Part shown: positions 1-64,000 of the stretch, piece by piece
Layout: every line of letters begins with the position of its first letter
Numbering within the stretch: position 1 is the stretch's first letter
Source of the DNA: Mactromeris polynyma
Lineage: Eukaryota > Mollusca > Bivalvia > Venerida > Mactridae
Assembly: GCA_032209605.1 (NCBI GenBank)
Contig: JASFXZ010000027.1
Coordinates: 6,715,372-6,779,371, forward strand
Reading direction: 5' to 3'
Length of the DNA stretch: 64,000 bases
Made by a program: the position numbers and the translations under genes
The notes under the pieces: model-generated
Seen by the model: the letters and a program-made list of their open reading frames with translations, nothing else
The model's database searches: none
Told to the model about the DNA's origin: nothing

Positions 1-409
1 GAATCGTGTCCGGTTCTCTAAAACCCCTTTAGACCGGAATTTGTGTCCGGTCCCGAGCTCGTCCGGTTTAAAGGCGTTCCGGTGTAGTAATATTTATCAA
101 CAATAATACAGACAAATGATGACATCAGTTATATCAGAAGCTTTATTTAAATAGTGCCGAATATCAGTAATGGATCTAAGCTATCAGGATACAGTTATCT
201 CTGTCATCGTCTGAATCAGAAACAACTTAGAAGCATGGTTTTAATGAAGCACGATGTTTTGTGTTTCTGGTGTATATAAGCTTATGGTCGCAAGCAAATT
301 TCCTAATGAGTCCCGTTTTGTTGTGTATATTTGGTTGCAATGTGTCATTATTGTTACATAATCTGGTATCTGTGAAATATTTATGTAATGTGTTGTGTTA
401 CATTTCCAG
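1..409. other. Upstream intron sequence of the guanylate cyclase gene
   Basis: I see no coding exon here. The first recognisable exon begins at 410 in the middle of a kinase-homology domain, so this stretch is presumably intron. The extracellular, transmembrane and early kinase-homology exons must lie before the window. A short GTCCGGT motif recurs within the first 70 bases, without further structure. Confidence 0.5.
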
Positions 410-9303
<8,894 letters not shown>

Positions 9304-10170
9304 CTGTTTTGAATCAGAAAAATGATACCAATTTACATGGCAAGAAGCTCTTTCAATTATTTTCAATAAGTTACAAAAACTCGCATTTTTTGGAAATTTA
9401 ATGTTTCGTTCTTTTGTGTATTTTTTGTGTTGTTGTTTTGAATACACAGTGGGACTTTTCCCGAACAATACTTTTTTAGGAGATGTAACATAAGCAGCTT
9501 TCTTGGTCAAATATCAAGAATGATCTCCCTTGATTAGCGACTTTGTTAAAGTCATTTCCTTTACATTGGATTGTCTCCCTTCTGCGCGAAAAATGATACC
9601 TGTCAAAAATGGTGAATAATCAATATTGGCTCCATGATGTTGGTTGTTGCTGAGAGGTTGTTGGTCCAGAAAGATAAAAAATGGTAGTAAATCTTTACTG
9701 TGAGAAAATGTATAATGTGATAGAAGATAAGTTGTTGCCCAAAAGAATGTTACCTTCAGATGATGACCACATTTGTTTAATTACTTTTGAATCACCGATG
9801 ATCAAACACCAAATTTCTTTTTCATTTTCCAAAGAGTGGAATCCACAGATGTGTTGGGCATTGTGATGATTCTGTAACCAAATGCAGATATATATACAGT
9901 TGCTCCAGATCTCATACACACATATTGACATAGTGCATCACCAATATGTTTATGTTTATCAATATGTGTTCATTGCGATACATGTATTATATTTTACATA
10001 CACCAACAAGATAATGCTAAATATTTGATTTGGTAAAACATGTTCTGTCATTGTATATTCATTTTAAACATTTGAGTGTTTTCTACATTGACATGTGTAA
10101 GGCATATCCTTTGTTTATTTTTCCCCTTTATAATTTATATATCGCTCTCGATAGAAATACATGTACGTTA
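9304..10170. other. Intergenic, 3' flank of guanylate cyclase
   Basis: AT-rich sequence with no exon, clean repeat or obvious polyadenylation signal. Copy A of the segmental duplication begins at its end. Confidence 0.5.
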
Positions 10171-10588
10171 ATCACGTATTTAAACTTTTTGCACGACGAT
10201 AGACTTAAAGCCAAAATTTCCTTCAGGATAAAGGTTAAGATTGAATATGTGACAAATATCAGAACAGAAATAACATGAAAATTCATTTATTTAACTCGGA
10301 ACCTTTCGAGTTTTCATTGCTTGGTGTAGCCACGTTGAGAGTGAGTGTTCCCTTAGCATCCTTTGACTGGATAATACATGTGTACACTTCTCTGATAAGG
10401 GAGATTTGTCCATTCTTTAATCAAACTGTGATGTCGCTGTGTGCCTTTAGTCGGGAGTAGCTGACGTCTTTAAATAATCGTCGTTTGAAGTCTGCCTAGA
10501 CGGAGCCCAATATACGGTCTGGCCAGTCCATGGCATGTGTACCAGTCTGATGGATAAACTGGGCTGTAATGTTAGTACACGCCATGTG

Positions 10589-11011
10589 GGGGCACAATAT
10601 CGAAATCCCCCTGCACCTGCGTAGAAGTTCTAATATACCTCTAACAGTATGACAATCTGGGGGCACAATGTCGAAATCCCCCTGCACCTGCGTAGAAGTT
10701 CTAATATACCTCTAACAGTATGACAATCTGGGGGCACAATGTCGAAATCCCCCTGCACCTGCGTGGAAGTTCTAATATACCTCTAACAGTATGACAATCT
10801 GGGGGCACAATGTCGAAATCCCCCTGCACCTGCGTGGAAGTTATAATATACCTCTAACAGTATGACAATCTGGGGGCACAATGTCGAAATCCCCCTGCAC
10901 CTGCGTGGAAGTTATAATATACCTCTAACAGTATGACAATCTGGGGGCACAATGTCGAAATCCCCCTGCACCTGCGTGGAAGTTATAATATACCTCTAAC
11001 AGTATGACAAT
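10589..11011. repeat. 71-bp tandem array, six copies
   Basis: The unit begins GGGGGCACAATGTCGAAATC and ends CAGTATGACAATCT, with a period of 71 bp (starts at 10659, 10730 and so on). Copy B of the duplication has a single unit at about 53141. Confidence 0.95.
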
Positions 11012-11338
11012 CTGTATTTATATTTGTGTTCCCCTGTCAATGCAGTTCATTTATGTCACAGTAAAGACACAAACACAGTGTGGATTGGAAATGTCTGATG
11101 TGTGTTACCGCATGGCAAATTATTAAATAGATTGTACAGTGGTTCATATACGTGTTTCAGTGTACATATTTATATTGCATCAACGACCCTGAAGTGCCTT
11201 CGTTCTAAAAAGATATTGGGAAACGATACAACATATAAATAAATTAGACATTATACGCATTCATCTTTTTCACTATTATTTCCGTCATAAATTACTACAA
11301 TGTCTTATGTTTTTATCATATGAGGCCACATTAGCAAT

Positions 11339-11435
11339 CGCAGGAGATTGTAACAATGTGTTATACTGTATTTATTATGTATATTAACTGAGGCAACTGT
11401 GGCTTACTTATAAACAGTGTTATGATCTCCTGTGT
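11339..11435. repeat. Fold-back element with CAGGAGAT ends
   Basis: CAGGAGATTGTAACAATG at the left is complementary to the right end around GTTATGATCTCCTG. The duplicate is at about 53613-53705 in copy B. The ends resemble those of the larger hairpins at 20893-21044 and 28620-28945, suggesting one family. Confidence 0.5.
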
Positions 11436-11893
11436 TAGAAACTGGTGTAAATAACTAAATGTGTATAATGATGTTTAATATCAAACCAGGGTACTGTTTT
11501 TATTTATATTGTGTCTATTATGAGATTCAGTATTTAATTCAAAACTTCTATATATCATGTGTCCTCACAATGTAATGATCTATAAAAGTAGCAGAATTAC
11601 AATGTACACTACTTTCTGTATATTAGTTACATTTTTTTGTTTATTGTTGATATTTCTATGTTGTTGTTATTTTCGTCAGCATTGTCTGTGCCATTACTTG
11701 TAAAAGTATTGTTATGTTTGGAATTGATTAAAATTATCAAAATGTCGGTGTTGATCAATATATCCAGACCTTTCTCTAAACACTATACATAACAACAACA
11801 AAAACGAAATACTTATGAACATTGTTACGATCTCCTGTGTTAGAAATCGGTGTAAAAGCTGTAGCTGCCTCCACCAGAGTGATGTTCATTGGC

Positions 11894-12543
11894 ACCCAAT
11901 GAGAGAGTACACCCAATGAGAGAGTACACCCAATGTGAGAGTACACCCAATGAGAGGGTACACCCAATGTGAGAGTACACCCAATGAGAGAGTACACCCA
12001 ATGTGAGAGTACACCCAATGTGAGAGTACACCCAATGTGAGAGTACACCCAATGAGAGAGTACACCCAATGTGAGAGTACACCCAATGTGAGAGTACACC
12101 CAATGAGAGAGTACACTCAATGAGAGAGTACACCCAATGAGAGAGTACACCCAATGTGAGAGTACACCCAATGTGAGAGTACACCCAATGAGAGAGTACA
12201 CCCAATGAGAGAGTACATCCCATGAGAGAGTACACCCAATGTGAGAGTACACTCAATGAGAGAGTACACCCAATGAGAGAGTACACCCAATGTGAGAGTA
12301 CACCCAATGTGAGAGTACACCCAATGAGAGAGTACACTCAATGTGAGAGTACACCCAATGTGAGAGTACACCCAATGAGAGAGTACACTCAATGTGAGAG
12401 TACACCCAATGAGAGAGTACACCCAATGAGAGAGTACACCCAATGTGAGAGTACACTCAATGAGAGAGTACACCCAATGAGAGAGTACACCCAATGTGAG
12501 AGTACACCCAATGAGAGAGTACACCCAATGAGAGAGTACACCC
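11894..12543. repeat. 17-bp minisatellite, about 38 copies
   Basis: The unit is CCCAATGAGAGAGTACA with a common second form carrying TGTGAGAG in place of TGAGAGAG, mixed in no simple order. Because 17 is not a multiple of 3 all frames stay open for long stretches, giving spurious reading frames on both strands. Copy B has only four to five units at 54188-54263. Confidence 0.97.
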
Positions 12544-13035
12544 AGTGTTGATAATATAATTGGATATTCTGTTGAAAAGGGCGACAGAAGTACTTTTGAT
12601 AGTAAATATGAGCATCAATATATCAGAAATGTTACTGAAACACTGGACACTGGAAACACGGATGCTAACACTGAAAATGTTGTCAAGTGTACTGGGAAAG
12701 CACAGAGTACCGGAGCGGCAGATATAGATACACGTAGTCCCCTACTATTCAGTCACGGACGGTACGGGGACCGGAAGTATATAATCTGTTCCAACAGATG
12801 CACTCTGACATCCTTGAAATTAAATATTCACAATATATACATATTGCAGACACAAAATGCCAGTTTGTACAAATATATGATGAATTATAATGTACAAAAA
12901 GCAGGCTTCATTGTTAAATTCACATACATATGTCGGAATTCAGGCATTATATGAAACACGAGGTACTATGGTGTAAATTTATGCGTAAAAAAGATACTTC
13001 AGTGTCCTCGAGTACAGTTATCACTTTCTTCTTCT

Positions 13036-13036
13036 A

Positions 13037-13076
<40 letters not shown>

Positions 13077-13084
13077 GTGATGTA
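13036..13084. repeat. (GAT)n microsatellite
   Basis: A run of ATG/GAT triplets with one interruption. The copy B counterpart at about 54754-54807 is longer and has more interruptions. Confidence 0.95.
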
Positions 13085-13479
13085 TAGTATTGGTTCTGTA
13101 ACTAAGGCAACATCAGGTGCAAACAAAGCTTTAAGTAACAACATGAGATAACATGGATCATGGTTAAATGACTGTTTCCAACAGTTTTTGTTATCAAACC
13201 AAGGTTTCTGAGTTACCAACCAGTACTAAATATTGTTGCTCAACATGCAACAAATAGACAATGATTTGTACATTATACATCATGATTTGTAACTTTTAGA
13301 ATATAATAAATCACTTATCTGTGTGATTCTGTACAGTTCTATAATTGTTATGACTTCTTCCATTATTCCTTGACATGTCTTCTATTATAATTGTTGTTTA
13401 TTCCAAGAAAATTAACTGGATTTCAGACATGCTGGCATCTATAAGAACAGATATAAACATAATTTTAATAGATTCTAGA

Positions 13480-13921
13480 GCAGTAAAATGCACAGCGCAT
13501 TCTCATACACACGTGTAGACAAAAACAAAGATAATATTTATAAATACCTGATTATGGCAAAATAGATATGTAGCCAACTGAATGTTAACTATTCGGAAAG
13601 GTATATACTTGTTTAGTACAAATTAGATTATGTGTAATAACAGAGAACGTAAATATTGAGTAATATTAACTGTTCTCTGGATTCTTCTTCAACCAACTAA
13701 GCAGTAAAATGCACAGCGCATTCTCATACACACGTGTAGACAAAAACAAAGATAATATTTATAAATACCTGATTATGGCAAAATAGATATGTAGCCAACT
13801 GAATGTTAACTATTCGGAAAGGTATATACTTGTTTAGTACAAATTAGATTATGTGTAATAACAGAGAACGTAAATATTGAGTAATATTAACTGTTCTCTG
13901 GATTCTTCTTCAACCAACTAA
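13480..13921. repeat. 221-bp tandem duplication, two copies, specific to copy A
   Basis: 13480-13700 and 13701-13921 are near-identical, both starting GCAGTAAAATGCACAGCGC. Copy B has a single copy starting near 55204, so the tandem step postdates the segmental duplication or was lost in B. Confidence 0.92.
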
Positions 13922-15264
13922 CCAATTCTAATTACCCAATTAACAGAAAAAGCAAAAGAAACGGTAGTTAAGACTGATAATTAATGACTCATGCCCTATT
14001 AGCTAAAGACCACAATAAATAAAACACAAATAATTGAATATCTTATCACTTAATTTAATAACATTACAGTATCAATTTATTTGGCTGCGTAATGGACTTA
14101 AATCAAACATCACATGTGCAACAGCGTAATTGCTTGTCAACAAAATAAAGTAAACTAAGGGGAATATAAGGCTGTCGAACATCGAACCTCAACCCAAAAG
14201 TCCCAACACCAGCAGACATTTTTTTTCTTCAGCGCAAACGCGCACCTGTGATATGTTCACAGTTGATGTGCTAATTATTTTAATTAATATTGATTAGCAT
14301 TAGTTGATTCACTAATTATTTGAATAGACTAAATAATATCAAATATTTCAAACATTGTTATGATATTGATTGTTGCGTTTTATAAAATGCTTCTCTTATT
14401 GAATTATAATAATGAATCTTATTGAAAAAAACTATCGTGTTAGTGTATGGTCCATAATTAATACAAATGTACATATTTTTTTGCTTTTTAAAGTGTGGAC
14501 ATATATTTAACAAATTGGACAGAAAAAGGCCCTGTTTAAAGACATTTTCTAAACATGCATACCGATTTCAAGTTATGCAGATTATCAATGTGTCCATACT
14601 ACGGCGGCATATTTCTGCCACCAGTTAAGTACTTAATTAACTAGATAATGATGTGGTTAACTACTAGATAAGTACCGTGATAAATTTTCATACCAGATAA
14701 ATATCTTAACACGAACACTTGTTTGATAGTGCCCCAAAACGCCCACCACTCCACAAATCCAAATTGAAAGAGATTATTTTGTACGTAAATAGAAAACTAT
14801 TTACAGTCTTGAATGTAAATCATCACTCTGAAATTGTGTTTTTTCCATTAAAGAAATTCGAGAAGATTTGGATTATTCAGCATTATCGCCGCTATTGAGG
14901 CCTCTCTTGTATGAAAGCATTGAACATAACTAACTTTAGATCTTGACCTACAGTTCATTTTTTAAAGAAAATGTAGAAAATACAGCAAATCTTGCTCACA
15001 AAATTACGCTGCGCAGAAAATTTATTAGATATTTTCAGTTTGTTTATATTTTGATAGTTTCACTGAACACGGTGCAAGTGTCAATTATAAGCCGTTCTGT
15101 TTATGTTTCCGTCCATGTTATTTTACATAAAATTGTCAACTCAATAATTAGCCCCTTTCATACGTTTTTTGATACGTATAACGCGTATTCCTCTACCCCT
15201 GTACCGTATGGCAGATCGGTCGTCTCAGTATACTGCCTTTAGCCTCTATCTCAAACGGGTTTAC

Positions 15265-15276
15265 GAAACCGAAAGT
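15265..15276 (+). promoter_or_regulatory. ISRE-like motif GAAACCGAAAGT upstream of the NB-ARC gene
   Basis: The 12 bp fit the GAAANNGAAA core bound by interferon regulatory factors in animals. The site lies about 2.4 kb before the NB-ARC start codon. The copy B counterpart (56776-56787) reads GAAACCGAAATT, so the core is kept. A 10-base core with two free positions can occur by chance, so this is only a candidate. Confidence 0.2.
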
Positions 15277-15738
15277 AGGAAGGTTTTCTACGTTTTAGAA
15301 GTTTTAGACAACACAGTAGATGTGTAAAGATGGTACCTATTTACGTTATATGTTTTATCAACCTTAAGAACTTTTAAGAAGTAATTGATATTATCATGTT
15401 ATTTACTTTTGTCAACGTGTTAACTTGTTTCCAACTTTTATTGTAAACATGGACATTCTTTGTAAGAAAAGTGCAACTAAAGACCACAGGTATACAGTCG
15501 TGTTACCCTTAGCGGATCAGTAGCGAAACAATGCCGTGCTTCTGCAGTTTTGGAACTTGTGGGTTAATAGTTCGAAAAAAATTGGTATAAACTTTTTCAA
15601 TTTTAGTGCTGGCACAGCTGGACTGACCGCTGTTGTACTTGTAACAAACTATTATTATAGTCAATAGGCCATGTAGAACATTAAAACAGTTTGTTTCAAG
15701 TACCTGTACTAAAGACCATTGGGAAAGTATAGAGTACA

Positions 15739-17066
15739 GGCCCGGATCCAGAAATTCCAGACTGGGGGGGGGGGGGCCAACTATGAGACAAATGACCCCT
15801 CCCTAAGGGGGGGTCCGGGGGATCTCCCCCCTCCCATTTTTTTACAATATAGGTATGAAATGGTGGCTTCTGGTGCACTTCGGGGTCTACATTTTGAGGA
15901 CTCATTCATGAGAATTGCACTAGTATTATCTTGATAAAAATACAGAACAACCATTTCATTCAAGTAGACTACCAGCATTTAAACAAATTCAAGTGGACAC
16001 AACCTCCTGTACCAACCCCTAGTCAGATCTCCCTCGGAATTTTTTTACAATATAGGTATGAAATGGTGGCTTCTGGTGACCAATTCATACAAGTACCAAC
16101 ATTTTAACAAATTACCAGGGGTCACCCCCCTCCTGTACCTACCCCCAGTCAGCCTTAAGTTAAACCTTCGTCACAATTGAATTAGAAGCTATTCCGTCAT
16201 AAAGTCTGTTGATTATGATTCAATGAAATAGTGTTGCTATTAGAACGTTCATGCTGAATTTGGCAGCAGTTGACTCTGTAATGTCCAAAATTAATATGAT
16301 CAGGGATCACACTAATGAACTGTATTAATATAACATTTACCCTACATATCATTACCACTTCAATTTAGTTAGAACATAAACCTTTTTTGCATTTAGTTTC
16401 AGTTACCATCATCCCATGGGATTTACCCGTAAAGCGTGTGCACATTCATGATCTGATGTCAAATTATCACTATTGTACCTTCAGTATTACATGTACATTG
16501 TTTTAATTTACGAAACTTTAGGCCCAAGTATTACATTCCCTTCCATAACACATCACATGATGATGTATTTGTGTATATAGTTGCTTATGATGATGAGCTT
16601 TAATCGCTCAAGTCGATTAATAAACTTTATGTTCTGTTCTGTTCATAAGTTATTGATTTAATTAAAATTATTTTAAGGAATTTTTAATGTATTCAGTAAT
16701 ATCAGGTGTCAAATTTTCACAACTCCCATTCAAGTGTTTATCACTTAAACACCACCTCGACAGATCTCTGTCTCTGTTACGTATTATGCTGTGTTTTACA
16801 GACGCCTGGCTGATGTAGACTGAAAAGCAAGTGATTCTTCTCGACGGTCCCAAGGCCAATGAGCACAACAGAGGCCAAATTTGATGGTACTTGCTTCGGG
16901 AAATCGACCATAAATCAATGTATTTCATTAAAAATGCTAAAAGAGTAGCAACCTTAAGACCTTATCAGTGGATATAATTTTGTATTAGGAATTAATATAA
17001 AAAGGTCACTCCTCAGCCGACTGGGGAGGGGCAGGGCCCCCCTTGGCCCCCCGGTGGAACCGGGCC
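15739..17066. mobile_element. Possible TIR element bounded by GGCCCGGATCC
   Basis: The left end GGCCCGGATCC (15739) faces a complementary right end GGAACCGGGCC (17056-17066). The copy B equivalents are GGCCCGGATCC at 57245 and GGATCCGGGCC ending at 60233. G-runs lie just inside both ends. A 3' LINE-like tail (TAATAAACTTTATGTTCTG, then TTCTG repeats) lies inside near 16620. No target duplication was recognised, so this could instead be two unrelated pieces. Confidence 0.35.
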
Positions 17067-17715
17067 AGGATTAAGTTAATGATTATAACTCAAATACACT
17101 TAAATGTTTATAATAATTTGTGAAAGTGTCCATCATTACTTTTCTGAAATGTAAATTAAAGCAGCAAGACATTTCTCTTCTCAGATGGATAAATGGTAAA
17201 TCTGGATAAAATCGGTGGGAATGTCGAGTAAATGTTTTAAATATATCTCCACACGTTAAAAAGGAAAAAAACATGTTCATTTTGTATTGATTATTCCTTA
17301 CACAACAGGTTTTTTTTAATTCAAATAAGAGAAAAAATGTCATTGTATACAATACAACAATTAATTTCAATATCATAATAATGTTTGAAATATTTAACCA
17401 ATTAACTAATTATTCTGTCTAAATCAAATAATTAGCCAATCAACTAATGCTAATCATTATTAATAAAAATAATAAGCCAATCAACTAATGCTAATCATTA
17501 TTAATAAAAATAATTAGCCAATCTGTGAACATATCTCAGTGAAGTTTGTTCTGATGAACAAAATATCGATGTCAAAGGTAAATAAGTTTGGTTTTTTTTT
17601 GCAATGCATAAGTACATAATTACATCCACTAACCATCATGAAAATGGTTTTCTCTACATTTCAGTGAAATAAAATCCAGTATTGTTGATGTAAACACAAG
17701 ACTCCACAACACACA

Positions 17716-17902
17716 ATGACAAAACCTTCTGTTCAAGTTAGCAAATGGAAGGCGCTGGTGTCCTGGATTTATGATGAACTTCACGCTGACTCTCGGGAAA
17801 AAATAATGTTCGGGTATCAGCTTCAACAGGACAGTATGAATGATAATCACGAATCTGAGATGTCACAACAAATGAGATTTTTTTATGAAGTTGACAATAC
17901 AG
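17716..17902 (+). CDS. NB-ARC/TPR exon 1 (start)
   Basis: The exon encodes the 62-residue N-terminus beginning MTKPSVQVSKWKALVSWIYD, probably helical, with no family I recognise. A 3' splice-like TACATTTCAG at 17654-17663 suggests an upstream non-coding exon. The donor is GTAGGC, phase 1. The copy B equivalent at 60730-60916 differs at two residues. Confidence 0.8.
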
Positions 17903-20900
17903 GTAGGCAAACTACATGTAAAAGCTGAAGAAGTGAAGTGAATTATTTTAGTGTTTCCAGTAAATGAACATTTAATTGTTATATATACCACCCCGCAAAA
18001 AATTACCCACCCCGCAAAAATACTCCCCCCCCCCCCCCCGCAAAGCAGTTCAAAAGTAGTTGGAAGGAGTCACTTTCTGGTCAATTGGTCTGTTTGCAAA
18101 TTGTGTGGCATGAACTATTTCAATGATTTTTACAGATTTCAATGAAACTTTATACTCATGATAACCATTTGAACGCTGCTGTATGATTTCCAACCTCTTC
18201 TTTAAGCGTCATGTCCAAGTACTGACAGTAAGCAATATTTGGCAATATGAAATCGAAGTGATCATATGGTGTAAATACTGTTTCCTGCTTGCAAATAGTG
18301 ACATCAAGTGTTGCGTTTTCTTGAAATGACATCACTTACAGAAGGGGTTATAAATCCCCATAGCAGCACTCGTATGCAGATATGTGTATGAATAATTTTA
18401 TATCTAACAAAGGTGGTGTAAGAATTTCTGTGTTATGGGTCTTTGCTTTCGATGATCAAGTGGTATTATTGCAGGGTAATCAAATTAATCACTATTTAGT
18501 TCAGATTTTCAAAGTTTATCATTAGGATTCCAGTGATTATTTTTGTTAATTTTACTGCTGAAAATAGGATGTTTCCCCTTATCAAAAAGTTTCCATTTTC
18601 CCAAAAAAATCATCTTTTATTCCCAATTCTTTGTTCATTTTCCCCCCTCTGACTGAATTTCTTTTCATTGAGTTAGGATTTTTGTGTATTAAACAATTTG
18701 TAAAAGAATCTTTGCTCTTACATCACCTCATATATATATAATGAATACCAGCCGTAGCTGAAATTATTTTTATAAGCAAAACAACCGTTACCTTATTTTC
18801 CAAAATTTGGGATATATCGCGCCTATTTTCCAAATTGAAAAGGCACAGGCAGTAAAATTATTTCCAAAGTTTATCATTAGAATTCTGATTCAGGTACTCT
18901 ACAAAGAGGGAAAAAGTAGCACAGAGAAGATTTGAGCCATGATATTAAGCCACATGTTTTGTTCAAACAATTTTCTGGTAGTTTGGAGATGAGTTCTGAT
19001 GAAATTTTACACATGGTGGTTGAAACCACATAGTTATGATTCTTGAATATTTTATGTTATAATCATCATTAGTATGTACATGTGCCTAAATAAATGCTGT
19101 GTCGCATTATACTGAACTCCCAAATGACCGATTATAAATATAAATGGCAGTCTCTCAGATTTTTGGCCCTAATTCTCTGAGCCTCAGTTCTGATAAAGAT
19201 GCAATAAAGTTGGCGTCATGTTTCTAATTAATTGCAACAGCTAATTAAAACATTTCAGTAAAAGATTTATGAATCAGCAGCGAGCAGAAGCAAAACAATT
19301 ACCAGTAAACATTGAGACTGCCCCCTTTTGTAAGGAAAAGAATACAAAACGTATATTTGTAAAATATTATTGTATCTAAAAACATATTTGCTGTATTAAA
19401 CTTGTGAAACTCTTTAGTGACCTTTATGACCATATTTAAAGTCCTGTTATTCCATGAAAAACTGTAGACTGCAAAAATGTTTGTTTTGTCGGGACCTACT
19501 TATTTTCTGCATTCAGAAATGTTATTCAGATATGTCGTTCGGGCCAAAAATCTCAGAGAATGACATATTATGTCAAGTATTGTATTGTGAAGACAAATTT
19601 TGTTCAATCGCAGTTTGTCAAACACTTGGCCTCTCTAAATAAAATCATTATATTTGCACCTCAGATATTGGTGAACTGGACTCGGCAAGGGAACTCAAGG
19701 AACAACTTCAACTATTGAATCTTCACACAGATTTTGGTGAGAGTCTGGTCGAGAAGGTGAATGAATGTATCTGTTATCTCGAAGACCAAAGAGTGCAACT
19801 TGAGGTGTTGACAGATTCCAGATTTATTGGTCGATCATCAGAGTTGAAATTGGTTTATGAAAAAATTGAAGGTGATTTAAATTATAATTTTAAAAGTTCC
19901 GGTACATGTAGTTATTTATCTGTGTTTTACTGAAATGCTCACTTCAAGTGGTGAAACAGTTTTATCCCTGTCTTTATTTATACATATATAGAACATTACC
20001 TGGGGAAGGTGGGAAGTTAGGAACATTCAGAATGGACCTACAGCAATACAAACGAAGAGCAACATAATGAAAGTTAAATTCATTTTGATAATGTTGGTCT
20101 TTGTATCTTTACTGTTGTGTTTAGGTTTCACAATCTTTTTCAGTTCTGATGAATGCTCAATCATGTATGTTATAGAATTATTTTGATACAAAACATAATT
20201 AGATTCAATATATATGTTAATTCTGTAAAATCATGTTAAGTTGAAATTGTTGCTAAATTATTGGTATACTGGTATTCATTTGTTAACAGTTGTTTAAATT
20301 ACATTTTTGTGAAACAAGTTCTTACAACTTATACTTACTACTCTCGGTGCCAGCATATTTATTGTATGGATACATTTATATAATACACAGCCAAATACCC
20401 CATAGGAAGCTAACAGCCACCAAAAACAGCTCCCCTTCTATTTTCCTTCTATAGTAGTTGTATGTATATTACATATCCTATATAAGGGATAAACGGAGAG
20501 TACCCTAGAAATGATAAAGGGAGATAACTCTTGACAATCTCCTATGATACAATACCATATTTTTTATCTCTTGTATGTCTGTTTATACATGTGTGTTTAT
20601 ATATTGCAGATACAAATGTTAAATGCGTTTGCATTTGCGGTTTAGGAGGCCAAGGGAAGAGTTGTTTAGCAAGGAAAGTATTGTTGCAGTTAAAACTAGA
20701 GAGACCAGATATGGCTGTTGTCAGAGTTGATTTGCGGTAAGTATATATATAGAATTTTTTAATTGTTTTTGACATGAATCTATATACTGATATTGTCATA
20801 CAGTAAGTGTTCATATTGTTGTGGGTATTATTCTGGCAATTTGAAACACTTGCCTGGTCAAAGTCTGTCACATCACTGACAGATAATAACTGCAGGAGAT

Positions 20901-23900
20901 TGTCATGCCTTCTCTCCCTTTATCCCCTCTAGAGTTCTCTCCCTTTATCACTTCTATGTTATATGTACATATATATAGTATGTAAAGGATAAAGGGAGAG
21001 AAGTCTAGAAGGGATAAAGAGAGATAACTCATGACAATCTCCTGGGGATAATAATAATGGTTAACACTGCTCAAGGCTTATTTTCATTCCTAGCCCACGC
21101 TTGCAGACTATTGTAGGCAAATATGGTAGAAATATTTAGGTTGAATATGATATATTATTCAGGTGATTATTATTATAACTGACCATTACCATTACAGTAT
21201 TTATTATAATATCTACAATTCTTTCACGAATCATTTTGATTGAGTTTTGTATGTGTCTCTTTTGTCAATGTGATTGTTGATGCAGGTATATGTATATATT
21301 ACATGTTCTATACTTATTCATTCTTTTCAGCGGTATTTTGGCTTCTATATTCATTATTTTTCAGTTTTAACGTGTTTACACCTGTTTTTGTAATTAGGTC
21401 ATATATTCCTTTTACTGTTACATAAATAACTGACATTGAGAGTGATTGGTATAAATTGTAAGAACTTGTTTCATAATCGATGTAAAATAAATAAGTTATA
21501 AATATATAAATAATTGCGGCTGTACAAAGTTTGTTCAATATTTACAACCAATAACAGATTTATTGTTTCATCTTAAAATCTTGTGTTTGTTACATAAATC
21601 TGTCTATTTTCAGAGACATTGAGAGGACTATAGATGTTATAAAATCAATGTTGTCGCAGTCTCCAAATTGTACATTCGGGGGAAATTCAGATCAAAACCA
21701 GATGGAAAATATTCTGAAACAGTATCTTCTTAATTCGACCCAAAGTAAGAGTGATATTATCAATGTCTTATTTATCAATGGTATTTTTCCTATTATAGTC
21801 TTAATGGACCCCCTGCAAGATCTCGTTCCCTACTTGTATTACTCTTATATAAAACCATCAAAAACTGGAAACATCGCTGGACTGCATGTCTATTGGTTAT
21901 ATAGTAAAAAAGAGAAAGTGTAGAACATGTACTTTTTAACATAAGGACAGGTTTCATATAGGCCTTGAAAAGTTTATGAATTAATGCTAGTCCTTGAAAA
22001 CCCCTTGAAAATGGCTAAAACCTTAAAAATCCTTGGAAGTACTTGAATTTGAAAACAATATGCTTGAATTTCATCTGGAAAAAGAACTGGGTTGAAGAAA
22101 ATTATATCAAGTCACTTATAGATCTTTGTTTGCTGGGGTAGGATATTATATTGTGATTTATACCACTTCAAGTATAACACAGGAAAAGCATGACCTATTG
22201 TCACATTTGTTATCTTTACAGCGAATTTGCTGAAGAAAAAGTCCTTTAAAGGAGGAAAATGTCCTTAAAAAGTCCTTGAAAATTACTTGAATTTTGTCTC
22301 AGAGGTTTTGTATGAAATATCAGATCCAAGTGTATCTTCTTTCAATACAGTTGGACCTCGTTTAGTCAACAGTATTCTATCAGAATACTTCGTATCATCT
22401 GAAATAAATATCAGGTCTCGGTATATCTTCTTACGTAAATTGAAATGGTCTATTCGAAAGCATGTAAGTATGTATTTAACCATGTTTGATCTTTTAATAG
22501 GAATAATGTTTTACCTGGATGATTGTGATTCCGTACTGCAAAATGATCGACCTGTATTCCGACAATTCATCAAGGGGTTACAGGAATTTCTGTGTGGTTG
22601 TAATGTGTGGGTAAGTGATTTTATCAATTTGTAAATACAAAAACGTATGAGTGTCTGATGGTCATATATTGACGTGTATTATCCATCATTTGCATATTTC
22701 AGTCTTTATTCATTCTGACGTCATCTGGTGCAAAGAACTGGTCAAAGACATATAATAATAATAAATAAATAAAGACCTACTGAAGTATATGGCCCAGAGT
22801 GTACAAAGAGATTGATGTCTTTACGTTTTAGCCTACTGCTGACATAGTATACACATGGCTTGATCATTAGACAGACAGGACAATAATATTAAAACCGATG
22901 AGCAAACATCTACAATTAAGGTTTTCCTTATAGTTTAAGTATTGTGCTGTAATCTTAATCCATGCTGTGTATTTCAAAGTTAAACAAATAACTAACCATA
23001 TGTGTATAATACAGGTTGTTTAATGATGGTATATGTTTATTTTAAAGGTGAAGATTTTGATGACAGTAAGAGTAAGACTCTCAAGTGTGTACCAAGATGA
23101 CCGTGTAGCAGAGATTGAACTGCTGGAATTAGAAAAAGAAGATGCTATTCAAATGTTTCAAGAATATTCAGAAATGGAACAAGTATGTTTATGATGTTTT
23201 CAGAGTGGATGAAATGGATTTGTTATACTGGGGTATACTGGAGTCACTCTGTTGGTTGGTCTGCCAACTGATAGGCTGGTTGGTTGGTCTGTCAACTGAT
23301 AGGCTGGTTGGTTGGTCTGCCAACTGATAGGCTGGTTGGTTGGTCTGCCAACTGATAGGCTGGTTGGTTGGTCTGTCAACTGATAGGCTGGTTGGTTGGT
23401 CTGTCAACTGATAGGCTGGTTGGTTGGTCTGCCAACTGATAGGCTGGTTGGTTGGTCTGCCAACTGATAGGCTGGTTGGTTGGTCTGCCAACTGATAGGC
23501 TGGTTGGTTGGTCTGTCAACTGATAGGCTGGTTGGTTGGTCTGTCAACTGATAGGCTGGTTGGTTGGTCTGTCAACTGATAGGCTGGTTGGTTGGTCTGT
23601 CAACTGATAGGCTGGGTGGTTGGTCTGCCAACTGATAGGCTGGTTGGTTGGTCTGTCAACTGATAGGCTGGTTGGTTGGTCTGTCAACTGATAGGCTGGT
23701 TGGTTGGTCTGTCAACTGATAGGCTGGTTGGTTGGTTGAAATATTTAAAATAACTTTTCCTTTTTGGCCAAACCATTGATATTACTCTATCTGCTGATAT
23801 ACTTTTGAAAGGTATTTAAGAATGCTGTCTTGAAAATTTGAATTTTGGACAAATCTCAGGTTTAAGAATTGGATGGACCAGATGAGTAACTATACCAACC

Positions 23901-26900
23901 AGTATCGGGCACGCGTTTAACAAATTTCCTGAGACAATGTTCATTAGAAATCATTGTGTCCGAAATTTTACTTTGAATAATACATGGTTTTGAATACCCC
24001 ATTTTAATTCAACGTGCCTTAGAAGATACGCCAGGACCTGATATTTATATTCAATTTAAGTAATTGGATAGAAGGTTGTCAAATAAACGAGGTTCAACTT
24101 ATATGTGTTTGTATTTTCAACTCAATGAATTCCTGCTTTCAGATTGATGAAAGAATTATAAATGAGATTGTTACAGAATGCGCATATTCCCCACTGGCAA
24201 TCAGCATGATGGCCGACCTTGTTAGATCTGGTAAATTTACACCTGAACATTTGACTTTTCATCTTAAGATGGACAAGAAAAATGTAACTGCACAAATGAG
24301 AGTGGGCAAATGTATTCAAGAATCGGTTAGCAACCTTCAGCCGATACATCTCCAGGCTTTGGTTGGTCTGTCGGTTTTCCAGTCTTCGTCTTTTAATGTC
24401 GGTAATGCTGAGAAAATAATCAAAAAATGCTTGGCCAATAAAGTTTGGGACGATGGGAACATTGGACCAATATTGCAAAGCTTATACAACTTTCATTTAC
24501 TGGAAGCAGAAGATTCTGGAAAAGTCAAACGAAAAACAGAACAGCCGAGACGAAAATGCCGTTACTCCCTCCATCCTTTGGTATTCCGATTTTTATCAGA
24601 ATGGAAAAAACCAAAACAGCTACTGCAGTGTTATCAAGTTGCTGTTCAACAATTTGTTTCAATTTGTGAGAAATTGATTGGCAAAATTGTCAGATTGTTG
24701 GAATCGGAACACCAAAAAGGACAAAAAAAGTTGGATGAGAATAGAGTTCACGTATTGAGGTATTACGACATTATGAGTGATCAAGCTGACTTTCTGTTGC
24801 CACATATGAGTAAGACAAGCGACAAGATTCTTTTTCAAAAGAAATGTGTCTCTGATTTAGCTGATATACTGCTGTCATTGGTGAAAAAACGACGCATGTT
24901 TCAGGTAAGCAAATGATTCAAAATATAAGAATGTTAAAGCTCTATTGCGATTAATGCATCATTTAAAACCCAAGCATGTTTGTGCTCACAGTACAAAAAC
25001 AGGTGTTATCATCACCTTTACAGGGTTCAAGCCCGCCACATACGTGTTGAATTCATGACGTATTATACTCCACACAACTCCTTGTAATAATCTGATTGAA
25101 AGAACAGATCAATCCAATTAAGATTTATTGAATCGTATGAAAACATGATTTTTTAAAAAGTAACCACTTGTGAAAACAACTGTCATTACAATATTCTGTT
25201 TGATTCAAGGTCATATTTATGTTAGTGTGTTGTTTGTGAATGACAGTGGTGTGTGACAGTGGTGTTTCACAGTGATGTTTGAGTGACAGTGATGTGGGGT
25301 AATTGTGAGTGATGTGGGGGTAATTGTGAGTGTCAGTGATGTGGGGGTAATTGTGAGTGTCAGTGATGTGGGGGTAATTGTGAGTGTCAGTGATGTGGGG
25401 GTAATTAAGAGTGACTGTGGTTTGTGACAGTTGTGTTTGGATGACAGTGATGTTGGGTTTATTGTGAATGACAGAGGTGTGTGACAGTGGTGCGAGTGAG
25501 GGTTGTGGGTGAGTGACAGTGGTGTGTTGGTGATAGTGATTCGAGTGAGGGTTGTGGGTGAGTGACAGTGGTGTGTTGGTGATAGTGATTCGAGTGAGGG
25601 TTGTGGGTGAGTGACAGTGGTGTGTTGGTGATAGTGATTTGAGTGAGGGTTGTGGGTGAGTGACAGTGGTGTGTTGGTGATAGTGATTCGAGTGAGGGTT
25701 GTGGGTGAGTGACAGTGGTGTGTTGGTGATAGTGATTCGAGTGAGGGTTGTGGGTGAGTGACAGTGGTGTGTTGGTGATAGTGATTCGAGTCAGGGTTGT
25801 GGGTGAGTGACAGTGGTGTGTTGGTGATAGTGATTCGAGTGAGGGTTGTGGGTGAGTGACAGTGGTGTGTTGGTGATAGTGATTCGAGTGAGGGTTGTGG
25901 GTGAGTGACAGTGGTGTGTTGGTGATAGTGATTCGAGTGAGGGTTGTGGGTGAGTGACCGTGGTGTGTTGGTGATAGTGATTCGAGTCAGGGTTGTTGGT
26001 GAGTGACAGTGGTGTGTTGATGATAGTGATTCGAGTGAGGGTTGTGTGTGAGTGACAGTAGTGTGTTAATGGCAGTGAAGTGTGAGTGACAATGTCATTT
26101 CAAATGAAACTAACTGTATTCTTTGAACATATTAGCCACTATGTTAAAAGTTCATTGTGTTAAAATCAGTAGAATTTGTTTATTGAAGCATTTTTCAGTA
26201 TCATTTCAATGAGGTCATATGTACAATATTTTACATCCACAAAATGCAGCTTCATGGGACTATATTTCAGTCTGAGGCAGACAGAGCATTAAAAGTGAAG
26301 AATAATGATGTGTACATTTTCTGGATGGTTGAAAAGGCAGATTTATTCATCATGTTACATGATAAGCCAGACATAGCAATGAAAATCCTGGATGAATTGT
26401 CAAATGGAAAATTTACTGGTATTTCTTTTGTAATTTACTTACTTATTCATTTTAGTAAATACCATTGCAACAGTATAATAAAAGTAAAGCGTGTATTGAT
26501 TTTATATAATAAAGGCCAGCCATTTCTGACTTATGAGACACCTTTTTGAGCACATTTACTTCCCGATTCCTATCCTTATTGCCAGGTACTAGGCAGGTTT
26601 ATGACAATATTAATTTTCATTATACATGATTGTGTACAATGTTTGATATAGCATTTCATTCAATATCTGTCAAATATCTGATGAATAAATAATGACTGTT
26701 GAAAATAGCATGATGCACATATGGAAAAAAACAATACATGCATAACATAATGATGACGTAAAAGAAGGTAACATTTTGTCATGAATATCAAAGGGACTGT
26801 AATTGAGAATGTTTTAGCCTTTGATTTATTTGCCAAAACAAATAATAAATAAGCAAAATAATTGAGAATAATATGACAGGTACTTTTGTAATCTTAAATG

Positions 26901-29900
26901 TATTAGTTAAGTTCAAACATATTCATTTGACATTGATTTTGAAACAAGTGCTTACAACTTATATGAATCACTCAATGACAGCTTCCTGGGTTACAAACCA
27001 GTACCAGTACCTACGCCTAATTCAGGGATTGTGAGATTGGCAGTTGAACCCCACCCAAAGTGGATTTGAACTTGTGACCTTGAGATCAGGCACTCTACCA
27101 CTTGATCACTATGCCTTATGTGTTGTATTTATTACATTAGCACCATTTTTGACATTCTTTTTAGCCTTGCAACGTGTTGATGATCGATTGTTCTACAAAC
27201 CACTGGTCCATGCATTGTTTCACAAGGTGAAAGGAACGACTTACTGGAAACAGTTCAACTATCAGACAGCACAGCAGCATCTGGAACTATCTCTGAGATT
27301 TTATGAGAAATGTCCCAAGCCTATTCACAACATGCTCATTTCACGAGTCCAGTGTCTCCAAGGCGTGGTTCTTATAGATTTGGGTCAACTTGACTCGGCG
27401 GAACACGTACTGAATCAAGGTAGGTTTGAGTGAGCTTTCATTGTGATGTGGTATACATTCATCAAAGCAACTTATAACCAATATGAAATTTACAAACATA
27501 ATGTTGGTTATAATTTTCAGATTTGAATTTAAACATATTGGAATGTATCCATTTCCAAAATTGATAATGTATGTTATTATACTTCACATGATTTGTCCAT
27601 GCAAAACTCGCATATACACCCCATAAGCTAATCCGTAATGTTACCCTGTGACATACCATTTTTTCCCTGTGACATAACATTTTACCCTTAAATAGATAAC
27701 TTCTCATTGTCCGAGTCGATATGCGCTTATTAAAATAGATAACAATCAAGCACTTGTAATGTATGTTTTTTCTAATGCAGAACAACAACAACAACATGCA
27801 TCAGAGAATGTATACCCTACAATTACTTTATGATATGTGAGAATATTGCATGTAAATCTTTGTTAAAAAAAAACGGTGTTGAAAAGCAGATGTTTAATAT
27901 TTCTAGCTCTGTCCTCTGTCAAGGAAGTGGTCCGTGTTAATGAACAAACGCCAAACAAAGAAGTGAGTGATGTTGCTGGAGAACTTCATTGGGATATTCC
28001 GAGGTGAGTGTAAGATTTATTTCATGATGACAATCTTTTGTACAGAAATCTCTAGTACAGACAATACATGTCTAGACGACTCTACATCAGTTACACCTGT
28101 CATGTGACGTCATAGATTAAGCACAATCCAAGGTCAATTTATGTTGTTTATAAAATCTGAAAAAATTAGGTCACATTTGTGTTAATATTGATGGTTTTCT
28201 GAATGGGACATATATCTCAGTAGAAATTATGGCTGCATATATTCAATTAAAGAAATCACGCCAATTCGCAATCACGACTTGCTAATAGTATGTGATTTTG
28301 GGAAAAAGCAGATGGCAAATCGTGGAACACAGACAATTTTGAAAAAAAAAATCCTTTTTTAACAAATTTTAGGATTATAATGGATATTGTGTTATAACTG
28401 ACTGCGTTACAATGGAGTTGCAGTGTAGTACATGTATGATACAATCTAAGACTAAACCTAAAATAATTATTTGTGAATAAGGCCGAGGAACATACAATGA
28501 TATGAACCAACCTTATATATAAAATCTTCTTGTCTCATTTCATTTCTTGTTAATATTAATTTTGATAATTATAAAGAAAATGGGAATTGTGTTTTAATTA
28601 TTGCTATGAATATCATGTAACTCAAAGATGATTGTCACAAGTTCTCTCCCTTTATTCCTTCTGTACTATATGTATGTACATTACTGTATACACATATACT
28701 ATGGACTGGATAAAGGGAGATAATACACATATATGGAAGGGATAAAGGGAGAGGACTCTAGAAGGGATAAAGGGAGAGAACTCTTGAAGGAGTGAAGGGA
28801 GAGAATACACATATACTATGGAAGGGATAAAGGGAGAGAACTCTAGAAGGGATAAAGGGAGAGAACTCTTGAAGGAGTGAAGGGAGAGAATACACATATA
28901 CTATGGAAGGGATATAGGGAGAGAATTAATGGCAACCTCCTGTGTATCACTAATGTCAGTGTTTGTGATATTCTTTCAGATTCTTCACATACTTTGCTAG
29001 AATCAAGCTGAAAAGAGCCATGGCCGCAGAAGATCAGACAATCAAAAATCAGTACTTAGAACATGCTCTTGAAGATATTAATCACGGTAAAAGTTCTGAT
29101 TCAATAAATACTAATTGTTGCTGTTTGTGTTTTTCGAAGATTTTACATAAAACTTTCATCGCGAAACAAATACAGTTTTCACCATGCACATTTTTTAATC
29201 CATTTAAATACTTATAAGTGAATTTGCGCATATTTTTTATGTCAAAGTTGAACGAACATGAGCAATTGATATAAAAAATTAGCATATTTAGAATACCATT
29301 TATGAAAGATATATACCAACAGATGGAGTAGTCCGGCTTTGTCAAGTTCATCAACATTTATAAACAAATAAGACGTCGGTAATAGAATAGGTACTCATTT
29401 TTCCACGGACCATATAGACAATGAAGAATTACTGGTGCGTGAAGTATAGATACATTATATTAGATGCAAACAAACTAAATATTTTTAGGTGATTTTTTTT
29501 ATAATCTGGAACTTTGTTTAGAACATTTCTACAACCATACTTCATGAAATTGCATTCTATCAAAGACGATTTCTTACAATTATGATGAAAAGAAATTATG
29601 GAGACTGTCTTTAGTTGACGGTATATTCACTTTAAATAATGCATGATATTACCTTATAAGTGTTTCCTGTTGTGTGTTAACATAGCACCTCTTTTTCTAT
29701 GACATAATTAAGACAGAAGCTTTCAGGATTTTATGGGCCATCATAGACAATATATATAAACACAAACAATTGATCTTCTTATCTAGTTTTTAATAATTAC
29801 TCAAATTTCTGTAATTTTTTAAAGTTTCTGTATTTAATGATACATGAAAATTGATTGTGATATATTGTCTGTGATATGAATATTTATTACTTGTGCAATT

Positions 29901-32900
29901 GTTTTAATAATGTCATACCTGTCAGTATGTATACAGTAGAACCTCAATAATGCGGTCTTATTATTGAGGTGGTCTTTAAGTGAGGTTTTACTGTATATAT
30001 CTTTATTTCTGAAATAAAATTAGTCAAACAATCTGCTGATTATAATTTATGGTTATTTTAGAGACAAGAGTCTTGAACAGCATCAAACCTCCTTATGCTG
30101 AAAAAATGCAGTTGTGAAATTGTACTTTCCTGAAAGTTGTTTGATACTTGTGGCCGTGTATTGTATCCATTATGTATTATGTTGTACAGGTATGAAGTTC
30201 TTTGATGTTTGTGGCCATGTATTGTATCCATTATGTATTATGTTGTACAGGTATGAAGTTGTTTGATGTTTGTGGCCGTGTATTGTATCCATTATGTATT
30301 ATGTTGTACAGGTATGAAGTTGTTTGATACTTGTGGCCGTGTATTGTATCCATGATGTATTATGTTGTACAGGTATGAAGTTGTTTGATACTTGTGGCCG
30401 TGTATTGTATCCATTATGTATTATGTTGTAGAGGTATGAAGTTGTTTGATACTTGTGGCCGTGTATTGTATCCATTATGTATAATGTTGTACAGGTATGA
30501 AGTTGTTTGATACTTGTGGCCGTGTATTGTATCCATTATGTATTATGTTGTACAGGTATGAAGTTGGACAAATTGCTGAAACTGGATAAGTTAGATGGTT
30601 TCTATGCTAAACTCAAACTGCGAGCTGATATATATGTGGAGAAGGGTCTTCTTGATGAAGCACTTAATGATGCAAATTTTGCGTCGGACCAGCGTCGAGA
30701 GATCTTACAACCTCCACATACCAAGTTTACCGAGAGTGTTTATCAGGTTGGCCGAATATACATGCTGCAAGGAAATGATTGGAAGGACAAAGGGAATCTT
30801 GGTTAGTTAACTCATCACTTCGCCATATAAAACACAATTAGACTTATGTTAGTTACAAGTCTGTTTATTCATTACAAGCATCATTAACTAAGTTTGTTAC
30901 ATAAAACCAGTATTATTTTTGCTACTGTAGACAGTTGAATTTGCCTTCATTTAGAACTTGGAAAACGTTTTGCAAGTAGAATTGTTTTCAAATCAACCAA
31001 AAATGAGTAATATCACATGTAATAGTCTAGTATATACCACAATCTGTTGGAGTTAGAGTTGGCTGATTTTCATGAATATTTCCAGTGTTTGATGTCACAA
31101 ACTTCACCTTTTACACAATATGTGTATGTACACTGTCTATCAATATTCTCTAGATAAAGCTCAGAAACACTGGATATGTGCGAGTGATTATTTTGATGAG
31201 GTCAAAGACTGTCATTTAAAGGAAGGTGGAATGGACTTGTTGTGTCCGGTGCTGCAGGAAATCAAGAGGGATCATATAGCTTTGATAAAACTGGTGGGAA
31301 AAAGAGATGATCTTAAACGTATTGAGAGATTCTACAAGGTCTGTATCTTATTTAGTTTAAACTTATTCATTTTACATCTATTGTGAAACAAGTTTACAGT
31401 ATATATTTATCACTCTATATTGCTGCTTCCTGGGTTACTTACTGGTACTCATGCCTAATGTAGGGAGTGTTAAGTGAAAGCTTCATCATGGCCAAGGCCA
31501 AGATTCGAACCCACGGCCTTCGGATCAAGTGTCAGGCACTCCACCCTTCGAACTACTATGCCTCCCTGGGTCTTTCATTTAATACCTTATTTTAGTTGCA
31601 GAGTTGTATAAAGTGTTAAGCTCATGTTGAACTAAAGTTATGAATGAACAATATAACCTTAGGTATTCCTTGCATCTTCCTACTAAATTTCATTATTTTT
31701 TGTAAATCATGGGTTTTTCTGACGTCCAAATGTTCTGCATTGTGGAATAATTTCAATGATCATCATATTGTGGTAAATGTAGAATATATCAGTTCTGATG
31801 ATGGTTCTACTTGGTATAGGGTGTTAGTAGGCTAAGTGTTAGTAGGCTAAGTGTTAGTAGGCTAAGTGTTAGTAGGCTAAGTGTTAGTAGGCTAAGTGTT
31901 AGTAGGCTAAGTGTTAGTAGGTTAAGTGTTAGTAGGTTAAGTGTTAGTAGGCTAAGTGTTAGTAGGCTAAGTGTTAGTAGGCTAAGTGTTAGTAGGCTAA
32001 GTGTTAGTAGGCTAAGTGTTAGTAGGCTAAGTGTTAGGTTTGTTGCATCCTTAAACTGGGTACATGTATATTTTTATGTCACCTTGAGATTTAAGGCTGG
32101 CTATGCACTTTGTATGTGGCATTTCCTACTCAATTTATTTACTATTTGAACCCCTCGTGAGGTTTTTACCACCGACCAAGGGGGTAGTCCTATGTTCATC
32201 TGTCATCTACTTACAAAGTGCATGTTTATCCTGTTCAGGACCTTGAAGCAGGAGCATTTGAACCAGAGAAGAAGTCTAGCTCTAAAAACAAAAAACAAAT
32301 GTTGTATACACCGATGGAGATGGTGAAGAAAATGTTTGGTGGTGGAGGTGCTTCGTTTGGAGCCAACGAAGGAAAGTTAGCAGTAAGTGTACTACAGTAA
32401 AAAGACGTGCAATTCGTTTCATCCATTTAGTATTTATTTCTGTTGAGTTAAGCTTGCTACAGGTTGAAAGTGAAACTTCAAATAAAAAAGCAGATAAAAT
32501 GTTTTAGACTTTTCAAGCCTAGTTTGATCGTTGTCATTTACATCAAAACAAAAAGTTAAGTATTTCATTGATGATGATTTAGCGCAATTTCTGAAAAAAT
32601 ACCGATCCCAAAGATAAAGTTAACATCAGACTTGTGTCTGCATCATTTGTGGTTCTCTTGAATTTAAAGTTTTAATAGGTTTCTGTTTCAATGCATGTAC
32701 ATGTATTATTCTTTCTGGCATTTTAAACATTCTAGCGATTGGAGTCCCTCACTCATGAACAACATGACCGTATGGCGCAGGGTGAAACAAGCGGCGGTGG
32801 TCGTAGACGAGATTCTGGTATGGGACATAGTAGTTTTGAAGGCGATAGTTTGTCTTCCGGCAGTGGTAGTATGTCCGAACATATGGCCCAGTTGAACTTA

Positions 32901-33983
32901 CAGAAGTCTTTGTCTATTGAAGACAATGTGTTTGCAGGTAAGTTATGATTTTCCTTATAAAGGTTACTTTCATGCTCGCTGAAGGAGGAGCATGTTGCTG
33001 CTTCATCCGTCCATCCCGCATTTTTTCACATCCTTTGAGGAGCATCAAGGGGGTCTACCCATAATCTTGTTCTAACATATTCTTAAGGTGACAAAGGTTC
33101 TTGTCTATTTGAGTTCAGTTATCATTCAAAATAAGGACAATAATTGTTACACTAGGTAAAATTGACGTACAATAAATCCACCAATGACCATTACATACAA
33201 TAGTAACTTAAATCATAGTACTAATCAGAATAAGATACGTCATATTGAGTACCTTATTGGTTTTGACACAGAAACCTTGCATCGTATGTTACTATGGCAT
33301 AAATTGTAAGTTAAATGATGAGATATTGTAGAATGAAAGGCATGAAAGGCAATGATAGCATTTGAAGCCTGAAGGTCGGATAATGTCAGATAATGTCGGA
33401 TAGTACTACAGTAGATGTAAGTCAAAGCTCGTCTCAAACTGAATTGCCTCATGTTTTATTTAGATGAAATGGAAGTGTGTAGCATATGAATCATTAGCCT
33501 CACAATAAACCCAGTGTTTCTTTTAAATGAACCAAAGACAAAGATAGCCGAGTCATCAATGTATAACTGCTGACATTAATTAATAAATATTTTGTTTAAG
33601 CTGTATATTTTCATTTCATTTAAGCAAGTATTAATTTAGTGTGTTGCTTTCATTTCTTTTTTTTCATTTTGAATGATTAATAGATGTGACAACTGCATGG
33701 ACAACTTTAACTAGTACAGTGCATTATACTTTACTTATTGCATCATGTTTTGGAATGTTTGATGTGTGGAATCTGGCTGTAAATACGATAATCAAATAAT
33801 ATGACTTATAAAAAGGACTTACTTGTTTCAAGAAAAAGAGGTGTTCAATTGTCCATGGTTCAAATGGTAAAAAAACCACTGTTTAAATTATTTCATTCAA
33901 CAGGTCCTGGAGAGAGCACCAGCTCACCTACAACTGTTAGAAGGAAGCAATTGAAGAAACGCCAGAAGACCATTGATGATTAA
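17716..33983 (+). CDS. NB-ARC (STAND) ATPase with TPR-like repeats, complete, 17 exons
   Basis: Exons: 17716-17902, 19665-19871, 20610-20736, 21614-21744, 22303-22467, 22501-22610, 23048-23182, 24143-24904, 26271-26418, 27165-27419, 27907-28003, 28980-29086, 30556-30801, 31154-31338, 32239-32382, 32736-32937, 33904-33983. They join in frame to 1095 codons plus stop. ATG at 17716 is preceded in frame by TGA at 17686. Residues 1-131 are unrecognised. P-loop GLGGQGKS is at 142-149, Walker B IMFYLDDCD at 274-282, sensor-1-like ILMTVR at 312-317, SPLAIS (GLPL-like) at 370-375, and LHPLV (MHD-like) at 497-501. About 610-950 is helical and TPR-like. The tail is Gly/Ser-rich, ending in a basic stretch. 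STAND ATPases of this design are signalling switches, often in immunity or cell death; the function here is not shown. Introns hold several minisatellites and MITEs. Confidence 0.88.
18170..18371. mobile_element. MITE (CRE-containing family), copy 2, in NB-ARC intron 1
   Basis: The inverted ends GAACGCTGCTGTATGATTTC and TAAATCCCCATAGCAGCACTC match the family at 7880 and 45303. The same insertion is present in copy B at 61181-61381, so it predates the segmental duplication. The internal octamer is mutated to TGACATCA here but intact in copy B. Confidence 0.65.
19665..19871 (+). CDS. NB-ARC/TPR exon 2
   Basis: The exon encodes DIGELDSARELKEQLQLLNL and further helix, ending FIGRSSELKLVYEKIE. 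F-I-G-R-x-x-E-L is the typical entry sequence of STAND NTPase domains. The acceptor is CCTCAG and the donor GTGATT, phase 1 to 1. The copy B equivalent is 62665-62871. Confidence 0.85.
20051..20059. other. Empty insertion site AACGAAGAG (copy A)
   Basis: In copy A this 9-mer occurs once. In copy B it is duplicated on both sides of a 402-bp TIR element (63064-63465). This is therefore the unoccupied pre-insertion site. Confidence 0.85.
20610..20736 (+). CDS. NB-ARC/TPR exon 3: P-loop
   Basis: The exon encodes VKCVCICGLGGQGKSCLARK, the Walker A loop of an AP-ATPase/NB-ARC domain, then PDMAVVRVDLR. The acceptor is TTGCAG and the donor GTAAGT, phase 1 to 2. The copy B counterpart would start just past the window end. 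Confidence 0.93.
20893..21044. mobile_element. 152-bp fold-back MITE with CAGGAGATTGTCATG ends
   Basis: The left half (CAGGAGATTGTCATG, then CTCTCCCTTTATCCC) is the reverse complement of the right half (GGGATAAAGAGAGATAACTC, then CATGACAATCTCCTG). It would form a long hairpin. Related half-copies lie at about 20440-20545 and 63890-63990, and an expanded copy at 28620-28945. Confidence 0.75.
21614..21744 (+). CDS. NB-ARC/TPR exon 4
   Basis: The exon encodes RDIERTIDVIKSML and ENILKQYLLNSTQ, helical segments following the P-loop. The acceptor is TTTCAG and the donor GTAAGA, phase 2 to 1. Confidence 0.8.
21955..22290. repeat. TCCTTGAAAA-rich interspersed repeat in NB-ARC intron 4
   Basis: Both flanks repeat CCTTGAAAA and AGTCCTTGAA motifs (21963-22055 and 22255-22285). 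The right end runs directly into the polypyrimidine tract of exon 5. I see no coding capacity; the family is not identified. Confidence 0.4.
22303..22467 (+). CDS. NB-ARC/TPR exon 5
   Basis: The exon encodes KVLYEISDPSVSSF and onwards to WSIRKHV. Two donors are possible: GTAAGT at 22464 (phase 0) would put a stop at the next junction, whereas GTATGT at 22468 keeps frame and joins HV-R-IMFYLDDCD. I choose the latter. The following intron is only 33 bp, unusually short. Confidence 0.7.
22501..22610 (+). CDS. NB-ARC/TPR exon 6: Walker B
   Basis: The exon encodes IMFYLDDCDSVLQND, a hydrophobic strand followed by D-D as in Walker B of NB-ARC ATPases. The acceptor is TTAATAG and the donor GTAAGT, ending in phase 0. 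Confidence 0.88.
23048..23182 (+). CDS. NB-ARC/TPR exon 7: sensor-1-like segment
   Basis: The exon encodes VKILMTVRVRLSSVYQ and ELLELEKEDAIQMFQEYS. The first matches the sensor/RNBS-B strand (K-I-L-x-T-x-R). The second matches the L-x-x-L-x-x-x-E-A-x-x-L-F helix of the NB-ARC ARC1 region. The donor is GTATGT. Confidence 0.88.
23250..23740. repeat. 28-bp minisatellite in NB-ARC intron 7, about 17 copies
   Basis: The unit is GTTGGTTGGTCTGYCAACTG followed by ATAGGCTG, with alternating C/T at one site. It starts about 65 bp after the exon 7 donor but contains no splice junction of that exon. Confidence 0.95.
24143..24904 (+). CDS. NB-ARC/TPR exon 8: ARC region, largest exon
   Basis: A single 254-codon exon with SPLAIS (GLPL-like) near its start and YSLHPLVFRFLSE (MHD-like) at about codon 141. 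Long helices follow, with LLPHM and ADILLSLVKKRRMFQ at the end. The acceptor is TTTCAG and the donor GTAAGC, both phase 0. Confidence 0.92.
25240..26090. repeat. 49-bp minisatellite in NB-ARC intron 8
   Basis: The unit includes GAGTGACAGTGGTGTGTTGG and TGATAGTGATTCGAGTGAGG, with a period of 49 bp over about eleven good copies. It is preceded by degenerate shorter units (GTGTCAGTGATGTGGGGGTA). Confidence 0.95.
26271..26418 (+). CDS. NB-ARC/TPR exon 9
   Basis: The exon encodes SEADRALKVKNNDVYIFWMV and KPDIAMKILDELSNGKFT, the start of the helical repeat region. The acceptor is TTTCAG and the donor GTATTT, ending in phase 1. Confidence 0.8.
26945..27122 (-). repeat. tRNA-derived SINE (family 2) just before NB-ARC exon 10
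   Basis: On the minus strand the head reads AGGCATAGTGATCAAGTGG (A box region), then CAAGTTCAAATCC (degenerate B box), then a body shared with 31385-31570 (CAGGAAGC, GTAAG). It lies about 45 bp before the exon 10 acceptor. Confidence 0.6.
27165..27419 (+). CDS. NB-ARC/TPR exon 10: TPR-like
   Basis: The exon encodes VHALFHKVKGTTYWKQFNY, TAQQHLELSLRFYEK and LDSAEHVLNQ, paired helices with the small/large residue spacing of TPRs. The acceptor is TTTTTAG and the donor GTAGGT, phase 1 to 1. The coding sequence upstream of 27165 in the same open frame is SINE and not exon. Confidence 0.85.
27907..28003 (+). CDS. NB-ARC/TPR exon 11
   Basis: The exon encodes ALSSVKEVVRVNEQTPNK and VAGELHWDIPR. The acceptor is TTTCTAG and the donor GTGAGT, phase 1 to 2, consistent with both neighbours. 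Confidence 0.8.
28620..28945. mobile_element. Expanded fold-back element related to 20893-21044
   Basis: It begins GATTGTCACAAGTTCTCTCC, ends near GGCAACCTCCTG, and contains tandem GGGATAAAGGGAGAGAACTC blocks in between. The arrangement suggests internal tandem growth inside a hairpin MITE in NB-ARC intron 11. Confidence 0.6.
28980..29086 (+). CDS. NB-ARC/TPR exon 12
   Basis: The exon encodes RFFTYFARIKLKRAMAAE and YLEHALEDINH, a TPR-like helix pair. The acceptor is TTTCAG and the donor GTAAAA, phase 2 to 1. Confidence 0.82.
29934..29993. mobile_element. 60-bp pogo/Tigger-like mini-MITE
   Basis: CAGTAGAACCTCA and the inverted TGAGGTTTTACTG bound a 60-bp element flanked by TA. GGTCTTATTATTGAGGTGGT in its centre is shared with the longer copies. 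Confidence 0.6.
30132..30561 (+). repeat. 61-64-bp array of the exon 13 splice acceptor
   Basis: Each unit ends in ATTATGTTGTACAG and continues GTATGAAGTTGTTTGATACT. The last unit is the true intron/exon 13 junction. Junction copies fall at 30190, 30251, 30312, 30376, about 30437 (TAGAG variant), about 30498 and 30556. The repeat thus duplicates the branch/pyrimidine region, the AG and the first exon bases. AG|GTATG in each unit could also serve as a donor. Confidence 0.95.
30556..30801 (+). CDS. NB-ARC/TPR exon 13: TPR-like
   Basis: The exon encodes MKLDKLLKLDKLDGFYAKLK, LRADIYVEKGLLDEALNDA and VYQVGRIYMLQGNDW, one or two TPR units. The start at 30556 is chosen because it joins the phase-1 end of exon 12; earlier array acceptors would insert repeat sequence. 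The donor is GTTAGT, phase 1. Confidence 0.88.
31154..31338 (+). CDS. NB-ARC/TPR exon 14
   Basis: The exon encodes DKAQKHWICASDYFDEVKD and LKRIERFYK, the last helix pair. The acceptor is TCTCTAG. The donor GTCTGT is weak, but the frame requires phase 0 here. Confidence 0.75.
31385..31570 (-). repeat. tRNA-derived SINE (family 2), better-preserved copy
   Basis: Minus-strand B box GGGTTCGAATC and A-box region AGTAGTTCGAAGGGTGGAGT are followed by a body shared with the copy at 26945. It lies in NB-ARC intron 14. Confidence 0.65.
31819..32036. repeat. 15-bp minisatellite in NB-ARC intron 14
   Basis: The unit is GTGTTAGTAGGCTAA, about fourteen nearly identical copies, two with GTTAA. There is no coding or splice content. 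Confidence 0.97.
32239..32382 (+). CDS. NB-ARC/TPR exon 15
   Basis: The exon encodes DLEAGAFEPEKKSSSKNKKQ and MVKKMFGGGGASFGANEG, the start of the low-complexity tail. The acceptor is TGTTCAG and the donor GTAAGT, phase 0 to 0. Confidence 0.82.
32736..32937 (+). CDS. NB-ARC/TPR exon 16: Gly/Ser-rich tail
   Basis: The exon encodes GETSGGGRRRDSGMGHSSFE, DSLSSGSGSMSE and LNLQKSLSIEDNVFAG. It is likely disordered. The acceptor is TTCTAG and the donor GTAAGT, ending in phase 1. Confidence 0.82.
33904..33983 (+). CDS. NB-ARC/TPR exon 17 (stop)
   Basis: The exon encodes PGESTSSPTTVRRKQLKKRQ then KTIDD and TAA at 33981. A strongly basic end, possibly a nuclear or membrane-contact signal (inference). 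The acceptor is TCAACAG. Confidence 0.82.
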
Positions 33984-36853
33984 CTTGAGGAATTTATGCA
34001 ACTATTTTTTTATGAGTTACATATTTCATAGATGAGTGTTTTCTTACACCTAAAGCAATTTGAAAATTATTAATCGTCAGACAAGGTTCAGGTATTATAC
34101 TTAATGAACATTGAATGACAAGTGATTTTATAATGGAATTGAAATTGAAGCCAAGCATGTTTATGCATTTTATTTCATGAGTTTGTAAAAATGTGTTTAT
34201 CTTTATGTTATATGCTTCACTTGATGTTTCTATTTGCAGTATGTATATCCTTTTAAAGCCTTTGTTTTACTACTTTGATTGTTTGAGTGTATAACTTGAT
34301 GCTTCTATTTGCAGTATGTATATCCTTTTAAAGCCTTTGTTTTACTACTTTGATTGTTTGAGTGTATAACTTGATGCTTCTATTTGCAGTATGTATATCC
34401 TTTTAAAGCCTTTGTTTTACTACTTTGATTGTTTGAGTGTATAACTTGATGCTTCTATTTGCAGTATGTATATCCTTTTAAAGCCTTTGTTTTACTACTT
34501 TGATTGTTTGAGTGTATAACTTGTTGTACTACTTTGATTGTTTGAGTGTATAACTTGTTGTACTACTTTGATTGTTTGAGTGTATAACTTGTTATACTAC
34601 TGGTATATATCCATACCTGTGATAATGAAAGACAAAATGTTTAAGGGGATTAATGGGATACATGTATCATCTCCTTCACCTTTTACTACAAAATGTAGTA
34701 GAAAATCTTTACCTAAATGGGAAATCTAGATTCCATATGGGGGATTCCCTTATCTTGTTCCTGAGCAGTAAGAATGTTACTATTGTTAAATTTCCCATTC
34801 AGGAATTTTGCAAATCAAAAAAGTTGCAAACAGATGTTCACAAAACGTGGAAATAAGTGTACCACATGAACTGTTGTGAATGAAGAAAATCTTGCTGGGT
34901 GATATTTTCACATTTTGGAATTCACATAATTGCAACCATTTCAGTGTGACAATCTGTACCACTGATACGGTGCACTATCTGTCAGACAGTGTAAGGGTCC
35001 CGTGTTGATCTTTCTGCGTGGACAGGTTTGTCAGAACACCAGTCTGGGGTTCCACTAGGGCTGAATCTCAAGGGTCAATGTGATATTTTTTTACTGGATT
35101 TTACGATTTATAAAAGAGAGAGAGAATAAGTTGCTAAAGGGAATGCCACATACATACGACAGTGCTAGCCAAGATACCTATAACTTAGAGAAAAATTTAC
35201 CCTTCAGCCAGAATCATGAAGGTCAAAACGTGGCTTTTTGGAAATTTTAGTGGTCATCTCCAGGGTCAAATGGAACATCTGCCAGTCAGCAAACTGTTAA
35301 AGAAGTGTGCATGTGTTGGACATTTCTAAGAAGACAATATGGTGTGTGCATGCTAACATTATGTTTATCGTTTAAATTCCTGCAATTATCCCAAAAGTAC
35401 TTTGCTTCATCGTGCCATTGGAAGAGTTTGTTATGTGCATTATGTAATAAGTGCCATTTATTTTTGTTTCTTTGCAAATTTTGTGTATGATGCATGCAAG
35501 TGTAGTATGCAGAATATGCAGTATGTCTTTTTGTTATGTCCAAACTTACTAATTTTCTATGAGCATTGTATGTGTGGACAATGTACAAACGGATCTCACA
35601 AAAATGTATTTGAAATTGAGTTGTAGATATGTTTTGATATTATTTTTCTATCTCCATTCATTTATTATGTAATTACTGTATGTAAAAACCATTTTACATA
35701 ATCAATAAGGAATGACATCCTGGTCAACGAAAATAGGACAGTTGACTCCCAATTATCTTCCAGAATACACTTTGCTCTATGCATATGCTATAGAAAGTTC
35801 CCACATTTACAATATTTACTTCCCTTGTTCTGAATGGTCAGCCGTATTGATAGGCAAATTTCCTTAACGTTTAGAGGGAATATAATATAAACGATGATAA
35901 AATAATCAGATATAAAAAGTAACTTATTTATTAAGCTCATGTGGTCAGATGACTCAGAAAGTTGATGAAAAAGTGGTTATCCATGCAAATTCTCTTGGTA
36001 TTTTCTCTATTATCACATATTTATGAATTACTCCTGTAAGTACTTATTAGTTTTGCCTATCAAAATGGCCGATGATTATGAACAAGGGAGGTAAGTATTG
36101 TAGATGTAGGAACTATCTATTGATTGTGACAAATTCGGGGGGGGGGGGGTAACATGCATGAAATACTTTGTTGACAAACTTGTATGCTAAATGACACCTT
36201 TGTCATTCTCAGATCCTGAAAAAATCACTCGGATACCTCAAAATTTCTTATTTATGTCACAGAAAAAAAATCTACTTTCGTTTTAATGTCTAAAATAGGT
36301 CACTATTGATTCAGAAATGGGACAATGTCAATTTCAATAAATTCACTTTATGACATGAAGCAAATTCGGGTAGTTTAAAAAAAGAAGAAAAGATGATAAA
36401 CTGAGTTAAAATTTAGTTTATAATGTGACAAAAATAGGCAACTGTAATCAGCTCAAAGTCAAAAAAGATTTTTTCATGAGATTTTTTCATGAGATTTTTT
36501 TTTTTTTACACATTCATGTTCGGCTTTTGTAATAAAATTTGTACAAATTTAATGTTTTTGTCATCACTGTCACAGAACAAACATTAAAGAGACTGCTCCT
36601 TGAAGAATAAAAAAATAATGTGCGCAATCCCAAACTTTTCGTTCTGTTACTGCTACTGTCCCAGAAGTTATTAACAAAACTTGCCATCTCTTTCCTTACT
36701 GAGAATCACTTCCCTAACGGGGCACAACATATCATGTCATCGATCTGTCAGTGCTGAGTTAACATGTCCGCTACTCAACATCATCAAATCAGCATAGCGT
36801 TCATCTGATGCACCAACATTGCACATTCTCATAGTCATACAATTGAAAATACA
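33984..36853. other. Intergenic between convergent NB-ARC/TPR and CLP1 genes
   Basis: No exon was recognised. It includes the NB-ARC 3' flank, the array at 34221-34590 and a G-run near 36140. No canonical AATAAA was found just after 33983. Confidence 0.5.
34221..34590. repeat. 75-bp array decaying into 34-bp units, 3' of NB-ARC gene
   Basis: Four units of about 75 bp begin TTGATGYTTCTATTTGCAGT and end GTTTGAGTGTATAAC. About three 34-bp units, keeping only the 3' half, follow. Each long unit carries an acceptor-like TCTATTTGCAG, but no following exon is seen. Confidence 0.93.
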
Positions 36854-36960
36854 TCACTGTATGTCCATAAACTGAATATCTGTCTGTAGTAATATATGCT
36901 TTGGTAGTGGGTGGGGTGATGGGGATAAAACTGTAAAACTTTGTTTATCTTGGTTAAATT
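36854..36960 (-). CDS. CLP1: CLP1 exon 12 (C-terminus)
   Basis: The exon encodes [20 protein letters not shown] and DIQFMDIQ then TGA, matching the conserved CLP1 end. The acceptor is ACATACAG. Its reading frame needs one base from the previous exon, but exon 11 supplies two. Confidence 0.82.
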
Positions 36961-39900
36961 CTGTATGTAAAACAAAAATATATAGTATAATCTCACATAA
37001 AGACCATCTCAATAAGAAGACCACCTCAAAATTAAGAACATAATTTGCAAGTCCATTTTCACGGTTTTGCTCTTTAATCAACCTCAATATTAAGACCATC
37101 TTAATAAGAAGACCAATTTTCAAGGGTCCCAAATGTGGTCCTATTATTGAGGTGTTACTGTATATATAAGAAATAGTATTTGATATTATACTGGAGAGAT
37201 GGGTTGACAGTATCCACAGATGGATAGATATTAGAAGTTCACTCCTAATTAAAGTAGTTGAAATAATATCTACACGTTATGGATAGATTTATATTAAACT
37301 GCAGCTCTAGTGCATGTATACAGCAGTGTATCAAATGTGTCTAACACGTTGGATAATTTACAATAAAGTCAAAGAACAAAGTAACTCTTTAGTGCAGGTA
37401 AGACTTACTGAGCATCAATTTGATTTCAAGAGTACTTGTATTGTCAATTTGGTTGAAATTTTAAGTTTCATTTGTTTCACTTGGTAATAATATCGTGCAG
37501 TAACAATGTGTACATTTTACAGGTACAAAAGTTTAAAGCCACCATTAACGTACTACTCGTGACAATTTTTAAATCCTGTCGAAACAAATACCACTTCAGA
37601 TATATACTGACCTACAGTATATAATACTTACAATACTATAAATCCAACAATATTTGTCTCTATGACATTATCGTCTGTAGAATCTGCACAGCTTACACTG
37701 AATACATGATGTAGTAGACTGGTACCTGGAAATGTAATAATATGTTATAGACTGGTACCTGGAAATGTAATAATATGTTATAGACTGGTACCTGGAAATG
37801 TAATAATGTGTAATAGACTGGGACCTGGAAATATAATAATATGTAATAGACTGGAACCTGGAAATATAATAATATGTAATAGGCTGGTACCTGGAAATAT
37901 AATAATTTGTAATAGACTGGTACCTGGAAATATAATAATATGTAATAGACTGGTACCTGGAAATATAATAATATGTAATAGACTGGGATCTGGAAATGTA
38001 AAAATATGTAATAGGCTGGTACTTGGAAATGTAATAAAATGCAATCCACACAGATCCACAAGTATGGAATACATACAATTATAAGTACTTACTGGGAGTT
38101 AAAGGAACAAGCTTTGTTTTGTTGTCTTGAGGTTTCATTCCTAACGGTAAACATGAATCTGGTAAATTTGGTGCTGAAAGATATAAATGTATCTTTAAGT
38201 AACAACAGTACCTGGAATACCACATCCAGAAATAGGCAAATTTTGTTTAGTTATATCTGGCATTATGATTAGGTTTAATATCAAATAATTTCTCAATCAT
38301 AATAAAGAAATTAAATAAAAAGTATCCTAAAAGCTGTAAATCTATTCACAGAGATATGATGTAAAACAATTATGTTGAAATAAATCAATTATAAAATGAT
38401 AAATGTAACATATAATATTTTACCTCCAATTTTATAGATCTTGATATCCGCAGCTTTCACTTCAAAAGTGTGAGGAAATAGCGAGTTCTTATTACCATAG
38501 AAATATTCACGCACCTTCGCATCTCTTGCATCTGATCTTGCTGTCTGATTTCTCTCTACAACCTATGTAATAGTCAATGAAATATTTAGATTTTTCCTAT
38601 GTTTTGGAATAGTAGTTATATACTGTTGCTATATATAACGTATAATGGTATTGCAAGATAATTTCTTACAACTTTCAACTGTCCATGAAGTTTAAAAACA
38701 AGACATCACTGTAGAATACATGCACATTGTGGGGGGAAATTGTCTGTTTAACTTTTAAAGTCTAAGCTCAATTTTCCTCAGTGCAAATGTTCAAATTAAC
38801 GAGAAATGTTCCATACACATGGCAATCCTGTTCTATTCCAATTTAATTTTTAATGACATGGTGTTTTATATGCTTGCTTAAGTCCTTTAATGTATGAAGT
38901 AGCTTGTACAGGTCATGAACAACTTAGACATCATGTCAAGTTACTGAATTCTTTATATAACTTATATTTTGTCACCTCCTATTAGAAAAGAGGTGTCCAT
39001 CATTTAAAGGTTTATATGTTATTTTCATAAAATGATACAATCAGTTCCCAAGCAGAAAAAATAAAGCTATGTCAGCACCATTATAATACTTACCCCTCCA
39101 GACTTCGGGAGTAAAATGATTCTGACAAAATCGGGCATATCTCTCTTCAACTCATTATAGAGTCGTTCTTGGTCCATTACCGCTATCACATCCACTATAA
39201 AATAAATCAACCAATCTTTTACTATTGTATTGTAAATGCATTGATTTAAATTTGTATATAACAAGACAAAAAATTCCAGTAAAAATTCCAGTAAAGAACT
39301 AAATGAATTTTTAGAGTGCAGCATTAATGGTGGTTAGGTAATGAGATGATGGCAAACATAATAATAATTGTGTAAGTACATGTATATTCAACAAGACTAA
39401 AAATTTCCGGTTGAGGACCCGATGCATTTTTCTAGTGCAGCATTTTCAGTAGGTAAGTAAGAAGGCAGACATACACCTTTAAAATTTTGTTTTTTGTGAA
39501 CTATGAGGCAGTGTGGGTACGTTTGTGTGCAGTCCTAGGTATAAGGTTGTGAACTATGAGGTAGTGTGGGTACGTTTGTGTGCAGTCCTAGGTATAAGGT
39601 TGTGAACTATGAGGTAGTGTGGGTATGTTTGTGTGCAGTCCTAGGTATAAGGTTGTGAACTATGAGGTAGTGTGGGTATGTTTGTGTGCAGTCCTAGGTA
39701 TAAGGTTGTGAAGCCTGATAAATGAATACAAAAGTAATTCATCACATGTACTGTCACAGTGGTCAATCACAAACATACTTCTCATCAATATATCATAATA
39801 ATTCAAACATACAGTCTGGACTAGTTTTACGACAACCTTCTATCCAAATACTTGGCATAATCTGACATCCTGATGTATCTTCCTGGGCATGTTGAATTGA

Positions 39901-42900
39901 AATGAGCTATTCAAAACCATGTTTTATTCGATTTAAAGTTTCGGACCTGAAAAATTTCAATGAATGAGGTCAAACTGTATTTCAATTCCATTTCACTACT
40001 GGACAAATTCTGGATGACATAAACCTTCTGACACTGCAAACATATAACCTGTCAACAAATACCTGAGTACACTTAGCATGTTTACCTTCGAATGAGCCAG
40101 CTGCATGTTTTAATGAATCGGCTGCATGTTTTAATGAATCGTAGCCTGATCCTCTAACCCAGCCTCCTGTATTCACTATCACACCACTGTGGTTTACTGA
40201 AACAGAACAGAAACATAGTACCAACCTGAAAAGAAACAATACTTCATATCGACTGGCTACCTATACAGTATTACCTCAATAACAAGACCACCCATGGAAG
40301 CTGCTCTTCTTATTGAGGAGGCGCCTAAATATCGGGGTTGAATAAAGAGCAAAACAGTGAAACTGAACTTGAAAATTGTGATCTTAATTTTGAGGCAGTC
40401 TTATCATTGAGGTGGTCTTTAATTGAGGTTTTAGTGTAGTACATTTACAGCTAACCATTGCCCTCTTCTGCACTCAGCACATATGTTTTCAGATACAATG
40501 ATGATATATTACAAATGAATGTATATTATTCTTTTCCTCAATGTTTACCGATAATTGTTTTGCTTCTGCTCGTCGCTGACTCTAAAATCTTTTACTGAAT
40601 GTCTCAACTAGCTGTTGCAATTAATGTGAAAACATGACGTCATCTTAATTGCGTTTTTCTCAGAAACGTTGCTCAGTGCATTTGGGCCAAAAATCTCTGA
40701 GACTGCCACATTTATGTAAGTCAAGAGGGTCAGCTTTTTGCAGATATTTTCAAAGAAATTATTTTCACAGAAATAAACAAACTACAAAAACAACTAATTT
40801 AAAACGTACGAATAGTTGCAAGGTTTACAGTAGGTGGAACAAAATTCTACCTTTTTATATGAATCACATTTCATATTGATGACATCAGCAAGACGTGACA
40901 CAAGCATATTATATAATGTGAGATTTTTTGACGGAGTTGTATGACCAAAATGAAACACTAATGGAGCACTTTGTGTGAAACCTTCTTCAATATCAGCTGG
41001 ACGTTCAATTACATATGCCCCAATGGTCCCAGGTATGGCCACCTGACCCTGAAAGTAAGTAGACATCAGTAGGAACCTTGTGTTAACAATCAACAATATT
41101 TTACAGATACATGTTACCAAGGACAAATAAACCGTGGATTCAAAACAGGTTGGTATATGTAATTGTTCGAACTCTCACGAGCGTTGAGATTATTTTTCCG
41201 AGATTGAACGATTGGAACACCTCGTACAATTCTACAAAAATGATCCATGATAATAGCAGAGATGTTCCGATTACCAGTAAAAAATTGGCGATGTCCACCA
41301 TCTTGTTTCTGAATCCAGAGAAGCTGACATTTTAAACTGCCATAATCGTCGTGTTTACAAACAGCTATACGTATAATATTCGTGTTTATCTTGTTGGTTG
41401 CATGTATGCATTTTTTGGTTCAATACTGAGTTGTAAGACTGAAGGAGTGCGTTTAATCGGATGAAATTTGATTAAAATCCTAAGGATTGTGGGTAAATTG
41501 CATGCTAAGGACTGTGAGAAAAATAATTTCTTCTTTCACCGATATCAGCCTGTTTTGAATCCATGGTTTATATGTCTGTGATGTAATAAGAGACCAAAAA
41601 AATTGGTCCTAAATTCACTAAGATATCTTGTAATAAAAGCCATTCAACTAAAGCTGCATCTAATTAAAAGTTGATACACTGTGATCTTCAATTCATATAT
41701 ACTAGAGATGGCAATTTTGATATTTGAAAATTCAGTCAACCTTCCAAAAGGTATATTCAAACATTCAACTTTCATCCATTAAAAATGGCATCAACTGCGT
41801 GTTTATCATTTTTTCTAGCATACATGCGTTAATGTATGTTGCATACAAAAAGCTTGTAACCCAACAAAAAGAAAACTATAGGGTCACTTATTTCAACTTG
41901 TTCATGAAAGTGAAAACAAAATGGAAATGTCTAGTTGAATCTATAGACCTTTGTTCAGCTATATGTGCTGGATACTAAATTTCAATCATAAATGATACAG
42001 TGTTACATAAAGAAATTTTAATTCATTTCATCACGGACTTATATACATGGATTCGCGACAGGCAGATATCCGTGAAACGGTATGAACGAATAAAAAACCC
42101 ATAATCCTTAGCGCGCAATTACCCACAATCCTTAGCGCGCTCGGAAAGTATCGAAGATTGCCGATTTTTATCGATCGACTAAAGTCGGCAAACTCCGTTC
42201 ATTTCCGTCCGTTTCAGACTCTGTTGATTAAATGTCCGTGTAATTTACAAAATGAGATAAACAAGTTGGTAATTTTCCGCTTTAATTCTGATATTTTCAT
42301 CGAAGTTTAATTGTATTGTTGATGTTGTTTATTAATACATTTCCACGCCAATTTGATAGTTTAAAAGACTGCTGTGAAAACAATTTGGGTTAAATAATCT
42401 TTAAAAAGGTGTAAAAATCGACCAAACAATGGATGTAGATCACGCAAGCAATATGCCATCATGACATTTTTATGTACACAAGTCTGCTATTTTCACCAGC
42501 ACAAGGCGTAAAAATCAATATTAAAGTAGGTCAAATCCAGGTATTTATTGTCTGTGCAGCAATTCTTGTGACATCAATTTTATTTTGAACAAGAATTAAC
42601 ATTCCAATATGTTTGAAGTCGCTGGCTAAGTCTTTGAAGTAAATATTTTTGGATGACAGATGCAGCCCCATTGTGCAAATTACGTATTGAGATCAAAGAT
42701 TGATATGACCTTATCGTTGAAATTATCAATGGGATTAATTATATCTAACAGGAAATTAACACATAATAAAGATCTCCTGGGGTTTTATGACTCTTGTGTT
42801 TTTACAGCTGACACATGGGGCATTTAGTGACTAGTAGGACTAATCTTCTGTCTAGGGCGTGGCTTACGAATTGCAAAACAATTAGCATCAACCAATCAGA

Positions 42901-45900
42901 TTAAATGAACCGTAAGAAATATTTATTAAATAATGTCAATTATAATTCGAATTTTTATATCAAAATTAGATGACACTTAGGTTTTGAATACGATATATTA
43001 CTCATTTTTCTACTTACCTAAATTGTTAACACCCAGTGCAAATGAAAAATTAAATGAAGAAATAAAACCTTTTCTAGCTCCTCTAAATTTAAATTACCGT
43101 TGAAAGACAGACAGACTCAAAAGTAAGTAACCAATACTGGTATGTCACCCTAATTTTATTTTTTTCACTAATATTGCCAAAATTATTGGATCAATTATTA
43201 ATGCGAGTAATTATTGATGTTATAATTGATTTAAGTTGCGTTAAATAAGCATTTATTGCAAATTTAGCATCGATATATATAAATTGCAACTAATTAAAAC
43301 AAGAATATAAGAAAGATATTTTGGTAGAAAATTGACTTGACCGCTTTCAAATTATTGGTGGAAATGACATTAAGCATGAATAATGCAATCGGTAAGTCGT
43401 GGTCTAGTGGTTGAGGAGAATAAGTACTAGTACTAAATGAATCCAGCATGTCCTTAGACATTACAATAACACAACACACCTCAGTCCATCCACTTTGAAT
43501 AGATGCCAATTATATAGATACAATATGCTTGCTCATTCTCATAAAGTCCAGTCACGAGTTGTGTACTGAGAATGAAGAGAAACATTTTGTTTGAATTTCA
43601 ACCCAACAGTTGCAGCCGTCTAAATTTTCCTCAAAGCTTGCACAACGAATCTAGATGAAATCTAGATGGGTAATCAGTATATAAATACTAGACTAGTGCA
43701 GATATAGTGCCATATCTAGATAACTAAGTTGAAAAAGAAATACACACACTATAACAGTAATTACAATTTTATTTCAAGAACTCTGCATTTCAACGCAAAA
43801 TATTCAACAACGATAGAAAACCACTAGTTTATATGTAATACCACGGACCTATATACGGGTATAACCACGGACCTATATACGGGTATATAGGTCCGTGGTA
43901 ATACTACACAATTGTTTTTTACTTAGTCAATCACAGATTGAATTAATTTCAGTCACAAAATTATCAATGGATTAAAATGTACAAGGAAAAGTTCCGGAGT
44001 ATTTTCCAAGAAGAAATTCATATCAACTCATTGACGAATGTTTGTAAATTCACAGCATATTTCTTTTTGTAACCAAGTTGACTTTTATGAGGCATCTTGT
44101 AAATATCCAGGAAACCTGAAAAGATAAAGTAATATTTAACATTACAGCATATCCTAAACAATTTTATATTATAATGATATGACAATAAAGTGTATTTACA
44201 TTTTTATTATGTAATTGATATGTGTAAAAAGCTTTTCAAGCCCCACATTGGGTGCACTTTTCCCCCTTGAATTACTTAAATGGTGACAGTGTGACGATTG
44301 AGCCTCAAATTTATGCCGGAAGAGGGAGGAGTGTAGTGCTGTAGGGTTAGGCGGCCATCCGGTAAGCTTAGTCGATAGAGAGCCATACTAGTATCTAAAT
44401 AGCATCAGCTGATGGATTTACACGAGATGTTATCATTTTATAACCAACATGTATCCGAAATATATATCCGAACTTCTATACAACAAAATTTAGACCGTAA
44501 AAGTGCAATTATTGATTTATATAATAATAATTCTAAACAAAAAGATGATAAATAACGGAAAACAAAATAATCAAGCTAACGAAGGGAATAAATTACGTTC
44601 TATAACGGACTTTTTAACCAAGTATGTAATTTACGGATCGCCTGTAAATCGAAATTTCTGCCGATTAAACGACGCTCGTTTCGTCGAACAACTAGGTGTT
44701 GAAGCAAAAAATGCATACAAGCAAACAACAGGATGAACTCAAAATATATAAATGCCATTAAGAAATGTTTAGCTGTAGTATTCGTCATGATTTCGGCGGA
44801 TCAAAAAGTGAAATTCTCTCGATTCAGCAACAAGATGGCGGACATCGCAATTTTTTCTCATCATTTGCTAAACATTTTAGAGGTGTTCCGATTGTTAAAT
44901 CTCGGCTGGGAAATCTCGCCGTTGCCGTCATTTCAAGCAAGTTCAGCACAAATATCAGCCTGTCACGAATCCATGTATATAGGTCCGTGATTTCATGTTG
45001 TAAAAACTTGACTAATTGATTAAAGACAGGGCTTATTGTTCATCATCAGAGTGTTCAAGTTTCTCTTCGGGACCCCGATTATACTACTGACATGTATTAA
45101 CACTTGTAGATGTATCATGTCATTCAATTCATTGGTTACCAGACCATTACAATATTTAACTCTTGCTTTTAGCTTTCTAATCGATTTTTTTATTTTATTG
45201 AATATTCAAATGCTGAGACAGTATTAGAATATTTGGAAATAAGAACGAATATTCAAATTCGAATTTTGTTCATTGTTATAATGTATAAAACTAAAACGGT
45301 ATATGAGCGACGCTGTACGATTTCCAACCTCTTCTTAAAGTCACGTAATTTCCAGAATATGTCACATGTGACGTTACCATGTACTGACAGTAAGCAATAT
45401 TTGCCCCATAAGGCAATAATAAAACAAAGTGACCATATGGAGTAAAATATTGTTTCCCGCTTGCACATAGTCATGATAGTAACATCACAGGTGACGTTTT
45501 CTTGAAATGACGTCACTTACAGAAGAGGTTGGAAATCCCACAGCAGCCCTCATACAGTTTTGCAAGAATTGAAATATTGATCAGGGGGATTTCAGTATTG
45601 TAATCTTTCTCCTTAAAGAAATATATAGTACAACATTTCAATTTGTTTTCCGCAAATAAATATTGCTACATCAGAAACATACCTGGCCGACATCTAGGTC
45701 TACCATCATCGGTGCTCGTCCCATTCGTGCAGCATAGTTTAATAATATTGTGCATAAAGTACTTTTGCCAACATCAGATGGTCCAACAAGCAATATCTGA
45801 CAAAATATACACATTAAGCAATTTAATCAACATGCTTACATCCACACTATTGACATAGAAAGCTACAAGTAACTATACTCTTTCCAAATTCGAGTTAATT

Positions 45901-48900
45901 TGTTAAAATCACATTAATTAATCAGTTATGGCCCTTTTCTAAGACAGCAAACATTCTCTTACAGTCAAAGATTTTAAAATACCTCCAAATTCATAGAATA
46001 TCACCAATAGAACTTGTCTCAGGTAAAATATTTACAATGTTGTGTACCAGAAACAGTACATGGATTATTAAGGAATGCTCATAGATCTGATTGATGACAA
46101 TTGTATGCATTGCTATGATTTATTAATTTACTTTGTGTAGACAATACTAGATATTAACACAGACTCAGGTTCATTGAATAAATATAAATATTAGAGGCTA
46201 AAATATATATTTTAAAACAGATGAAAGCTCAAGAAATGGATAATAGCAGTTATTCAGTACTCAATCTAAAAAAACGGTGGATAACAAAGATAAACGGCAT
46301 TCAATTGAGTATTGAAATCCACACACTCAAATCACAGCAAAGTAAATCAGAGTTTTTGATCGTGGACAAAGATCTTACCAAACTTGTATCAACATTACTC
46401 ACCCTGGGTCCACCAAAGTTGTATCAACATTACTCACCCTGGGTCCACCAAACTTGTATCAACATTACTCACCCTGGGTCCACCAAACTTGTATCAACAT
46501 TACTCACCCAACTTGTATCAACATTACTCACCCTGGGTCCACCAAACTTGTATCAACATTACTCACCCTGGGTCCACCAAACTTGTATCAACATTACTCA
46601 CCCAACTTGTATCAACATTACTCACCCTGGGTCCACCAAACTTGTATCAACATTACTCACCCTGGGTTCAACCAACTTGTATCAACATTATTCACCCTGG
46701 GTCCATCAAACTTGTATCAACATTACTCACCCAACTTGTATCAACATTACTCACCCTGGGTTCAACCAACTTGTATCAACATTATTCACCCTGGGTCCAC
46801 CAAACTTGTATCAACATTACTCACCCTGGGTCCTCTAGTTTCTTCTTTCTCTGATCTCTCCCTCATTTGTTCTAAAGCAACATGAGCATTAAGATATACT
46901 ACCATGGGTGTCTCCTTAGATATATATGCTACTTCAGTCAAGTTCAGTGCAACCTGATAACTGATTATCTGTTAAGGGATCTGTGGATAGTAAGGATGAT
47001 TTTACTAAATGCAAACACTACGTAGACAAACATTTACCTACAACAAAAACTACAAAGAAAAATCAAAAGAATATAATACAAAGGGTCATAACTCTAAGAA
47101 AAACAGTCCGACCAGAACTACCTGATAATATGTGCATATCCTCTTGGTATTGAAGCTTCCCATATTTTTTGCTGAATTTCTGATAGTAGTTTCTGAGAAG
47201 TAGTCCGGACAAGAAAAGTCGCACAGACAGAATCTCATAGATGAAGCTGCGACTATATGCCTCCCCCCTTCGGGAATGGGGAGCATAATAACATTGCTCA
47301 TCTAGTACCTTCATAGAGTAATGTACGGAGACACCAAACAAATATTTTTTTTAATATGGCAAAGAAGACCACTTAACTAGTCAAAGTTTTAAAATCACAA
47401 CCATCACAATCATAACACATTTACAAGTACTCATTTACTGTATGATTTTATGTTAATGTTTTACACATACTGTGATAGGATTAATGAACTTTTCTTGGGG
47501 GGGGGGGATTCTTTAACCAGTATTTTGAAAAGTAGCAAGCAGTCATGTCTCAAAAATTAGCAATTTAATAATGATCAAAGGTAGAATAACTAGAAAGCTT
47601 TAAAGATTTATACATCATTAAAATAGAACCCTGTGTCAGCTATGACAAAACATGTGGAAGATTCTTCATGAAAGAAACAGAAAAAGTAAAAATTACATCA
47701 TGAATAACTAAGTTCAATAACTCAAAACTCACTCAAAATTAAGATATTTGATATATAATTATCTAGTATTGTGAAAAGGATACTTTTATTTGACAGCTAT
47801 GCCACGAGAACACAGCAACTTTGGATCCTGCATTAAAATTGTACTTTTTCCCTGAGGTTAATTCACTGCCGAATATTTCAGCTTTCCCACTCACTAACTG
47901 AAAAACACAATGACAAACATATTGATCTTTTGACTACAATTGATGGCAAGTTCAACGATGGAAATATAATCCAGTTGTTGCAATAACAGGTTCAGCTATT
48001 CAGCCAAGAGGTTGTAGGTTAGAATCCCCCAAAGCCATAACCAAAGACAATGGTAACAGTTTTTCACACAAAGTGAACTAAAAGTAAAACTGAATTCAAA
48101 TACATATTTCATGCTGTCTTCAAAATTGATCAAATTAAGACTTATTAAGTGTTGTAAAATTCATCCAAAATCCACTTAAAGTCCTTGGATTATCACAACA
48201 AGCAAAGATCACCATTCATTTACTATGATCTATCTAAGTAAGAATTCACTACCTCTTGCCCACTACACATCCCAAGTTTAGTTTATTGCCATTCCATACT
48301 TAACTATGGTAACTTTTAATTATTGTTGTGCAGTTGCCATCCCCCTGAAGAGGCCAGTATCACTCAAACACCATCACAATGTTTCTTCATATATGTATTG
48401 ATCTATGACAATATTTTCATAGGTTCACAAATAGTGTTAAATAGTAACAGCACTTGCCTAAATCTTTATAACAATTATATATATAATTTTGCATATTTTT
48501 CTCAAAATTCTCTGACCAAAGATGACTACATATTACACTCATAGTCATAATCACCAGTATTTTACCCTTTGAATCAATCCAGTAATTAAACCCCCTCCCA
48601 AGTGCCAAAAACTACCAATCCTTCCAACTGAACTTCTACGAGTATCTGTAAGTGGTCAGAGTTTTAAAGAATGTAATTTTTCTATCATCCAATTCAACTC
48701 AGTTACAAATCATGTCCACGTCCAGTAACAAGACCACAATTAAATGATACTTGCAAGAGACTAATCTGAATTAAATAGAGTCTGCAGACAACCATGAAGT
48801 CATGTAGACTGGCTATCGGTTATCTGCTTATCATGAGGAAACACTTACTTCTAACTGGACTGTAGAACCAGATTCCACTTCAAACCTCAGTTCTGATTCC

Positions 48901-49548
48901 TTCTCTAACTGAAATTCCTCAACTCTCTGAAAAAGTACACATGCATATATTATTCTGTAACAACCTAAAATTATCATTATTATTAATATGAACCGGTAAA
49001 TTTTACGAGCATCCTACCATAATCCTACCATTATATGTTAACAGTTAGTCAACTTAGTGGCCACAGCCGATCAGAAAATATGCAGCCTTGTTAGGATAAG
49101 CTGAAGCTATTGCTCAACCCTTGAGCTGCTTATTTCTAATATATTCACTACAGTTGATAGTTGTGAATATGATGTTCTTCACAATAATTGGCATGAACTT
49201 CGTGCAAAAAGAAATATAATCAGCACGATTGTGAGCAAAGGGCACTTCCATAAATTTCCTTTAGCTAGATGGAAGCCAAACCTAGGACAATTTGGGAATC
49301 AAATCTCCTGCACCACTTTTTTACCAATACAATAAATAAAAATAAATATACATTTCATATCTGGACCATCAATAAGACGCTCAGGAATGTTATGACCATA
49401 TGTCTTAACTTTGGTATCCGAACTAGCATTTTCCGAATGCTGTTCACTTCATAATCAAGACGAGCATCGTAGATAATGGAACAAAAATGTATATATCTCA
49501 TCTCAGAATTGAGTTTAAAATTGTGCTTACCTGTTCTTTGTCAGCCAT
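36854..49548 (-). CDS. CLP1: CLP1 RNA 5'-hydroxyl kinase, twelve exons
   Basis: CLP1 phosphorylates RNA 5'-OH ends and is a nuclear component of pre-mRNA cleavage factor II and the tRNA splicing endonuclease complex. Exons in transcript order: 49548-49531, 48926-48849, 47897-47784, 46953-46825, 45796-45683, 41048-40829, 40196-40086, 39194-39094, 38562-38424, 38173-38093, 37725-37632, 36960-36854 (stop TGA). Hallmarks are MADKEQ start, Walker [65 protein letters not shown] and FTVLSP near the end. Length is near 430 residues, as in animals. Irregularities: the exon 6/7 junction needs a non-nearest donor, exon 7 carries a 21-bp tandem duplication, and exon 11 to 12 phases (2 versus 1) do not match. 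It may be functional with sequence errors, or decaying. Confidence 0.92.
36985..37160. mobile_element. pogo/Tigger-like MITE beside CLP1 exon 12
   Basis: The left end TATAATCTCACATAAAGACC and the inverted right end TACAGTAACACCTCAATAAT bound internal AAGACCACCTC/ATTAAGACCATC repeats. It ends about 25 bp from the exon 12 acceptor. Confidence 0.5.
37632..37725 (-). CDS. CLP1: CLP1 exon 11
   Basis: The exon encodes [20 protein letters not shown] and IVGFIV, matching the CLP1 C-terminal domain. Its acceptor TTTCCAG|GTACC is the last unit of a tandem array. The donor is GTAAGT, phase 2. Confidence 0.8.
37716..38045 (-). repeat. 33-bp array of the CLP1 exon 11 splice acceptor, ten copies
   Basis: On the minus strand each unit reads ATTATTATATTTCCAG|GTACCAGTCTATTAC (given here in two parts around the junction). 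Nine of ten units keep the AG; the most upstream reads CCAAG. The final unit is the genuine exon 11 junction. The array spans the region from exon 11 almost to the exon 10 donor. Confidence 0.95.
38093..38173 (-). CDS. CLP1: CLP1 exon 10
   Basis: The exon encodes [20 protein letters not shown] then LVPLTP, a hallmark CLP1 stretch. The acceptor is CTTTCAG and the donor GTAAGT, phase 1 to 1. Confidence 0.88.
38424..38562 (-). CDS. CLP1: CLP1 exon 9
   Basis: The exon encodes [35 protein letters not shown] and DIKIYKIG. The acceptor is ACATAG and the donor GTAAAA, phase 0 to 1. Confidence 0.88.
39094..39194 (-). CDS. CLP1: CLP1 exon 8
   Basis: The exon encodes [20 protein letters not shown] and [12 protein letters not shown], strongly conserved. 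The acceptor is TTATAG and the donor GTAAGT, phase 1 to 0. Confidence 0.9.
39496..39710. repeat. 53-bp minisatellite in CLP1 intron 7, four copies
   Basis: The unit begins GTGAACTATGAGGTAGTGTG and ends CTAGGTATAAGGTT, with starts at 39496, 39549, 39602 and 39655. No splice junction is included. Confidence 0.93.
40086..40196 (-). CDS. CLP1: CLP1 exon 7, with internal 21-bp tandem duplication
   Basis: The exon encodes [18 protein letters not shown], then DSLKHAA twice, then GSFE. Other animal CLP1 proteins have one such segment. The duplication keeps frame. The acceptor is TGTTTCAG, requiring phase 1 at the start; the donor is GTAAAC. Confidence 0.82.
40266..40436. mobile_element. pogo/Tigger-like MITE in CLP1 intron 6
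   Basis: CAGTATTACCTCAATAAC at the left and, inverted, CACTAAAACCTCAATTAAAG at the right, flanked by TA. It contains internal GGTGGTC/GACCACC complementarity. Confidence 0.6.
40829..41048 (-). CDS. CLP1: CLP1 exon 6
   Basis: The exon encodes [35 protein letters not shown] and [18 protein letters not shown]. The nearest donor (GTAGAA, exon end at 40851) gives an immediate stop in exon 7. The GTAAAC donor (end at 40829) restores frame at the cost of seven extra residues. I give the in-frame choice. Confidence 0.75.
41127..41571. mobile_element. 445-bp MITE, short relative of the 42031-44990 element
   Basis: Terminal inverted repeats are ATAAACCGTGGATTCAAAAC and ATAAACCATGGATTCAAAAC, followed by AGG(T/C)TG. 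Its interior (GATGTCCACCATCTTGTTTC; CCACAATCCTTAG) matches the right subterminal region of 42031-44990 in reverse complement and its left region near 42093. It is within CLP1 intron 5. Confidence 0.75.
42031..44990. mobile_element. 2.96-kb TIR element in CLP1 intron 5
   Basis: Left end TCACGGACTTATATACATGG then ATTCGCGACAGGC; the inverted right end is TCACGGACCTATATACATGG then ATTCGTGACAGGC. About 44 bp are similar with a few differences. TTTCA flanks both ends and may be the target duplication. No transposase-like frame longer than about 80 residues is visible. It has a nested hairpin near 43845, and 42950-43380 is similar to part of the copy B insertion (58240-58760), so it may be composite. 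Confidence 0.65.
43845..43908. repeat. ACCACGGACCTATATAC palindromic cluster
   Basis: Two direct copies of ACCACGGACCTATATACGGG are followed by the inverted GTATATAGGTCCGTGGTAAT, giving a perfect hairpin. The motif matches the terminal repeat of the surrounding element. Confidence 0.8.
45303..45551. mobile_element. MITE (CRE-containing family), copy 3, in CLP1 intron 5
   Basis: TATGAGCGACGCTGTACGAT and the inverted ATGAGGGCTGCTGTGGGATT ends are flanked by TA. It carries an intact TGACGTCA at 45508-45515 and the best-preserved inverted repeat (TTTCCAACCTCTTCT). Confidence 0.7.
45683..45796 (-). CDS. CLP1: CLP1 exon 5: Walker A
   Basis: The exon encodes [20 protein letters not shown], then [24 protein letters not shown] is the ATP-binding P-loop that other CLP1 proteins have as GPTDVGKST. 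It is 38 codons, phase 0 at both ends, with donor GTATGT. Confidence 0.92.
46384..46830 (-). repeat. 35-bp array of the CLP1 exon 4 splice donor, fourteen units
   Basis: On the minus strand the unit is GGACCCAGG|GTGAGTAATG followed by TTGATACAAGTTTGGT. The unit nearest exon 4 is the true donor. All 14 units contain GGGTGA; 12 read GTGAGT and two GTGAAT. Three units are short forms lacking the GGACCCA part. The repeat therefore includes the last exon bases and the donor. It fills intron 4 from the exon outward. Confidence 0.96.
46825..46953 (-). CDS. CLP1: CLP1 exon 4
   Basis: The exon encodes [38 protein letters not shown] and TRGPR, joining directly to the P-loop exon in phase 0. Its donor is duplicated in the neighbouring array. 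Confidence 0.9.
47784..47897 (-). CDS. CLP1: CLP1 exon 3
   Basis: The exon encodes [20 protein letters not shown] and [13 protein letters not shown], the N-terminal domain of CLP1. It is 38 codons, phase 0. The donor GTATCC is weak. Confidence 0.88.
48849..48926 (-). CDS. CLP1: CLP1 exon 2
   Basis: The exon encodes [19 protein letters not shown] then GSTVQLE, matching the CLP1 start. The acceptor is TTTTTCAG and the donor GTAAGT, phase 0. Confidence 0.9.
49531..49548 (-). CDS. CLP1: CLP1 exon 1 (start)
   Basis: Six codons, MADKEQ, then donor GTAAGC. The exon is short, but the phase fits exon 2. Upstream sequence on the minus strand is AT-rich and presumably carries the promoter. Confidence 0.75.
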
Positions 49549-52144
49549 GTCCTTCTACTGATGTTTAAACAGTAAAATATGTTCAGTAACTTTCAATGCG
49601 TTGCGTTATGGTTAAAATTTCATTTTCGAACTAAATTGTTTCGTACTTGAGATTTGTAGCGAATACTGGTGCAAAGTACAGGACATTTATTTCGTAAGCC
49701 ACGACAGAAACATTTAATTCTAATATATTATGTGCATATCTAAATGTACATACACTTAGAATTAGCATCAGTAAAACAATACTGATTTTGCAGTAAATAG
49801 ACTCATCCTAACTGTCGAAAGTTTCTAGTGCGAACGAATGAGAGTTTAGGATTACTGCCGTTTTTCGTGCCCGGCCCAAAATTTCACACACAGTGGTCTC
49901 CCCTTACAATAAAGTGACATTACGAATGTTAAAAAAATATTTTTTTGTATATATGTCAAAAGCAATAATGCAAGCACAAAGTCGAAGTTTTAAACAAGAA
50001 TATTGTTACAAAATTAATATTTTGACAGTTGGTTTTCCTAGTACAACTCCTGTTAGTTAAAACAAAGACCTAAATATGCGAATCAAAAGTTGATTTTTAT
50101 TTAAATTGCTGTCTGATAATTTATTTTTCACACTGACTTGGCACATTTCATTAACACAAAAAACATTGTTATTTTCAGTTGCTTATTTCTTTAGGAATGG
50201 AGTCTTTGATTTTTAGTGTGGATGTACCAAGTTGTACATGTAGTAATTTGCTCCACAGACATTTGGTAAAGAAGATATCAGTAAGATCATGCTCTGCATT
50301 TGATTAAAGTAGGGGTATTTGAAACAGCTATGTATTTCTTAATTGTTAGCAAGAAGATACTACTGTCAACTAGATTCCAAATTGTTCCCAATATATTAGT
50401 GAAGTCCACATACTTGTCATCATACTTTGCATGTATAGCACAAATATTGCTATTTCCAACTATAATTTGGGGTGTGAAATTAACTTAACTCAAGCATCTG
50501 ATTGGTTGTTACTGAGCTTAAAACTGACCACTGGCAAGACTATGGTATATACAGAATGAATGTACTTCCTTTAGCTAGCCCAAGTAGGTCACCATATAAA
50601 CTTGCAATACATATCCAAAGTCAGGTGTCCTAATAAGTCACTTAGTGCCTATATTTTATTGTAAGACATGTATCTTATTCCTTATCAAGTTGTTCAGTAG
50701 GAATCATTTTTCTATTTTATTTTACAGTTACCTTCTTAGTCCTAAGCTACATACACATTAAGTTTCATCAACATATCTCTTTTTTTCCTGAAGTTGCTGA
50801 GCAGCAAAAAAAATATAACTATATTTTTTTTCAACTCTGGCCTTGACATTGATCTCACCAGTTCCGAATACAATTACAAGCTAGATCTCCATATAAGCTT
50901 ACTGTAAATTACTGTCTGGAAACAGTGACCACTACCCCAGCAGTCCAAGAGACCAAACTATGCGGAATCTCAAAATAAGCTTGCTGCACACCACTTATTG
51001 AACAAACACTATTATTCTACTTGACTTTGATTATAAATATGATGTTTTTATAGTTTTATATTTATGTCATAATGTGTAACAACCTTCTTAAAATAAAGAT
51101 GTTATTATTATTATAGCCATCACAAATACAATCTGTAGGTTAGGCCTCAATATAAGCTTGCTATAAACAAAGTTTTGTGACAGTATGTCAATCAGAACAA
51201 CAGTTATTGGCTGGAAACCACTTTTGTAAGGCTGCACACTCACCTGCCAGCCTGTCCACCCTCAAAACTTTTTGAGTAGTGCAACTCATATCTATGTCAT
51301 AAAAATAACAGAAGTTAATTAACTTTAACAATTGTATTCATATCACACTTGACAAAGTATACAAACTTTCCTTAAATAATACATGGAATGTACAGATATA
51401 AATAACATCACAGCATACATTTAAAATATCACTTTCTCTGAGGTGACAACAATTTCAGATCAGTCTCAATACTGAAAGCTAATTTTTATTCCCAAAACAT
51501 TTCTGCCAAATGTACATATTTACTTAAGTAAATGTACATGTAATATGTTAAAATAAATAAATAAAAATTAAATATAGTTATGAGCTTTTCAACGATGAAA
51601 CTTGTATTAGTGACCAAAACTCCATTTTCAGGTTTTTACATTTTCTAACAGATACATTTTCTAGTTTCATTTATCACCAAATATATTCAAATCCAATGTC
51701 TACTAAAGAAAATACTCAATGTCATAATCACCATCACTAATACATGTTTTGTTGTGGAAGTGTCCATATTAATAAATTAAAACAAGAAGCATTCAGATTA
51801 ATCATGTCACAAACAGAATACATTAGGTTTTATTTCTAACCAGAATTAACATGAAATACTCAAATATGTATCAACACATTTATATATGGACGGAACATTC
51901 ACTAATCAGTATGAATCATACATGTATTTATATAGAGTCCTTCAATGTCAATGTCACTCTATACGTTGTAACTACAGTACACACTCTCCAGTGAAGTGCT
52001 CTTTTGAGCAACATCCTTTCATTGACAACAATACCAATTTTCTTGTAATAGACACTTGTCACAAATTTAATGTCTTTAGAGCAACCAATTTTAAAGAACG
52101 GCCCGTATTTACTGATTCAAAAGCATGTTGTACTTTACACTTCA
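49549..52144. other. Intergenic upstream of CLP1
   Basis: No exon was recognised. Near 51060-51118 an AATAAAGATGTTATTATTAT tail looks like the 3' end of a retroelement. It ends at the array before duplication copy B. Confidence 0.5.
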
Positions 52145-52573
52145 TTTAAGTTCAGATATAACATTTTAGCATGGAGAGTTCAGATATAACATTTCATCAT
52201 GGAGAGTTCAGATATAACATTTTAGCATGGAGAGTTCAGATATAACATTTTAGCATGGAGAGTTCAGATATAACATTTTAGCATGGATAGTTCAGATATA
52301 ACATTTTAGCATGGAGAGTTCAGATATAACATTTTAGCATGGAGAGTTCAGATATAACATTTTAGCATGGAGAGTTCAGATATAACATTTCAGCATGGAG
52401 AGTTCAGATATAACATTTTAGCATGGAGAGTTCAGATATAACATTTCAGCATGGAGAGTTCAGATATAACATTTTAGCATGGAGAGTTCAGATATAACAT
52501 TTTAGCATGGAGAGTTCAGATATAACATTTTAGCATGGAGAGTTCAGATATAACATTTTAGCATGGAGAGTTC
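52145..52573. repeat. 28-bp minisatellite abutting duplication copy B, about 15 copies
   Basis: The unit is GTTCAGATATAACATTTTAG then CATGGAGA. The last unit is broken at GTTCAG and copy B starts at once. Copy A has no such array at its left edge. Confidence 0.96.
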
Positions 52574-52931
52574 AGAATCACGTATTTAAACTTTTTGCAC
52601 GACGATAGACTAAAAGCCAAAATGTCCTTCAAGGTGAAGGTTAAGATTGAATATGTGACAAATATCAGAACAGAAATAACATGAAAATTCATTTATTTAA
52701 CTCGGAACCTTTCGAGTTTTCATTGCTTGGTGTAGCCACGTTGAGAGTGAGTGTTCCCTTAGCATCCTTTGACTGGATAATACATGTGTGCAATTCTCTG
52801 ATAAGGGAGATTTGTCCATTCTTTAATCAAACCGTGATGTCGCTGTGTGCCTTGAGTCGGGAGTAGCTGACGTCTTTAAATAATCGTCGTTTGAAGTCTG
52901 CCTAGACGGAGCCCAATATACGGTCTGGCCA

Positions 52932-53135
52932 GTCCATAGCATGTGTACCAGTCTGATGGATAAACTGGGCTGTAATGTTAGTACATGGCATGTGTACCAG
53001 TCTGATTGATAAACTGGGCTGTAATATTAGTACATGGCATGTGTACCAGTCTGATGGATAAACTGGGCTGTAATGTTAGTACATGACATGTGTACCAGTC
53101 TGATGGATAAACTGGGCTGTAATGTTAGTACACGC
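52932..53135. repeat. 49-bp array, four copies, specific to copy B
   Basis: The unit is CATGTGTACCAGTCTGATGG then ATAAACTGGGCTGTAATGTTAGTA, period 49, with copies at 52943, 52992, 53041 and 53090. Copy A has one unit at about 10535, next to which it expanded a different 71-bp unit. Confidence 0.93.
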
Positions 53136-54187
53136 AATGTGGGGGCACAATGTCGAAATCCCCCTGCACCTGCTTGGAAGTTATAATATACCTCTAACAG
53201 TATGACAATCTGTGTTTATAGTTGTGTTCCCCTGTCAATGCAGTTCATTTATGTCACAGTAAAGACACAAACACAAGTGTGGATTGGAAATGTCTGACAT
53301 CTAACCAATGTGTGTTATCGCATGGCAAATTATTAAATAGATTGTACAGTGGTTCATATACGTGTTTCAGTGTACATATTTATATTGCATCAACGACCCT
53401 GAAGTGCCTTCGTTCTAAAATAGGGGTTTCCAGATTTGCGTGTGCTCATTCATATAGAATTGGGAAAATATGATGTACAAGAAATATTGGGAAACGATAC
53501 AACATATAAATAAATTAGACATTATACGCATTCATCTTTTTCACTATTATTTCCGTCATAAATTTCTACAATGTCTTATGTTTTTTATCATATGAGACCA
53601 CATTAGCAATCGCAGGAGATTGTAACAATGTGTTATACTGTATTTATTATGTATATTAACTGAGGCAACTATGGCTTACTTATAAACATTGTTATGATCT
53701 CCTGTGTTAGAAATTGGTGGAAATAACTAAATGTGTATAAGGATGTTTAATATCAAAGCGGGGTGGGGTGATTATTTATATTGTGTCTATTAAGAGACAG
53801 GTTAAACGATTCAGTATTTAATTCAAAACTTCTTATATATCATGTGTCCTCACAATGTAATGATCTATAAAAGTAGCAGAATTTCAATGTACACTACTTT
53901 ATTTATACAAAATGTATTAGTACATTTTTTTTGTTTATTGTTGATATTTCTATGTTGTTGTTATTTTCGTCAGCATTGTCTGTGCCATTACTTGTAAAAG
54001 TATTGTTATGTTTGGAATTGATTAAAATTATCAAAATGTCGGTGTTGATCAATATATCCAGACCTTTCTCTAAACACTATACATAACAACAACAAAAACG
54101 AAATACTTATGAACATTGTTACGATCTCCTGTGTTAGAAATCGGTGTAAAAGCTGTAGCTGCCTCCACCAGAGTGATGTACATTGGC

Positions 54188-54263
54188 ACCCAATGAGAGA
54201 GTACACCCAATGAGAGAGTACACCCAATGTGAGAGTACACCCAATGAGAGAGTACACCAAATG
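54188..54263. repeat. 17-bp minisatellite, copy B, four to five copies
   Basis: Same CCCAATGAGAGAGTACA unit and flanks as 11894-12543, but about one eighth of the length. Confidence 0.95.
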
Positions 54264-54753
54264 TTGATAATATAATTGGATATTCTGTTGAAAAGGGCGA
54301 CAGAAGTACTTTTGATAGTAAATATGAGCATCAATATATCAGAAATGTTACTGAAACACTGGACACTGGAAACACGGATGCTAACACTGAAAATGTTGTT
54401 AAGTGTACTGGGAAAGCACAGAGTACCGGAGCGGAAGATATAGATACACGTAGTCCCCTACTATTCAGTCACGGACGGGACGGGGACCGGAAGTATATAA
54501 TCTGTTCCAACAGATGCACTCTGACATCCTTGAAATCAAATATTCACAATATATACATATTGCAGAAACAAAATGCCAGTTTGAACAAATATGTGATGAA
54601 TTATAATGTACAAAAAGCAGGCATCATTGTTAAATTCACATACATATGTCGGAATTCAGGCATTATATGAAACACAAAGTACTATGGTGTAAATTTATGC
54701 GCAAAAAAGATACTTCAGTGTCCTCGGGGTACAGTTATCACTTTCTTCTTCTA

Positions 54754-54798
<45 letters not shown>

Positions 54799-57506
54799 GG
54801 TGATGTATAGTATTGGTTCTGTAACTAAGGCAACATCAGGTTCAAACAATGCTTTAAGTCACAACATGAGATAACATGGATCATGGTTAAATGACTGTTT
54901 CCAACAGTTTTTGTTAACAAACCAAGGTTTCTGAGTTACAAACCAGCACTAGATATTGTTCCTCAACATGCAAGAAATAGACAATGATTTGTACATTATA
55001 CATCATGATTTGTAACTTTTAGAATATAATAAAATACTTATCTGTATGATTCTGTACAGTTCTATAATTGTTATAACTTCTTCCATTATTCCTTGACATG
55101 CCTTCTATTATAATTGTTGTTTATTCCAAGAAAATTAACTGGATTTCAGACATGCTGGCATCTATAAGAACAGATATAAACATAATTTTAATAGATTCTA
55201 GAGCAGTAAAATGCACAGCGCATTCTCATACATACATGTAGACAAAAACAAAGATAATATTTATAAATACCTGATTATGGCAAAATAGATATGTAGCTAA
55301 CTGAATGTTAAAGATTCGGAAAGGTATATACTTGTTTAGTACAAATTAGATTATGTGTAATAACAGCGAACGTAAATATTGAGTAATATAAACTGTTCTT
55401 TGGATTCTTCTTCAACCAACTAACCAATTCTAATTACCCAATTAACAGAAAAAGCAAAAGAAACGGTACTTATTACTGATAATTAATGACTCAGGCCCTA
55501 TTAGCTAAAGACCACAATAAATAAAACACAAATGATTGAATATCTTATCACTTAATTTAATAACATTACAGTATCAATTTATTTGGCTGCGTAATGGACT
55601 TAAATCAAACATCACATGTGCAACAGCGTAATTGCTTGTCAACAAAATAAAGTAAACTAAGGGGAATATAAGGCTGTCGAACATCGAACCTGAACCCAAA
55701 AGTTCCAACACCAGCAGACATTTTTTTTTCTTCAGCGCAAACGCGCACCTGAGATATGTTCACAGTTGATGTGCTAATTATTTTAATTAATATTGATTAG
55801 CATTAGTTGATTCACTAATTATTTGATTTAGACTAAATAATATCAAATATTTCAAACATTGTTATGATATTGATTGTTGCGTTTTATACAATGCTTCTCT
55901 TATTGAATTATAATATTGAATCTAATTGAAAAAAAACTATCGTGGTAGTGTATGGTCCATAATTAATACAAATGTACATATTTTTTTGCTTTTTAAAGTG
56001 TGGACATATATTTAACAAATTGGACAGAAAAAGGCCCTGTTTAAAGACATTTACTAAACATGCATACCGATTTCAAGTTATGCAGATTATCAATGTGTCC
56101 ATACTACGGCGGCATATTTCTGTCACCAGTTAAGTACTTAATTAACTAGATAATGATGTGGTTAACTACTAGATAAGTATCGTGATAAAACTTCATACCA
56201 GATAAATATCTAAACACGAACAATTGTTTGATAGTGCCCCAAAACGCCCACCACTCCACAAATCCAAATTGAAAGAGATTATTTTGTACGTAAATAGAAA
56301 ACTATTTCCAGTCTTGAATGTAAATCATCACTCTGAAATTGTGTTTTTCCATTAAAGAAATTCGAGAAGATTTGGATTATTCAGCATTATCGCCGCTATT
56401 GAGGCCTCTCTTGTATGAAAGCATTGAACATAACTAACTTTAGATCTTGACCTACAGTTCATTTTTTAAAGAAATGTAAAAAATACAGCAAATCTTGCTC
56501 ACAAAATTACGCTGCGCAGAAAATTTATTAGATATTTTCAGTTTGTTTATATTTTGATAGTTTCACTGAACACGGTGCAAGTGTCAAGTGCAAGTGTCAA
56601 TTATAAGCCGTTCTGTTTATGTTTCCGTCCATGTTATTTTACATAAAATTGTCAACAATTAGCCCCTTTCATACGTTTTTTGATACGTATAACGCGTATT
56701 CCTCTACCCCTGTACCGTATGGCAGATCGGTCGTCTCAGTATACTGCCTTTAGCCTCTATCTCAAACGGGTTTACGAAACCGAAATTAGGAAGGTTTTCT
56801 ACGTTTTAGAAGTTTTAGACAACACAGTAGATGTGTAAAGATGGTACCTATTTACGTAATATGTTTTATCAACCTTAAGAACTTTTAAGAAGTAATTGAT
56901 ATTATCATGTTATTTACTTTTGTCTACGTGTTAACTTGTTTCCAACTTTTATTGTAAACATGGACATTCTTTGTAAGACAAGTGCAACTAAAGACCACAG
57001 GTACAATCGTGTTACCCTTAGCGGATCAGAAGCGAAACAATGCCGTGCTTCTGCAGTTTTGGAACTTGTGGGTTAATAGTTGGAAAAAAATTGGTATAAA
57101 CGTTTTCAATTTTAGTGCTGGCACAGCTGGACTGACCGCTGTTGTACTTGTAACAAACTATTATAGTCAATAGGCTATGTAGAACATTAAAACAGTTTGT
57201 TTCAAGTACCTGTGCTAAAGACCATTGGGAAAGTATAGAGTACAGGCCCGGATCCAGAAATTCCAGACAATATAGGTATGAAATGGTGGCTTCTGGTGCA
57301 TTTCGGGGTCTACATTTTGAGGATTCATTCATGAGAATTGCACTAGTATTATCTTGATAAAAATACAGAACAACCATTTCATTCAAGTAGACTACCAGCA
57401 TTTAAACAAATTCAAGGGGACACCACCTCCTGTACCAACCCCTAGTCAGATATCCCTCAGAATTTTTTTACAATATAGATATGAAATGGTGGCTTCTGGT
57501 GACCAA

Positions 57507-59208
57507 TTGACCCTTCCTCAAACGCACTGTAGCCACGCCCACCTTAGCAACAGGTGCTCGATGTAACTACGTTAGACAAGCGCTTTACAAAATCGCGACC
57601 GACAATAATAAACGGAGTGTTTTCCAAGCGATTTTGCGTTGAATTATCGTTGTGATCAAACTTTGACTCTGCATATTACGCCTGTCTGTATTACTGATAA
57701 GAAAGAAATACTCAAAACCGTCTGTGATATACATCCAATCAGTGCTTACTGTCACCATCTGACACATATATACAGTACAGTCATGAAGTGTCAAATATTT
57801 CTATAGACTTTTACTAAAATACCATTGATCAGGTCTGTGTTGAATGTTATAAAAAGTGTATATTATTTTAGAACTTAATTCAACATAGGTGTGATTTGTA
57901 GGGTTTAAAACACGATGTATTACTAATTTCTGCCCTATCATAGTAGTAATGTTTTATCATTATATATATTTATTTATATTCTACTAAGGGATTAGCAAAT
58001 GTGTCTCCGTTGATGAAATTTTATTGTTATATACACGTGTAGTTTTATCACATGTTTCAATGTATATAATATTGATAATATGATTCTAATTATCTTATAT
58101 ATAGTGATATGGATGTTTTATTGTGCAATGTATTGCCCGTCTCTTATAATTCTTACTAGAATGGCATATTTTATCCTATGTAATTGATAATGTTTTGTAT
58201 ACATGTATATATATGATGAGACGTTAATAAACTAATTAATAATTTTAAACTGTAAACACCAGTGTAAATGAAATAATGAAGACATCAGAACTTTTCTAAC
58301 TCTTATAAATTACGTTTTCAAGACAGAAATATTAAACAGTGAGTAACCAATACCAGTAAATCACCTGTATTTTCATTTTTCACTAGTATTAACAAAATAA
58401 ATAAATATATGTTTATGGCTAAACTATCTTCTAATCTCAATAATTATTGATGTTATAATTGATTCTGGGCATTTTTTGTTTTACAAACTAGGCATTTATA
58501 ACTAATTTATAAAGTAATGTCCACCCTAAGCAAATGGAATATTCAAATACTTACCCACGGACCTATACATATGGTGACTTACCTAAATGCTGGTAAAAGT
58601 CAAATATTGTAGTTTATCAAAATAACAATAATGTTCATTGAACACGCAGATATATTGACCATATCAGACATTAGATAAATTGCAACTTATTAAAACCAGA
58701 AGATGAGAAGGACAGTTTGGTGAAATAAACATTTACTGCTTTCTAATTATTGATTCGAATGACATAATTAGTCAAGAATTTAGATAATCAGTGTAAAATT
58801 GTTTAACAGTTTGTTGTTGCTTGCATATATGTATGTAAAACAAACATATTTTAAGTTGTTACATCTTGTTTCTTTATCTTCTAGGGTTATGCTTTTCATT
58901 AATGTCTAATGTCTGCCCCCTCCCAGTAAAGCCGATATAAATAAATATTTCAATGTTTCTAGTCCGGATATCTGCTGTCCGAATAACACAATCCGTAGCT
59001 GAAACTATTGTCACATATTAACATACTATAATATAATAACAATGCTGTCATCATCAGAAATCTAGTAAACCTTTTTTTTTATCGCGCGATAATCTCTTCC
59101 TGTTTGTCTAAGGTTTGTCTAAGGTAAGCGAGCTGCTGGGGGTGTGTCGGAATCCCGTTATCTGATTGGCCAATCGGCCTGTCAATCAAATAACTGAGGA
59201 AGGGTCAA
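57507..59208. mobile_element. 1.7-kb TIR insertion present only in copy B
   Basis: TTGACCCTTCCTCA at the left and TGAGGAAGGGTCAA at the right are perfect inverted repeats. Copy A is uninterrupted at the equivalent place (about 16081). AATT on both sides is a candidate 4-bp target duplication. There is no transposase frame. 58240-58760 is similar to 42950-43380 in the CLP1 intron element. Confidence 0.8.
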
Positions 59209-60729
59209 ATTGAAGTACCAACATTTTATCAAATTACCAGGGGTCACCCCCCTCCTGTGCCTACCCCCAGTCAGCCTTAAGTTAAACCTTCGTCACAATT
59301 GAATTAGAAGCTATTCCATCATAAAGTCTGTTGATTATGTTTCAATGAAATAGTGTTGCTATTAGAACGTTCATGCTGAATTTGGCAGCAGTTGACTCTG
59401 TAATGTCCAAAATTAATATGATCAGGGATCACACTAATGAACTGTATTATTATAACATTTACCCTACATATCCTTACCACTTCAATTTAGTTAGAAAATA
59501 AACCTTTTTTGCATTTAGTTTTAGTTACCATCATCCCATGGGATTTACCCGTAAAGCGTGTGCACATTCATCTGATGTCAAATTATCATTATTGTACCTT
59601 CAGTATTACATGTACATTGTTTTATTTTACAAACTTTAGGCCCAAGTATTACATTCCCTTCCATAACACATCACATGATGATGTATTTGTGTATATATTT
59701 GCTTATGATGATGAGCTTTAATCGCTCAAGTCGATTAATAAACTTTATGTTCTGTTCTGTTCATAAGTTATTGATTTAATTAAAATTATTTTAAGGAATT
59801 TTTAATGTATTCAGTAATATCAGGTGTCAAATTTTCACAACTCCAATTCAAGTGTTTCTCACTAAAACACCAACTCGACAGATCTCTGTCTCTGTTACGT
59901 ATGACGCTTTCAACTTACGTATATACATATGCATGATAAGGAAATTGAAAGCACCTGGCTGATGTAGACTGAAAAGCAATCGATTATTCTTCTTGACGGT
60001 CTCAAGGCCAATGAGCACAACAGAGGCCAAATTTTATGGTACTTGCTTCGGCTATACTGGTAGTATACAAGAGGAAATTGACCATAAATCGATGTTTTTC
60101 ATTAAAAATGCTAAAAGAGAAGCAACCTTAAGACCTTATCAGTGGATATAATTTTGTATTAGGAATATAAAAAGGTCACTCATCAGCAGACTGGGGGGGC
60201 AGGGCCCCCTTGGCCCCCTGGTGGATCCGGGCCAGGATTAAGTTAATGATTATAACTCAAATACACTTAAATGTTTATAATAATTCGTGAAAGTGTCCAT
60301 CATTACTTTTCTGAAATGTAAATTAAAGCAGCAAGACATTTCTCTTCTCAGATAGATAAATGGTAAATCTGCATAAAATCGGTGGGAATGTCGAGTAAAT
60401 GTTTTAAATATATCTCCACACGTTAAAAAGGAAAAAAACATGTTCATTTTGTCAACTAATGCTAATCATTATTAATAAAAATAATTAGCCAATCAACTAA
60501 TGCTAATCATTATTAATAAAAATAGTTAGCCAATCAACTGTGAACATATCTCAGTGAAGTTTGTTCTGATGAACAAAATATCGATGTCAAAGGTAAATAA
60601 GTTTTGTTTTTTTTGCAATGCATAAATACATAATTACATCCACTAACCATCATGAAAATGGTTTTCTCTACATTTCAGTGAAATAAAATCCAGTATTGTT
60701 GATGTAAACACAAGACTCCACAACACACA

Positions 60730-60916
60730 ATGACAAAACCTTCTGTTCAAGTTAGCAAATGGAAGGAGCTGGTGTCCTGGATTTATGATGAACTTCACGC
60801 TGACTCTCGGGAAAAAATAATGTTCGGGTATCAGCTTCAACAGGACAGTATGAATGATGATCACGAATCTGAGATGTCACAACAAATGAGATTTTTTTAT
60901 GAAGTTGACAATACAG
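60730..60916 (+). CDS. NB-ARC paralogue exon 1
   Basis: Begins MTKPSVQVSKWKELVSWIYD; 187 nt, donor GTAGGC, phase 1. The same upstream TTTCAG is conserved. Confidence 0.78.
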
Positions 60917-63900
60917 GTAGGCAAACAACATGTAAAAGCTGAAGAAGTGAAGTGAATTATTTTAGTGTTTCCAGTAAATGAACATTTAATTGTTATTATA
61001 CCACCCCGCAAAAAATTACCCACCCCGCAAAAATACTCCCCCCCCCCCCCGCAAAGCAGTTCAAAAGTAGTTGGAAAGAGTCACTTTCTGGTCAATTGGT
61101 CTGTTTGCAAATTGTGTGGCATGAACTATTTCAATGATTTTTACAGATTCCAATGAAACTTTATACTCATGAGAACCATTTGAGCGCTGCTGTATGATTT
61201 CCAACCTCTTCTTTAAGCGTCATGTCCAAGTACTGACAGTAAGCAATATTTGGCAATATGAAATCAAAGTGATCATATGGTGTAAATACTGTTTCCTGCT
61301 TGCAAATAGTGACATCAAGTGTTGCGTTTTCTTGAAATGACGTCACTTACAGAAGGGGTTATAAATCCGCATAACAGCACTCGTATGCAGATATGTGTAT
61401 GTATAAATTTATATCTAACAAAGGTGGTGTAAGAATTTCTGTGTTATGGGTCTTTGCTTTCGATGATCAAGTGGTATTATTGCAGGGTAATCAAATTAAT
61501 CACTATTTAGTTCAGATTTCCAAAGTTTATCATTAGGATTCCAGTGATTATTTTTGTTAATTTTACTGCTGAAAATAGGATGTTTCCCCTTATCAAAAAG
61601 TTTCCATTTTCCCAAAAAAATCATCTTTTATTCCCAATTCTTTGTTCATTTCCCCCCTCTGACTGAATTTCTTTTCATTAAAGTAGGATTTTTGTGTTTT
61701 AAACAATTTGTAAAAGAATCTTGGCTCTTACATCACCTCATATATATATAATGAATACCTGTGAGCCGTAGCTGAAATTATTTTTATAAGCAAAACAACC
61801 GTTACCTTATTTTCCCAAATTTGGGATATATCGCCCCTATTTTCCAAATTGAAAAGGCACAGGCAGTAAAATTATTATATTAAAAGTTTATCATTAGAAT
61901 TCTGATTCAGATACTCTACAAAGAGGGAAAAGTAGCACAGGGAAGATTTGAGCCATGACAATAAGCCAGATGTTGTTGTTCAAACAATTTGTCTGGTAGT
62001 TTGGAGATTAGTTCTGATGAAATTTTACACATGGTGGTTGAAACCACATAGTTATGATTCTTGAATATTTTATGTTATAATCATCATTAGTATGTACATA
62101 TGTCTAAATAAATGCTGTGTCGCATTATACTGAACTCCCAAATGACCGATTATATAAATGGCAGTCTCTGAGATTTTTGGCCCTAATTCTCTGAGCCTCA
62201 GTTCTGATAAAGATGCAATCAAGTTGGCGTCATGTTTCATATTAATTGCAACAGCTAATTAAAACATTTCAGTAAAAGATTTATGAATCAGCAGCGAGCA
62301 GAAGCAAAACAATTACCAGTAAACATTGAGACTGCCCCCTTTCGTAAGGAAAAGAATACAAAACATATATTTGTAAAATATGATTGTATCTAAAAACATA
62401 TTTGCTGTATTAAACTTGTGAAACTCTTTAGTCTTTATGACCATATTTGAAGTCCTGTTATTCCATGAAAAAATGTAGACTGCAAAAATGTTTGTTTTGT
62501 CGGGACCTACTTATTTTCTGCATTCAGATATGTCGTTCTGGCCAAAAATCGCAGAGAATGACATGTTATGTCAAGTATTGTATTGTGAAGACAAATTTTG
62601 TTCAATCGCAGTTTGTCAAACACTTAGCCTCTCTAAATAAAATCATTATATTTTTGCACCTCAGACATTGGTGAACTGGACTCGGCAAGGGAACTCAAGG
62701 AACAACTTCAACTGTTGAATCTTCACACAGATTTTGGTGAGAGTCTGGTCGAGAAGGTGAATGAATGTATCCGTTATCTCGAAGACCAAAGAGCGCAACT
62801 TGAGGTGTTGACAGATTCCAGATTTATTGGTCGATCATCAGAGTTGAAATTGGTTTATGAAAAAATTGAAGGTGATTTAAATTATAATTTTAAAACTTCT
62901 GGTACATGTAGTTATTTATCTGTGTTTACTGAAATGCTCACTTCAAGTGGTGAAAGAAAAACAGTTTATCCCTGTCTTCATTTATATACAGATAGAACAT
63001 TACCTGGGGAAGGTGGGAAGTTAGGAACATTCAGAATGGACCTACAGCAATTAAAACGAAGAGGGGATGGTTTAAAATGCGGATTTCTTACGCAGACATA
63101 TAGAGCATATAGGAAAACGCAGAATATAATAATAGGAAGGTGTGAATGCTTGTGTGTATACTGCTTTGGTTAATTTTGATGATAATTATAGGTAATTAGC
63201 TTAAAATTGAGACCAAATTATTTTTATTGCTGTTGTTTAGAAATGTTGTAAATATGTTTTGATAACTGTTTTAGTGAATTATAAAAAAACAGACCCTATA
63301 AAAATAATGTTGTCTAGATTTTAATCTGAGTAACTATCAAAGTCAATAATTTATATAGATAATTTGAGTTTAGTTATAGTTACTCAGATTAAAATTTAGA
63401 CAAAGTCTGCGTTTTCCTATATGTTCTATATGTCTGCGTAAGAAATCTGCGTTATATACCGACCCAACGAAGAGCAACATAATGAAAGTTAAATTCATTT
63501 TGATAACGTAGGTCTTTGTATCTTTACTGTTGTGTTTAGGTTTCACAATTTTTTTCAGTTTAATGTCAGTTTCTGAAACTGACGACATGCTGATGTATGC
63601 TCAATCATGTATGCTATAGAATTATTTTGATACAAAACATAATTAGATTCAATATATATGTTAATTCTGTAAAATCATGTTAAGTTGAAATTGTTGCTAA
63701 ATTATTGGTATACTGGTATTCATTAGTTAACAGTTGTTTAAATTACATTTTTGTGAAACAAGTTCTTACAACTTATACTTACTACTCTCGGTGCCAACAT
63801 ATTTATTGTATGGATACATTTATATAATACACAGCCGAATACCCCATAGGAAGCTAACAGCCACCAAAAACAGCTCCCCTTCTATTTTCCTTCTGTAGTA

Positions 63901-64000
63901 TTTGTATGTATATTACATATCCTATAGAAGGGATAAACGGAGAGTACCCGAGAAATGATAAAGGGAGATAACTCTTGACAATCTCCTATGATACAATACC
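60730..64000 (+). CDS. Second NB-ARC/TPR gene, 5' end only (exons 1-2), runs off window
   Basis: Exons 60730-60916 and 62665-62871 duplicate exons 1-2 of the gene at 17716, with identical lengths, phases and splice sites and no stops. Four residue differences were noted: A to E and N to D in exon 1, C to R and V to A in exon 2. The window ends about 50 bp before the expected P-loop exon, so whether a full paralogue follows cannot be told. The upstream region, including the ISRE-like motif, is also duplicated. Confidence 0.75.
61181..61381. mobile_element. MITE (CRE-containing family), copy 4
   Basis: Duplicate of the copy at 18170 inside intron 1 of the paralogue, with intact TGACGTCA at 61338-61345. 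Confidence 0.65.
62665..62871 (+). CDS. NB-ARC paralogue exon 2
   Basis: The exon encodes DIGELDSARELKEQLQLLNL through FIGRSSELKLVYEKIE; 207 nt, donor GTGATT. Intact. Confidence 0.82.
63064..63465. mobile_element. 402-bp TIR element with 9-bp target duplication, only in copy B
   Basis: The left end GGGATGGTTTAAAATGCGGA then TTTCTTACGCAGAC, and the inverted right end GGGTCGGTATATAACGCAGA then TTTCTTACGCAGAC, match over the outer 34 bp apart from a few bases; complementarity continues inward. AACGAAGAG flanks both sides (63055-63063 and 63466-63474). Copy A has the single 9-mer. Long TIRs plus a 9-bp duplication fit a Mutator-like MITE; an 8-bp hAT reading is possible. Confidence 0.88.

What the first reader, a model, noticed from the sequence alone, without database searches (positions are those of the whole stretch)
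30132..46830. Three independent splice-junction minisatellites in one window: a recurrent process?
Arrays at 30132, 37716 and 46384 have different units, genes, strands and junction types, yet each is built on a real exon/intron boundary with AGGT or AGGGT at the junction. Other arrays here (23250, 25240, 31819, 39496) do not include junctions, so it is not universal. The known model in which tandem duplication of AGGT-containing DNA can create introns fits well. Here the process may be ongoing as minisatellite growth, giving a genome-level source of splice-site copy number.
Basis: partly seen in the sequence, partly recalled or inferred. Interest (0 to 1): 0.8.

Follow-up and report, generated by a model that had tools for sequence, protein, structure and literature searches.

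The report
Minisatellites straddling clam splice junctions
In a clam genome, three short repeat arrays have grown out of exon-intron borders in two genes, copying the splice signal 7 to 14 times; repeats of this kind were already described in lancelets, and nothing here shows that these ones have made new introns.

Summary
The three arrays are real, and each straddles a splice junction supported by homology. The window is bivalve DNA near Mactridae. Array 30134-30566 covers an acceptor of an NB-ARC/TPR gene. Arrays 37709-38045 (acceptor) and 46377-46833 (donor) both lie in one gene, CLP1, on the minus strand: two genes, not three. Each array enters its exon by only 9-17 nt. Only the exon-proximal copy keeps the reading frame; all 28 other copies would give a premature stop. 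None of the three arrays holds both ends of its intron, so the classical AGGT intron-birth model is not met. AG|GT is ordinary here (23 of 67 junctions). Best reading: "mirage" minisatellites, known from amphioxus Adh3, globin, troponin C and PGBD5 genes; my open-access searches showed no mollusc case. Placing founder units at random predicts 0.3-0.6 junction hits among 8 genic arrays (P(>=3)=0.002-0.017, uncorrected for selection). Placing whole arrays predicts 3.7. Per position, junctions lie in local repeats less often than intron DNA (3 of 68 against 148 of 1500). The genome-wide test was not possible: the own-genome search did not complete.

The parts
30134..30566 (+). Array 1: 61-bp minisatellite, 7 acceptor copies TTGTACAG|GTATGAAGTTG (one reads TAGAG); covers the last part of intron 11 and 11 nt of exon 12 of the NB-ARC/TPR gene
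30556..30801 (+). Exon 12 of the NB-ARC/TPR gene; true acceptor at 30556
   Evidence: homology to Mactra P0121 residues 759-839; 16 exons join into one open frame of 1038 codons
37709..38045 (-). Array 2: 33-bp minisatellite, 10 acceptor copies; 320 of the 367 nt of CLP1 intron 9 plus 17 nt of exon 10
37632..37725 (-). CLP1 exon 10; true acceptor at 37725 ([13 protein letters not shown] join)
   Evidence: homology to Mactra P0001
46377..46833 (-). Array 3: 35/24-bp minisatellite, 14 donor copies; 9 nt of CLP1 exon 3 and the first part of intron 3
46825..46953 (-). CLP1 exon 3; true donor CCCAGG|GTGAGT at 46825 (TRGPR-ILLVGP join)
   Evidence: homology to Mactra P0001
36854..48926 (-). CLP1 (polyribonucleotide 5'-hydroxyl-kinase) gene, 11 coding exons seen, first coding exon not found
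17722..33984 (+). NB-ARC/TPR (NLR-like) gene, 16 coding exons; start codon side approximate

Best explanation
These are mirage-type minisatellites. A segment of about 35-60 bp lying across an already existing splice junction was tandemly duplicated, probably by slippage or template switching (for arrays 1 and 2 between short direct repeats, one in the intron and one 11-17 nt inside the exon), and then grew by unequal exchange or further slippage. Growth is tolerated because the copy next to the exon body still forms the junction, so the extra copies fall into the intron and are removed with it. Shown: array structure, junction identity, exonic origin of the repeated scrap, and that only the exon-proximal copy keeps the frame. 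Inferred: the duplication mechanism, that the exon-proximal copy is the one used in the cell, and that no special attraction to junctions is needed.
For: Array and junction coordinates. Exonic scraps encode GMKL, STSLLH and GPR, found at the same places in the Mactra proteins. All of 6 + 9 + 13 extra copies give a premature stop when translated over the exon pair; the exon-proximal copies do not. Short direct repeats at the founder edges of arrays 1 (AAGTTG, exact) and 2 (TATTACAT/TACTACAT, 7 of 8). Unit variants of array 3 recur in a partly repeated order. Other arrays in this window changed length fast: 38.4 against 4.5 copies of a 17-bp unit in the two copies of a duplicated block. Same anatomy in amphioxus, where RT-PCR suggested normal splicing (PMC3087553 passages; PMC3902484 passages).
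Against: No RNA evidence for which copy is used; most extra copies score like the true site. Array 3 shows no clear founder microhomology. CLP1 has two exon joins that lose the frame at the expected GT-AG sites, so its present-day function is uncertain. Under the founder-unit null three junction hits among eight arrays are more than expected (P 0.002-0.017), which leaves room for a junction bias.
Confidence: 0.8

Rival explanations
1. Recurrent, junction-biased process: something about junctions (sequence, transcription, or selection that hides such duplications) makes minisatellites start there more often than elsewhere in introns, giving the genome a supply of splice-site copies.
For: Founder-unit null: 0.29-0.60 expected, 3 seen of 8, P 0.0023-0.0167. 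Recurrent reports in amphioxus genes.
Against: Whole-array null expects 3.7 of 8; with 16 repeats P is 0.0166-0.0572. Per position junctions are not rich in local repeats: 3 of 68 against 148 of 1500 intronic controls. Picked by eye from one window; two of the three arrays share a gene.
Confidence: 0.15
2. Intron birth: the arrays are, or recently were, the source of introns by duplication of AGGT-containing DNA.
For: Two junctions read AG|GT. A potato intron arose from a duplicated intron-end/exon-start, and fission yeasts have an intron across four copies of a 24-bp AGGT repeat (PMC4974935 passages). The array 1 unit also holds a fair donor (9.22, at or above 17 of 32 true donors).
Against: 0 of 3 arrays hold both intron ends: donors at 29086 and 38093 and the acceptor at 45796 lie outside. 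The third junction is AGG|GT. AG|GT is at 23 of 67 junctions anyway. Intron age in relatives was not tested.
Confidence: 0.03
3. A regulatory device: inner copies are used at times and send the transcript to nonsense-mediated decay, so array length tunes expression.
For: Inner copies have strong splice signals and all 28 give premature stops.
Against: No RNA data. Stops are expected by chance in intron sequence. In amphioxus RT-PCR suggested no disturbance.
Confidence: 0.06
4. Assembly artefact: the arrays are collapsed, inflated or misjoined in the assembly.
For: A 10-kb block occurs twice at 90.7-97.3% identity by piece, as unresolved haplotypes can give. Two CLP1 joins are off frame.
Against: Units carry ordered variants. 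The NB-ARC/TPR gene joins into one open frame of 1038 codons over 16 exons. CLP1 residues are as conserved as in Mactra: one private change each at 383 columns.
Confidence: 0.04

Closest known systems
Amphioxus 'mirage' minisatellites (Adh3; globins BflGb6 and BflGb9; also troponin C and PGBD5) (PMC3087553 and PMC3902484, passages)
   Same: Tandem units spanning an intron/exon boundary; both 5' and 3' boundaries affected; many units carry the splice signal; authentic copy at the exon edge
   Different: Here in a bivalve; the units are 24-61 bp (amphioxus: 150-160 bp and 157 bp in globins, 10-72 bp in Adh3); splicing and length instability not tested here
Human internal tandem repeats at exon-intron boundaries in segmental duplications (PMC2812944, outline and passages)
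   Same: Minisatellite-size units at exon-intron boundaries
   Different: There transcripts show repeats kept or spliced out and novel introns; here there is no transcript evidence and the introns look pre-existing
Intron gain by tandem duplication (Rogers model; potato RdRp case; PMC4974935, passages)
   Same: Tandem duplication involving splice signals; the potato case duplicated an intron end plus exon start, as in arrays 1 and 2
   Different: No new intron is seen here and no array holds both ends of an intron
Intron minisatellite of abalone TSSK1-like gene (PMC6905558, passages)
   Same: Mollusc intron minisatellite (27 bp) with differing repeat numbers
   Different: Not described in the passages as crossing a splice junction

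Membership tests
Mirage minisatellites | Tandem, minisatellite-like units | tested here: met
Mirage minisatellites | Unit spans a true intron/exon boundary | tested here: met
   Three of three arrays; junctions by homology and GT-AG
Mirage minisatellites | Exonic part of the unit copied from the adjoining exon | tested here: met
   9, 11 and 17 nt encoding conserved residues
Mirage minisatellites | Regular splicing not disturbed | not testable with these tools
   No transcript data; only the exon-proximal copy keeps the frame
Mirage minisatellites | Length instability between alleles | not testable with these tools
   Seen only for other arrays between duplicated blocks
Classical AGGT tandem-duplication intron gain | Both ends of the intron lie in copies of one segment | tested here: not met
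   0 of 3 arrays
Classical AGGT tandem-duplication intron gain | Intron absent in close relatives | not tested
   No relative's gene DNA at hand
Recursive splice sites (ratchet points) | Acceptor directly followed by a usable donor (AG|GT...) | tested here: inconclusive
   By weight matrix only: array 1 site scores 10.82 as acceptor and 9.22 as donor, best donor score of 36 acceptors; array 2 fails as donor (2.39) and array 3 copies fail as acceptors, five checked, -6.46 to 2.07
Recursive splice sites (ratchet points) | Stepwise splicing intermediates | not testable with these tools
   Needs nascent RNA or lariat data

The most novel reading that the evidence does not exclude
Junction-anchored minisatellites are a systematic class in this clam, arising at junctions above the intron background. 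In array 1 the seven ACAG|GTATGA-type copies are two-way splice sites, so wrong use of an upstream copy recreates a donor (ACG|GTATGA) and can be corrected by another round of splicing: a tandem ladder of recursive splice sites that makes array growth harmless.
Probability: 0.07. Interest if true: 0.7.

Novelty: new member of a known kind. Interest (0 to 1): 0.36.

Why it matters
If junction-anchored arrays prove common in bivalves, mirages would be no lancelet oddity but a general by-product of minisatellite-rich animal genomes. They also offer natural series of 7 to 14 near-identical competing splice sites in one transcript, a ready test of how the spliceosome picks one. As it stands, three cases in two genes widen the known range and little more.

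Tried and rejected
Classical intron birth from the arrays: rejected, because none of the three holds both intron ends; the variant seen in potato is not excluded for the future. AGGT as a special mark: rejected, because AG|GT is at 14 of 32 donors and 9 of 35 acceptors (a 36th acceptor, exon 16, also AG|GT, failed its anchor there and was added). Inner copies adding coding repeats (33-nt unit of array 2): rejected, all 9 give stops. CLP1 as an old pseudogene: not supported by residue conservation, though two joins are off frame. Degenerate junction copies missed by the repeat finder: searched within 600 nt, ungapped, at 68 junctions; beyond the three arrays none reached 22 of 30 matches, one reached 21. 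Genome-wide enrichment: not run; the genome search on the own genome was unanswered in six tries. The original mirage paper (PMC117041) is not held; what I say of Adh3 and troponin C comes from PMC3087553 and PMC3902484. PMC2206037 holds neither term.

Rows dropped: the chance test used 8 genic arrays. Seven have at least 3 copies; 28713-28925 is two blocks of 2.8 copies of 25 bp inside an 85-bp repeat of 2.5 copies. A second run added eight 2-copy repeats. One genic repeat, the exonic 40100-40141, was left out of both. Repeats outside the three gene spans were not used. Two guanylate cyclase donors were not found and their exon ends (519, 2104) were estimated; the 68 junctions (ends of introns) and the 68 (mapped sites, outer ones included) are not quite the same set. 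The weight matrices were built from the window's own sites, the three array sites included.

Full report
What the window is. It is animal DNA of about 34% G+C. The best protein relatives are bivalves. The CLP1 pieces of the window share 372 of 408 aligned residues (91.2%) with Mactra antiquata and 353 of 408 (86.5%) with Ruditapes philippinarum. A second gene shares 626 of 1034 residues (60.5%) with a Mactra antiquata protein. So the species is a bivalve close to, but not, Mactra antiquata (Mactridae). Three genes were mapped with homologues: a receptor guanylate cyclase (about 0.4-9.3 kb, plus strand), an NB-ARC/TPR gene (17.7-34.0 kb, plus, 16 coding exons that join into one open frame of 1038 codons) and CLP1 (48.9-36.9 kb, minus, 11 coding exons seen). 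The NB-ARC/TPR name rests on domains precomputed for the Mactra relative and on weak hits below the curated cut-offs in single exons.

The arrays. Tandem Repeats Finder gives 30134-30566 (61 bp), 37709-38045 (33 bp) and 46377-46833 (35 bp with 24-bp variants). Array 1 has 7 acceptor copies; the last is the acceptor of exon 12 at 30556. Array 2 has 10; the last is the acceptor of CLP1 exon 10 at 37725. Array 3 has 14 donor copies; the first is the donor of CLP1 exon 3 at 46825. The arrays reach 11, 17 and 9 nt into their exons. Array 2 makes up 320 of the 367 nt of its intron. In array 3 the unit variants recur in a partly repeated order, as multi-unit exchange would leave.

Direction of copying. 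The exonic scraps in the units encode GMKL, STSLLH and GPR, which stand at the same places in the Mactra proteins. The arrays therefore copied existing junctions into the introns. At the founder edges array 1 has the same 6 nt (AAGTTG) and array 2 an imperfect 8-nt match (TATTACAT/TACTACAT), consistent with slippage or template switching between short repeats; array 3 shows none that I could see.

What the extra copies would do. Each alternative join was translated over its exon pair. All 6 extra acceptors of array 1, all 9 of array 2 and all 13 extra donors of array 3 give a stop; the exon-proximal copies do not. By weight matrices built from the window's own sites, most copies are as strong as the true one: array 1 extras 10.82, 10.82, 10.82, 11.42, 5.1 and 9.79 against 10.82; array 2 extras 9.17-10.09 with one at 0.94, against 9.79; in array 3, 8 of 13 extra donors have the true 9-mer, 3 score 8.1 and 2 score 6.22 against 9.68. 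Which copy the cell uses is not shown. The array 1 acceptor also reads as a fair donor (9.22, at or above 17 of 32 true donors), the best of 36 acceptors, the next being 5.08. That is the basis of the recursive-splicing speculation. Arrays 2 and 3 do not share the property. Recursive splicing was looked up in a search listing with abstract openings only.

Is it more than chance? Of eight genic arrays three cross a junction. If whole arrays are dropped at random, 3.72 would (P(>=3)=0.818). If only the founding unit is placed, in introns or across one junction, 0.29, 0.40 or 0.60 would, with P 0.0023, 0.0057 and 0.0167, depending on how much exon may be included. With eight 2-copy repeats added (16 in all) P is 0.0166-0.0572. 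Seen per position, 3 of 68 junction-centred 30-mers have a copy within 600 nt with at least 28 of 30 matches, against 148 of 1500 intronic controls: junctions are not rich in repeats. The first test counts events and the second counts bases, and neither is corrected for the case having been picked by eye. A bias is possible but not shown.

The AGGT argument. AG|GT stands at 14 of 32 donors and 9 of 35 acceptors, so its presence at two of the three array junctions says little; the third is AGG|GT. The classical intron-birth model, as told in PMC4974935 (passages), needs a duplicated exonic segment that gives both ends of the intron. No array reaches the other end: the donors of introns 1 and 2 are at 29086 and 38093 and the acceptor of the third is at 45796. 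The same paper reports a potato intron born from a duplicated intron end plus exon start, and fission-yeast genes with an intron across two or four copies of a 24-bp AGGT repeat. So arrays like these could in principle give rise to introns; no sign of that is seen here.

Known kind. [quoted passage not shown] It calls them mirages and notes that both 5' and 3' boundaries are affected, that many units carry AG/GT, that RT-PCR suggests normal splicing, and that lengths are unstable. PMC3902484 (passages) adds troponin C and PGBD5. PMC2812944 (outline and passages) describes minisatellites at exon-intron boundaries of human duplicated genes. My searches (one search listed 20 of 937 papers and one search listed 20 of 26) showed no mollusc case, only an abalone intron minisatellite not said to cross a junction. 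The library holds open-access papers only and I read passages, so this absence is weak evidence.

Points against a clean story. CLP1 has two exon joins (e5/e6 and e10/e11) that lose the frame at the expected GT-AG sites, and an odd e2/e3 join. Its residues are as conserved as those of Mactra (one private change each in 383 columns of nine sequences). Recent damage, unusual splice choice or assembly indels cannot be told apart here. A block of about 10 kb is present twice at 90.7-97.3% identity by piece, which may be a true duplication or two haplotypes in one contig. Its arrays differ in length between the copies (38.4 against 4.5 copies of a 17-bp unit), so arrays here can change length quickly. 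Whether the three junction arrays do is not known.

Noticed in passing
10170-20556 and 52576-64000: About 10 kb, including the first exons of the NB-ARC/TPR gene, is present twice at 90.7-97.3% identity by piece, offset about 42.4 kb: a tandem duplication or two haplotypes in one contig. The 28-bp array 52149-52576 ends exactly where the second copy begins.
   Followed up: partly
11893-12544 and 54187-54263: The same 17-bp minisatellite has 38.4 copies in one copy of the duplicated block and 4.5 in the other.
   Followed up: partly
40100-40141: A perfect 21-bp tandem duplication inside CLP1 exon 6 repeats DSLKHAA, absent from the bivalve relatives shown; 14 bp from the donor.
   Followed up: partly
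40851-40196 and 37632-36960: CLP1 joins e5/e6 and e10/e11 lose the frame at the expected GT-AG sites; other joins scanned give insertions or non-standard ends.
   Followed up: partly
47784-46953: CLP1 intron 2 has a donor GTATCCTTTT and, near its acceptor, TCCCTTAAC, which look like a minor (U12) intron (consensus recalled, no call). Exon 3 starts VALNL where relatives have LSGR, with a 10-bp direct repeat close by.
   Followed up: no
34219-34601: An array just past the 3' end of the NB-ARC/TPR gene with nested 75-, 34- and 17-bp periods.
   Followed up: no
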